Source: Clostridia bacterium (lineage in GTDB: Bacteria > Bacillota > Clostridia > Christensenellales > CAG-138). From it: a stretch of 41,613 bases of DNA. The stretch is taken from NCBI GenBank assembly GCA_017525875.1, contig JAFXSG010000002.1, positions 1 through 41,613 of the forward strand, in the 5' to 3' direction. Both the position numbers and the translations under genes were made by a program. Under the pieces are notes generated by a model. That model worked only from the letters and a program-made list of their open reading frames with translations, was not told where the DNA came from and did no database searches. Below are positions 1 through 41,613 of the stretch, one piece after another (within the stretch, counting starts at the first letter, position 1; every line of letters starts with the position of its first letter).

Positions 1-1
1 G

Positions 2-763
2 GTTTGAGAGTAGTGTAAATCTATGGGGCACTCAAACTGAGCGAAACCGTCGCCCAGTAGACCGCTTGTTTGAGAGTAGTGTAAATCTATGGGGTACTCA
101 AACGAGCACTGCGCCGGGTTCGACCTGGTTCAAGTTTGAGAGTAGTGTAAATCTATGGGGTACTCAAACTTCACGCTATAGTTGATTCTGAATGCAATTG
201 TTTGAGAGTAGTGTAAATCTATGGGGTACTCAAACCGAAGAATGACTTGGACATGCTGCTGGTAAGTTTGAGAGTAGTGTAAATCTATGGGGTACTCAAA
301 CAGTACAGGGCCGCGACAATTCGCGGTTGCTGTTTGAGAGTAGTGTAAATCTATGGGGTACTCAAACGGAAAGGAGGTAAAAAGGGGACAGATGGATGTT
401 TGAGAGTAGTGTAAATCTATGGGGTACTCAAACGCGAGCTTGATTACCCGATCTGTTTCAGCAGTTTGAGAGTAGTGTAAATATATGGGGTACTCAAACA
501 AGAAGAAACGGCGATGGTGATGAGCGCCGGTTTGAGAGTAGTGTAAATATATGGGGTACTCAAACCGCGAGCTGGCTAGAAAGGTTAGTCAGACCGTTTG
601 AGAGTAGTGTAAATCTATGGGGTACTCAAACCTGAGGCCGACGATGCAGATGCTTGCGACGGTTTGAGAGTAGTGTAAATCTATGGGGTACTCAAACGTC
701 TCCGTCACGGCTGCTGTATGCTCTCGCGTTTGTGAGCAGTGAAGATCTCTGCGATACTCAAAG
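2..763 (+). CRISPR. Type II CRISPR array, trailer end
   Basis: Eleven 36-bp repeats start at 2, 68, 134, 200, 266, 332, 398, 464, 530, 596 and 662, with 30-bp spacers throughout. A twelfth, degenerate repeat (728-763) differs from consensus at 8 of 36 positions. The repeat begins GTTTGAGAGTAGTGTAAAT and ends GGGGTACTCAAAC, the GTTT...AAAC form of Cas9-type (probably II-A) repeats whose 5' part pairs with tracrRNA. Repeat 1 has GGGGC for GGGGT; repeats 8 and 9 share AAATATATG for AAATCTATG. Degeneracy at the right end means the leader lies to the left, so cas9/cas1/cas2/csn2 and the newest spacers are outside the window. Base 1 is the last base of an earlier spacer. I saw no spacer matching elsewhere in the window. 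Spacer 6 (368-397) contains AAAGGAGG, as if taken from a ribosome-site region. Confidence 0.97.
728..763 (+). repeat. Degenerate terminal CRISPR repeat
   Basis: This is the last repeat of the array, preceded by a normal 30-bp spacer (698-727). It keeps GTTTG at the left and ATACTCAAA at the right, with eight substitutions. It marks the trailer end and the array's direction. Confidence 0.9.
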
Positions 764-808
764 CAATTGGTTCACCGGATAAAGCGAATCTGCTTGCTCG
801 ACAAACAA

Positions 809-832
809 GGGCTGCGCCATTCGGCGCAGCCC
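809..832. terminator. Bidirectional terminator
   Basis: A perfect 10-bp stem GGGCTGCGCC / GGCGCAGCCC with loop ATTC. On the plus strand it is followed by a T-rich stretch ending TTTTTT (845-850), and on the minus strand by TTGTTTGT. It can end both the CRISPR precursor transcript and the minus-strand lipoprotein gene. The hairpin recurs at 14740-14763 with one loop base changed. Confidence 0.85.
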
Positions 833-853
833 TGTTGGCTTTCCTTTTTTCGC

Positions 854-1960
854 TCAGTTCTGTCCGTAGCTGAGCACGCACTCCTCTCCGAAGCATTCGT
901 AATGGACCGTTTTGTTTTCTTCGTCGATAGATTCGAGGAAGGAGGCGGACGGGAAACTGTATTTGTCGCTGTCGGCAGGGAACTCAGTGGCGGAGGAGAC
1001 TGCAAAGTACCTCGGAAGCAGCGGCGCCTGCAGTTCGTCCACGGGGCAGCCGGAATCGGTCCTGCGCTCACCGGTCATCATAAAGTAATACAAAGCCAGC
1101 TCATCGCTCCCGAGGGTCGTTTTCAGAGACCAGGTCGGGTCGGAGTGATATCCCTCGCCGTCTATAACGATGTAGGTCCAGGCATGGGCCATGGTTGGAA
1201 CGGTGCATCCGACCTGCAGCGCTTCAACTCCTGCCTGGAGCAGGAAATACGCGTAGACGCCGCTCAGCTCTACGCACTGCCCCGTACCGTTCATTATTGC
1301 AAGGTAGATCGCTCCGTCAGACAGATCCTCAACAAAATTATAGTTGTAGTAATAGCTGGATTCCATATAGTCGTATAGCTTGAGGCATTTTTCGAAATCG
1401 TCGTCATCGGGCTCGAGCCATGTATTGAGCACGTCTTCGACCAGAGCCTCGAACTGAGCCTGCCGCTCAACGAATTCGTCTATCGGCATCTGATAATAGA
1501 TCCTGCCGACGCCGTTTTCAAAGGGCGTCGTGCCGTCGTTGCTTTTGCCGAGGGCCTTGGTGCATGCGGCGGGGAAGAGCTGCGTAATGACAGCGGGATC
1601 CAAAGCCCACTTGTAAGCCTCCTCGCTCGCACACTCAAAGGTGGTCTCTCCAGCACGCAGCGCGTCACAGAGATTGTGGAGCGCGTCCCAGTATTCCTGC
1701 GGAACGTCCGGATCGAGCAGGGGAAGGTAAAGGTGGGGGTTGAACTCATAAGCCGGAGGTTCCGGGGTGGGCTCGGGCGTGGGTTCGGGCGTGGGCTCGG
1801 CCGTCGGGATCGCGGTCGGTTCCGCAGTCACTGCCGCGGTGGGCTCGGAGCTCGGTTCGGGCGTCGTATCGTCAGCCGGAACTTTGCCGCTGCATCCGAC
1901 TGCCGCGGTGAACGATATAAAGATCAATGCGGCCATTATCAGGCTCGTTATTCTTCTCAT
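854..1960 (-). CDS. Transglutaminase-like lipoprotein
   Basis: A 368-aa predicted surface lipoprotein. Residues 1-23 form a lipoprotein signal (MRRITSLIMAALIF..., lipobox TAAVGC with the lipidated Cys at 23). A Pro/Glu/Thr spacer of TPEP-type repeats follows (about 33-70), as in proteins that hold a domain off the membrane. The C-terminal half has a transglutaminase/papain-like core: Cys229 in GTGQCVELSG, His259 in AHAWTYI and Asp274 in SDPTW form the expected Cys-His-Asp triad. In this superfamily bacterial members are mostly peptidases or cross-linkers of cell-surface proteins; the substrate here is unknown. The start at 1960 is chosen over upstream in-frame codons because AGGAG lies 8 bases before this ATG and the signal peptide begins there. 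It has its own promoter (2057-2085) and terminator (809-832). Confidence 0.88.
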   Translation of the reverse strand: MRRITSLIMAALIFISFTAAVGCSGKVPADDTTPEPSSEPTAAVTAEPTAIPTAEPTPEPTPEPTPEPPAYEFNPHLYLPLLDPDVPQEYWDALHNLCDALRAGETTFECASEEAYKWALDPAVITQLFPAACTKALGKSNDGTTPFENGVGRIYYQMPIDEFVERQAQFEALVEDVLNTWLEPDDDDFEKCLKLYDYMESSYYYNYNFVEDLSDGAIYLAIMNGTGQCVELSGVYAYFLLQAGVEALQVGCTVPTMAHAWTYIVIDGEGYHSDPTWSLKTTLGSDELALYYFMMTGERRTDSGCPVDELQAPLLPRYFAVSSATEFPADSDKYSFPSASFLESIDEENKTVHYECFGEECVLSYGQN

Positions 1961-2056
1961 GGGTATGACTCCTGTACAAACAAATAAAACAGCAGCGTGA
2001 CCGGGATACATCGGGCAGCGAACGCTTTTCGGTCGGCTCTCTGCTTTTCATGCGTT

Positions 2057-2085
2057 ATTATAGCCGCTCACGGCGATCAAGTCAA
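2057..2085 (-). promoter_or_regulatory. Promoter of the transglutaminase lipoprotein
   Basis: Read on the minus strand: TTGACT (2085-2080), a 17-base spacer, then TATAAT (2062-2057). This is near-consensus for the housekeeping sigma factor and lies about 97 bases upstream of the start codon. Confidence 0.85.
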
Positions 2086-2164
2086 TCCGCGTCGGTTTCA
2101 TAATCGACTGAGAAAGACAGATAAAAGCCGGATCGTACAGGCGAATAATACAGCTCGAAAAATG

Positions 2165-2193
2165 GTGACAATTCAAGCGCTTTCTGCTATAAT
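2165..2193 (+). promoter_or_regulatory. Promoter of the desulfoferrodoxin gene
   Basis: GTGACA (2165-2170), a 17-base spacer, then TATAAT (2188-2193), with an extended -10 TG (TGCTATAAT). It lies 33 bases before the start codon and is divergent from the promoter at 2057-2085. Confidence 0.82.
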
Positions 2194-2226
2194 GAGATCA
2201 TCGAATACCGAAAGGAGATAATCACC

Positions 2227-2601
2227 ATGGAAATGAAGTTTTACCGCTGCAGGCACTGCGGCCAGATCATCGCGATCGTCAAAAAGACCGGCGTTCCCGT
2301 GATCTGCTGCGGCGAGCCCATGCAGGAGATCATCCCCTCATCCACCGACGCCTCCGTTGAAAAGCACGTGCCCGTTGTTGAAGTGGACGGAACGACCGTC
2401 AAGGTCACCGTCGGTTCGGCGCCGCACCCGATGCTCCCGGAGCACTATATCGAATGGGTCTCCCTCCAGACCAAGGCCGGCAACCAGCGCAAGGCCCTGA
2501 ACCCCGGCGACGAGCCGAAGGTCTGCTTCAGCATCTGCGAGGGCGACGAGGTCGAGGCCGTCTACGCCTACTGCAATCTGCACAGCCTCTGGAAGGCGTG
2601 A
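2227..2601 (+). CDS. dfx: Desulfoferrodoxin (class I superoxide reductase)
   Basis: A 124-aa cytoplasmic two-iron protein that reduces superoxide to peroxide without making O2, typical of anaerobes. The N-terminal desulforedoxin-like domain has the rubredoxin-type iron ligands Cys8, Cys11, Cys27 and Cys28. The SOR domain carries the catalytic iron ligands His47 (in EKHVP), His67 (APHPM), His73 (PEHYI), Cys116 and His119 (YCNLH); Glu45-Lys46 beside His47 are the usual active-site charged residues. Length and motif order match the family, and all ligands are present. AAGGAG lies 9 bases before the ATG. It is a single-gene unit with its own promoter; the electron donor (rubredoxin) is not in the window. 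Confidence 0.95.
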   Translation: MEMKFYRCRHCGQIIAIVKKTGVPVICCGEPMQEIIPSSTDASVEKHVPVVEVDGTTVKVTVGSAPHPMLPEHYIEWVSLQTKAGNQRKALNPGDEPKVCFSICEGDEVEAVYAYCNLHSLWKA

Positions 2602-2626
2602 TCGGCAATTAGAAGAATACGGAAAA

Positions 2627-2885
2627 GGGCGCATTCACATAAGGATATACGGCCCCCAAAGGCATCTTTTCGCGCCCGGCTTCGTTAAAAATGCTCGAAA
2701 GACCCTTCGAGTATTCCTGCGCTTTTTGCCTCGCCTGGCACAAAAATCTGCTCTTTTGAGGCGCTTCGCGGTTTTCAGCCCCTATAACATGACAGATCCG
2801 GGGATACACGCAGTATTCTCGGATCTCTTTTATTCATTGTTTTATTGAAGGATGAAAACCCGCATCTCCTTAAGTGAATGCGCCC
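2627..2885. mobile_element. Candidate MITE-like element with 19-bp inverted ends
   Basis: The ends are inverted repeats differing at one position: GGGCGCATTCACATAAGGA at 2627-2645 and TCCTTAAGTGAATGCGCCC at 2867-2885. The 259-bp interior encodes no convincing protein. It contains a small hairpin CTCGAA/TTCGAG near 2694-2711. An open frame on the minus strand (2609-2809) runs through the left end but has no ribosome site or recognizable motif. I could not find an obvious target-site duplication, so this may instead be a long-range RNA stem. Confidence 0.45.
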
Positions 2886-2922
2886 AACCTCCCGCTGCAG
2901 TTGGAAAGCAGCGGGAGGTTTT
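2886..2922 (+). terminator. Strong hairpin terminator
   Basis: A 13-bp stem AACCTCCCGCTGC (2886-2898) / GCAGCGGGAGGTT (2908-2920) with a 9-base loop, followed on the plus strand by TT GATTTG. It abuts the right end of the 2627-2885 repeat and could end transcription coming from dfx. Confidence 0.75.
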
Positions 2923-2975
2923 GATTTGCGCCATTTGTCAGCCGCGCGGGCAGATCGATTAACGCGAAGCCGGAT

Positions 2976-3479
2976 TCACTGGTCCGTGTCTTGTGGGTCG
3001 TTTCGCTTTTTCAGCCGTTGCCCGCGGTTCTGCTTTTCGGAATCGAAGACAGCCACCGCCAGGTCGGTCAGCTCCGGATCCCACTTTTCACCGGTTTTCT
3101 GCACTTCCGCCCACGGACAGAGCGAGGCATAGTCTTCATCAAGCGCGATATCGTATGCACCGCTTGTGGAGCTCACGCTTTTATACAGGTGCCGACCTGT
3201 ATGGATCAGTTCATGGGCGTCTCTTCTTTCCATGCCTTTCGTCTTGAGCTTATTGAATATCTCTTCGTTGATCTCATAGAGATCGTAATGGCCCGCCCAA
3301 AAGGTTTCGGCGGTATAAAGCTTTCTGTCGCTGTCAAAGCAAGCTTTCCATCCCGGTCCGGTCTTGAAACGGAGCGCACCTTCCGTGTATTCTGCGGGAA
3401 GCCTGATCCGTTTCTCTTTCTTCTTTTTTCCGGATTCTTTTGACATGGTTTTCAGATAAGCCGGTATTTTTCTCTCCAT
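2976..3479 (-). CDS. Orphan protein, paralogue of the gene at 7637-8041
   Basis: A 167-aa protein of unknown function; no signal peptide or membrane segment. It aligns along most of its length with the product at 7637-8041. Shared blocks include GPGW/GCGW, KLYTAE/GLYTAE, HDLYEI-type, TGRHLY, LCPWAE and WD-x-x-LTD, ending in SEK-x-NR-x-QR. The N-terminal extension is Lys-rich (KKKKEKR, residues 19-25) and absent from the paralogue. The start is uncertain: ATG 3479 has only GGGAG 13 bases upstream, and ATG 3446 has no ribosome site. The 5' end overlaps, in another frame, a GNAT-like remnant (3452-3544), so a recombination event may have supplied the present start. It is the last gene of the minus-strand cassette-like array. 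Confidence 0.6.
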   Translation of the reverse strand: MERKIPAYLKTMSKESGKKKKEKRIRLPAEYTEGALRFKTGPGWKACFDSDRKLYTAETFWAGHYDLYEINEEIFNKLKTKGMERRDAHELIHTGRHLYKSVSSTSGAYDIALDEDYASLCPWAEVQKTGEKWDPELTDLAVAVFDSEKQNRGQRLKKRNDPQDTDQ

Positions 3480-3544
3480 TCGTCGATCATTTCTCCCAAT
3501 TGATACTCATAAGCCTTTGTGAGCTTTATCAGCTTCAGATTCAT
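3452..3544 (-). pseudogene. 5' remnant of a GNAT-type acetyltransferase
   Basis: A 30-codon frame, MNLKLIKLTKAYEYQL then GEMIDEW..., ends at TGA 3452. This beginning resembles the N-termini of GNAT N-acetyltransferases (LxKLTxxYxxQLxxMxDEW). It starts 9 bases after AGGGGGAA and has the junction motif ATCCCGATTC just upstream, as the intact genes of the array do. The catalytic acetyl-CoA fold is missing, so this is a truncated gene. Identification rests on a short N-terminal match. Confidence 0.5.
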
Positions 3545-3561
3545 ACTGAGTTCCCCCTTGC

Positions 3562-3597
3562 AGATCCCGATTCAGTGATATCCCGACAAACGGGAAT
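3562..3597. repeat. Array junction motif, arms A and B
   Basis: Both arms of the recurrent junction are present. AGATCCCGATTC (3562-3573) lies just upstream of the ribosome site of the 3544 remnant. TCCCGACAAACGGGAATTT (3581-3599) runs into the stop codon of the phosphorylase gene. The second arm is itself a hairpin (TCCCG/CGGGA). Confidence 0.6.
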
Positions 3598-4392
3598 TTA
3601 TTCAGCTGCAAGTGTAACGATCATATCTGGAAGCACCACATTTCTCCCGTAATCGTATTGTTGTTGTTCTTCTTCTGTGCGACCCACCAGGGCAGCGCCA
3701 GACGCTGAATTATCAGATACTACAAGTAAAGCAATACCTGGCAGTTCAAACAGATCCGTCATCAAATAGAACGAACTTGTTTCCATTTCAATGAGATCCG
3801 TATCAAATGACTTGATCTCATCTAAATGTGTATATTCCAACGCAATAGACGGAGTGCAAAAAACACTGGCCTTGCGGAGATAATAGCCTTTCTTCTTTCC
3901 AATCTCTATTACCTTATCAACATACTTCATGTCTGGGACAACTTCTGTAAACAGCATGCTCTCCTGAATGGAGTCTTTCATAAGATATGAATCAGCATAG
4001 CTTCCTGATATTGAATAAGATGGTGTACAGACATCACCCAGTTTGAAGGTTTCTTTCAGGCCTCCGACCGCTCCAATAAAAATCATTCTTTTGAAGGACA
4101 ACTCCGCACATATAGCCATATGGTCGATCAAATTGCCTGCCGAAGATCCAATCTTGATCCAGGCAATGTTCAATCCATCTTTTTCAACCAGATAACCTGC
4201 TATGTAGGCTCCTTCTTTTAATGTTGTAACTTTACAGGTTTTTTCCATATGAAGTTTATACGGTGTAAAACTCGGGGCAATCACGAGTGCATCATAGACA
4301 ACATCCTCACTTAAACCAAAAGCCTGCGCCGCCATATGTTCCGTGTTATATCTGTGAAATGAATCCACGATTCTTTTTAAGGATTCTTTCAT
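3598..4392 (-). CDS. Nucleoside-phosphorylase-like protein
   Basis: A 264-aa cytoplasmic protein resembling the PNP/UDP phosphorylase superfamily, which splits nucleosides with phosphate. Features seen: a Gly-rich block IKIGSSAGNLIDHMAI, IFIGAVGGLKETFKLGDV typical of the phosphate/ribose-binding region, and DTDLIEMETSSFYLM matching the family's EMEx(S/T) ribose-binding motif. A final block LLVVSDNSASG corresponds to the VSD base-binding segment. The substrate cannot be told. The start ATG 4392 is chosen for GGAGG five bases upstream. The gene is notably AT-rich (hand count 22 of 60 G+C at 3901-3960) beside a GC-rich neighbour (39 of 60 at 4741-4800), which suggests separate origins. Confidence 0.75.
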   Translation of the reverse strand: MKESLKRIVDSFHRYNTEHMAAQAFGLSEDVVYDALVIAPSFTPYKLHMEKTCKVTTLKEGAYIAGYLVEKDGLNIAWIKIGSSAGNLIDHMAICAELSFKRMIFIGAVGGLKETFKLGDVCTPSYSISGSYADSYLMKDSIQESMLFTEVVPDMKYVDKVIEIGKKKGYYLRKASVFCTPSIALEYTHLDEIKSFDTDLIEMETSSFYLMTDLFELPGIALLVVSDNSASGAALVGRTEEEQQQYDYGRNVVLPDMIVTLAAE

Positions 4393-4402
4393 ACTGACCT
4401 CC

Positions 4403-4416
4403 ACAAATCTCGATTT
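4403..4416. repeat. Array junction motif, arm A
   Basis: ACAAATCTCGATTT sits directly between the GGAGG of the phosphorylase gene and the stop codon of the next gene upstream (stop at 4415). This is the shortest junction of the array; the palindrome AAATC-TC-GATTT overlaps the stop codon. Confidence 0.6.
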
Positions 4417-5119
4417 ATTCGATCCGCGTCCTTCCCGCTGCGGAGAATGGGCACCTGTTTCCTATGCATTGATTGTTGCGCGAGGAATAGCGGCATGTCA
4501 CCTTCGGTTTTTCCATATCGATCCCGAAATGTTCGTTAACGAAATCGACTGCGGCAAGGATCGAAAGGAAAGAATCACGCTTGCAGCAGCGCGGGCCGCC
4601 GACTGCGCCGATCGCCCCAAGCGCTTTTGAAGTCATGAGGTTCGCAAGCCCCCATGAATCGGTTGAAAGAGGCGTCGCTCCTGCGATTATCGAAACGAAC
4701 ATCCCGGTGCTGACTCCCGCTCCGCAAGCGCCCCAGAAGCCGCAGGCTCCGCCGGGGACTTTCTTCCCGCGACTCATCATCTCGGCAAGCGCGGAAGGAA
4801 GGTCTATCTCCCCGCCCGCATTCTTATAGGCCGTCAAAAGCGCACAGCCGACCATAACGTGGTGTTCAGGCCCGTGCATGTGACAGAAGGGCATATCCAT
4901 CATCTTCTCGACAATTGCGACGGGATCCTTCGAGGCTTCCTGCATGCACAGCCCGATAATGGAATCCATGCCCATCGTATGGCACTCGCTGCATACGTAG
5001 TGCCCGTTGACGCACCGCGTCTTGCTGCTCTCCTTTTTATGGCAGATCGCGCACTCCATAAGCTCGTCCCTTTCGAGGTATTCGAGCGGCGCTTTGCAGA
5101 TCAAGCATTCTTCTTTCAT
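4415..5119 (-). CDS. Cysteine-rich DUF5714-like protein
   Basis: A 234-aa protein of unknown function. Several CxxC pairs form likely zinc or iron-sulfur sites: CLICKAPL (residues 5-8), CAICHKK (22-25) and CVNGHYVCSECH (35-46). The central part is small-residue rich with GACGFWGACGAG and GGPRCC; the C-terminus has CRYSSRNNQCIGNRCPF. This pattern matches the uncharacterized DUF5714 family as I remember it; the assignment is by motif only. The start ATG 5119 has AGGGG 9 bases upstream; an in-frame ATG at 5152 lacks a ribosome site. It is GC-rich, unlike the phosphorylase gene 22 bases downstream. Confidence 0.7.
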   Translation of the reverse strand: MKEECLICKAPLEYLERDELMECAICHKKESSKTRCVNGHYVCSECHTMGMDSIIGLCMQEASKDPVAIVEKMMDMPFCHMHGPEHHVMVGCALLTAYKNAGGEIDLPSALAEMMSRGKKVPGGACGFWGACGAGVSTGMFVSIIAGATPLSTDSWGLANLMTSKALGAIGAVGGPRCCKRDSFLSILAAVDFVNEHFGIDMEKPKVTCRYSSRNNQCIGNRCPFSAAGRTRIE

Positions 5120-5168
5120 AGAGGTATCCCCTTCGGTCAGCGATTTGCGCATTTTGTTTTGTAGATCA

Positions 5169-5187
5169 TCCCGACAAACGGGAATTT
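5169..5187. repeat. Array junction motif, arm B
   Basis: TCCCGACAAACGGGAATTT, identical over all 19 bases to 3581-3599, immediately before the stop codon (5189-5191) of the next gene. Arm A is absent or unrecognizable at this junction. Confidence 0.65.
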
Positions 5188-5188
5188 G

Positions 5189-5542
5189 TCAATCTGCAAG
5201 ATAAAAAGATGGTACCAAATCATGGGCGATGTACTTGTCGCCCAGAATAAGGCCATGCTCTCTAGTTTCATGAATATAAGCCTTTATATCTGCAAGGGAT
5301 TTTTCTTCAAATCCATCTTCATGAAACCAGGTCTCAGAATACATCCATTCCCCGTCATCTGGATCGGAATAACCACCGTATCCATGCTGAAAACTCTTTT
5401 TACAGTGCTCCCACCAAAGGATGGACGAAACGCGACCACCTTCTTCATAGATAAAATCCAGGAACGCTTCCCAATCTTTGAAGAGGTATTCTGAGCAGAA
5501 AGAATGATCATTTACATATTTCTGTATTCTTTCATTTATCAT
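5189..5542 (-). CDS. Orphan acidic protein of the array
   Basis: A 117-aa soluble protein without a recognizable family. It is acidic and rich in aromatic residues (WWEHCKKSFQHGYGGY, GEWMYSETWFHEDGFEE). No signal peptide, membrane segment or Cys motif is visible. The start ATG 5542 is chosen for GAGG six bases upstream; an upstream in-frame GTG overlaps that ribosome site. It has the size and isolation typical of cassette-borne unknown genes. Confidence 0.62.
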   Translation of the reverse strand: MINERIQKYVNDHSFCSEYLFKDWEAFLDFIYEEGGRVSSILWWEHCKKSFQHGYGGYSDPDDGEWMYSETWFHEDGFEEKSLADIKAYIHETREHGLILGDKYIAHDLVPSFYLAD

Positions 5543-5552
5543 TGTTTTCCTC

Positions 5553-5590
5553 ACAAATCCCGAGTTGTCGAGATCCCTAAAAACTGAAAT
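5553..5590. repeat. Array junction motif, degenerate
   Basis: Arm A is ACAAATCCCGAGTT (5553-5566), next to the GAGG of the downstream gene. A weaker arm-B-like stretch (GATCCCT...CTGAAATTT) ends at the stop codon of the GNAT gene at 5591. Confidence 0.5.
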
Positions 5591-6085
5591 TTATAAACCA
5601 AATACAATATCGTCTCCATCGAGTTCTGGTAATAGACAGAACCCCAGCGATTGATACAAAAGCTGTGCTTTTCTGTTGTCCTTTTCCGCTGCAAGTTTGA
5701 TCGGCTTGTCAGGATTTGCTGCTTTCAGAAGCCGAACAGCTGCTTCGGCGGCGCTTTTTCCATACCCTTTTCCTTGATGGCTTTTGTCAATATAAAAACT
5801 CCAAGTATAAGCATCGCCTTCGCCAAGCCATTTGCAAAGATTGATGAATCCGATCGGCGTCATTTGTTCGTCGTATATGATACAGGGATAATTGTCTTCT
5901 CGGAATAGATATGCCCTTCCAATAGAATACCATGCAGGGTTAACCAAATCTTTTTGCTTGTCGTCAAGTTGGCAATCATAGGCGGCATAGATCAAATCGG
6001 ACTCCGTTTTGAGCGGTCGAATAGAAACATGTGTATTCGACCACAGATCATTTCCGACCGTTCCTAAGTCTGTTCTTACTCCCAT
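5591..6085 (-). CDS. GNAT-family N-acetyltransferase
   Basis: A 164-aa soluble acetyl-CoA-dependent N-acyltransferase. Residues about 25-75 contain the early strand/helix region, and PIGFINLCKWL is beta-4. Motif A, the pyrophosphate-binding loop, is HQGKGYGKSAAEAAVRLL (Q/R-x-x-G-x-G/A form). NRKAQLLYQSLGF is the motif B helix-strand typical of the family. The substrate is unknown. ATG 6085 has GGAGGAG only 3-6 bases upstream. It is the first gene after the promoter at 6118-6146, so it leads the second half of the array. Confidence 0.85.
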   Translation of the reverse strand: MGVRTDLGTVGNDLWSNTHVSIRPLKTESDLIYAAYDCQLDDKQKDLVNPAWYSIGRAYLFREDNYPCIIYDEQMTPIGFINLCKWLGEGDAYTWSFYIDKSHQGKGYGKSAAEAAVRLLKAANPDKPIKLAAEKDNRKAQLLYQSLGFCLLPELDGDDIVFGL

Positions 6086-6094
6086 AACTCCTCC

Positions 6095-6115
6095 ACAAAT
6101 GTCGATTTATCGGGA
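6095..6115. repeat. Array junction motif, arm A next to a promoter
   Basis: ACAAATGTCGATTT (6095-6108) followed by ATCGGGA (6109-6115). Here the motif lies between the promoter -10 box (6118-6123) and the ribosome site, so it would be in the 5' leader of the mRNA. Confidence 0.55.
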
Positions 6116-6117
6116 TA

Positions 6118-6146
6118 AGTTTACCATATCCGCGGATCCGATTCAA
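6118..6146 (-). promoter_or_regulatory. Conserved array promoter, copy 2
   Basis: On the minus strand TTGAAT (6146-6141), 17 bases, then TAAACT (6123-6118) with extended -10 TGG. The spacer end GCGGATATGG and the TTAT that follows are shared with the promoters at 9328-9356 and 14694-14722, well beyond the -35/-10 boxes. Confidence 0.75.
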
Positions 6147-6161
6147 CCGGGCACGGAAAAG

Positions 6162-6184
6162 AAAAAGAGCCGCGCGGGCGGCTC
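6162..6184 (-). terminator. Terminator after the first VanZ gene
   Basis: Stem GAGCCGC (6167-6173) / GCGGCTC (6178-6184) with a 4-base loop. Read on the minus strand it is followed by TTTTTCTTTT. It separates the upstream half of the array from the promoter at 6118-6146. Confidence 0.85.
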
Positions 6185-6197
6185 GAAAAACGGAAAT

Positions 6198-6740
6198 TCA
6201 GCGTCTGCTCTTGATCAGTTTAAGCACGAGTTTATAAACCAGACAGCCGATCGCAACACCGAGCGTGTTAAGGAGCAGGTCGTCGACGTCCGAAGTCCTT
6301 TCAAAGAATGGAAGCTGGATCATCTCTATGCATAGCGAGATCAACGCGCCGACGCCTATGACCTTCCAAAAAGAATTCAGCTTTTTATAGATGATCGGAA
6401 GAATGACGCCGGTCGGGATGAAAATCGCCGCATTTCCTATTACGTTGAGAAGCAGCTCTTTTTTGCTGTCATACTCCAAAAGGTGCACGAAAGGAATCAG
6501 GTTGAGCTTGAAAGGAAAGACCGCGGAGGGATCGAACCTCAGCGGCTGCACCTTCCCGTTAACGCGGGACATCGGAAAGAAAACAAACCGGATGATCACC
6601 GCAAGATTAACGAACATCAGCAGAAGGACGGCTTCACGCTTCCAATCTATCCTCCGTTTTCGTATCCAGACAACGATCCTGCATGTAAGCCAGATAAGTG
6701 CAAAAAGCAATTCCGCCTGAAGCAATGTTATCTCTGTCAT
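6198..6740 (-). CDS. VanZ-family membrane protein
   Basis: A 180-aa integral membrane protein with about four to five hydrophobic segments: residues 6-22, 33-55, about 92-118, about 124-142 and 155-172. The VanZ-like signature is seen: FKLNLIPF after the second segment, ELLLNVIGNAAIFIPTG, IEMIQLPFFERTSDVDDLLLNTLG. In VanZ-like proteins this last acidic block (SDVDDLLLNTLG) is the most conserved. The role of most family members is unknown; the namesake gives low-level teicoplanin resistance. ATG 6740 is chosen for GGAGGGG four bases upstream. A second VanZ gene lies at 10425. Confidence 0.85.
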   Translation of the reverse strand: MTEITLLQAELLFALIWLTCRIVVWIRKRRIDWKREAVLLLMFVNLAVIIRFVFFPMSRVNGKVQPLRFDPSAVFPFKLNLIPFVHLLEYDSKKELLLNVIGNAAIFIPTGVILPIIYKKLNSFWKVIGVGALISLCIEMIQLPFFERTSDVDDLLLNTLGVAIGCLVYKLVLKLIKSRR

Positions 6741-6750
6741 GTTCCCCTCC

Positions 6751-6803
6751 GCAAATACCAATGCGCTCGTTTGTCTTATCATCCCTCCAGATAAACGGGA
6801 AAT
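6751..6803. repeat. Array junction motif, weak copy
   Basis: GCAAATACC (6751-6759) beside the ribosome site corresponds to arm A. ATAAACGGGAAAT (6791-6803) before the stop codon of the methyltransferase gene corresponds to the right half of arm B. The left half of arm B is lost. Confidence 0.4.
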
Positions 6804-6805
6804 GA

Positions 6806-7561
6806 TCACTTCTTTGCAACCACGATCGGCTGATAGAATCCTGTTTCCTCCGGTAATTTCCATAATACCTGCCGACATCCATATGAGAGCAGCAGGTTCG
6901 TCAATTCTTCTCTGCGAACAGCCCTGTACTCGCACACAAACTTACTGATCTGAAGGTTCTCCTCATCGTCTATAATGTACTGTGTAAGCTGATAGTTGTC
7001 TCCGTTCCAGACCCACGTTTGGAAAGAAACACGCTGTCCCTTATTTGTTTTGTGGATATAAGGCGGGGAATACGGCGGCTTTGCAGCGAGAAGGCTGTCA
7101 TAATCACGGATGCTGGCAACAAAGATACCGTCCGGTCTGATTTGACCGGTGATGCTTCTCACAGCCGATTCCAGAGCTTCGCTTGTAAGCATGTGCGGAA
7201 GCGCATTGTCCATAGCGATCACTATGTCAAACTTTTCCGAAAAGGCGTCGGACAGGGCGCGGAAATCAGCATGCCTGAAACGTATATTCACGCCGTTTTT
7301 CTCAGCACGCATAGTTGCCTCGGCAAGTTCTCCGTCACTGATATCCGATGCAGTCACTGAATAACCGAGCGCGGCCAGTCCGATTGCCTGCGTTCCGATC
7401 CCACATGCACAGTCAAGAATCTGGGCTGTCTTATCGAATCCGCTGTCGACAAAGAGCTTATTCAGAATCATAGCCTGTTCGTGTGTTGTGGCCTGCCAAT
7501 CGAGAAACAGCTTATCATACTGAGTTGCAAAATTATCATAGAAGGTCTGTATAATATCCAT
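6806..7561 (-). CDS. Class I SAM-dependent methyltransferase
   Basis: A 251-aa soluble methyltransferase. Motif I is ILDCACGIGTQAIGLAALG (about residues 48-66), motif II ends in the acidic VTASDISDGEL, and the adenine-binding motif is RFRHADFRAL. Motif IV is FDIVIAMDNALPHML, followed by the RPDGIFVASIRDYD motif. The fold and length fit class I enzymes acting on small molecules; the substrate is not evident. ATG 7561 has GGGAG 10 bases upstream. It is a cassette-like gene with array junctions on both sides. Confidence 0.88.
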   Translation of the reverse strand: MDIIQTFYDNFATQYDKLFLDWQATTHEQAMILNKLFVDSGFDKTAQILDCACGIGTQAIGLAALGYSVTASDISDGELAEATMRAEKNGVNIRFRHADFRALSDAFSEKFDIVIAMDNALPHMLTSEALESAVRSITGQIRPDGIFVASIRDYDSLLAAKPPYSPPYIHKTNKGQRVSFQTWVWNGDNYQLTQYIIDDEENLQISKFVCEYRAVRREELTNLLLSYGCRQVLWKLPEETGFYQPIVVAKK

Positions 7562-7576
7562 ACACCGGTCACTCCC

Positions 7577-7629
7577 ATAAATCCCGTTTTGTGCAATTCT
7601 CCCTCCGCCGTCCCGGCAAGCGGGAAGTT
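7577..7629. repeat. Array junction motif, arms A and B
   Basis: ATAAATCCCGTTTT (7577-7590) lies just beyond the ribosome site of the methyltransferase gene. TCCCGGCAAGCGGGAAGTT (7611-7629) precedes the stop codon of the gene at 7637. The hairpin TCCCG/CGGGA is kept although the loop changed from ACAAA to GCAAG, a compensated pattern that suggests the fold matters. Confidence 0.6.
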
Positions 7630-7636
7630 GTTAAAT

Positions 7637-8041
7637 TCATTGTTTCTTATCCAACTTGTTTTGCCGTTCTGCTCTCTTCGCTCGGCGTTGATCTCTGTTC
7701 TTTTTCTCAGATTCAAATATTTCGACAGCAGCATCGGTTAAGTCTTCATCCCATATCTCCCCGGATACCACAGTTTCCGCCCATGGACATAGCATTTTAT
7801 AATCCGAGTCAAGAATGACCGTATATGGCAAACCACAGCGATCGTTGACCGTCATATATAAATGTCTTCCTGTTCGGATAAGAGCTTTCGTTCCTTCGGT
7901 ATCTGAATCATCAGCCAGATCGTATACCTCTTCTGTTATCTCATACAGATCATGGTTGGTCCCGGCACCGATCTCGGCCGTATAAAGACCCGTTTCAGGA
8001 TCATAACAACATCTCCATCCACACCCACTTTTGAATTCCAT
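7637..8041 (-). CDS. Orphan protein, paralogue of the gene at 2976-3479
   Basis: A 134-aa soluble protein of unknown function. Blocks shared with the other copy are GCGWRCCYD, GLYTAE, HDLYEI, RTGRHLY, LCPWAE, GEIWDEDLTD-A-V and SEKKNRDQR. Two conserved Cys (CC in GWRCCY) are not kept in the paralogue (GWKACF). The C-terminus is strongly basic (RRAKRAERQNKLDKKQ), which could bind nucleic acid. ATG 8041 is chosen because GAGG lies five bases upstream and the similarity to the paralogue begins there; an upstream extension in the same frame overlaps the neighbouring gene. Confidence 0.68.
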   Translation of the reverse strand: MEFKSGCGWRCCYDPETGLYTAEIGAGTNHDLYEITEEVYDLADDSDTEGTKALIRTGRHLYMTVNDRCGLPYTVILDSDYKMLCPWAETVVSGEIWDEDLTDAAVEIFESEKKNRDQRRAKRAERQNKLDKKQ

Positions 8042-8051
8042 CTTTACCTCA

Positions 8052-8065
8052 CTAAATCCCGATTT
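8052..8065. repeat. Array junction motif, arm A
   Basis: CTAAATCCCGATTT between the GAGG of the gene starting at 8041 and the stop codon (8079-8081) of the gene upstream. It contains the palindrome AAATC-CC-GATTT. Confidence 0.55.
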
Positions 8066-8078
8066 CTCAAGATCGCCT

Positions 8079-8732
8079 TCAAAGCTCGTCAGGCGTCGTG
8101 AAGTCAAGAAAACAGCCGCCCTTGCTCTTTGCCTTTTCCATAAACGCGGCAAGAACGCCGTTTGCGATGATAGTCTTCGTGCACCAGCACTTTTCCGCCA
8201 GTTCATCGCTTGTCATGGAAAGGTAGAAATCATCGGGGATATCAAAGCTGACTTCTCCGCCGCCGGTTTGGCCCGGCGCGCTTCCCTGGCACCTGCAATC
8301 CTGATGGATATAGGCGCTGCCGTCCTCCCGGAACCGTACGGTGACAGTATCGTTGCCATGTTCGAAATAGTCGCCCACGCTGGCCAGCTCCACGTCCAGA
8401 TGGAGAAAGCGGAGTCGGTATTTCCGCGCCAGGCGCTCCGCCGCCGTATCGTAAACGCCGCGCAGGATGACCTTGTTCTTTCGAAACAGTTCGGCCGTCT
8501 TTTCGGTCATGTGAAGGTCGCACTCGGGATTGTTGATCCAGACCGAGTTTATGGTCGGCAGCAGTTCAAAGAGATCGGGCTCGACTTCCCTTATCTCCTC
8601 GCCCAGGCCCAGCGCCACGCCCCGCGGATCGCACCTCAGCTCCTCATCCCAGCGGGCTATGTTTTCTTTTCTCAAAATCTCTCCGCCAAAAGCGTCAAAA
8701 CCGTTTTTTCTGTATCCGAGGCTTACGATCAT
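8079..8732 (-). CDS. Unknown soluble protein
   Basis: A 217-aa protein I do not recognize. The first half (IREVEPDLFELLPTINSVWI) reads like a cap of a leucine-rich repeat (LRR_5-like) domain. The rest has VRFREDGSAYIHQDCRCQG and a C-terminal segment with CWC and GGCFLDF. No signal peptide. ATG 8732 is chosen for AAGGAG seven bases upstream; an in-frame ATG at 8756 has none. GC-rich, with a 70-base gap to the lipoprotein gene upstream. Confidence 0.65.
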   Translation of the reverse strand: MIVSLGYRKNGFDAFGGEILRKENIARWDEELRCDPRGVALGLGEEIREVEPDLFELLPTINSVWINNPECDLHMTEKTAELFRKNKVILRGVYDTAAERLARKYRLRFLHLDVELASVGDYFEHGNDTVTVRFREDGSAYIHQDCRCQGSAPGQTGGGEVSFDIPDDFYLSMTSDELAEKCWCTKTIIANGVLAAFMEKAKSKGGCFLDFTTPDEL

Positions 8733-8802
8733 GAGCCGCTCCTTTCTTTGCTCCAAATGCTGTTTATTTTTGCTGACTTACGTTAGCGGTTCGATCCGCC
8801 GC

Positions 8803-9288
8803 TCAATGCCAAAGCTCATACCCGTAAGCTTCGATATATCCGGGTATCTCAATTTCTTTTCCGTTCGTATCCAGCGCGCGGAAGACGGAAGGCGTATTCA
8901 TCAGCCGGATCGTTTCGTCGTATTCAAGCAGGAAATTATTATCGGGATCCCCCGACAGGGTGTAGACCCGCCTGTCCTTGTTGCCGGGATCAACGACCGA
9001 AGAGCTGTTCTCGTCCTGAATGATGTATCCGATGCATTTCTCGGCATAGGTCGGCCGATAAGCGCTGCTGGTCGTGCCGTAGGGGACGTACAGCCTGCCG
9101 TTATACTCGATGGTCCCGAACAGCGCGCCGTCATGCTCGGCGTCTTCATAGGTCCCCATCCCGAACGCGATGGCGTCCGCAGGCAACGGCGGATACTTTT
9201 GCTTCGCGCATCCGCTCAGCGATAAAAGGAGAATCACAACGGCGATCATTGCCGCCAGCCGCTTTTTTGCGGAAACGTTGTTTTTCAT
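8803..9288 (-). CDS. Small orphan lipoprotein
   Basis: A 161-aa predicted lipoprotein. Residues 1-27 are a signal peptide (KNNVSAKKRLAAM, a hydrophobic core, lipobox SLSGC with Cys27). The exported part has beta-type strands (GTIEYNGRLYVPYG) and no family I recognize. ATG 9288 is chosen for AGGAG and GAGAGGG just upstream and because it starts the signal peptide. It is the first gene after the promoter at 9328-9356. Its leader holds a motif like array arm A (GATCCCGTATTT, 9307-9318). Confidence 0.72.
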   Translation of the reverse strand: MKNNVSAKKRLAAMIAVVILLLSLSGCAKQKYPPLPADAIAFGMGTYEDAEHDGALFGTIEYNGRLYVPYGTTSSAYRPTYAEKCIGYIIQDENSSSVVDPGNKDRRVYTLSGDPDNNFLLEYDETIRLMNTPSVFRALDTNGKEIEIPGYIEAYGYELWH

Positions 9289-9327
9289 CTGTCCCTCTCC
9301 TCGTTTGATCCCGTATTTTCGCAAATA

Positions 9328-9356
9328 AGTTTACCACATCCGCAGCCGCTTTTCAA
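9328..9356 (-). promoter_or_regulatory. Conserved array promoter, copy 1
   Basis: On the minus strand TTGAAA (9356-9351), 17 bases, then TAAACT (9333-9328) with extended -10 TGG. The spacer end GCGGATGTGG matches the other two copies. It drives 9288 and probably the genes down to the terminator at 6162-6184. Confidence 0.75.
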
Positions 9357-9535
9357 CGAAAGCAATACCGCGGTTCGGCACCGGGCAATACCGCGGAGCA
9401 ACCCCGACCGTCTTCTGCGCGACCGACGATCCCGGCCCGCGTGCCTTGCGTGAGGAAAATTGCGTTTTCTGTCGCTTTCCGGAGACACTTACACAGACAT
9501 TTTTCGTCTTTTTCACTTCCGTTTCCTTCTTCATT

Positions 9536-9550
9536 ATGGTATAATACCAT
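9536..9550. promoter_or_regulatory. Palindrome over a plus-strand -10 box
   Basis: ATGGTATAATACCAT is a perfect 15-base palindrome around TATAAT (9540-9545), about 44 bases before the NERD gene. The -35 region is weak (TTCCGT, 9517-9522). A dimeric regulator, perhaps the WYL protein encoded downstream, could bind here; that link is inference. Confidence 0.5.
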
Positions 9551-9588
9551 TCGGCATAATCTATCGACCGGAAGGAGCGGAGGTCGTT

Positions 9589-10341
9589 ATGACGAGCTTG
9601 CTTGGCTTATTCAGCAAATCACCCTTTGTTAATGAGATGAAGGGTGGATTTGGCGAGTTCATGGCCAAGAACTATGCGAACATATTCACCGATACGCTCG
9701 TGCTTAACGATATCCTGATCGAAGGCTCAAACGGGAAGACAACTCAAATCGATTTGCTGATGATCGGCGCAAAAGGGATTTACGTCGCAGAGGTCAAAAC
9801 GTTTATCGGTGCCAAAGTCTATGGCGACGGGCTAAGGAAAAACTGGTATTATTACAAGGGCGGCCATAAGTATGAGATCTACAGCCCGATAAAGCAGAAC
9901 AAGGCTCATATCGATCACTTGCGAAAGTTCCTCAGCGCTTTCGGTGACGTGCCGCTTTTTTCCGTTATCGTGATGATCTGCGATGATTACAAGGTTTCCA
10001 CTATCAATCAGCCCGGAAGTGTTGAAACCTGCGTGTGTAATTCGCTTCCTTCGATGAAGGAAGGAATGCGCCTGATCGGAGCCGACAAACCGGTAGTGCT
10101 CGACGAGACGAAAAGACAGGAGATCTGCCGGTACATCAAGGATAATCAGATTCAGGGATGGGCCGAGAGGGAGATCCACAAACAGGACGTTAAGGAGTAT
10201 CAACAGACTCTCGAGGAGTGCAGTAAGCAAAAACTCTGCCCTTATTGCAAGGCACCGCTTGTATTGAGAAAAGGAAAATACGGCGAGTTTTACGGCTGCA
10301 GCAACTATCCGAAGTGTCGGTATACGCAAAAGGAGAGCTAA
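9589..10341 (+). CDS. NERD-domain protein with zinc-ribbon
   Basis: A 250-aa protein. The NERD (nuclease-related) domain, about residues 18-125, shows the restriction-endonuclease-like core: DLLMIGAKGIYVAEVKTF contains the D...ExK catalytic pattern. A linker follows, then a C-terminal topoisomerase-type zinc ribbon with CPYCKAPL and YGCSNYPKC (four Cys). This pairing suggests a DNA-processing or DNA-binding nuclease. ATG 9589 follows GGAGCGGAGG; the frame stays open further upstream but without a ribosome site. TAA (10339-10341) is followed after one base by an orphan ATG, the duplicated start of the WYL gene (10343-10360). Confidence 0.88.
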   Translation: MTSLLGLFSKSPFVNEMKGGFGEFMAKNYANIFTDTLVLNDILIEGSNGKTTQIDLLMIGAKGIYVAEVKTFIGAKVYGDGLRKNWYYYKGGHKYEIYSPIKQNKAHIDHLRKFLSAFGDVPLFSVIVMICDDYKVSTINQPGSVETCVCNSLPSMKEGMRLIGADKPVVLDETKRQEICRYIKDNQIQGWAEREIHKQDVKEYQQTLEECSKQKLCPYCKAPLVLRKGKYGEFYGCSNYPKCRYTQKES

Positions 10342-10342
10342 A

Positions 10343-10360
10343 ATGGCGACCTCGAACTAT
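10343..10360 (+). repeat. Duplicated first 18 bases of the WYL gene, left copy
   Basis: ATGGCGACCTCGAACTAT is identical to 11048-11065, the true start of the WYL gene. This left copy has the better ribosome site (AAAAGGAGAGCTAAA) and sits right behind the NERD stop codon, so it is probably the original start. The 705-bp block 10361-11065 between them carries the VanZ gene. Confidence 0.8.
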
Positions 10361-10424
10361 TGGTATTCGTGCAATCAAACATATGATTTGCTCATTTCCG
10401 GGAGTATTCAGAGGAGATAATGAT

Positions 10425-10994
10425 ATGCTTAAGGATTTTCTAATGATCGCAGTGCTCTCGGCAATAGTTTGGGCGATCGTTTTTGCCGTAAAACGGGGAA
10501 GCATTTGGCGATATACTGCATGGGCGGTGCTTTCCGCATACTTAGTGTACGTTGCATATTTAACGATCTTTCCGATAGAGATCAATTCATCAATACAAAA
10601 GGCATTTGCAGAAGAAGGGTGGAAAATCACCGACAGTATTGTATTGATCCCTTTTCGTGACGGGATATCACGCGATGACTTTCTCAACGTGATCATGGCG
10701 ATCCCATTTGGCTTTTTACTGCCTTTTGTAAAGAAAAAAGCAATGTGGAAAACCGCCTTGACCGCAGGCTTGATCTTCGGAACGACCATTGAGCTTTTAC
10801 AGTTGCTGCAAGCCGCCGTACAAGGGTATTCATTCAGGTATACCGACGTATCGGATGTGATCTGCAACCTTGCCGGAACACTGATAGGATGGGCGGCAGC
10901 AGCCGCAACCATCCTTCTGGTTCAAAAAAGAAAAGCACCGGATGACAACGAAAAATCATTATGCTCATATATTGCCCAAAGGTGCGTGAAGTAA
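10425..10994 (+). CDS. VanZ-family membrane protein, apparently inserted
   Basis: A 189-aa membrane protein with hydrophobic segments near residues 4-21, 29-47, about 83-101, 106-124 and 141-162. VanZ hallmarks are DSIVLIPFRDG, FLNVIMAIPFGFLLPF and TIELLQLLQ...RYTDVSDVICNLAGTLIGW. It differs clearly from the VanZ at 6198-6740, so it is not a recent copy of it. ATG 10425 is chosen for GAGGAG eight bases upstream. It lies between the NERD and WYL genes inside a block bracketed by an 18-bp direct repeat, which indicates that it entered a pre-existing NERD-WYL pair. Confidence 0.85.
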   Translation: MLKDFLMIAVLSAIVWAIVFAVKRGSIWRYTAWAVLSAYLVYVAYLTIFPIEINSSIQKAFAEEGWKITDSIVLIPFRDGISRDDFLNVIMAIPFGFLLPFVKKKAMWKTALTAGLIFGTTIELLQLLQAAVQGYSFRYTDVSDVICNLAGTLIGWAAAAATILLVQKRKAPDDNEKSLCSYIAQRCVK

Positions 10995-11047
10995 TGAAAA
11001 TACAGGCTGGCTCAATGTTTCCTGTGCAAAGGACGGTTAAATAAACT

Positions 11048-12115
11048 ATGGCGACCTCGAACTATCAAAAGATCAAGATGCTCAAGCTTATGGAGATGCT
11101 GCGCCGGGACGCCGACGAAGCAAACCCCATGACGACGGAGGAGATCTGCCGCCGCCTTATCGCGATGGAGATCTCCTGCGACAGGCGCACGGTCACGAAG
11201 GACATCGAGCTGCTCAACCAGTATGGCTACGAGGTCCAGAACCGCATGGTAGGCCACAAGAAGGGCTACTTCCTCACCGACCGCACCTTCTCGGATTCGG
11301 AGCTGCGCATCCTCGTGGACGCAGTGCAGGCAGTGAATTTCATCACCGAAAAGAAGTCCGAGGAGCTCACCGAAAAGCTCGCTTACCTCGGCAGCAGCCA
11401 CCGCGAGGAGCGCATGAGGAGCAGTATCGTCCGCTTCAATTCGCGCAAGCACACCAACGAACAGGTCTATTATGCCGTCCAGAACATCGAGACCGCTCTT
11501 CTCGAAAGGAAGAAGGTTTCGTTTTTCTATTACGATCTCGATGAAAACGGCGAGCGCGTGTACCGCAAGGACAAGGCGCGCTACGTCGTGGACCCGATCG
11601 CGCTCGTGATGCACGAGGACCTCTACTACCTGCTCGCGTACAGCACCAAGTACCGCAATAAGACGACCTACCGCATCGACCGCATGGATATCGTTGAGGT
11701 CGAGGACGCGGAGGTCTGCCAGAAAGCGATCGATATGCGCGCTGACGTCGACGCGCAGGTCAAGAGGGCGTTCAAGATGTTCGCCGGCAAGACCGCCCGC
11801 GTCACGCTCGAATTCGACCGCCAGCTCATCGGCTGCATCTACGATAAATTCGGCGAGGATACCCGCATCACGCCGTCGCCCGTGAAGCCCGACTGCTTCC
11901 GCGCCGCAGTCAGCGTCGACGTCAGTCCCACCTTCTTCGGCTGGATCTTCCAGTTCATGGGCGCCGTGGAGATCATCGCCCCGAGAACGCTCCGGAAAGA
12001 GTACGCCACCCGCGTCGTCAAATCCGCTCACAACGAAGTCGAATGGATGCGGCTGGATAAAAACGAGGATAAGAGCACAAAGCCGAAGCGGAGGAAAAAG
12101 AAGAAATCGGAATAA
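11048..12115 (+). CDS. WYL-domain transcriptional regulator
   Basis: A 355-aa cytoplasmic regulator. The N-terminal winged helix-turn-helix (about 8-75) includes TTEEICRRL and the recognition helix CDRRTVTKDIELLNQYGYEV. The WYL domain (about 145-225) has KVSFFYYDL, VDPIALVMHEDLYYLLAY (the W-Y-L region with W replaced) and TTYRIDRMDIVEV. A WCX-type C-terminal domain follows (ARVTLEFD to HNEVEWMR) and a Lys/Arg-rich tail. WYL proteins often control defence or DNA-damage genes by sensing nucleic-acid ligands. Its present ribosome site (AAGGACGG, far from the ATG) is weaker than the one preserved at the duplicated start 10343. Confidence 0.9.
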   Translation: MATSNYQKIKMLKLMEMLRRDADEANPMTTEEICRRLIAMEISCDRRTVTKDIELLNQYGYEVQNRMVGHKKGYFLTDRTFSDSELRILVDAVQAVNFITEKKSEELTEKLAYLGSSHREERMRSSIVRFNSRKHTNEQVYYAVQNIETALLERKKVSFFYYDLDENGERVYRKDKARYVVDPIALVMHEDLYYLLAYSTKYRNKTTYRIDRMDIVEVEDAEVCQKAIDMRADVDAQVKRAFKMFAGKTARVTLEFDRQLIGCIYDKFGEDTRITPSPVKPDCFRAAVSVDVSPTFFGWIFQFMGAVEIIAPRTLRKEYATRVVKSAHNEVEWMRLDKNEDKSTKPKRRKKKKSE

Positions 12116-12168
12116 CGGCTGTCGTATTTGTTTTTAACAGGATTCAAATGGGCGGAAAGGTAACATAA

Positions 12169-13908
12169 ATGGCTAAAATGCGTGAATGGGACAAATATGA
12201 AGCTGCGATATTGCTCGAAGCATATTTGAAAGTCCGCGATGGCAAGCTTGCAAGGCAAAAAGCGATCGAGGAAGTTTCGTGTGCTCTTAGGAAGATGGCC
12301 TTAAACCAAGGCGCTGAAATTGATGAGGTTTACAGAAATGAAAATGGGATCTCAATGCAGCTTTATCATATTTCGACAACATATTTGGGAATTGACAAAG
12401 AAAAAGCATCCGCAAAAGTCTTTCACGATATAGTTGAGATATACCGAAATGATCAAAAGAGATTCCTTGAGGTATTATCCAAGGCACAATCTATGATAGA
12501 AGCTACAATGACAATTGCTGATGCGTTCAAGGAGTGGCTCAATGATAATTATCCCAAACTCAGCTGGGATTCTATTTTGCGTGATTTGCAAGCCGCAGAG
12601 GAATACTGCACCAAAAAGCTGATACTTAGAGCTCCTTTGCTGGAGACGACTGATCCTTCGATAGTTAAGCGAGTCTTTCTTACTGTAGAATCAGACAGAG
12701 TTTTCCGGTTCACATATAAAAATCGCAGGAACGATATTCACAAAGCGGTGTCCATTTACTATAAGTTCGTAAAAAGTGGTAAAGCCGCTCAAGCTCAAAA
12801 TGGTTTGACTAAAGCTTCAACGCTGAAAGCCGATTCGTCTGGTGCTGCCGGAGAAGTGTTTACTGAACCCGCTGAAACAGCCCCGGCTAGCAATGCTGAT
12901 ACAGCAGCAAAGGATCAAGCTGAACTGAACGAGACCTCGGACACCGTGCTGGAGTACTTGAAGTCCAAAAGTATCGAGTACATCGATTCTCGCGCCAATC
13001 AGGGCTGCCTTTGGATTATCGGTGGAACAAGCATTGATCACCTTCTGAATCCTTTGAGAGCTGCTGGTATGGTGCTGGTCTATAAGCCCGATGGAGGAAT
13101 AGCTACAGACGGAAGAAAGGCATATTGGACGACAGATAGCTCACCTAGCAACATAAACATAATTGAGGAAAAACCGGAGCCTATTCCCTTCAAGGAACCG
13201 CCTAAGCAAGATTCAGCCGTGGATCAGTGGCTTCAGCGGAAGCACCCAGATGAGTATAAGCGGATTAGGAAAAAGCTGTATGAACTTACTCAAGAGATGA
13301 AATATGGCATAACAATTTATGACTTTCAGGATGCGCTTAAGCCGCAGATATCCTATTTCGTATCCCTTGATGTACTGTCAAACGCAACATGGTCTGAAAA
13401 GTGCGGGAATAACCTGTATGGCATGCCGAAGTTCAGATACATTGGCGAATACTCTGAAGAGAGCGAAACCCCGGATACTCCGGTAATAGCAGATACTCCT
13501 GTGGTAAGTACCAATAGTATCAAGGAGTCGTTGCTCAAGACGATAGAGTATCTTTCATCGCGCTATACTGTAAGGCTCGCATACGACCATTTTGAAAAGC
13601 CATCAACGCGATCAAACAATGATATTCTGTACAAGGTGTTTAATGACTATAAAGACATAATGTGGGTTTACTATACTCGTTTAAAAACAACCCATTATGT
13701 AAGCGTCGAAACAGAACCGGAATACCTCGAAAGCATAGACCGTGAGATAACTGGGTTTACAAGAATTCAAGACAGAAATGCGCATCCATGCAGGAAGATG
13801 TTTTTTGAGGACTATACAGCGATAAGGGCTTACTGTATGATACTCTTTGCCCAGTCTATGAGTCCCTCTGACTCATTTATCACCAGTTCCTGCCAGATCC
13901 CGCCATAG
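12169..13908 (+). CDS. Large unknown protein next to the WYL gene
   Basis: A 579-aa protein. The N-terminal ~105 residues (WDKYEAAILLEAYL, SCALRKMALN, IDEVYRNENGISMQ) form a helical module that I recall at the N-terminus of several Firmicutes helicase- or restriction-like proteins. A central part (about 258-325: YIDSRANQGCLWIIGG ... ATDGRKAYWTT) resembles a module also seen attached to large DUF3320-type helicases. Between them is a low-complexity linker (about 205-250). No ATPase or nuclease motif is evident. The last 26 residues (13830-13908) are read antisense to the Nmad3 gene's 3' end, so the natural C-terminus may have been lost. It lies 54 bases behind the WYL gene. Confidence 0.7.
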   Translation: MAKMREWDKYEAAILLEAYLKVRDGKLARQKAIEEVSCALRKMALNQGAEIDEVYRNENGISMQLYHISTTYLGIDKEKASAKVFHDIVEIYRNDQKRFLEVLSKAQSMIEATMTIADAFKEWLNDNYPKLSWDSILRDLQAAEEYCTKKLILRAPLLETTDPSIVKRVFLTVESDRVFRFTYKNRRNDIHKAVSIYYKFVKSGKAAQAQNGLTKASTLKADSSGAAGEVFTEPAETAPASNADTAAKDQAELNETSDTVLEYLKSKSIEYIDSRANQGCLWIIGGTSIDHLLNPLRAAGMVLVYKPDGGIATDGRKAYWTTDSSPSNINIIEEKPEPIPFKEPPKQDSAVDQWLQRKHPDEYKRIRKKLYELTQEMKYGITIYDFQDALKPQISYFVSLDVLSNATWSEKCGNNLYGMPKFRYIGEYSEESETPDTPVIADTPVVSTNSIKESLLKTIEYLSSRYTVRLAYDHFEKPSTRSNNDILYKVFNDYKDIMWVYYTRLKTTHYVSVETEPEYLESIDREITGFTRIQDRNAHPCRKMFFEDYTAIRAYCMILFAQSMSPSDSFITSSCQIPP

Positions 13909-14636
13909 TATAGACCGGCTCCTTTGGCACCGTTTTTCCTTTGCCCGTAAATGTGTTCGGGCAACAGAAAAGGCAGATCATTCCAGGTTGCCCGGCTCTT
14001 TCCTCTCATTGTCAATACGCGATCATTACGATAGCCGAGAGTGCCGTAACCATCGAGGCCGGGAACAATGGAAAGTGTTTCCGAAGGGAGATATAAAGTG
14101 TTGGAGCTGTTTTCCAAGCGGCTGACAGAGGAATGCGGATGCCATGGAAACTTTGAGATCAGGCTTTTATCGGAAACTATATCGCCAATCTGCAAATATC
14201 CGTATATGACATGCATGTCGGAATGATCATAGAAATCCCCGGTATTCCTGCGAACGAAACGAAACTTTCCATCGTGCAGTTCCACTCTTCTGAACCATCC
14301 AAAGAAAAGGAAAATATCGCCGACTTCAACGTTTGCGTTGCTCAGAACACCTTGAGCTGCTCCTATTTGACCAAAAGCAGGAGTCCAGTTCGGCACCGGT
14401 TTCTGGCGGCAGTTTTTCCGAATATCGGGATCGACGTGACATTGGCCGAACTTTTTACGGGGAGCAAGTTGATGCAATATTTCGGAATAGGAGAGCCTGT
14501 CATAGGTCAATTCATCATAAAGCATATTATCATCCGATGGGATCGGCATTGACAAAAGGGTCCCGTCGGGCATGATCGGGCTGGGCATGCCGCCGTTAGC
14601 TGAATCAAAACCTTTTCGTGAAAGTATGATCTTCAT
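13830..14636 (-). CDS. Nmad3-like nucleotide-modification-associated protein
   Basis: A 268-aa soluble protein. Its start MKIILSRKGFDSANGGMPSP followed by PDGTLLSMPIP matches, from memory, the Nmad3 (nucleotide modification-associated domain 3) family. That family was described computationally near DNA base-modification systems; biochemistry is lacking. Other features are HVDPDIR, a Gly/Phe segment VGDIFLFFGWFR and a C-terminal part with HIYGQRKNGAKGAGLYYGGIWQE. ATG 14636 has GGGAG eight bases upstream. It is a single-gene unit with the conserved promoter 14694-14722, transcribed toward and overlapping by 79 bases the 579-aa gene. Confidence 0.72.
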   Translation of the reverse strand: MKIILSRKGFDSANGGMPSPIMPDGTLLSMPIPSDDNMLYDELTYDRLSYSEILHQLAPRKKFGQCHVDPDIRKNCRQKPVPNWTPAFGQIGAAQGVLSNANVEVGDIFLFFGWFRRVELHDGKFRFVRRNTGDFYDHSDMHVIYGYLQIGDIVSDKSLISKFPWHPHSSVSRLENSSNTLYLPSETLSIVPGLDGYGTLGYRNDRVLTMRGKSRATWNDLPFLLPEHIYGQRKNGAKGAGLYYGGIWQELVINESEGLIDWAKSIIQ

Positions 14637-14693
14637 ATTCGCTCTCCCATTTTCCATCGGTTACGGTGATTTGCAAACCGACCGGACTTAACA

Positions 14694-14722
14694 AGTTTAT
14701 CATATCTGCAAGCTTGATTCAA
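14694..14722 (-). promoter_or_regulatory. Conserved array promoter, copy 3
   Basis: On the minus strand TTGAAT (14722-14717), 17 bases, then TAAACT (14699-14694), extended -10 TGA. The spacer end GCAGATATGA and the following TTGTT match the promoters at 9328 and 6118. It drives the Nmad3-like gene. Confidence 0.75.
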
Positions 14723-14739
14723 TGATTTGAAAATGAATA

Positions 14740-14763
14740 GGGCTGCGCCTTTCGGCGCAGCCC
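14740..14763. terminator. Terminator, twin of 809-832
   Basis: Stem GGGCTGCGCC / GGCGCAGCCC, loop TTTC. It is identical to 809-832 except for one loop base. It ends the minus-strand transcript of element 1 before the Nmad3 promoter. Confidence 0.8.
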
Positions 14764-14780
14764 TTCCTGTCAATTAGTCC

Positions 14781-15131
14781 TTACTCCTCATCCTCCTCTC
14801 CGTCGTCCGGTTCGTCCGGCGGGGGAGCAATCAGCTCGACGCCGCGGAGGTAGATGCGGGGGCTCTTTTTGCCGCCGCGAAACGTGAGCTCGACCGTGGA
14901 GCCTGGGTCGATCTCGCCGAGGCCGAGGTAGTTGCCGTCGTTCTGAAACGCGGAGGCCATGATCTTCCGCCCATCCTCGAGGGTGAAGAAGGCGGTTAGA
15001 TTCATCCTGCCCCACATCTTGTTGTCGAGCACGGCGGTGAAGGTGCCTTCCTCGTCGATGAAGCTGTAATCGGCGAAAACGAAGTCCGTCCTGTACATCT
15101 GGTAGTGTGATTTTGCTCTTGAATTGCTCAT
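14781..15131 (-). CDS. Small acidic-tailed protein of element 1
   Basis: A 116-aa soluble protein of unknown function. The body looks like a small beta-barrel (TAFFTLEDGRKIMAS, VELTFRGGKKSPRIYLRGVEL), reminiscent of single-strand-binding or OB-fold proteins, though that is only a visual impression. The C-terminus is a strongly acidic tail (PPPDEPDDGEEDEE), which SSB-like proteins also have. ATG 15131 is chosen for AAAGGAG upstream. Element 2 has no visible counterpart inside the window. Confidence 0.68.
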   Translation of the reverse strand: MSNSRAKSHYQMYRTDFVFADYSFIDEEGTFTAVLDNKMWGRMNLTAFFTLEDGRKIMASAFQNDGNYLGLGEIDPGSTVELTFRGGKKSPRIYLRGVELIAPPPDEPDDGEEDEE

Positions 15132-15179
15132 AATTCTCCTTTCCGGGGCCGCGCGGGAAAGCACGGCCTCTGTTATTTG

Positions 15180-15581
15180 TTACGAGAGCACAAGCTCCCG
15201 GATGACCTGTTCCTCGGCGCGGGCGCGGCAGGAATCCATCGCCTGCACCCAGCCGAACCAGTCGCGGACCTTGAGCTCCTCGGTCACGCCCTCGGCCTTT
15301 GCCAGCCGGTCGGTGATACGCTCGATCATCGCTGTTGCATCGTCGTTGACGGCCTTGAGGTGGTGCTCGAGCGCTCCGGTGTACAGCAGCTCAAGGAAAG
15401 CGTCCGTGTTATGTTCCCTGAGATACTTTTTGCGCATCCGGCCGAAGCGACCGACGTCGCCCACGGGCTCATCGGGAGCGCCGAGGCGCGGGTAGTAGTA
15501 ATCGCCTATGAGGTCATAGGTCAGTCCGTTTTCCTCGTCACGGATCGTGACGGGGAGTTCTCCTGTGATGGGTCGTTTCAT
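15180..15581 (-). CDS. tnpV: TnpV-family protein
   Basis: A 133-aa protein of the TnpV family found in clostridial mobilizable elements such as the Tn4451 group; its function is not established. It shows the family pattern ENGLTYDLIGDYYYPRL, a GRFGRMRKKYLREH block and a C-terminal helical region ending RARAEEQVIRELVLS. ATG 15581 has AAGGAG upstream. The homologue in element 2 (37386-37781) matches over the full length. It lies 16 bases after the stop of the TnpV-like gene. Confidence 0.85.
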   Translation of the reverse strand: MKRPITGELPVTIRDEENGLTYDLIGDYYYPRLGAPDEPVGDVGRFGRMRKKYLREHNTDAFLELLYTGALEHHLKAVNDDATAMIERITDRLAKAEGVTEELKVRDWFGWVQAMDSCRARAEEQVIRELVLS

Positions 15582-15597
15582 AACAGTCTCCTTCCGG

Positions 15598-16140
15598 TCA
15601 AGCGATCTCTTCCTGCCATTCGTGCAGCAGCTCCCCGGCGACCTGCTCGATCGCTCGTTCAAGGCATCTGTACCGGAACCTTGCCAGCACAACAACGTCC
15701 GTTTCGCCGCGCACCTCTTCTTTGTTCTCTTGCATCAGCTGCTCCGTGAGCGCGAGGGCCCGCTTGCAGCCTTTGGATTCTTCCGCGCCGATATCGAGCG
15801 GGAGGGTGCAGGTCGCGGCGAGCTTCGCGTACAGCGGGATGTTGTATCCGCGGAGAAAGTCGAGGCGCATGCGTCCGAACTTATGAAGGTCTTCGATGCC
15901 GAGCACGGCGGAGATCAGTTCGATCGGCGGGTCGATCGGCCTCATACCGGGCTCGAAGAACCTCTTGGGGAGCTTTGCGTGCTTTACGTCTTCCGCATAG
16001 TAGGGATCATAGCTGCCCTGTTCGAGGTTGAGCCGGTATTCGACGCCTTCAAACTGATCGTCGCGGATCGCGGCGGGCAGCGCGTCATAGTCGAGGGGGA
16101 CGGGGGAATAGGTAAGGTCGGTTTCGTCAATGTATGTCAT
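15598..16140 (-). CDS. Second, divergent TnpV-like protein
   Basis: A 180-aa soluble protein. The central block PPIELISAVLGIEDLHKFGRM, then R-x-DFLRGYNIPLYAKL, parallels the RMRKKYLREHN region of TnpV, and the C-terminal helices (RYRCLERAIEQVAGELL) parallel its RARAEEQV end. It therefore looks like a diverged TnpV with a longer N-terminus. ATG 16140 is chosen for AAAGGAG nine bases upstream; the start lies inside the last codons of the relaxase gene (14-base overlap), indicating translational coupling. Element 2 lacks this gene: there the relaxase gene overlaps tnpV directly. Confidence 0.72.
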   Translation of the reverse strand: MTYIDETDLTYSPVPLDYDALPAAIRDDQFEGVEYRLNLEQGSYDPYYAEDVKHAKLPKRFFEPGMRPIDPPIELISAVLGIEDLHKFGRMRLDFLRGYNIPLYAKLAATCTLPLDIGAEESKGCKRALALTEQLMQENKEEVRGETDVVVLARFRYRCLERAIEQVAGELLHEWQEEIA

Positions 16141-17311
16141 GTTGTGTCTCCTTTCGGTTTTTATTTTGTTCATTGGCTTTTTGTTGTTTCTCTCTCGCCT
16201 CCGCAACGAGGTCATCGACGTATTCGTCGCCGAACACCCGGCGGAGGAGAGCGTAGTCTCGGGTCTGTTTGTGTAGTTGGTCGTTCTTTTCTTCGAGCGA
16301 AGTCAGCCTCTTTTCCAGACGGCGGTTCTCGTTTTCGAGCTCCTCGTTCTCGCCGCGCAGCAGGGCGATCTTGTCCCACGCCTTAACGCAGGAGACGAGC
16401 ACCGCACGAACGAGATCCTTGAGCCGTTGCACGAGCGGGACGACGAACCGCTCTCTGTAGTTCTTTGCGCTCATAAGCTTCGGAGGTTCGGGGACCGCAT
16501 AATCCTCATCGCGGCTGAGCTTGTACTCGACACGGTCGATCTCCTCGCCGGCGGTATCCGCGCTTTCGAGGCGGTGCTGTACCTCGGAGAGCTCGCCCTG
16601 CTTTGCGGCAAGCTCGGCTTCGAGCGCGGCGAGCTCCTTCGCCCGCTCCTGCTTCTTGAAGTCGAGCACGGAGAGGTGCTTTTCGTGAGTGCCCTTCTGC
16701 TCCCACTCGATGCCGTAACGCTCCATCACGGCGGCGAGGGCGTGTTTCTCGGACTCCGCCCACTGCGCCCATTCGGTGTCGCCGCGCGTGCCTCCCGTGA
16801 AGCCCTGCGCGGCGAGCGCTTGCTTGAGGGAAACGCGGGTATCGAGGCCGCGCTTGCTCCCGGTCGTGAACGGGACGAAATCGATGTGGATATGCGGCGT
16901 CGCTTCGTCCATATGGATGTGAGCGGAGTACACGCGGAGGTTCGGATTGCGGGCGGTGAAGCCCTTGAAGTACTCGTCAAGCACTTCCCTTGCCAGCTCG
17001 CCGTTTTCCGTTCCCGAGGCCATATTGTCCATATCGCCGATCTGCAGTATGATCTCGTGGAACAGCTTTTCCTGATGGCTTCCCCGGATCTTCTCATAGT
17101 AATCGGGGATTATCCTGTCCCTGCGTTTCTGCTTTGCGTTGTACCGCTCAAGCGCTTTGTCGAAGAGTTCGTGATAAACCTTTTTGAGGGGTTCATCGAT
17201 GTAACTGATGTTGTATCGGGTGCGCTCTGCATTCACGTTTTCCGCTATGAATTTGCGGCTGTTGTGGCTGGCGGAGCCCTTCCCGATCATTGCGCATATT
17301 GTTCTTCTCAT
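16127..17311 (-). CDS. mobV: MobV-type relaxase (Mob/Pre family)
   Basis: A 394-aa relaxase that would nick the element's oriT and lead its transfer. The N-terminal Mob/Pre domain contains NISYIDEPL, a helix with VYHELFDKALERYNAKQKR and the metal-binding motif HIHMDEATPHIHIDF (His131, His133, His140, His142). The C-terminal half is a long helical/coiled-coil region (about 200-250 and 320-365: ENEELENENRRLEKRLTSLEE). ATG 17311 has no good ribosome site, as in element 2. It is almost identical to the element 2 relaxase over the first ~230 residues and diverges in the C-terminal half. Confidence 0.93.
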   Translation of the reverse strand: MRRTICAMIGKGSASHNSRKFIAENVNAERTRYNISYIDEPLKKVYHELFDKALERYNAKQKRRDRIIPDYYEKIRGSHQEKLFHEIILQIGDMDNMASGTENGELAREVLDEYFKGFTARNPNLRVYSAHIHMDEATPHIHIDFVPFTTGSKRGLDTRVSLKQALAAQGFTGGTRGDTEWAQWAESEKHALAAVMERYGIEWEQKGTHEKHLSVLDFKKQERAKELAALEAELAAKQGELSEVQHRLESADTAGEEIDRVEYKLSRDEDYAVPEPPKLMSAKNYRERFVVPLVQRLKDLVRAVLVSCVKAWDKIALLRGENEELENENRRLEKRLTSLEEKNDQLHKQTRDYALLRRVFGDEYVDDLVAEAREKQQKANEQNKNRKETQHDIH

Positions 17312-17327
17312 GAAATGTACCCGGCGG

Positions 17328-17507
17328 TTAATGCCTTTGTTACTTTCTGCGAAAGTAACGCAAAAGCACTTTTGTCAGTCTTCGCCCGCCAAAAGTGCTG
17401 TTGCGCCCTGCGGGGCCGGCCCTGCCCACCGAAGGAGCGGAGGGGAAGCACTCTGCCTCCGCTCCTTCTTGAATAACGGGTTCCTTCGATAAACTCACCT
17501 TATCGCC
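17328..17507. other. oriT-like region of element 1
   Basis: A 180-bp non-coding block directly upstream of the relaxase. It matches 38960-39139 at all but about four positions while the flanks differ. It contains three stems: GTTACTTT/AAAGTAAC (17339-17359), AGCACTTTTG/CAAAAGTGCT (17365-17399), and GGAGCGGAGG / CCTCCGCTCC further right. Position beside mobV and strong DNA conservation fit an origin of transfer; the nick site is not identified. Confidence 0.7.
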
Positions 17508-17529
17508 ATGGTCGGGTTTACCGTCACGC

Positions 17530-17664
17530 GTGACGATAAAATTAAGTTTATCGTCACGCGATTTTATCCTTATCACATAACGGTTTTTGGCACATTCGAC
17601 CCCACAGCGTGACGATAAAACATGCAGTACCGTATTTATCGTCACGACCGTCACTTATCGTCAC
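17530..17664. repeat. Iteron cluster of element 1 (GTGACGATAAA)
   Basis: Copies of GTGACGATAA(A), in both orientations, lie at 17530-17540, 17547-17557 (inverted), 17609-17619, 17635-17645 (inverted) and 17654-17664 (inverted, first base changed). The last copy overlaps the stop codon of the RepA-like gene. A palindrome CGTCACGCGTGACG spans 17522-17535. Such arrays next to a RepA-type ATPase suggest a replication origin or autoregulatory site. Confidence 0.75.
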
Positions 17665-18806
17665 GCCTGCGCAATGACGAGCCGGATAACACGCCCTTCA
17701 TGGGTGCGCTTCGAAGCGCAGAGCACGCCGTGCTCCGAATACAGCCTTGAAGCATTCACGTTGAGCTTTCTGGAAAGGTGGTTCGCGGGCAGCTCGCTCC
17801 CGATCCTTTCCGCAAGCTCCGTGGCAGTCCCTTCCCAGTACGGCGCGTCGGCATTCACCAGCGCGGCAACCACGTCGAGCAGGGGCTCGGGCGGGTCCTT
17901 CCACAGCTCGGTCTCCGTTTCGGTGAGGTCGAACGTGCAGCTGTCGTAGCGGAAGAGCAGCTTGAAGCGGAGATCCTGCTGATCGCGGCCGACGATGTCG
18001 AGCGAAGCCTCGGGGCTTGTCCGCTTCTCCTTGCGGAGCAGGAACGCGCCGTCGGCCGAACCGAGCAGGCCCGTCGTGCCGGAGATCGTTTCGAACTTGT
18101 CGTCCGCGTCCTGCTTGCGGGTATGGTGCACGATCAGGATCGCGACCGGCGCCGCGTCCGACAGCGCCTTGAGACCCGCGATGATGCGGTAGTCGTTCGC
18201 GTAGCTGTACTTGTCGCCGTCGTCGCCGCGCACCTTCTGCAGCGTGTCGATGATGATGAGCTTCGTGTCGCTGTGCGCCTGGATGAAGCCTTCGAGCTGC
18301 TTCATCAGGCCGTTCTCCATGCTCTTCGCGTGGGTCGCGAAGTGGAGGTTTTCGGCACAGTCGACGCCGAACATGCGGGAGAGGCGTTTCTGCAGCCTCG
18401 CGTATTCATCCTCGAGCGCAAGGTACAGCACCGAGCCCTTGCGGACGGGCATGCCCCAGAGCGGGGTGCCCGTCGCGATCGCGTAGCCGATCTGCATCAC
18501 GAGAAAGGAGTTGCCGATCTTCGGAGCGCCGGCAAGCAGGTAGGTACCCGGGCAGAGGAATCCGTCGATGATCGGGATCCTCGGCACGAAGACGGTGTCC
18601 ATAAGGTCGGGCATACTCACGGTCTCAAGATAGCGGGGATCGAGCCTGCGCGGATCGAATTCGATCTCGCGCATAATTTCTTCATCATCGCTATTGAAAA
18701 AATCCCCGATATCTGCTATACTGTTAACCGTGGTTAGCGGTGACTGCCCCGTATTTGCGCCAACAGATACATCCCGGGCAGTCATCTTTTTTTCATCTTG
18801 GCTCAT
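17661..18806 (-). CDS. RepA-like AAA ATPase with altered Walker A
   Basis: A 381-aa RecA-fold (AAA_25/RepA-type) helicase-like protein, expected to unwind DNA at the element's origin. The Walker A region is GAPKIGNSF: residue 99 is Asn (AAC, 18512-18510) where the sister protein in element 2 has Lys (GAPKIGKSF). The Walker B-type strand is KLIIIDTLQKV, and ILIVHHTRKQ and the GTTGLLGSADGAFLL sensor region are intact. The C-terminal ~90 residues look like a winged helix and differ most from the sister. ATG 18806 has AAAGGAGG upstream. Loss of the P-loop lysine usually abolishes ATP hydrolysis, so the protein may be inactive. Confidence 0.88.
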   Translation of the reverse strand: MSQDEKKMTARDVSVGANTGQSPLTTVNSIADIGDFFNSDDEEIMREIEFDPRRLDPRYLETVSMPDLMDTVFVPRIPIIDGFLCPGTYLLAGAPKIGNSFLVMQIGYAIATGTPLWGMPVRKGSVLYLALEDEYARLQKRLSRMFGVDCAENLHFATHAKSMENGLMKQLEGFIQAHSDTKLIIIDTLQKVRGDDGDKYSYANDYRIIAGLKALSDAAPVAILIVHHTRKQDADDKFETISGTTGLLGSADGAFLLRKEKRTSPEASLDIVGRDQQDLRFKLLFRYDSCTFDLTETETELWKDPPEPLLDVVAALVNADAPYWEGTATELAERIGSELPANHLSRKLNVNASRLYSEHGVLCASKRTHEGRVIRLVIAQA

Positions 18807-19127
18807 TCCTGCCCTCCTTTCGCATGCCGCGGAGCGTCACGGTCATGAGCCTGATAGTCTCAAGGAGCCCGGGTTCGACCGTGTCTCCGGCGGAGAGCCT
18901 GCGGAGCTCCGCGAGCACCTCGGCGTGGACGTCCTTCAGGGCCTTGTAGACCTGCGGATTGCCCACGACGGTGATTTCCCTTCCCATGCAGCGGCGGTAG
19001 CAAAACTCCTGCTTCGGAAGGCCGGAGATCGCCACCGCCCGGTCGAGCTCCGCCGCCTGTTCGGGCGAAACGCGGAAGACGACCGATTTGCAGCGGAAGC
19101 GGTTGTATTCGTCACGTTCTTTCGCAT
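18793..19127 (-). pseudogene. MobC-like gene with a broken start
   Basis: The frame encodes AKERDEYNRF, then FRVSPEQAAELDRAVAISGL, PKQEFCYRRC and GNPQVYKALKDV, homologous along its length to the intact 108-aa protein at 40441-40767 (ribbon-helix-helix/MobC-like relaxosome accessory). The only nearby ATG (19127-19125) is one base out of frame: the sequence is ATGCGAAAG where ATGGCGAAAG would give M-A-K-E-R. A one-base deletion therefore seems to have removed the start. Translation could still begin at an in-frame GTG (19035), giving 80 residues without the DNA-binding N-terminus. A sequencing error is the alternative. Confidence 0.7.
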
Positions 19128-19128
19128 A

Positions 19129-20202
19129 TCAGCCCACCTTCCTCGCTTCGTCCAGCTTGTCCGCCATTTCACCCTGGATCGACGGGAACATGTGCGCGTA
19201 GCGGTACGTGATGTCGATGCTCTCGTGTCCGACGCGGTTCGCGATCGCGACCGCCGAAAAGCCCATGTCGATCAGCAGCGAAACGTGGCTGTGCCTGAGG
19301 TCGTGGATGCGGATCTTCTTCACGCCGGCGGCCTTCGAGCCGCGCGCCATCTCGTGCATCAGAAAACTGCGCGTGACGATGAAGATGCGGTCGTCGGGGT
19401 GCAGGTCGTAGATCATCGTGATCAGGTCACGCATCTCGTCGCGGAGGAAACCGGGCATTTTGATCGTCCTGTTGCTCTTCCGCGTTTTCGGCGTGGTCAC
19501 GACGTCCTGCTTGCCGATCCGCTGATAGGTCTTGTTGACCGTGACGGTGCCCTTCTCAAGGTCGACGTCCTTCGCGGTCAGTGCGAGCAGCTCGCCCACG
19601 CGGAGGCCGCACCAGTAGAGCATCTCAAAGGCGTAGTAGGCGAGGGGCTTGTCCATGATCGCTTCGGCGAATTTGAGGTACTCTTCCTTCACCCAGAACT
19701 GCATCTCCCCGGCCTCCTTCTGCCCGATCGAGCCGACCCTAGACGCCGGATTGAACTTCAGGTTGTAGTGCTTTACGGCGTGATTGAGCAGCGCGCTCAG
19801 CTGGTTGTGGACGGTCTTGAGATAGGTCTGCGAGTACGGCTTGCCCCTGGCGTCCCGGTAGCTCAGCAGCTCGTTGTGCCAGCGCATGACGTCCTTTGTA
19901 CTGATGTCCCGCAGCTTTTTGTGCTCGAAGTAGGGCAGCAGCTTCGTGCGGATCAGATGATCCTTCGAAAGCCATGTGCTGAGCTTGAGTCTCGGGCGGA
20001 CGTCCTTTTCATAGAGGAGCACAAAGTCTCCGAAGGTCAGATCGGGATCCTCCCGTGATTCGAGCAGGAATTTGCGCTCCCACTCCACCGCGTCTCGTCT
20101 GGTCTTGAACCCGCGTTTGCATTTCGCTTTGTTAACGCCGGTCCAGTCGTTGTACCTGAACCAGACATACCAGGTACCGTTTTTGTCTTTATAAGCCGGC
20201 AT
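19129..20202 (-). CDS. int: Tyrosine recombinase (integrase) of element 1
   Basis: A 357-aa site-specific recombinase for integration and excision. The N-terminal AP2-like DNA-binding part (1-45, GTWYVWFRYNDW) and a SAM-like core-binding domain (about 55-150) precede the catalytic domain. Catalytic residues seen are Arg201 (CGLRVGELL), Lys239 (TPKTRKSNRT), His300 and Arg303 (HDLRHSH), His326 (VGHES) and the nucleophile Tyr335 (ITYRYAHMF). All are present. ATG 20202 follows GGAGG and comes one base after the Xis-like stop codon (TGA-T-ATG), implying coupled translation. About 60% similar by eye to the integrase at the right edge of the window. Confidence 0.95.
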   Translation of the reverse strand: MPAYKDKNGTWYVWFRYNDWTGVNKAKCKRGFKTRRDAVEWERKFLLESREDPDLTFGDFVLLYEKDVRPRLKLSTWLSKDHLIRTKLLPYFEHKKLRDISTKDVMRWHNELLSYRDARGKPYSQTYLKTVHNQLSALLNHAVKHYNLKFNPASRVGSIGQKEAGEMQFWVKEEYLKFAEAIMDKPLAYYAFEMLYWCGLRVGELLALTAKDVDLEKGTVTVNKTYQRIGKQDVVTTPKTRKSNRTIKMPGFLRDEMRDLITMIYDLHPDDRIFIVTRSFLMHEMARGSKAAGVKKIRIHDLRHSHVSLLIDMGFSAVAIANRVGHESIDITYRYAHMFPSIQGEMADKLDEARKVG

Positions 20203-20203
20203 A

Positions 20204-20404
20204 TCATTCTTCCTCCTGTTCTTCTTCCGGATCATAAAATCTTTCGTAGAAATACTTTCTGTTGACCCTCCTCGGGATGGTCATGTAACCCTTTTCTCTG
20301 AGCTCGTCGTTCAGATCACGGATGATCTTGGATCCGTAAGCGTCCGAGATGCTGAGCATCTTCGCGATCTCGTGGGCAGTGATAAAGCGTTTTTCGTCTT
20401 CCAT
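20204..20404 (-). CDS. xis: Excisionase-like HTH protein
   Basis: A 66-aa DNA-binding protein. Residues about 8-40 form a helix-turn-helix (FITAHEIAKMLSISDAYGSK, then IIRDLNDEL), followed by a wing-like basic part (IPRRVNRKYFYERF) and an acidic tail (DPEEEQEEE). Size and place just before int fit an Xis or a small element regulator. ATG 20404 has GGGAGGTG upstream. It is preceded by a 12-codon leader frame (20449-20487). Confidence 0.8.
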   Translation of the reverse strand: MEDEKRFITAHEIAKMLSISDAYGSKIIRDLNDELREKGYMTIPRRVNRKYFYERFYDPEEEQEEE

Positions 20405-20448
20405 TCAGTTCACCTCCCTTCGAATGGATTTAAAAATGGCGGTAGTTA

Positions 20449-20487
20449 TCAAATACCGAAAACGGCATTTGACGGCGGACAGCGCAT
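20449..20487 (-). CDS. 12-residue leader peptide before xis
   Basis: The frame reads MRCPPSNAVFGI then TGA. It has a full-strength ribosome site (AAAGGAGGTGATCGCC before the ATG), as good as any gene here. It ends 45 bases before the xis start. A short, well-initiated frame ahead of xis-int suggests translation-dependent control; this is inference. Confidence 0.5.
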   Translation of the reverse strand: MRCPPSNAVFGI

Positions 20488-21151
20488 GGCGATCACCTCC
20501 TTTCTTGCGCGGGATTATATTCCGGGTCGGGCCGGAGCGGAAGCTCAAAAAATGAGCAGTTAAAAATCCTGCAAATCATTGACTTTTTTCTGCGCAACCC
20601 CCCGAAAACCCGCCCAAAAGCCGCATTTTTCGATCAAAAAATGATTAGTTTTCAAACAATATATTTTTTGCCTCGGACGGCGGCTCGCGGGCAGGTCCCG
20701 AAAAAACCCCTCTAATAACTAGCTTGAAAAAACGCCGTTTTTAAAGCCTGTGCTCACAAATATATTCTTTGACCTCTCAAAAACCCAATCGCCATATAGC
20801 TTTTTGAAAAAGCCGCAAAACCGGCGCTTTGCGTTATTTGAGCCAAAAGTCATGGAATTCAGACCCTTTTTTCCGGGAGAACATACCCTGGTTTCAAATG
20901 CGGTCGCTTTGGAGCAATTGCAGCAAAATCGCACCAGAAGCGGGTCCAGCTGACCGCATTGGGACCGAAACGCGGGCTTTCCGGCGCTTTGCAAAACTCC
21001 CCTCACTTATACCTGGCAAAAAAACAGGTGGGTGTTCGAAAGAAACAGGCCGTTTTGGTGAAATATATTTCCCGTTTCGCATTCCGCCGCCGCTTGTCCG
21101 CGATCGGCGGTGTATGATGTTGTTTGTCGATTATTCGATTTTCAAGGTGCA

Positions 21152-21186
21152 AAAAAGCCCCCGCTGCGCTGCTGCAGCGGGGGCTT
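21152..21186 (-). terminator. Minus-strand terminator
   Basis: Stem AGCCCCCGCTGC (21157-21168) / GCAGCGGGGGCT (21175-21186) with a 6-base loop, followed on the minus strand by TTTTTTG. It would stop minus-strand transcription coming from the LacI gene side. Confidence 0.8.
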
Positions 21187-21344
21187 CGGATACGTCGCGA
21201 TCGCGAGGAAAATACCCTCTATTCGCATACCGGCCGCGCACCCGGAATGATTCCCGGGTCGGGATCCGATATCAATTTGCTATCGTTTTGTGTTTTGACC
21301 TCTGAAAAACCCTTATTTTACAAGGCTTTTTCGCTTTGCGGTCA

Positions 21345-21356
21345 TCATTCCCACTC
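21345..21356 (-). other. guaA-3'-end-like sequence, possible attachment site
   Basis: On the minus strand GAGTGGGAATGA, preceded by ATC, encodes I-E-W-E-stop, the usual last residues of GMP synthase. The same short sequence is the known target of Tn5801-like integrases. The frame upstream is open for about 22 codons but is not GMP synthase. It may be an integration scar; chance cannot be excluded. Confidence 0.35.
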
Positions 21357-21615
21357 GATAGCCATTAAACAATTATGTTTACCGAATATTGTTCGTGCTA
21401 TCTGTATTGCCTTTGATTATTTGATAGATCCGTATTATCCTGCCTGTCACCCGCCCCATTATCGTTCTGTTATCACCGTTGATAACGGACGGCAGCGACT
21501 GTGGATAAATACAATGTTATTGTACTTAATTGACAACGAATCATCGGTTTATTGCAGTAAAGTAATGCGCAGGGATCCTCGCACTGTGCCGGCAAAGAAC
21601 CTGGATCCGCCGGGA

Positions 21616-22674
21616 TCAGATTTTCTTTCTGTTAGTGCTTTCTCCGAAGATGGGGCTTGAAAGTACAGAAACACGCCGATAGGGATGATCCGGGTGCTTG
21701 ATCCTCTCGTCAAGCGCTGCTGCTGAAAGCGTCCCTATTTCAGAGCTCTTTATCGACACGGTCGTCAGCGTAGGTTCGACGAGCGATGCCTCAGGAGAGC
21801 CGTCAAAACCGGTTACCATCACATCATCGGGAACACGGCATCCGATCTTTTTCAGCGCAGCTATCAGGTGGATCGCGATGTAATCGTTCGCGCAAACGAA
21901 GGCGTCAGGCATAAACGGCATTTTTCTGAGCTTTTCAATGTACCATGCCGAGTCGCCGTAATTATCGGAATCCTCATCCAATATCGAAATAGAGTCGTTC
22001 CACGTCATACCCTTCGTCATCAGTGCCGTTGCAAAGCCCGTCCAGCGTTCGAAAAAACTGTTGCAGTGTTCACTGTCTCCGACAAAACCGATTCGTTCCG
22101 CGCCGTTTTCAAACAGCTTGTCCATGAGGACGAACATGGCGGCGTAATTCTCCATGCTGACGAAATCGCAGTTGAGGATGGAGCGGCACACCCGCGCATA
22201 ACCGTCCACGAAAAGACATGGAATACCGAGGCCGGTGATCATATCCTGATAATCCCTGTTAAAAAGTTCTATGCAAAGGATCCCCGCTGTCTCGGCCAGA
22301 TCCAGCTGAGGCGGAAGCTTCCTTTGCAGGATCTCCTCTGTGGAGATCTCGAATACTTTCAAGGTGTATCCCAAACGGCTGATCTGGTCGGTAAAGCTCG
22401 TTATAAAATAAGCACCGAAATTATGGTTCAGAAGCTTATGCCGAGTCAGAAGCGATATGCTTTTATCATGCTTAGCAGGCTGGTTGCTGTCCGGGATAAC
22501 AGCGCTGATTTCACCGGGAAAACGGCCGTAACCGAGTTCACGGGCGGTCTCAATAACGAGCCTTTTTGTTGCCTCCGGGACGTTGCTGTGACCGTTGAAT
22601 ACCTTGGACACAGTGTTCCGACATAAACCGCAGCTGTTTGCAATATCTTGTAACGTCACTCTCTTTTTGGGCAT
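21616..22674 (-). CDS. LacI-family repressor of the fructan locus
   Basis: A 352-aa regulator. The N-terminal HTH/hinge (2-55) has VTLQDIANSCGLCRNTVSKVFNG, with the family's recognition helix. The effector domain resembles the periplasmic-binding fold: IGFVGDSEHC, AFVCANDYIAIHLIAAL and VTGFDGSPEASLVEPTLTTV are typical LacI signatures. ATG 22674 is chosen because AGGAG lies eight bases upstream; a GTG three codons earlier overlaps that site. It is divergent from the transport/hydrolase operon and shares its 310-bp control region. A fructo-oligosaccharide or sucrose is the expected inducer, by context only. Confidence 0.9.
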   Translation of the reverse strand: MPKKRVTLQDIANSCGLCRNTVSKVFNGHSNVPEATKRLVIETARELGYGRFPGEISAVIPDSNQPAKHDKSISLLTRHKLLNHNFGAYFITSFTDQISRLGYTLKVFEISTEEILQRKLPPQLDLAETAGILCIELFNRDYQDMITGLGIPCLFVDGYARVCRSILNCDFVSMENYAAMFVLMDKLFENGAERIGFVGDSEHCNSFFERWTGFATALMTKGMTWNDSISILDEDSDNYGDSAWYIEKLRKMPFMPDAFVCANDYIAIHLIAALKKIGCRVPDDVMVTGFDGSPEASLVEPTLTTVSIKSSEIGTLSAAALDERIKHPDHPYRRVSVLSSPIFGESTNRKKI

Positions 22675-22698
22675 TTTGCGCACTCCTACATAAACTAT

Positions 22699-22709
22699 TG
22701 TAAACTATA
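22699..22709. promoter_or_regulatory. Candidate repressor half-site near lacI
   Basis: TGTAAACTATA, part of a tandem TAAACTATTG-TAAACTATAC. It is the reverse complement of 22888-22898 on the operon side. Lying 25 bases before the lacI start, it could serve autoregulation. Confidence 0.45.
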
Positions 22710-22765
22710 CCACAGTATCAAATGAAAATCAATAAGCATCGAACGATGATATACTTAAGTTGTCG

Positions 22766-22782
22766 ATGTGCAAAATGCACAT
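22766..22782. promoter_or_regulatory. 17-base palindrome in the control region
   Basis: ATGTGCA-AAA-TGCACAT is perfect, 37 bases upstream of the operon's -35 box. A related inverted pair GCACA-AA-TGTGC lies at 22903-22914. It looks like an operator for a dimeric regulator. Confidence 0.6.
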
Positions 22783-22818
22783 ATTTGCAAAATATGCCAA
22801 CAAATGTTCAATATACTA

Positions 22819-22846
22819 TTGACATTTTAAAACTGATATGTATAAT
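22819..22846 (+). promoter_or_regulatory. Promoter of the fructan operon
   Basis: TTGACA (22819-22824), 16 bases, TATAAT (22841-22846). Both boxes are perfect consensus. The repeated motif TATAGTTTACA (22888-22898) lies about 42 bases downstream of the -10, suitable for roadblock repression. Confidence 0.9.
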
Positions 22847-22887
22847 GAAATTGGCATACAGTAAATATGTTGGGCTATTATCCCAAT

Positions 22888-22898
22888 TATAGTTTACA
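22888..22898. promoter_or_regulatory. Candidate repressor site in the operon leader
   Basis: TATAGTTTACA, the inverted copy of 22699-22709. The shared 11-mer on both sides of the divergent control region suggests a LacI-family operator. Confidence 0.45.
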
Positions 22899-22984
22899 TT
22901 ATGCACAAATGTGCTGAATCTGATTGTGATTCGGAGAGCCGCCGGCGCTCCATGAACATAAAAACAAAGGAGGATACAGGAAGT

Positions 22985-24139
22985 ATGTCAGAAGTCATCC
23001 TGAAGGGACTGAAAAAGGTCTATGACAACAAGGTGACCGCCGTCCATGATGTGAATCTCCATATTGCGGACAAGGAATTCATCGTGCTTGTCGGACCTTC
23101 CGGATGTGGCAAATCCACCACGCTTCGCATGGTGGCGGGTCTTGAGGAGATCTCCGACGGCGAGCTCTACATTGATGGGAGACTTGTCAACGAAGTCGCG
23201 CCGAAGGACCGCGATATTGCGATGGTTTTCCAGAACTATGCGCTTTATCCCCACATGACGGTTTTCGACAATCTGGCGTTTGCGCTCAAGCTCCGCAAAA
23301 CGCCGAAGGACGAGATCAAACGAAAGGTACAGGAGGTCGCGGAGATCCTCGACATCACCCAGTACCTCGAGCGCAAACCCAAGGCTCTTTCCGGCGGTCA
23401 GCGTCAGCGCGTCGCGATCGGCCGCGCCATGGTCCGCGACCCGAAGGTCTTCTTGATGGACGAGCCTTTGTCGAACCTTGACGCCAAGCTCCGTAACCAG
23501 ATGCGTGCCGAAATCATCAAGCTCCGTTCACGCATCAATACCACCTTCATGTATGTTACCCATGATCAGACTGAGGCAATGACTCTCGGCGACCGCATCG
23601 TGATCATGAAGGACGGCTATGTCAACCAGATCGGCACCCCTCAGGAAGTGTTCAATAAACCCGTCAATCTCTTTGTCGCCGGCTTTATCGGAATGCCTGT
23701 TATGAACTTTTTCGATAACTGCAAGCTCGTTGAGGAGGGCGGGATTTTCTATGCCGAGATCCGGGGCGTCCGGTTTGAGCTTTCGGAGTTCCAGCAGAAA
23801 GCGCTGAAGCAAAACGGCGTAAAGTCCTGCGATATCGTCGCCGGCATCAGGCCTCAGCACGTAACGGTAGGCGAAGGCGAACTGACTGCCAAGATCGAGG
23901 TTTCCGAGATGATGGGAAGCGAATACAACATCCACGCCCGCTGCGAAGGCGATGAAGTCGTAATGCTTATCCCGACCGTCGACCTGACGACCGACGTTTC
24001 CATGGGCAAGACGATCAATTTCACAACAAGACCCAACCTGATCCAGCTCTTCGATAAGGAAACCGGTCACAACCTTATTTGGTATGATGACGAGTCCGCG
24101 AAGAATGATGCTCCAGTTTGCAAATCCTATAATTTCTGA
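22985..24139 (+). CDS. msmX: MsmX/UgpC-type sugar ABC transporter ATPase
   Basis: A 384-aa cytoplasmic ATPase that energizes the two permeases downstream. Walker A is GPSGCGKST (37-45), Q-loop VFQNYALYPHMTV, signature LSGGQRQRVAIGRAM and Walker B VFLMDEPLSNLD, with the H-loop in YVTHDQTEAM. The C-terminal ~140 residues are the TOBE/MOE-type regulatory domain typical of MalK/MsmX. ATG 22985 is chosen by similarity and the AAAGGAGG site 11 bases upstream; the frame is open back to 22901 without a ribosome site. MsmX-like ATPases often sit away from the transporters they serve, so a copy heading the operon is notable. Confidence 0.93.
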   Translation: MSEVILKGLKKVYDNKVTAVHDVNLHIADKEFIVLVGPSGCGKSTTLRMVAGLEEISDGELYIDGRLVNEVAPKDRDIAMVFQNYALYPHMTVFDNLAFALKLRKTPKDEIKRKVQEVAEILDITQYLERKPKALSGGQRQRVAIGRAMVRDPKVFLMDEPLSNLDAKLRNQMRAEIIKLRSRINTTFMYVTHDQTEAMTLGDRIVIMKDGYVNQIGTPQEVFNKPVNLFVAGFIGMPVMNFFDNCKLVEEGGIFYAEIRGVRFELSEFQQKALKQNGVKSCDIVAGIRPQHVTVGEGELTAKIEVSEMMGSEYNIHARCEGDEVVMLIPTVDLTTDVSMGKTINFTTRPNLIQLFDKETGHNLIWYDDESAKNDAPVCKSYNF

Positions 24140-24164
24140 TAATTAACGAACAGGAGGATTGACT

Positions 24165-25133
24165 ATGGAAGCAAATAGCGCAAACAAGACGCTTGTTTCC
24201 CGAACCAAGGATCCTCTCGCGAGTACGCGAAGGCTTCGCAAGTTTAAGGAAAACGCGCCTTTCCTGTTGATGATCTTCCCTGCCGTGCTGGTCGTATTCC
24301 TTTTCAACTATCTGCCAATCTACGGCGTCCTGATCGCATTTCAGGACTTCATGCCCGGCGATAAGATCCTTTCGAGCAGCACTATATGGGTTGGATTTGA
24401 AAACTTCAAGCGGTTCTTCTCCGATCCGCAGTTCTGGCCGCTGATGAAGAACACCTTCCTCATCTGTATTTACGGCTTTATAATCGGTTTCCCGCTGCCG
24501 ATCATTATTTCCCTAATGCTGAACGCGCTAAAGGGCAAAAAGACGGCTAAGTTTCTTCAGACGATATTCACAGCTCCCCATTTCATCTCGCTGGTCGTCC
24601 TGGTCGGTATGCTGACCCTGTTCTTCGGTCGTTACGGTCTCGTAAACAACATCGTAGCGCATGCCGGAGGCGAGAGGTATTCGTACTTCCTGGAAACATC
24701 GGCTTTCAGACCATTGTACATCTTGTCAAGCAACTGGCAGGATTTCGGCTGGAGCGCGGTCATATACATAGCGGCGCTGTCGAACGTCGATCCTCAGCAG
24801 CATGAGGCGGCAATACTTGACGGTGCGACGAGGTTTCAGCGCGTCATTCACGTTGACTTACCGGCGATAATGCCGATGATAAGCGTCATGCTGATCATGT
24901 CCATCGGCGGACTTATGGGCGTCGGTTATGAAAAGGCGCTGCTCATGCAGACCGATGGCAACCTTGCTGTCAGTGAGCTCGTTTCCACCTATGTGTACAA
25001 ACGAGGCCTTACCGGTGTTCCCGATCAGGCATACGCAACGGCTATCGGTTTGTTCAACTCTATCATCAACGTCGTTCTTCTGGTGATTGCTAACACGACC
25101 TCAAAGCGATTCTCAGAGAACTCACTGTGGTAA
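24165..25133 (+). CDS. Carbohydrate ABC transporter permease, LplB type
   Basis: A 322-aa inner-membrane permease with about six transmembrane segments, the first near residues 34-54 (APFLLMIFPAVLVVFLFNYL). The EAA loop that contacts the ATPase is HEAAILDGATRFQRVIHVDLP. The sequence resembles LplB-type permeases for oligo- and polysaccharides (for example IWVGFENFKRFFSDPQFW, then LSSNWQDFGWSAVIYIAAL). ATG 24165 has GGAGG seven bases upstream; a TTG six bases earlier is in frame but overlaps that site. It is second in the operon. Confidence 0.93.
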   Translation: MEANSANKTLVSRTKDPLASTRRLRKFKENAPFLLMIFPAVLVVFLFNYLPIYGVLIAFQDFMPGDKILSSSTIWVGFENFKRFFSDPQFWPLMKNTFLICIYGFIIGFPLPIIISLMLNALKGKKTAKFLQTIFTAPHFISLVVLVGMLTLFFGRYGLVNNIVAHAGGERYSYFLETSAFRPLYILSSNWQDFGWSAVIYIAALSNVDPQQHEAAILDGATRFQRVIHVDLPAIMPMISVMLIMSIGGLMGVGYEKALLMQTDGNLAVSELVSTYVYKRGLTGVPDQAYATAIGLFNSIINVVLLVIANTTSKRFSENSLW

Positions 25134-25146
25134 GGAGGGCGCAACT

Positions 25147-26049
25147 ATGGCAAAGCTGAAAAAGAAAAACGCTCTTCGGGATACAGTCGGCGATAAAGTC
25201 TTTTATGCGATCAACGCATTCTTCCTCGCGCTTGTTGCCCTGATAATCCTGTATCCGCTGTACTTTATAATCATTGCAGCTATCTCCGATCCCGACGCGG
25301 TTCTTGCGGGCGAGGTCGTACTCTACCCCGTGAAGCTCAACTTTGACGGATTTGTGAAGATAATGCAGCGCTCCGACGTCTGGAGGGGCTATCTGAACAC
25401 CATTATCTACACCGGACTCACCGTTATCCTCTCACTGATCGTGACCATACCCGCCGGTTGGGCGCTTTCCAGGAAGACCCTTCCGGGCAAGAAGTTGTTC
25501 ATGATCTACTTCATAATCCCGATGTTCTTCGGCGGCGGTCTTATCCCGTTCTATAATGTCATGAGGTCATTGGGACTGGTGAACACAATGTGGGCGGTCA
25601 TCCTGCCGTCGATACTCTCGGTATGGAACCTGTTTATGACGAAGACCTTCTTTGAGTCGAGCATTCCGAACGGTCTCATCGAGGCCGCCAAGATCGACGG
25701 CGCGGGGCAGTTCAGGATCTTCGCCTCTCTGGTTATTCCGCTTTCAAAGGCGGTCATCGCGGTCATGGCTCTCTACTACGCAGTAGGCCAGTGGAACAGC
25801 TACTTCAATGCCATGATTTTCCTGCAGGATGAGACCATGTATCCCCTGCAGCTCGTTCTTAAGGAGATCCTCATCGCTTCCGAGAGCACAGTCGGCGGCA
25901 GCGGCGAGACTATCCTTCAGCAGTACCGTCTGGCTAACCAGATCAAGTACGTTTCAGTTATCGTTTCGAGCCTGCCCGTCCTATGCCTGTACCCCTTCGT
26001 TCAGAAGTACTTCGCTCAGGGCGTTATGATCGGCTCGCTCAAGGAATAA
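25147..26049 (+). CDS. Carbohydrate ABC transporter permease, YtcP/AraQ type
   Basis: A 300-aa permease, partner of the preceding one. Six predicted membrane segments start at residues about 17-40 (AFFLALVALIILYPLYFIII). The EAA loop is IEAAKIDGAGQFRIFASLVIPLSK. FFGGGLIPFYN and QWNSYFNAMIFL are typical of the YtcP clade that pairs with LplB-type permeases. ATG 25147 has AAGGAGG eight bases upstream, 13 bases after the previous stop. Confidence 0.93.
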   Translation: MAKLKKKNALRDTVGDKVFYAINAFFLALVALIILYPLYFIIIAAISDPDAVLAGEVVLYPVKLNFDGFVKIMQRSDVWRGYLNTIIYTGLTVILSLIVTIPAGWALSRKTLPGKKLFMIYFIIPMFFGGGLIPFYNVMRSLGLVNTMWAVILPSILSVWNLFMTKTFFESSIPNGLIEAAKIDGAGQFRIFASLVIPLSKAVIAVMALYYAVGQWNSYFNAMIFLQDETMYPLQLVLKEILIASESTVGGSGETILQQYRLANQIKYVSVIVSSLPVLCLYPFVQKYFAQGVMIGSLKE

Positions 26050-26071
26050 CAAGTTTTTATAGGAGGACAGT

Positions 26072-27754
26072 ATGAAAAGAATAATTGCAGTATTGCTCAT
26101 CGCAGCTATGGCGCTCTCGCTTGCAGCCTGCGGAAGCAGCGGTTCCAATAAGCAGAACAGCCATGGCGTTGAAAAGCTTGTCAGCGATTACGGCTTCCAG
26201 TGGACCGACACTTCAAAACCCATTCTCAACGCACAGGGTGCGAAAGATCTTACCTTCACGGTCTATTCCTCAAAGAACGCGTCCGCGCTCGACTACAACG
26301 ACATGAAGATCATGCAGGATCTTTATGAGCAGACAAATGTTTTCGTAACGTGGGAAAACGTATCCGAGTCAGTTTACTCTCAGCAAAAGAACCTTATCTT
26401 CGGCAATGCGGACAACCGTCCCGACGCCATCTACCACGCAGGCATGGGCGCGGGCGAGATCATCAAGTACGCGAAGCGCAAGGTGCTGCTTCCCATCAGC
26501 GATTATCTCGAATATATGCCCAATTTCTCAAAGCTTCTCGAGGAGCGTCCCGACATCAAGAAGCAGCTTGAAAATGTTGAGGACGGCAAGATCTACTCCC
26601 TGCCGCGCATAGAGGAGATGGGCCTTCTCCAGAACCCCAACATTCTCTTCCTGAACAGGGCATGGACGGAAGCCGCCATAGCTGCCGGCGCTGTATCCGG
26701 CCTTTCAGCAGCCGACCTCAAGGACGGCCTTGCCCTTACCTCCGCGCAGATGGAAGCACTGCTCAGGTATTTCCGCGATAACGACATGAACGGCAACGGC
26801 AACGTCGGCGACGAGCGTCCCCTGAGCTTTGTTTACAACAACTGGCAGGGCAATCAGTGCGACCTCTACGGTATGTTCGGCCTTAACGATAACCTCGAGC
26901 ATCGCGTGATCGTCGACGGAAAGGTAACGTACACCGTTCAGGACGAGCGCTTCAAGGAAGCTACCAACTTTATCGCCAATTGGGTCAAGGAGGGTTATAT
27001 CGACAAGGTCTCCTTCGAACAGTCCCAGGACAACTTCCTCGCCAACGGAAAGGGCCTTGAGACCTACGGCGCGTTCTACTGGTGGGAGAGCGAGACCGTC
27101 GTCTCCAATCCCGAGAACTACATCACCTGCGCCCCCATAATAGGGCCGAACGGCGATCAGACCGTCTGCATCTCCAATAATCCCGAGGTCGGCACCGGCG
27201 AGCTGATTATTTTCGCCGACTGCCCCAACTTCGAGGTGCTGCTTGCCTACTTCGATCGCTACTACGATCCTGTCATCTCCGCGCAGATCAACTACGGCCC
27301 CATCGGTATCGTCTATGAAGAAGAGCGCGACGCGAACGGCATGCTCGTTCAGAAGCCCATCCCCGAAGGCATCACTTCGGATGAGCTCCGCCTCCAGAAC
27401 GCTCCTCTCGGGATTATTTACCTTTCCGATTACGCATGGAACAACGTCGTCAATATGGAGCCCCGCGCCAAGCTTCGTCTTGAGCGCCTGACCGCTTTCG
27501 TCACTCCCTATATGCCGACGAATACAAAGCCATTCCCGAACCTTCAGTTCACCCTTGAAGAACTGAACACTCTCGCAAACTATGAGACTAATTTCAATGA
27601 TTATGTCCGTACCAACCTGATCCGCTGGCTGCTTGGCGGAGGTGTTTCGGATTCCGAGTGGACAAGCTTCCAGAATGAGCTTTCCGGCAAGGTCAACATT
27701 GAAGGTCTAAAGAAAGTATATCAGGACGCATACGACAGGTTCGCCGCAAACTGA
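26072..27754 (+). CDS. Extracellular sugar-binding lipoprotein, LplA type
   Basis: A 560-aa solute-binding lipoprotein for the transporter. The lipobox is SLAAC (Cys20). The mature protein is long, as in LplA-like binding proteins for oligosaccharides. Recognizable parts are LTFTVYSSKNASAL, the early binding-lobe strand, and FRDNDMNGNGNVGDERPLSF, an EF-hand-like calcium loop common in this group. IWVKEGYIDKV-type and AQINYGPIGIVYE segments belong to the C-terminal lobe. AGGAGG lies just upstream of ATG 26072. Highly GC-ending codons suggest strong expression. Confidence 0.9.
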   Translation: MKRIIAVLLIAAMALSLAACGSSGSNKQNSHGVEKLVSDYGFQWTDTSKPILNAQGAKDLTFTVYSSKNASALDYNDMKIMQDLYEQTNVFVTWENVSESVYSQQKNLIFGNADNRPDAIYHAGMGAGEIIKYAKRKVLLPISDYLEYMPNFSKLLEERPDIKKQLENVEDGKIYSLPRIEEMGLLQNPNILFLNRAWTEAAIAAGAVSGLSAADLKDGLALTSAQMEALLRYFRDNDMNGNGNVGDERPLSFVYNNWQGNQCDLYGMFGLNDNLEHRVIVDGKVTYTVQDERFKEATNFIANWVKEGYIDKVSFEQSQDNFLANGKGLETYGAFYWWESETVVSNPENYITCAPIIGPNGDQTVCISNNPEVGTGELIIFADCPNFEVLLAYFDRYYDPVISAQINYGPIGIVYEEERDANGMLVQKPIPEGITSDELRLQNAPLGIIYLSDYAWNNVVNMEPRAKLRLERLTAFVTPYMPTNTKPFPNLQFTLEELNTLANYETNFNDYVRTNLIRWLLGGGVSDSEWTSFQNELSGKVNIEGLKKVYQDAYDRFAAN

Positions 27755-27775
27755 TGAACTTCGGAGGAAATAAAA

Positions 27776-29614
27776 ATGAGCATTACTAAAAAAATCCTTG
27801 CTTTTGCTGTCGCGCTCGTGTTCGTATTTATCGTTGCTGCCTGCAGCGGCAATAACAACACGGGTGACAATACCAAGCCCACTATATCCGGCGTGAAGGA
27901 TATGACCGTAGAGGCTGGCTCTTCCATTGATGTGCTCGAGGGCGTGACCGCTTCCGATAAGGAGGACGGCGACCTTACATCGATGATAACCATTGAGTCA
28001 AGCCCCGCGCTGACCTTCTCCAACGGAAAAGCGACCCCCGCCAACGCAGGCGATTATGAGCTCGTCTATTCCGTTACCGATAAGGCCGGTGAGACCGCGG
28101 AGGCCTACGCTACACTGACCGTTACCCGTCAGACTGCCGAGGCGGTCCTTTACAGGGAATTCGATTTCTCCACCCGTGAAGTCACCGACGCTCACGGCTG
28201 GGAAGCCCGTATCGGCGAAAGCGCGAACGCATCCGGTGAGCTCAAGCTCGGCGCGTATGTGTTCGACATCACGAATCCCGGCGACGGAGACGGAGCCATT
28301 CAGCTCGCAAAGCCCGGTCTTGCCCTTAAGGAAGCGGATTATCGTATAAAGATCTGGGCAAAGTCCTCCGCCGACACCTACTGCCACCTCCTCGTTCGCG
28401 ATGAAAACGCCGAGGGCTGGGCTACCTACGCCGGCGCGTTCAACGTCCGCATCGGTCAGGAGATCGCTCCCATAGAGATCAACTTTTCCTCCGGCGGCGA
28501 GGGCAGCGCTGAGATCCTTCTGAATCTCGGCAAGATCACTCCAAATCCCGATAACCCCGACGATACTACTCCCGAAAACTTCACCGTGACCATTGATAAG
28601 GTTGAGATCTACGAGATCTCCGGTGAGGAGAACGAAGCACCGCTCTACAACGCCGATTTCACGACAGGTAACGGTCTCACTGTGGAAGCCGGAGACGGCG
28701 CTGCTGCGGAAGCGAGCTTTGATGGTGACGCGGCTGTCGCGACCATCACCGCTTATCCCACCGAGGGCGGCGTATGGAGCATCAAAGCCAATCTCGGCCT
28801 CGGCGATCTCGCGATCGAGAACGGTGCGAAGTATTACTATCGCTTTACCATGAACGCCGCGAACGGTCAGGAGGGCGAGTGCCTCGTCGAGAGTGAATCA
28901 ATGTATCATGAGGCTCGTGTACACTTCAACGGCGTCAACGCTCCCGCCGGTGAGGACGTGGTCATATCCGGCACCTTCACTGCCGACCGCGACATAAACG
29001 ATCCCGTTATCCGCCTCCAGATCGGTAATCCGATGAACGGCGCAGCCGATAACGTCATTCGCTTTACCAATGTAGAGTTCGGTAAACTCGAGGGCGACAA
29101 GGAAGTCAGCAAGATCATTGATAAATTTATCGCTTTCGGCAACGGCACTCCCAACGCGGAAAATCCTGACATCCCCTGGACGACCTTCAACGGCACCGAC
29201 GAGGATAACGATCTCGGCGTTGGCACTATCTGGGCTGAGAACGGCAGCTTCTTCTACCGCATCGATCAGGGCGGTGTGACCGACTGGCACAACAAACTCA
29301 TCTGCGGTTACGGCGAGAATCCGCTCACCCTTGAGGCGGACAGTTATTATACCGTCGAGATCAAGGTGAAAGCGACGAAGCCGGTCTCCTGCGGCGTGTT
29401 CCTCAATCCGCTGGGCGGCTGGGATCCCCGTATCTCCGAAGGCATGGACATCACTACCGAGGAGCAGACCTTCACCTTTACCACGACCGATACCTTCATT
29501 ACCGACATGAACTTCGAGCTCCTGTTCCAGTTCGGCTCTAACGAGACCGCCGCTCTGGGCGAGGTCACGATCGAGTTCATCAGCATCACCATCTATCAGA
29601 TGAAAGTAATGTAA
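27776..29614 (+). CDS. Surface lipoprotein with Ig-like and three CBM-like domains
   Basis: A 612-aa predicted lipoprotein. The lipobox is IVAAC (Cys23), followed by a short linker. Residues about 33-115 form an Ig-like/DUF5011-type domain (KPTISGVKDMTVEAG, TASDKEDGDLTS). Three beta-sandwich modules of the CBM4/9 style follow, at about 125-278, 288-430 and 440-610. Each opens with an aromatic strand (EFDFSTREV, YNADFTTGN, WTTFNGTD), contains a YYxV/YRIKI-type strand and ends in a conserved-looking final strand (VTIDKVEIYEI, VIRFTNVEFGKL, VTIEFISITIY). No catalytic motif is seen. Between the binding protein and the GH32 enzyme, its likely job is to hold fructan at the cell surface. GGAGG precedes ATG 27776. 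Confidence 0.8.
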   Translation: MSITKKILAFAVALVFVFIVAACSGNNNTGDNTKPTISGVKDMTVEAGSSIDVLEGVTASDKEDGDLTSMITIESSPALTFSNGKATPANAGDYELVYSVTDKAGETAEAYATLTVTRQTAEAVLYREFDFSTREVTDAHGWEARIGESANASGELKLGAYVFDITNPGDGDGAIQLAKPGLALKEADYRIKIWAKSSADTYCHLLVRDENAEGWATYAGAFNVRIGQEIAPIEINFSSGGEGSAEILLNLGKITPNPDNPDDTTPENFTVTIDKVEIYEISGEENEAPLYNADFTTGNGLTVEAGDGAAAEASFDGDAAVATITAYPTEGGVWSIKANLGLGDLAIENGAKYYYRFTMNAANGQEGECLVESESMYHEARVHFNGVNAPAGEDVVISGTFTADRDINDPVIRLQIGNPMNGAADNVIRFTNVEFGKLEGDKEVSKIIDKFIAFGNGTPNAENPDIPWTTFNGTDEDNDLGVGTIWAENGSFFYRIDQGGVTDWHNKLICGYGENPLTLEADSYYTVEIKVKATKPVSCGVFLNPLGGWDPRISEGMDITTEEQTFTFTTTDTFITDMNFELLFQFGSNETAALGEVTIEFISITIYQMKVM

Positions 29615-29624
29615 GACTTCTTTT

Positions 29625-29691
29625 GCGGGACTGCAGCGCGGCTCTTCCGACCGAACAGCAGGGCATGGATCCCGCCGTGAGGCAGTCCCGC
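29625..29691. other. Intercistronic long-range hairpin
   Basis: GCGGGACTGC (29625-29634) pairs with GCAGTCCCGC (29682-29691). It lies between the CBM lipoprotein and the surface GH32 gene and lacks a T-run, so it more likely stabilizes or segments the mRNA than terminates it. Confidence 0.55.
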
Positions 29692-29732
29692 AGATCTTAC
29701 AATGATCATCAGGCAATTTGGAGGCTTTGATT

Positions 29733-31259
29733 ATGAACAAAAAAACAGTGGCTATGTTTATGGCGATACTGCTGCTGGCTTTTGCGTTTGCCGGCTGCGC
29801 GAAAGGAAACAAGAAGACCTCCGGAATCGAGTTTGCACATCCCGATTACGACAAGGATTTCTCGTCTTTGAGAACTCCCGGAAGCCAGGAAGCCGCATAT
29901 GATTATAAGATGTTTTTCTTGCCGGAGATCGACGGAGTCAGTCAGCCGTATGTTGGCGATCCGATGCCCTATTATGAAGACGGCGTCTTCTACATGTATT
30001 ATCTTAAGGAAGCCGGCGACTCCTACAACCATTCCCTGTACCTTGCCACTACGACTGATTTTATAAACTACACCGAATATGAGGACCCGGTCGTTGAGGC
30101 GTCGCGCTCGGGAGGGCAGGATGGCTGGGTCGGAACCGGCTCCATGATCAAGGTCGACGGCAAGTATTATCTCTTCTATACCGGTCACGCCGGTTCCGAT
30201 ACATACGAGTTCAAAGAAAAGATAATGGTTGCCGAGGGTACAAGCCCGACTTCGTTCACAAAAGTCGAGGGCTGGTCATTAACGCCTCCGGCTGAACTTG
30301 GACAGAAAAATGATTTTCGTGATCCCGAAGCTCATTACAATGAGGAAAAAGGAGTTATAGAACTCACTGTCACCGCAGCTGTCGGCGGTATCGCCCGAGT
30401 TGTCAAATTCACTTTGGCAAAGGATCTATCAGGATTCCAGTATGACGGCATAATTTTGACCGATCCGACAAATTCCTTCTGGAATCTCGAATGCAGTGAT
30501 ACCTTCAGGATCGGAGATAAGTATTACATTACATATTCCGGCCAGGATGATACCCTGTGGTACGCTTCCTCCGATTCTCCTTACGGCCCATACAACGAAC
30601 CTGTTCGAATGGAAGGCAAGCTCTTCTACGCTGCGAAACACGTAAATGCAGACGGAAGGGATTATATGGTCGGCTGGATACGCCGTTCCGAATCCCCGTC
30701 TTCCATGCAGGAAGTGTCGGCATGGGGAGGCAACCTCGGAGTACAGCAGCTTGTTCAGACCGAGAATGGAGGGCTGTGCTTAAAGCCGGTCGAAGAGATC
30801 GCGGCGGCATTCAAGGACAGGCGCGAGCTCGTTTTCGACGACCTTGAGACGACCGTTGAAGCCGGAGCCCGATACACCTTCACAGAGACCTTTACAGCGT
30901 ATGAAAGGTTTATGCTCACGGGCAAGTTTACTTACACGGGAACCGGCAGCTTCGGCCTTGGGTTCGATTTCAACGGCAGAGAGGAAAAATATAAACTCAT
31001 CTCAGCATGTCCTGCTGAAGGGGCGCTGCGACTGTATTTTAACGAAGGCTCTACAATGATCACCGAAACGAAAGCGGAACTCACTGTGGGCAGTGAATAC
31101 AGCTTTACGTATATCCAGGAAGGTTCCGCAGGCACTTTTTACATCGACGGCATCGCCGCTTTGACCGTACGCATTTACGGTGTGAGCGGAAAGAGCGTAT
31201 ATCTGTTTGCGGAAAACAACAGCGTTCACTTTTATGAGCTTGCCGAGTACACGTTTTGA
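29733..31259 (+). CDS. Surface GH32 fructan hydrolase (lipoprotein)
   Basis: A 508-aa lipoprotein glycosidase. The lipobox is AFAGC (Cys22). The five-blade propeller shows the GH32 active-site trio in altered form. The nucleophile is Asp76 in YVGDPMPYYEDG, where the classic motif is WxNDPNG. The transition-state stabilizer is Asp197 in DFRDPEAHY, and the acid/base is Glu253 in LECSDTF, where the usual motif is ECPD. A C-terminal beta-sandwich follows (about 365-508). It probably releases fructose or fructo-oligosaccharides outside the cell; levan versus inulin preference cannot be told. ATG 29733 is chosen for GGAGG nine bases upstream and the signal peptide. Confidence 0.85.
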   Translation: MNKKTVAMFMAILLLAFAFAGCAKGNKKTSGIEFAHPDYDKDFSSLRTPGSQEAAYDYKMFFLPEIDGVSQPYVGDPMPYYEDGVFYMYYLKEAGDSYNHSLYLATTTDFINYTEYEDPVVEASRSGGQDGWVGTGSMIKVDGKYYLFYTGHAGSDTYEFKEKIMVAEGTSPTSFTKVEGWSLTPPAELGQKNDFRDPEAHYNEEKGVIELTVTAAVGGIARVVKFTLAKDLSGFQYDGIILTDPTNSFWNLECSDTFRIGDKYYITYSGQDDTLWYASSDSPYGPYNEPVRMEGKLFYAAKHVNADGRDYMVGWIRRSESPSSMQEVSAWGGNLGVQQLVQTENGGLCLKPVEEIAAAFKDRRELVFDDLETTVEAGARYTFTETFTAYERFMLTGKFTYTGTGSFGLGFDFNGREEKYKLISACPAEGALRLYFNEGSTMITETKAELTVGSEYSFTYIQEGSAGTFYIDGIAALTVRIYGVSGKSVYLFAENNSVHFYELAEYTF

Positions 31260-31286
31260 AATGAACAGATCCGGGAGGATTGAGCA

Positions 31287-31937
31287 ATGAGGAAACTGTT
31301 TAACGTTGATAATCCAATAATGCGAGTGTTGACAAAGATCTTCGATCTTATGGCCCTCAGTGTGTTTTGGATCGTTTTTTCGATCCCGATCGTCACAATG
31401 GGTGCGGCTTCCTCCGCGTTGTATTCGGCTGTCTACCGCCATGTGCGCCTTGGTGAAGGTTACCTCTGGAAGAGCTTTTGGGAACCGTTCAAAAGGGATT
31501 TCAAACGCTCGACTCTTGCTTGGCTCCCGCTTCTTGGCATGATACTCTTCTTGGTCTTCGATATCATCACTCTCCGTTACCTCATTAAAAACGGTCATCC
31601 GCTTGGAGCTGTATACGGGATAATGCTCGTTCTGCTCGTTGTCGCCGCGGTCTGGGGGGTACATCTTGCCGCATACTGCGCCAGATTCAAAGGCACCGTG
31701 AAGAATTCGATACGCTACAGCTTCTATGTGCTGATGGCGCATCCTCTGCGGGCTATAGGGATCGCGGCAGCTCTGCTCCTGTCGGCAGCTCTCATCCTCG
31801 TGTTCCCGGGATTTGCAATACTGCTTCCCGCCGGCTCTATTTGGCTGGTCAGCTATTTGATCGAGCGTTCCTTCCTTCAGCATATGTCTGAAGAAGACGC
31901 GGAAAAGACAAAAGCAGAACTTGCCGACCACGATTGA
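31287..31937 (+). CDS. DUF624 (YesL-like) membrane protein
   Basis: A 216-aa membrane protein with about five hydrophobic segments near residues 18-40, 74-94, 106-126, 150-172 and 175-190. The start (FNVDNPIMRVLTKIFDLMALS) and GYLWKSFWEPFKRDFKRST are typical of the DUF624 family, which accompanies LplB/YtcP-type polysaccharide transporters in Firmicutes. Its function is unproven; a role in transporter assembly or polysaccharide uptake is assumed. GGGAGG lies just upstream of ATG 31287, 27 bases after the GH32 stop. Confidence 0.88.
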   Translation: MRKLFNVDNPIMRVLTKIFDLMALSVFWIVFSIPIVTMGAASSALYSAVYRHVRLGEGYLWKSFWEPFKRDFKRSTLAWLPLLGMILFLVFDIITLRYLIKNGHPLGAVYGIMLVLLVVAAVWGVHLAAYCARFKGTVKNSIRYSFYVLMAHPLRAIGIAAALLLSAALILVFPGFAILLPAGSIWLVSYLIERSFLQHMSEEDAEKTKAELADHD

Positions 31938-31951
31938 CACATTGCCGGTTC

Positions 31952-31988
31952 GGATCTTCGCCTGTTTCCGGTTTTTTCGCGAAGATCC
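31952..31988. other. Intercistronic hairpin 1
   Basis: GGATCTTCGC (31952-31961) / GCGAAGATCC (31979-31988) with a 17-base loop that itself contains TTTTTT. It may attenuate the operon between the surface and cytoplasmic genes. Confidence 0.55.
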
Positions 31989-32000
31989 ATGCTCCTCCTT

Positions 32001-32032
32001 GCCCCCTGTGAGAAAGCTCAATTACAGGGGGC
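32001..32032 (+). other. Intercistronic hairpin 2
   Basis: GCCCCCTGT (32001-32009) / ACAGGGGGC (32024-32032), followed by ATTGAAAAAT. The stem is GC-rich but the T-run is weak, so partial termination or mRNA processing is more likely than full termination. Confidence 0.5.
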
Positions 32033-32070
32033 ATTGAAAAATCAGGAAAAGAAAGGCATGGTTTGTAATT

Positions 32071-33549
32071 ATGAAAAACGATCTTGAACGAGCCAGAAAT
32101 TTCGAGAAGAAATACCTTCCCCGAGTGAAGAAAGACGAGATGCCTCACTTTCATGTCACGGGAGGCGTGGGCTGGATAAACGATCCAAACGGGTTTTCCG
32201 TATATCAGAGCGAATATCATCTTTTCTTTCAATACTATCCCTACGATGTAAAATGGGGCCCGATGCATTGGGGACATGTTAAAACAACGGACTTTATACA
32301 TTGGGCTCGGCTGCCCTGCGCGCTTGCACCCGATTCCCCTTATGACAAAGACGGCTGCTTCTCCGGCGGAGCCGTGGAGCTTCACGACGGGCGGCAACTC
32401 CTTATGTATACCGGCGTAAAGAACACGCGCCGTTCGAACGGCACTGTCGTCGGTACACAGACCCAGTGCCTTGCCGTCGGCAACGGCGTTGACTATTTTA
32501 AATACGACAAGAATCCCGTTCTCGACGCAAAGGATCTTCCGGAGGGCGGCAACCCCATAGATTTCCGCGATCCGAAGATATGGTTTGAAAACGGGCTGTA
32601 CTATGCGGTCGTCGGCAACCGTACCGCAGATAAAAGCGGCTCGATACTCCTGTTTGAAAGCGAAGACGGATTTGACTGGCGTTTTTCTTCAGTGCTCGCG
32701 TCCTGCCACAACCAGTTCGGTAAAATGTGGGAGTGCCCCGATTTCTTCGAACTGGACGGCAGACACGTTCTTTTGACGAGTCCGCAGGATATGAGCTCGA
32801 TGGGGCTCGAATTTCATCCCGGCAATTCGACACTTTGCATAATCGGATCATATGATCGAGAGCGCAAACACCTTATCAGGAGCAACACTCAGGCAGTCGA
32901 TTACGGCACGGACTTCTACGCCATGCAGACGGTAAAGGCAATCGACGGCAGACGTGTTATGATCGCATGGATGCAGAGCTGGGAGACCTCCGGCTGTAAG
33001 CCGGATAAGCTCCCATTTTTCGGACAGATGACCCTCCCGCGCGAGCTGTCGATAAAGGACGGCAGGCTGATACAGAAACCCGTGCATGAGATCGAAAGGT
33101 TCCGTTCGGTAAAGGTCGGATATGAAAACGTTATCATCTCCGACGAGACCAATCTGCAGGGCGTTAAGGGGCGTTTCATAGATATGACAGTGACCGTCCG
33201 TCCCGGCAACAAGAATCAGATGTACCGATACTTCAAACTGAATGTGGCAAAGGACGGAGAACATGTGACCATGATACGCCATAAGCCGGAGAACAACACG
33301 ATACGGGTCGACCGTTCACGCTCCGGCTTCCCGCACGATATAGTTAACGTCCGTGATTTCCCGATCGCCGCGCATGATGAGCTCAAGCTAAGGATAATCA
33401 TGGACCGGTACAGTCTGGAACTCTTCGTCAACGACGGGGAGCAGGCGGCGAGCTTTGTGATTTATACCCCTGTCATGGCGGATTCAATATCGTTCTCCTC
33501 GGATGGCGCTGCGATAATCGATGTTGAAAAATATGAACTCGAGGTGTGA
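32071..33549 (+). CDS. scrB: Intracellular GH32 beta-fructofuranosidase (sucrose-6-phosphate hydrolase type)
   Basis: A 492-aa cytoplasmic enzyme without a signal peptide that cleaves sucrose, fructo-oligosaccharides or their phosphates. All GH32 motifs are canonical: the nucleophile is Asp38 in GWINDPNGF, the RDP motif is in DFRDPKIWF (Asp167), and the acid/base is Glu221 in MWECPDFF. The C-terminal beta-sandwich (about 345-492) includes LRIIMDRYSLELFVNDGE, the usual GH32C signature. Import here is by an ABC transporter, not a PTS, so unphosphorylated substrates are more likely. ATG 32071 has only a weak AAAGG site. The stop overlaps the ribosome site of scrK (TGA-T-ATG). Confidence 0.92.
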   Translation: MKNDLERARNFEKKYLPRVKKDEMPHFHVTGGVGWINDPNGFSVYQSEYHLFFQYYPYDVKWGPMHWGHVKTTDFIHWARLPCALAPDSPYDKDGCFSGGAVELHDGRQLLMYTGVKNTRRSNGTVVGTQTQCLAVGNGVDYFKYDKNPVLDAKDLPEGGNPIDFRDPKIWFENGLYYAVVGNRTADKSGSILLFESEDGFDWRFSSVLASCHNQFGKMWECPDFFELDGRHVLLTSPQDMSSMGLEFHPGNSTLCIIGSYDRERKHLIRSNTQAVDYGTDFYAMQTVKAIDGRRVMIAWMQSWETSGCKPDKLPFFGQMTLPRELSIKDGRLIQKPVHEIERFRSVKVGYENVIISDETNLQGVKGRFIDMTVTVRPGNKNQMYRYFKLNVAKDGEHVTMIRHKPENNTIRVDRSRSGFPHDIVNVRDFPIAAHDELKLRIIMDRYSLELFVNDGEQAASFVIYTPVMADSISFSSDGAAIIDVEKYELEV

Positions 33550-33550
33550 T

Positions 33551-34519
33551 ATGGAAAAGATTTTTGACGTGGTCGCATTGGGCGAACTGCTTATAGACTT
33601 TACAGAAAGCGGAATAAGCGAACAGGGAAATCCGCTATGGGAGGCTAATCCGGGAGGCGCTCCATGCAATGTGCTGGCTATGCTGAACAAACTCGGTAGA
33701 AAAACGGCGTTTATCGGTAAGGTCGGAGATGATGTTTACGGAAGGCAGCTCGCAAAAGCAGCATACGATGCCGGTATAGACACGTCGGCTCTGCTGATGG
33801 ATCCCATCGTTCATACGACTCTCGCTGTCGTTCATACGAGCGAAAACGGCGATCGCGATTTTTCGTTTTACCGTAACCCAGGCGCGGACATGATGCTTAC
33901 CGTGGAAGAACTGCCTCGTGAGCTCATCAAGTCCGCAAAAATCTTCAATTTCGGGACATTGTCCATGACCCACAAGGGCGTTCGCGAAGCAACGAAGAAG
34001 GCTGTTCAGACCGCAAAGGAGGCAGGTGCGCTCATATCATTCGATCCCAACCTTCGCCCACCGCTCTGGAGTTCTATGGAGCTTGCGCGCGAGCAGATCG
34101 AGTGGGGCCTCGCCGTATGCGACATCCTGAAGATCGCCGATAACGAGCTCGAGTTCATGACCGGAGAGACTGATTTTGAAAAAGGCTCTGCTGTCCTTGC
34201 CGAACAATACCCGAACATTAAGCTCCTCAACGTTACCGCGGGACCCGACGGAAGCTATTGCCGCTATGAAGACCATTTTGTTTTTGCGGATGCTTTCCGT
34301 CTCGGCGGAACGATCGAGACGACCGGTGCGGGCGATACCTTCTGTGCCTGTGTGCTGAACGACGTCCTCAATAACGGAGTTGAAAGCCGCACCGAGGAAG
34401 ATCTCAAAGCAATGCTCCGCTTTGCCAACGCGGCGGCATATCTCGTCACCACGAAAAAAGGAGCTATCCGCTCTATGCCGGTTTTCGAAGAGATCGAGAG
34501 GATCCTTAACTGGAACTGA
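33551..34519 (+). CDS. scrK: PfkB-family fructokinase
   Basis: A 322-aa sugar kinase expected to convert fructose to fructose-6-phosphate. N-terminal signature: VVALGELLIDFTESG and GGAPCNVLAMLNKLG (PfkB motif 1). Residues about 250-270 hold the second signature, IETTGAGDTFCACVLNDVL, with the catalytic Asp in GAGDTF. ATG 33551 starts one base after the hydrolase stop, with GAGGTG upstream, so the two are translationally coupled. It is the last gene before the terminator at 34567-34603. Confidence 0.93.
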   Translation: MEKIFDVVALGELLIDFTESGISEQGNPLWEANPGGAPCNVLAMLNKLGRKTAFIGKVGDDVYGRQLAKAAYDAGIDTSALLMDPIVHTTLAVVHTSENGDRDFSFYRNPGADMMLTVEELPRELIKSAKIFNFGTLSMTHKGVREATKKAVQTAKEAGALISFDPNLRPPLWSSMELAREQIEWGLAVCDILKIADNELEFMTGETDFEKGSAVLAEQYPNIKLLNVTAGPDGSYCRYEDHFVFADAFRLGGTIETTGAGDTFCACVLNDVLNNGVESRTEEDLKAMLRFANAAAYLVTTKKGAIRSMPVFEEIERILNWN

Positions 34520-34566
34520 TCAATCATTCTCAGGACCGCGAGTCCGGTCCGTTACCCCCCTCTGCA

Positions 34567-34603
34567 GGAGCCATGGAGCCGATGCGCTTCATGGCTCCGA
34601 AGT
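34567..34603 (+). terminator. Terminator of the fructan operon
   Basis: GGAGCCATG (34567-34575) / CATGGCTCC (34590-34598) followed by GAAGTTTTTG. A smaller stem GGACCG/CGGTCC lies just upstream. Confidence 0.85.
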
Positions 34604-34616
34604 TTTTGTAAAAGAC

Positions 34617-34645
34617 TTTACAATTCAGACATACGGATATATAAT
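34617..34645 (+). promoter_or_regulatory. Promoter of the ParB/BMP gene
   Basis: TTTACA (34617-34622), 17 bases, TATAAT (34640-34645), 30 bases before the start codon. Confidence 0.85.
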
Positions 34646-34674
34646 CAGGCAATTACCGAAAGGACTTTCTATAA

Positions 34675-36624
34675 ATGGCTGTATCCGACACCTCGGGCAA
34701 AAACGAATATCTCAAGGCAAGGAGCCTTGCTTTGAAGGAAAAGAGAGAGCTGGAGGCAAGGAAGCTGACGGGTTTACCTCCGGTGCTGGACGAGCAGCAT
34801 CCCGAAACAGCCCGAATGGCCGTAACGGAGCTTAACGTACAGGATATCCCGGCGGACAGGGTAATCGGCACTAAGTCCGCCGGAAGGATGAACGCGTTTT
34901 CCGCCTCGTTTTTGCCGCTGATGGATGCCGACAGCGAGTTTGCATATAAATGGATAATGCTGTGCGAAGCGCATCTTTCCGATACGGGAATACGTGACCC
35001 GATAGTCTGCTATGAATACCTCGGAAGCTTTTATGTTCAGGAGGGAAATAAGCGTGTAAGCGTTTTAAAGTACTTTGGGGCAGTTCGCATTCCGGCAAAA
35101 GTGCTGAGGATTCTTCCTGCGAAGACAAACGATCCGCGTATCGCCGCGTATTACGAGTTCGTAGATTTTCATCGGCTGACAGGAATATGGGACGTTCAGT
35201 TTCGCAAACCCGGTGAGTTTGCGCGCTTGCTGCATCTTATCGGTAAAAAGTCCGATGAAGAATGGACCGATAATGAGATCAGGCGGTTCAATACCGCTTT
35301 TCACTATTTCCGCGAGGCTTTTTCCGGGCTCGGGACCGTAAAAAAGGAAGTTTCCCCAGAGGATGCGCTTATGCTTTTCCTCGACGTTTACACCTATGAG
35401 CAGCTTGCGTCGATGCCGCAGCCAAAGCTGAAAAAAGCACTATCCGGACTATGGAACGATATAATGGCTGCCTCTGAGCCCGATACGGTGAAGGTGAATA
35501 CCGTTCCTGCAATTGACGAAAAGAAGAGCGTTATCCAAAAGCTGATCGCGGGCGTGCCGAAGCACCGGAATATCGCCTTCGTCTATCAGAGCGATCCCGG
35601 GCAGAGCCAGTGGACGCGCGGGCATTCGGAAGGCGCGGCGTACCTTTCGCATATTATGCCCGATGCGGTGACCGTCACGGAGCATTTCCACGCCGATACC
35701 GAAGAGACCGCGGAGCAGATAATAGCCGAGGCCGCCGCGGGCGGCGCGGAGCTCGTGTTCACCACTACCCCGCTGCTGCTGAACGCAACTCTCAAGTCAG
35801 CGGTGAAGTATCCGAAGGTCCGCTTCTACAACTGTTCGGCGTGCCAGCCGCTCTCAAGCGTCAAAAGCTACTATTGCCGCACCTACGAGGGCAAATTCAT
35901 CACCGGTGTCATCGCGGGAGCGCTCGCGGAGAACGGGCTCGTGGGCTACGTCGGGTCGTATCCGATCCTCGGCGTGCCCGCTTCGATCAACGCCTTCGCG
36001 CTCGGCGTGCGCATGACGAACCCGCGGGCGAGGATCCTTCTCGAATGGACCTGCACGAACGTGGACTGCCTGCGTACGCTCCGGGAGAAGGGCGTGCGCG
36101 TGATATCGAACCGCGACGTACCCGTGCCCGACGCAAACTACCTCCGGAACGGGAATTACGGCACGTTCCTGATCGGGAACGACGGCGAGCTCGTGCCGCT
36201 TGCCTCGCCCTGCTGGATGTGGGGAAAGCTGTATGAAAACATCGTGCGCTCCGTCCTCGCGGGCAGCGCCGAAAAGAAGGATCAGGCGGTCAACTACTGG
36301 TGGGGCATGGACAGCGGCGTGATCGACGTGACGCTTTCGGACCGAGTGCCCGAGGGCGTGAGAGCGCTTGCCGGGATCCTTACGGACCGGCTGAAAAAAG
36401 GCGCGCTCGACCCGTTCGCGCAGAAGCTCGCCGCGCAGGACGGGAGCGTCATCTCCGACGGGGCGACCGGGCTTACGTCGATGGAGCTGCTGAAGATGGA
36501 CCGCCTTGCCGAGAGCGTCGAGGGACGCATCCCCGAGTATGACGAGGTGTTCGAGATGTCGCGCGCGCTCGTACGCGAGCTTGGAGTGCACAGGGAACGG
36601 GTGAAGCCGGGCACGGAGGACTGA
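34675..36624 (+). CDS. ParB-like / BMP-domain fusion protein
   Basis: A 649-aa protein with no signal peptide or membrane segment, hence cytoplasmic. The N-terminal part (about 50-135) contains FYVQEGNKRVSVLKYFG, the ParB/sulfiredoxin-like EGN-x-R core; a helical middle part runs to about 290. From about residue 296 a BMP-type (basic membrane protein, PnrA-like nucleoside-binding) fold begins: NIAFVYQSDPGQSQWTRGH, AELVFTTTPLLLNATL and YVGSYPILGVPASINAFALG. BMP domains are normally extracellular lipoproteins, so a cytoplasmic version tied to a ParB-like domain is unusual, perhaps a ligand-sensing regulator. G+C rises at this domain boundary. AAAGGA precedes ATG 34675. Confidence 0.82.
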   Translation: MAVSDTSGKNEYLKARSLALKEKRELEARKLTGLPPVLDEQHPETARMAVTELNVQDIPADRVIGTKSAGRMNAFSASFLPLMDADSEFAYKWIMLCEAHLSDTGIRDPIVCYEYLGSFYVQEGNKRVSVLKYFGAVRIPAKVLRILPAKTNDPRIAAYYEFVDFHRLTGIWDVQFRKPGEFARLLHLIGKKSDEEWTDNEIRRFNTAFHYFREAFSGLGTVKKEVSPEDALMLFLDVYTYEQLASMPQPKLKKALSGLWNDIMAASEPDTVKVNTVPAIDEKKSVIQKLIAGVPKHRNIAFVYQSDPGQSQWTRGHSEGAAYLSHIMPDAVTVTEHFHADTEETAEQIIAEAAAGGAELVFTTTPLLLNATLKSAVKYPKVRFYNCSACQPLSSVKSYYCRTYEGKFITGVIAGALAENGLVGYVGSYPILGVPASINAFALGVRMTNPRARILLEWTCTNVDCLRTLREKGVRVISNRDVPVPDANYLRNGNYGTFLIGNDGELVPLASPCWMWGKLYENIVRSVLAGSAEKKDQAVNYWWGMDSGVIDVTLSDRVPEGVRALAGILTDRLKKGALDPFAQKLAAQDGSVISDGATGLTSMELLKMDRLAESVEGRIPEYDEVFEMSRALVRELGVHRERVKPGTED

Positions 36625-36627
36625 CAT

Positions 36628-37305
36628 ATGAAAATACTTGCGGTTGCCGATGAAGAGAGTCCTGCCCTTTGGGATTATTACGTTCCGGGTCGGCTCGCGG
36701 AATATGATCTGATCCTTTCGTGCGGCGACCTTAAAGCAGCATACCTGACTTTTCTGGTAACAATGAGCCGCGCAAGACTTCTGTACGTTCACGGGAACCA
36801 TGATGGCAGCTATTCCTCAGCTCCCCCGGAGGGCTGTGAGAACATCGACGGGCAGCTCGTCAGCTATAACGGCGTTCGCATCCTCGGGCTCGGCGGCTGC
36901 CTTTGGTATCACCCGGGACCGCATCAATACACCGAAAAGCAGATGCGGCGGCGTGTCGCCAAGCTGCGCCGTGCGATAAAAAAAGCGGGCGGAGTGGATA
37001 TCGTGATCGCCCATGCTCCTCCGAAAGGGCTCGGTGATATGGAAGACCCCGCACACAGGGGGTTTGAAGTGTTCCGAGAGCTTATAGATGAATATCTACC
37101 GCGCTTTTTCCTGCACGGGCATACACATCTTCGTTACGGAGCGCATATTGCGCGTGAGCAGATAAACGGCGGAACTCGGATAATCAACGTTTCGGAACGT
37201 TTTGAACTTGAGATCCCTGAGGGCGATCATCCGGCAAAGCAAAAGGAAGATCTCGTTTTTATAACGCGCCGCCCCCGTGAAAGTGATTCAATCGAGCCGA
37301 TTTGA
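36628..37305 (+). CDS. Calcineurin-like metallophosphoesterase
   Basis: A 225-aa soluble phosphoesterase. Two-metal motifs are in order: AVADEES (first Asp), LILSCGDLKAAYL (GD), YVHGNHDGSY (GNHD), VIAHAPPKGLGD (H) and FLHGHTHLRYGAHI (GHTH). The first motif has D-E where D-x-H is usual, so one metal ligand may differ. The substrate could be a nucleotide or phosphoprotein; nothing here decides it. ATG 36628 comes three bases after the preceding stop, so it is co-transcribed with the ParB/BMP gene. Confidence 0.88.
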   Translation: MKILAVADEESPALWDYYVPGRLAEYDLILSCGDLKAAYLTFLVTMSRARLLYVHGNHDGSYSSAPPEGCENIDGQLVSYNGVRILGLGGCLWYHPGPHQYTEKQMRRRVAKLRRAIKKAGGVDIVIAHAPPKGLGDMEDPAHRGFEVFRELIDEYLPRFFLHGHTHLRYGAHIAREQINGGTRIINVSERFELEIPEGDHPAKQKEDLVFITRRPRESDSIEPI

Positions 37306-37385
37306 AAAAGACAGCAAACACAGTACAGTAGCTTCCCAAATTGCATTTTGGCCCGCGCTAAAGCAGCGCGGGCCATTGCTGCACT
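37306..37385. other. Junction between host genes and element 2
   Basis: An 80-base gap with a perfect 10-bp hairpin, GGCCCGCGCT (37350-37359) / AGCGCGGGCC (37365-37374), just downstream of tnpV. The left end of element 2 should lie here. No attachment repeat was recognized. Confidence 0.5.
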
Positions 37386-37781
37386 TTACTCGAGGATCAA
37401 TTCTTGCAGAACTTGCTCTTCGGCTCTGGCGCGGCAGGAATTCACTGCCCGGATCCAGCCGAGCTGGTCGCGGGCCTTGAGGTCTTCGGTCACGCCCTCG
37501 GCGCGGGCGAGCTGAGCGGTGATGAGCTCGATCTGTTCCTTCGCCTCACGGTCAATGTCCATGAGGTGCTGTGTCAGGGTGCTTTCCATCAGCATCAGAG
37601 CGAAGGTGTCCGGTTGATGCTCCTTGAGGAACCGCTTACGCATGCGGCCATAGCGGCCGATGTCGCCTTCGGGCTCCTCGGGCAGTAAGAGGCGGGGGAA
37701 GTAGTAATCTCCGACGAGATCGTAGGTGAGGCCGTTGGTCTCGTCATAAACGGTTGCGGGCAGTTCAGTGTTGGTGTTCAT
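37386..37781 (-). CDS. tnpV: TnpV-family protein of element 2
   Basis: A 131-aa protein matching the element 1 TnpV along its length (ETNGLTYDLVGDYYFPRL, GRYGRMRKRFLKEHQ, SCRARAEEQVLQELILE). The N-terminus is slightly different (MNTNTELPATVYD). ATG 37781 has AAAGGAG eight bases upstream and lies inside the end of the relaxase gene (17-base overlap), so here TnpV takes the coupled position that the TnpV-like gene holds in element 1. Confidence 0.87.
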   Translation of the reverse strand: MNTNTELPATVYDETNGLTYDLVGDYYFPRLLLPEEPEGDIGRYGRMRKRFLKEHQPDTFALMLMESTLTQHLMDIDREAKEQIELITAQLARAEGVTEDLKARDQLGWIRAVNSCRARAEEQVLQELILE

Positions 37782-38943
37782 AATGATTCTCCTTTCGGTT
37801 TTGTTCGTAGTTGTGTTGCTTTTCTCTCGCCTCCGCTAAGAGGTTGTCGACGTATTCGTCGCCGAAAACTCTGCGGAGGAGAGCGTAGTCACAGGTCTGT
37901 TTTTGCAGGTCGTCGTTCTTCTCTTCGAGCGAAGCAAGCCTCTTTTCCAAACGGCTGTTCTCGTTTTCAAGCTCCTCGTTCTCGCCGCGCAGCAGGGCGA
38001 TCTTGTCCCATGCCTTCACCAGGGAGACGAGCACCGCCCGTACGAGATTCTTTAGCCGATGCACGAGCGGGAGGACGAATTTCTCGCGGTAGCTCTTCGC
38101 GCTCGTGAATTTCGGCGGCTCGGGAGCCTCGTACTCGTCATCATGATCGAGCCTGTATCTGATGCCGGAAAGCTCAGTCTCGGCGGTGTCGGCGCTTTCG
38201 AGACGGCGCTGCACTTCGGAGAGCTCGCCATGCTTTTCGGCAAGCTCGGCTTCGAGCACGGCAAGCTCCTTCGCCCGCTCCTGCTTCTTGAAGTCGAGCA
38301 CGGAGAGGTGCTCCTCGTGCGTGCCCTTCTGCTCCCACTCGATGCCGTAACGCTCCATCACGGCGGCGAGGGCATGCTTCTCAGACTCGGCCCACTGCGC
38401 CCACTCGGTCGCGCCGCGCGTACCTCCCGTGAAGCCCTGTGCGGCGAGCGCCTGCTTGAGGGAAACGCGGGTGTCGAGACCGCGCTTGCTGCCGGTCGTG
38501 AACGGGACGAAGTCGATGTGGATATGCGGCGTCGCCTCGTCCATGTGGATGTGAGCGGAGAATACGCGGAGGTTCGGGTTGCGGGCGGCGAAGCCCTTGA
38601 AGTACTCGTCAAGCACCTCTTTTGCCAGCTCGCCGTTTTCCGTTCCGGAGGCCATATTGTCCATATCGCCTATCTGCATTATGATCTCGTGGAACAGCTT
38701 TTCCTGATGGCTCCCGCGGATCTTCTCATAGTAATCGGGGATGATCCGGTCCTTGCGTTTCTGCTTGGCGTTGTAGCGCGCAAGTGCTTCGTCGAAGAGT
38801 TCGTGATAAACCATTTTGAGGGGTTCATCGATGTAACTGATGTTGTATCGGGTGCGCTCGGCTTTCACGTTCGCCGCGATGAAACTGCGGTTGTTGTGGT
38901 TGGCCGAGCCCTTCCCAACCATTGCGCTTATCGTTCTTTTCAT
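37765..38943 (-). CDS. mobV: MobV-type relaxase of element 2
   Basis: A 392-aa relaxase, nearly identical to that of element 1 over the N-terminal catalytic part, including the metal-binding motif HIHMDEATPHIHIDF. Differences gather after about residue 235: here ETELSGIRYRLDHDDEYEAPE against GEEIDRVEYKLSRDEDYAVPE in the sister. The C-terminal coiled coil (ENEELENENSRLEKRLASLEE) is kept. ATG 38943 is chosen by alignment with the sister; a GTG three codons upstream is in frame. No good ribosome site precedes either. Confidence 0.93.
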   Translation of the reverse strand: MKRTISAMVGKGSANHNNRSFIAANVKAERTRYNISYIDEPLKMVYHELFDEALARYNAKQKRKDRIIPDYYEKIRGSHQEKLFHEIIMQIGDMDNMASGTENGELAKEVLDEYFKGFAARNPNLRVFSAHIHMDEATPHIHIDFVPFTTGSKRGLDTRVSLKQALAAQGFTGGTRGATEWAQWAESEKHALAAVMERYGIEWEQKGTHEEHLSVLDFKKQERAKELAVLEAELAEKHGELSEVQRRLESADTAETELSGIRYRLDHDDEYEAPEPPKFTSAKSYREKFVLPLVHRLKNLVRAVLVSLVKAWDKIALLRGENEELENENSRLEKRLASLEEKNDDLQKQTCDYALLRRVFGDEYVDNLLAEAREKQHNYEQNRKENHYEHQH

Positions 38944-38959
38944 AATAATCACCCGGGGG

Positions 38960-39139
38960 TTAATGCCTTTGTTACTTTCTGCGAAAGTAACGCAAAAGCA
39001 CTTTCGTCAGTCTTCGCCCGCCAAAAGTGCTGTTGCGCCCTGCGGGGCCGGCCCTGCCCACCGAAGGAGCGGAGGGGAAGCACTCTGCCTCCGCCCCTTC
39101 TTGAATAACGGGCTTCTTCGATAAACTCACCTTATCGCC
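38960..39139. other. oriT-like region of element 2
   Basis: This 180-bp block is of the same length as, and almost identical to, 17328-17507, with about four substitutions. Two stems are perfect or nearly so: GTTACTTT/AAAGTAAC, and AGCACTTTCG with CAAAAGTGCT (one mismatch). The third stem has one mismatch. Divergence begins abruptly at its right border, where the iterons start. Confidence 0.7.
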
Positions 39140-39161
39140 TTTTGTGGGTTTACCGTCACGC

Positions 39162-39305
39162 GTGACGCTCAGGGATATTTTAGCGTCACGCAATTTTACC
39201 CATATATCATAAGGCATTTTTGAGGCCAAAGCCCCGCGCGTGACGCTCCGTGACGCTAAGTTTGATAGTATGCAAATCAGCGTCACGAGCGTCACTGAGC
39301 GTCAC
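39162..39305. repeat. Iteron cluster of element 2 (GTGACGCT)
   Basis: Seven copies of GTGACGCT or its complement: 39162-39169, 39182-39189 (inverted), 39240-39247, 39250-39257, and inverted at 39279-39286, 39288-39295 and 39298-39305. The last overlaps the stop codon of the RepA-like gene, exactly as in element 1, but the core is GTGACGCT rather than GTGACGATAAA. Confidence 0.75.
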
Positions 39306-40444
39306 CGGCTGCCCTTCCTTTCTACAAAGTACAACCGCACTCTGCGTCCGTCGTGTGAGCGGGAAGGGGCATAAAGAACGCCATACTCGGCAAGGAGCCT
39401 CGCGACGTTCACGTTCAGCTTTCTGGAGAGATGGTGCGGAAGCATTCCGCTTCCGATCCTCTGCGCCAACTCCGTAGCCGTGCCTTCCCATACCGGAGCA
39501 TCTGCATTAACCAAAGCCGCTACCGCGTCGAGGGTGGGATCGGGCGGATCCTTCCACAGCTCGGTCTCCGTTTCGGTAAGGTCGAACGTACAGGTCTCGT
39601 AGCTGAAGAGCAGCTTGAATCTTAGATCCTGCTGATCGCGGCCGACCACGTCGAGCGTCGCCTCGGGGCTTGTCCGCTTCTCCTTGCGGAGCAGGAACGC
39701 GCCGTCCGCAGAGCCGAGCAGCCCGGTAGTGCCGGAGATCATATCGAATTTATCCTCGGCGTCCTGCTTGCGGGTATGGTGCACGATCAGGATCGCGACC
39801 GGCGCCGCGTCCGACAGCGCCTTGAGACCCGCGATGATGCGGTAGTCGTTGGCGTAGCTGTACTTCTCGCCCTCGTCGCCGCGTACCTTCTGCAGGGTAT
39901 CGATGATGACAAGCCGGGTATCGTCGTGCTCGCGGATGAAGCCCTCAAGCTGCTGCATGAGGCCGTTTTCGACCGACTTTGCCTGCGTCGCGAAATGGAG
40001 GGCGGCGGTGCCTTCGATACCGAACATGCGTGAGACGCGCTTCTGGAGCCTCTGGCAATCGTCCTCCAATGCGAGGTACAGTACCGAGCCCTGCCGAACC
40101 GGCAATCCCCAGAGAGGAGTTCCTGTCGCTATCGAGTAGCCGATCTGCGTCACGAGGAAGGATTTGCCGATCTTCGGCGCGCCTGCCATGAGGTAGGTCC
40201 CGGGATACAGGAGCCCCTCAATTATGGGTATTCGGGGTGTAAACGCTGTGTCGAGCAGACCCTGCATCGTGACCGTTTCGATATAGCGCGGATCGAGCTT
40301 TCGCGGATCGATGAAAAATTCTTCTTCGGTGTTGCAAAAACCATTGTAATCTGCTATAATATCCGCAGTTGTGATCGGTGACTGCCTTGTATCTGCGCCA
40401 ACAGATACTTCTTCGGCGGTCATCTTTTCTTTATCTTCGTTCAC
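39302..40444 (-). CDS. RepA-like AAA ATPase of element 2
   Basis: A 380-aa RecA-fold ATPase homologous to the element 1 protein, here with a normal Walker A (GAPKIGKSF). LVIIDTLQKV (Walker B), ILIVHHTRKQ and GTTGLLGSADGAFLL are intact. The C-terminal ~60 residues (QRIGSGMLPHHLSRKLNVNV, ARLLAEYGVLYAP...) differ from the sister more than the rest, in parallel with the changed iterons. GTG 40444 is preferred because AAGGAGG lies seven bases upstream and the codon overlaps the MobC-like stop (GTGA); an ATG six bases earlier touches the ribosome site. Confidence 0.88.
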   Translation of the reverse strand: MNEDKEKMTAEEVSVGADTRQSPITTADIIADYNGFCNTEEEFFIDPRKLDPRYIETVTMQGLLDTAFTPRIPIIEGLLYPGTYLMAGAPKIGKSFLVTQIGYSIATGTPLWGLPVRQGSVLYLALEDDCQRLQKRVSRMFGIEGTAALHFATQAKSVENGLMQQLEGFIREHDDTRLVIIDTLQKVRGDEGEKYSYANDYRIIAGLKALSDAAPVAILIVHHTRKQDAEDKFDMISGTTGLLGSADGAFLLRKEKRTSPEATLDVVGRDQQDLRFKLLFSYETCTFDLTETETELWKDPPDPTLDAVAALVNADAPVWEGTATELAQRIGSGMLPHHLSRKLNVNVARLLAEYGVLYAPSRSHDGRRVRLYFVERKGSR

Positions 40445-40767
40445 GAACATCCCTCCTTCATACCGAGCAGTGTTTTTGTGATAAGCTCGATGTTTTCGTA
40501 AAGCTCATCTCTGATCTCGCCGGCGGCTTCGATGCGCTTGAGCTCATCGAGTACAGCGGCGAGCTGATCCCGCAGGGCCTTGTAAACCCTCGGGTTGCCC
40601 TGAACCACGATATCGCGGTTCAGGCATTTTCTGTAGCAGTATTCCTGCTTGGGCAGACCCGACAGCGCGACGGCTGTATTGATCTGCTCGTTTTCTTCCA
40701 GCGAAACGCGGAATCCGACGGTGATATTCCGGAAGCGTCCGTGTTCGTCTCTGTTCTTGGCTGACAT
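40441..40767 (-). CDS. MobC-like relaxosome accessory protein
   Basis: A 108-aa small DNA-binding-type protein. The N-terminal ~45 residues (RFRNITVGFRVSLEENEQIN, TAVALSGLPKQEY) look like a ribbon-helix-helix followed by the MobC-type helix. The rest is helical (GNPRVYKALRDQLAAVLDELKRI). Such proteins help the relaxase bind oriT. ATG 40767 has AAAGGA upstream and follows the integrase stop by three bases (TGA-ATT-ATG). The homologue in element 1 (18793-19127) has lost its start. Confidence 0.8.
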   Translation of the reverse strand: MSAKNRDEHGRFRNITVGFRVSLEENEQINTAVALSGLPKQEYCYRKCLNRDIVVQGNPRVYKALRDQLAAVLDELKRIEAAGEIRDELYENIELITKTLLGMKEGCS

Positions 40768-40770
40768 AAT

Positions 40771-41613
40771 TCATTCCATCCTTTCATGTTCAAGTTTTTC
40801 GATCATTTCCGTCTGTTTTGACGGGAACAGGTGTGCGTAACGCAGGGTGATCTCGATGCTTTCGTGACCGAGCCTGTCCGCAATGGCGACGGGAGTGAAT
40901 CCCATGTCGATCAGCAGCGAAACGTGGCTGTGGCGAAGATCGTGAACGCGGATGCGCTTTACTCCGGCGGCCTTTGAACCGCGGTCCATCTCACGGTGCA
41001 GATAGCTCTTGGTGATGGGGAAGATACGGTCCGTCCTGCCGAGGCCGTACTGCATTTTCAGATAGTCCTGTATCTCCTCGCAGAGGAACGGGGGCATCTT
41101 TACAGTGCGGTTGCTCTTTTTCGTTTTCGGACTCGTGATCACGTCCTTGCCGTGAAGCCGTTGATACGATTTGCTGATCTTCACGGTACCGGCCTTGAAG
41201 TCGAAGTCCGCAGGCGTCAGCGCCAGCAGCTCACCCTCGCGGATGCCGCACCAGTAGAGCATTTCGAAAGCGTAGTAGGATATGGGCTTGTCCATCATCT
41301 CATCGGCGAAGCGCTTGTACTCATCCTTTGTCCAGAAGCTGATGTTGCCGCCGTCCTTATCGCCCATGCTCCCCGCTTTCGCGGCGGGGTTGGCGCGGAG
41401 CTCATAGTGCCGAACGGCGTGATTGAAGATCGCGCTGAGCTGATTATGGACCGTTTTCAGATACGTCTGCGAATAAGGCTGCTTCTTTTCATCCCGATAT
41501 GCCAGCAGCTCGTTCTGCCACGCGATCACGTCCTTTGCGGTGATCTCGCTGATGTTCCGCTTTCCGAAATACGGCAGGAGCTTCGTTTTGATGATGTGCT
41601 CCTTCGTGAGCCA
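40771..41613 (-). CDS. int: Tyrosine recombinase of element 2 (partial, runs off the edge)
   Basis: The C-terminal 280 residues are visible and the frame is open to the window end (first codons W-L-T-K-E-H-I-I). Catalytic residues present are Arg in CGIREGELL, Lys in SPKTKKSNRT, His-x-x-Arg in HDLRHSH, His in LGHES and Tyr in LRYAHLF. It is clearly homologous to the element 1 integrase but diverged, so target sites may differ. The N-terminal arm-binding domain is outside the window. Confidence 0.93.
   Translation of the reverse strand, partial: WLTKEHIIKTKLLPYFGKRNISEITAKDVIAWQNELLAYRDEKKQPYSQTYLKTVHNQLSAIFNHAVRHYELRANPAAKAGSMGDKDGGNISFWTKDEYKRFADEMMDKPISYYAFEMLYWCGIREGELLALTPADFDFKAGTVKISKSYQRLHGKDVITSPKTKKSNRTVKMPPFLCEEIQDYLKMQYGLGRTDRIFPITKSYLHREMDRGSKAAGVKRIRVHDLRHSHVSLLIDMGFTPVAIADRLGHESIEITLRYAHLFPSKQTEMIEKLEHERME

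Follow-up and report, generated by a model that had tools for sequence, protein, structure and literature searches.

Complete integrons are very rare in, and nearly absent from, the Firmicutes, according to the accessible portion of PMC9024848. Two other described systems bear on the locus analysed here: TnpX, of the Tn4451/Tn4453-type mobilizable elements, moves whole elements with a 2-bp target (accessible portion of PMC3158075), and the multidrug-resistance islands and circles of Campylobacter have so far been attributed, in the part of PMC10770853 available, to IS elements and to homologous recombination at pcp.

The locus lies in a window of 41,613 nucleotides (the whole stretch of DNA that was analysed) from a Clostridia bacterium. 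Like integron arrays and CALINs, it consists of head-to-tail single-gene modules with unrelated, GNAT-rich cargo. It also shares with integrons a putatively hairpin-forming element between one stop codon and the next start, exchange that adjoins the 3' arm, entry sites of promoter-like sequence, plasmid cargo that includes resistance genes, and single-gene modules that are gained, lost or swapped at the site. Unlike integrons, its boxes are ACAAAT/ATTTGT and its core is AAATCG rather than GTT, homology breaks on both sides of the stem, and the family has no IntI over the cut-off. On balance, we regard the region as probably a row of single-gene modules that are mobile and behave like the cassettes of an integron, with a site of its own. 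A literature search, with bioRxiv preprints and most subscription papers outside its reach, found no published title or abstract describing such a system.

Nine genes stand head to tail on the minus strand, and arm B, arm A or both are present at all eight of their junctions, far over chance, which confirms the array with a recurring two-arm junction motif reported in the sequence-only reading. That reading had counted ten minus-strand genes or remnants; at 8803-9288, no element is visible and the gene is probably outside the array. The genes are as follows.

2976..3479, minus strand: module gene without Pfam match, paralogue of 7637-8041
about 3452-3544: short remnant resembling a GNAT N-terminus, preceding the 2976-3479 gene (by eye)
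3598..4392, minus strand: module gene, PNP_UDP_1 phosphorylase (Pfam E 3e-17)
4415..5119, minus strand: module gene, DUF5714 (Pfam E 4e-73)
5189..5542, minus strand: module gene without Pfam match
5591..6085, minus strand: module gene, GNAT acetyltransferase (Pfam E 3.4e-14)
6198..6740, minus strand: module gene, VanZ-like (Pfam E 1.1e-26)
6806..7561, minus strand: module gene, methyltransferase (Pfam); a relative in G107, 81% over 643 bp, has other neighbours
7637..8041, minus strand: module gene without Pfam match, paralogue of 2976-3479
8079..8732, minus strand: first gene of the array, without Pfam match

The families were said to be unrelated, and by Pfam this stands for the phosphorylase, DUF5714, GNAT, VanZ and methyltransferase genes, the rest being matchless; it does not stand for 2976-3479 and 7637-8041, the paralogous pair (48% over 130 amino acids). 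G+C ranges from 0.40 to 0.56 over the nine genes: the phosphorylase gene (0.405) adjoins the DUF5714 gene (0.560), a jump in the direction claimed, although milder over whole genes than the earlier local counts of 22/60 and 39/60.

The two arms, previously taken as separate motifs, are the halves of a single hairpin-like element of 40-60 nt, ACAAATTCCCGTTTG...AAATCGGGATTTGT, situated between the stop codon and the next ribosome site; there is thus one element per junction, with the exchange points inside it. Its layout is ACAAAT-T-CCCG-TTTG-(variable tip)-AAA-T-CGGG-ATTTGT, and it may be likened to the ends of IS200/IS605, which form a single-strand hairpin with an extrahelical T. The copies in the window are listed below (R1 is a covariance model).

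3552..3602, minus strand: element a, joining the phosphorylase gene to the last module; arm B exact at 3581-3599, arm A at 3562-3575; R1 59.6 bits, training copy
4398..4416, minus strand: element b, before the phosphorylase gene; consists of arm A, with 0 mismatches to its consensus, and lacks a recognisable arm B; perhaps a collapsed form
5138..5190, minus strand: element c, before DUF5714; arm B is exact, and arm A is degenerate with AAATCG at its end; R1 24.2 bits, E 0.005, non-training
5545..5595, minus strand: element d, separating the GNAT gene from the 5189-5542 gene; arm A with 3 mismatches; R1 56.5 bits, training copy
6090..6202, minus strand: element e, long form; arm B at 6181-6201 is followed by a terminator-like hairpin, by the promoter-like sequence TTGAAT-N17-TAAACT, by TATCCCGATAAATCG and finally by arm A
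6738..6807, minus strand: element f, a degenerate copy separating the methyltransferase gene from the VanZ gene; 2 mismatches in the arm B core (6786-6801), arm A by eye
7569..7632, minus strand: element g, separating the 7637-8041 gene from the methyltransferase gene; arm B with 3 mismatches; R1 51.4 bits, training copy
8047..8075, minus strand: element h, after the 8079-8732 gene; consists of arm A, with 3 mismatches to its consensus, and lacks a recognisable arm B

Arm B (minus-strand AAATTCCCGTTTGTCGGGA) was found where it had been placed, identical at 3581-3599 and 5169-5187 and with three mismatches at 7611-7629 (expected 0.02; 0/100 shuffles reach three), and there are weaker copies at 5574, 6181 and 6786, the first and last lying near the degenerate sites already proposed. 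Arm A (AAATCGRGATTTGTGRAGG, up to three mismatches) was recovered at 4398, 5548, 6090 and 8047 (expected 0.03; 0/100 shuffles reach four); the copies claimed at 3562 and 7577 are present in more divergent form. The covariance model scores 3552-3602, 5545-5595 and 7569-7632 at E 3e-12 to 4e-10, these three copies having served to build it, and the sole independent copy is 5138-5190. In element e, the spacer is stretched by the terminator-like hairpin and the promoter-like sequence, and the model gives merely E 0.8; similar long forms occur in G107 (L084) and G009 (L041). Collapsed forms were found elsewhere by reading.

Several properties of the element count against the integron-like reading. 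Folding of the window's eight junctions shows no gain over shuffles (z +0.3 to −1.5), compared with z −1.0 to −3.4 for seven chosen complete copies; covariation is weak, with 25/500 shuffles equalling the score; and a module's own ends pair little better (36/49) than adjacent ends (29/47; four better, two worse, one tie; background 69.7%), as scored on the seven usable modules of 11 rows, three rows spanning several genes and one being unscorable. A further alternative is a conserved hairpin, acting as a translation leader or in transcript processing, that is simply carried along with the genes. It would suit the position of arm A beside the ribosome site and the terminator-like and promoter-like sequences of the long forms, and alternative hairpins can be drawn. 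We consider it quite improbable, since arm B lies at the stop of the upstream gene, the genes are without common function, homology breaks at the element, and the window gave no match at gathering score to a known RNA leader family in Rfam.

Model R1 places the element in 14/103 genomes of this family (CAG-138) at E 1e-4, and in 23/103 at E 0.01. The wider samples gave 6/396 genomes for the order (R1), 6/391 for the class and 2/398 for the phylum (both R2), each count including the query genome and also family members, under differing thresholds and stricter filters than the family search; the contrast between the family and the wider samples is partly built in, given the differences in threshold, filter and model and the fact that most of the material behind both models came from this family. 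A pattern scan, in which 19 of 25 stretches were judged real by reading and six were attributed to chance, adds Lachnospiraceae, Oscillospiraceae, Eubacterium pyruvativorans and Selenomonas. The viral contigs searched gave no matches, and phages one partial match without a clear element; matches in Staphylococcus plasmids were set aside, the single one fetched having no clear element.

The element could have been scattered at random intergenic sites; instead, it lies between same-strand genes, near stop and start. Around 56 of the 57 listed elements (L041 lacked gene calls), 44/45 upstream and 48/52 downstream genes are on the strand of the element, at medians of 9 nt from the stop and 9 nt to the start, as counted with our own gene caller and with near-duplicate arrays included. 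Nineteen of 61 flanking proteins analysed (from 70 flanking genes) are GNATs, which are frequent integron cargo, and the genes have no common function.

Nor is gene order fully conserved: gene content between copies varies among genomes, and homology breaks at the element. In G072 and G091, the upstream gene and the element are common up to AAATCGGGA and divergent beyond; G036 and G107, and two copies within contig C6, are alike up to AAATCG and diverge after it, and agreement between C6 and G015 begins at AAATCG. At other junctions (G006/G011, C6/C17, G015/G036 and a second one of G072/G091), the break is at or within arm B. Internal homology ends fall within 10 nt of an element in 9 of 17 cases (null mean 0.93, maximum 5 of 2000), the count being of stretches of at least 120 bp and at least 80% identity that touch an element, a selection that favours the result. 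In one case, a single gene is replaced between conserved neighbours. Moreover, a module with a 202-aa gene is 95.3% identical over 700 bp between G091 and Oscillospiraceae RGIG5635, members of two families; both of its ends lie in elements in G091, and in RGIG5635 it has a collapsed junction on one side and only a GGATTTG box on the other. Homology between close relatives runs through the elements (L077/L090, L153/L154 and L156/L173). Together, the variable content and the breaks at the element support recombination-based gene capture, one of the two readings originally offered. Breaks on both sides of the element count against the integron-like version of it, a simple integron predicting one side, as do those breaks that are not placeable to the base and the shortness of the arrays.

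Our main alternative, which we judge unlikely, is that RecA-homologous or illegitimate recombination between dispersed intergenic repeats of ~40 nt shuffles the genes with no dedicated enzyme. Identity over 31-37 bp suffices for homologous exchange, and over that length the element copy of G006 is 100% identical in XPB1003, AC2028, E. pyruvativorans, RUG14036, UMB00020 and RUG13571; the breaks on both sides and the lack of a recombinase tied to the arrays also agree with this explanation, for which the Campylobacter circles, explained via pcp in the accessible portion of PMC10770853, are a precedent. However, the breaks cluster at two edges and are not spread over the repeat, the entry sites have little in common beyond AAATCG behind promoter-like sequence, and the conservation of the element, tip included, is left without a cause. 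Alternatively, the genes might each be bounded by short terminal inverted repeats, GGATTTGT ... ACAAATTC, and form small transposon-like units that a transposase mobilizes in trans; the inner hairpin would then be no more than a linker. Indeed, half-boxes move with genes while the inner sequence varies (L089/L093 and L079/L086), and collapsed junctions retain the boxes alone; but conservation of the inner sequence across families, and the single common element, rather than two ends, between neighbouring modules, make this improbable.

A canonical integron was rejected: by the TIGR02249 cut-off, IntI is over threshold in 0/103 family genomes (drafts, many incomplete; best 64.7 against 265 bits), the best score in the own genome (48.1 bits) is likewise under it, and attC boxes (RYYYAAC/GTTRRRY) occur in 0/48 elements, searched within 30 nt either side. 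Both results agree with the sequence-only reading, which had seen neither attC nor IntI. By the same results an ordinary integrase-less array (CALIN), with degenerate attC served by a normal IntI, is hardly credible, although its architecture and cargo are similar. The suggested co-occurrence with a tyrosine recombinase was not found: the 20 element-bearing genomes gave 112 Pfam matches, a single one of them less than 5 kb away from an element. This counts against the integron-like reading, within the limit set by the assemblies: at 24 of 40 array places the contig ends within 2 kb of an element, and any gene past that end would escape notice. Among 26 loci, a motif scan gave only mobile-element integrases, in the window and at L095, and is insensitive because the integrase at window positions 19129-20235 was missed. 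As for a counterpart of Pc/attI beside intI, promoter-like sequences with AAATCG sites are present with no tyrosine recombinase beside them, in a search limited by contig ends.

Serine-recombinase-like genes were noticed, by reading, near the L014, L079 and L155 arrays; such genes are also annotated in pSRC6, and one of the tnpX type in pCC14983A. TnpV, whose predicted structure is confident (pLDDT 86), has 47 copies in 20 genomes; four element places have it no more than 5 kb away, against about 0.3 expected by density (hand estimate), a proximity that is only a lead because TnpV was noticed before counting. This recalls the Tn4451/Tn4453 type (TnpX, TnpV), as do genes placed after tnpX-tnpV in pCC14983A; unlike in that type, single genes are exchanged here at a hairpin-like element.

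Gene capture is well supported, and we infer the following mechanism for an integron-like array of single-gene modules. A module would span from about GGATTTGTGG, just 5' of the ribosome site, to ACAAATTC, just past the stop codon, and the element between modules would fold on the single strand into an imperfect hairpin, in the fashion of attC. Exchange would fall on the inner boundary of the outer box, either after about AAATCG (3' side) or at about ACAAATTC (5' side), two points that would lie roughly opposite each other in the folded stem. The modules are acquired, lost and replaced singly, and their entry sites would have AAATCG as the core; several such sites follow promoter-like sequence. 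Presumably, a site-specific recombinase acts on the folded strand, in trans given that no recombinase is tied to the arrays, and free circles of the modules would exist.

Plasmids also carry genes between elements: Selenomonas pSRC6 has cat, with one of its flanks weak, E. faecalis has a kinase-like gene, and E. faecium has dfrF and its neighbours; in pCC14983A, such genes come after tnpX-tnpV. We tentatively raise the possibility of a separate gene-capture system of the Firmicutes, with hairpin-ended cassettes and a non-IntI recombinase, at home in gut Clostridia and also supplying genes, some for resistance (cat, dfrF and members of aminoglycoside clusters), to plasmids of Selenomonas, Enterococcus and Campylobacter. 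If so, a cassette system with a different site would escape attC and IntI searches, and it would explain why small unrelated genes, some for drug resistance, are lined up in gut bacteria and Gram-positive plasmids. The multidrug-resistance islands of Campylobacter are similar in being gene-by-gene variable clusters, and some of their genes begin at the boundary between ACAAATCG and ..TTTGTGGAGG.

The source genome comprises 2.49 Mb in 53 contigs, and the window is its contig C26. Nine minus-strand genes form an array within it; their G+C spans 0.40 to 0.56 and their GC3 0.36 to 0.68, and, one paralogue pair excepted, their families are unrelated. The sequence-only reading had described two recurring junction motifs, arms A and B: both are real and occur above chance, although they are not separate but parts of one element, whose order on the minus strand is stop codon, ACAAATTCCCGTTTGTCGGGAT, spacer, AAATCGGGATTTGT, ribosome site and next start. 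A model of this element was built from ten copies, three of them taken from the window. The array and its junctions include the following (window coordinates):

2976 to 8732, minus strand: nine genes, head to tail
8803-9288, minus strand: a tenth gene, without the element
5138-5190: one further element copy, matched by the ten-copy model (E 0.005)
6090-6202: a long element copy, its spacer bearing a terminator-like hairpin and a promoter-like TTGAAT-N17-TAAACT
4398 and 8047: junctions retaining arm A alone

Long forms like that at 6090-6202 stand before other genes in two CAG-138 family genomes (G107 and G009). Beside the array lies a 26-nt inverted repeat (2627-2652 and 2860-2885; 88% complementary, 207 nt apart), perhaps belonging to a small mobile repeat; stretches of 140-260 bp similar to this region recur in contigs C6 and C17, and in G107.

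The exchange of genes at this hairpin-like element is well supported. Homology breaks were located in eight aligned junction pairs. Between family genomes G072 and G091, which belong to two genera, the upstream gene and element are alike up to AAATCGGGA and divergent beyond; likewise, G036 and G107 have the end of a 336-aa gene and the element in common up to AAATCG, after which they diverge. Contig C6 carries one upstream block twice, the copies diverging directly after AAATCG, and C6 and G015 are alike from AAATCG to the contig end (99.3% over 148 bp), their upstream halves being different. In the remaining four pairs, homology ends at arm B or within it: G006/G011 (upstream gene common, inner hairpin unlike), C6/C17, G015/G036 and a second G072/G091 junction. 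From the two G072/G091 breaks it follows that a gene has been replaced between two conserved neighbours, G072 having one gene and G091 another. The latter, phosphoglycerate-mutase-like by reading, is also present in RGIG5635 (95.3% over 700 bp), which is Oscillospiraceae by title and outside the list of CAG-138 family genomes; the shared stretch has elements at both ends in G091, and in RGIG5635 a collapsed junction at the 3' end and a GGATTTG box alone at the 5' end. Overall, 9 of 17 internal homology ends lie no more than 10 nt from an element; a shifting null predicts 0.93, although the selection rule favours such an excess. A 109-bp block that occurs twice in C6 (locus L015, 143-251 and 1270-1378), with different genes after each copy, ends in TTGAAT-N17-TAGAAT and CTCGATAAATCG, and may be a promoter-bearing entry site.

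The most likely mechanism, by inference, is exchange by a dedicated recombinase acting on the folded hairpin. In the folded stem, the break that follows AAATCG and the one at ACAAATTC, both placed approximately, come to lie more or less across from each other. By reading, collapsed junctions, with the outer boxes kept and the inner hairpin lost, recur, an outcome to be expected from palindromes folding in the cell. Folded as single-stranded DNA, seven complete, hand-chosen element copies gave z-scores of -1.0 to -3.4, and the window's eight junctions +0.3 to -1.5; covariation in the model-fitted alignment is weak. If modules (single genes with their ends, between two elements) travel as circles, the arm that follows AAATCG would be that of the next module. 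Pairing was, therefore, scored between the two ends of one module: over seven usable modules, with three rows spanning several genes left out, own ends pair at 36/49 positions, adjacent ends at 29/47, and all ends against all at 69.7%, figures too close to favour either pairing.

The element-joined array works like an integron cassette array and lacks some of the membership features tested, and it is therefore not classed as an integron. The earlier remark that no integron integrase (IntI) is seen holds: none of 103 CAG-138 family genomes has one above cut-off (best 64.7 versus 265 bits). For Firmicutes, IntegronFinder 2.0 gives one complete integron and a few arrays without integrase (CALINs; PMC9024848). 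Our search of titles and abstracts found no description of this element-joined exchange system. The proposed co-occurrence with a tyrosine recombinase was not borne out: of 112 matches in 20 element-bearing genomes, one lies <5 kb from an element, 4.1 kb away. Because a contig stops no more than 2 kb from the end of 24 of the 40 array places, this result argues weakly for absence. Serine recombinases are annotated in plasmids pSRC6 and pCC14983A, and similar genes or pieces were recognized by reading near arrays:

Contig C17, L014 5894-6514
G072, L079 7461-8126
Eubacterium pyruvativorans, L155 11953-12309

A further lead is TnpV: four element places in the 20 genomes have its gene no more than 5 kb away, a pattern spotted before counting. 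An excision role has been postulated for TnpV from its likeness to lambda Xis (PMC3158075). A broken TnpV piece with one internal stop lies at the C17 array end, ~150 bp from an element (L014 8608-8748; C17:20611-20805).

The element also occurs on plasmids. In Selenomonas ruminantium pSRC6, a chloramphenicol acetyltransferase gene is flanked by two elements, one weak (17.5 bits) and one strong (46.3 bits); S. ruminantium ATCC 12561 has 13,027 identical bases of pSRC6, and the MAG Pseudobutyrivibrio ruminis SIG312 has 237 bp, 99.6% identical, spanning the end of that gene and the strong element. Enterococcus faecium p5_70kb reads dfrF, element (30.3 bits), unknown gene, element (30.1), short ORF, weak element (19.2) and reductase-family gene. 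In E. faecalis pJXZ076-99K, a GNAT gene is followed by a kinase-like gene between elements of 40.5 and 31.2 bits; this stretch recurs in parts in 33 plasmid records (itself included), 29 of them from Campylobacter, and the 3' part of the junction is present in 24 Campylobacter records. In pCC14983A, tnpV and the first gene of this kind are separated by a promoter-like sequence followed, with no arm B, by ACAAATCG; this was recognized by eye, and the element model scores the site E 1.3.

Within the CAG-138 family, 23/103 genomes match at E 0.01 and 14/103 at E 1e-4. Under stricter filters, wider samples gave at E 1e-4, the query genome counted in each, 6/396 for the order (five being of the family), 6/391 for the class and 2/398 for the phylum; the second phylum match appears to be the Selenomonas genome found before, at the same coordinates. 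A pattern scan of named genomes returned 25 stretches, 19 judged real by reading, in Lachnospiraceae (including XPB1003 and AC2028, without a MAG label), E. pyruvativorans i6, Oscillospiraceae, Ruminococcaceae, Pseudobutyrivibrio ruminis, S. ruminantium and CAG-138 family members. Several carrier titles name rumen, caecum or duodenum, and the named species are rumen bacteria. The G006 copy shares stretches of 31-37 bp, at 100% identity, with the copies of six genomes from other groups. Around 56 elements, gene strand agrees with element strand for 44/45 upstream and 48/52 downstream genes, at median distances of 9 nt to both stop and start. GNAT acetyltransferases make up 19 of 61 flanking proteins, the remainder being diverse. 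A serine hydrolase family (PF00144; 2/61) recurs in several genomes with differing neighbours, its loci assigned by reading and DNA identity:

L015 1-124
L084 1326-2702
L091 10561-11952
L092 1-1337
L151 27-1385

A MarR-like gene and two radical SAM genes lie near elements in E. pyruvativorans (L155 16639-18658, by reading) and pSRC6 (L173 7994-10025, annotated 'radical SAM mobile pair').

Elsewhere in the window, positions 1-760, at the contig end, hold a CRISPR-like array of ~36-nt repeats (GTTTGAGAGTAGTGTAAATCTATGGGGTACTCAAAC), the last degenerate, with ~30-nt spacers. Two related mobilizable-element-like blocks (15180-20404 and 37386-41613; 72-88% identical DNA) have, by reading, TnpV, relaxase-like, ATPase-like and Tn916-type integrase genes, and the locus between them reads as a regulator, ABC transporter, glycoside hydrolase and sugar kinase.
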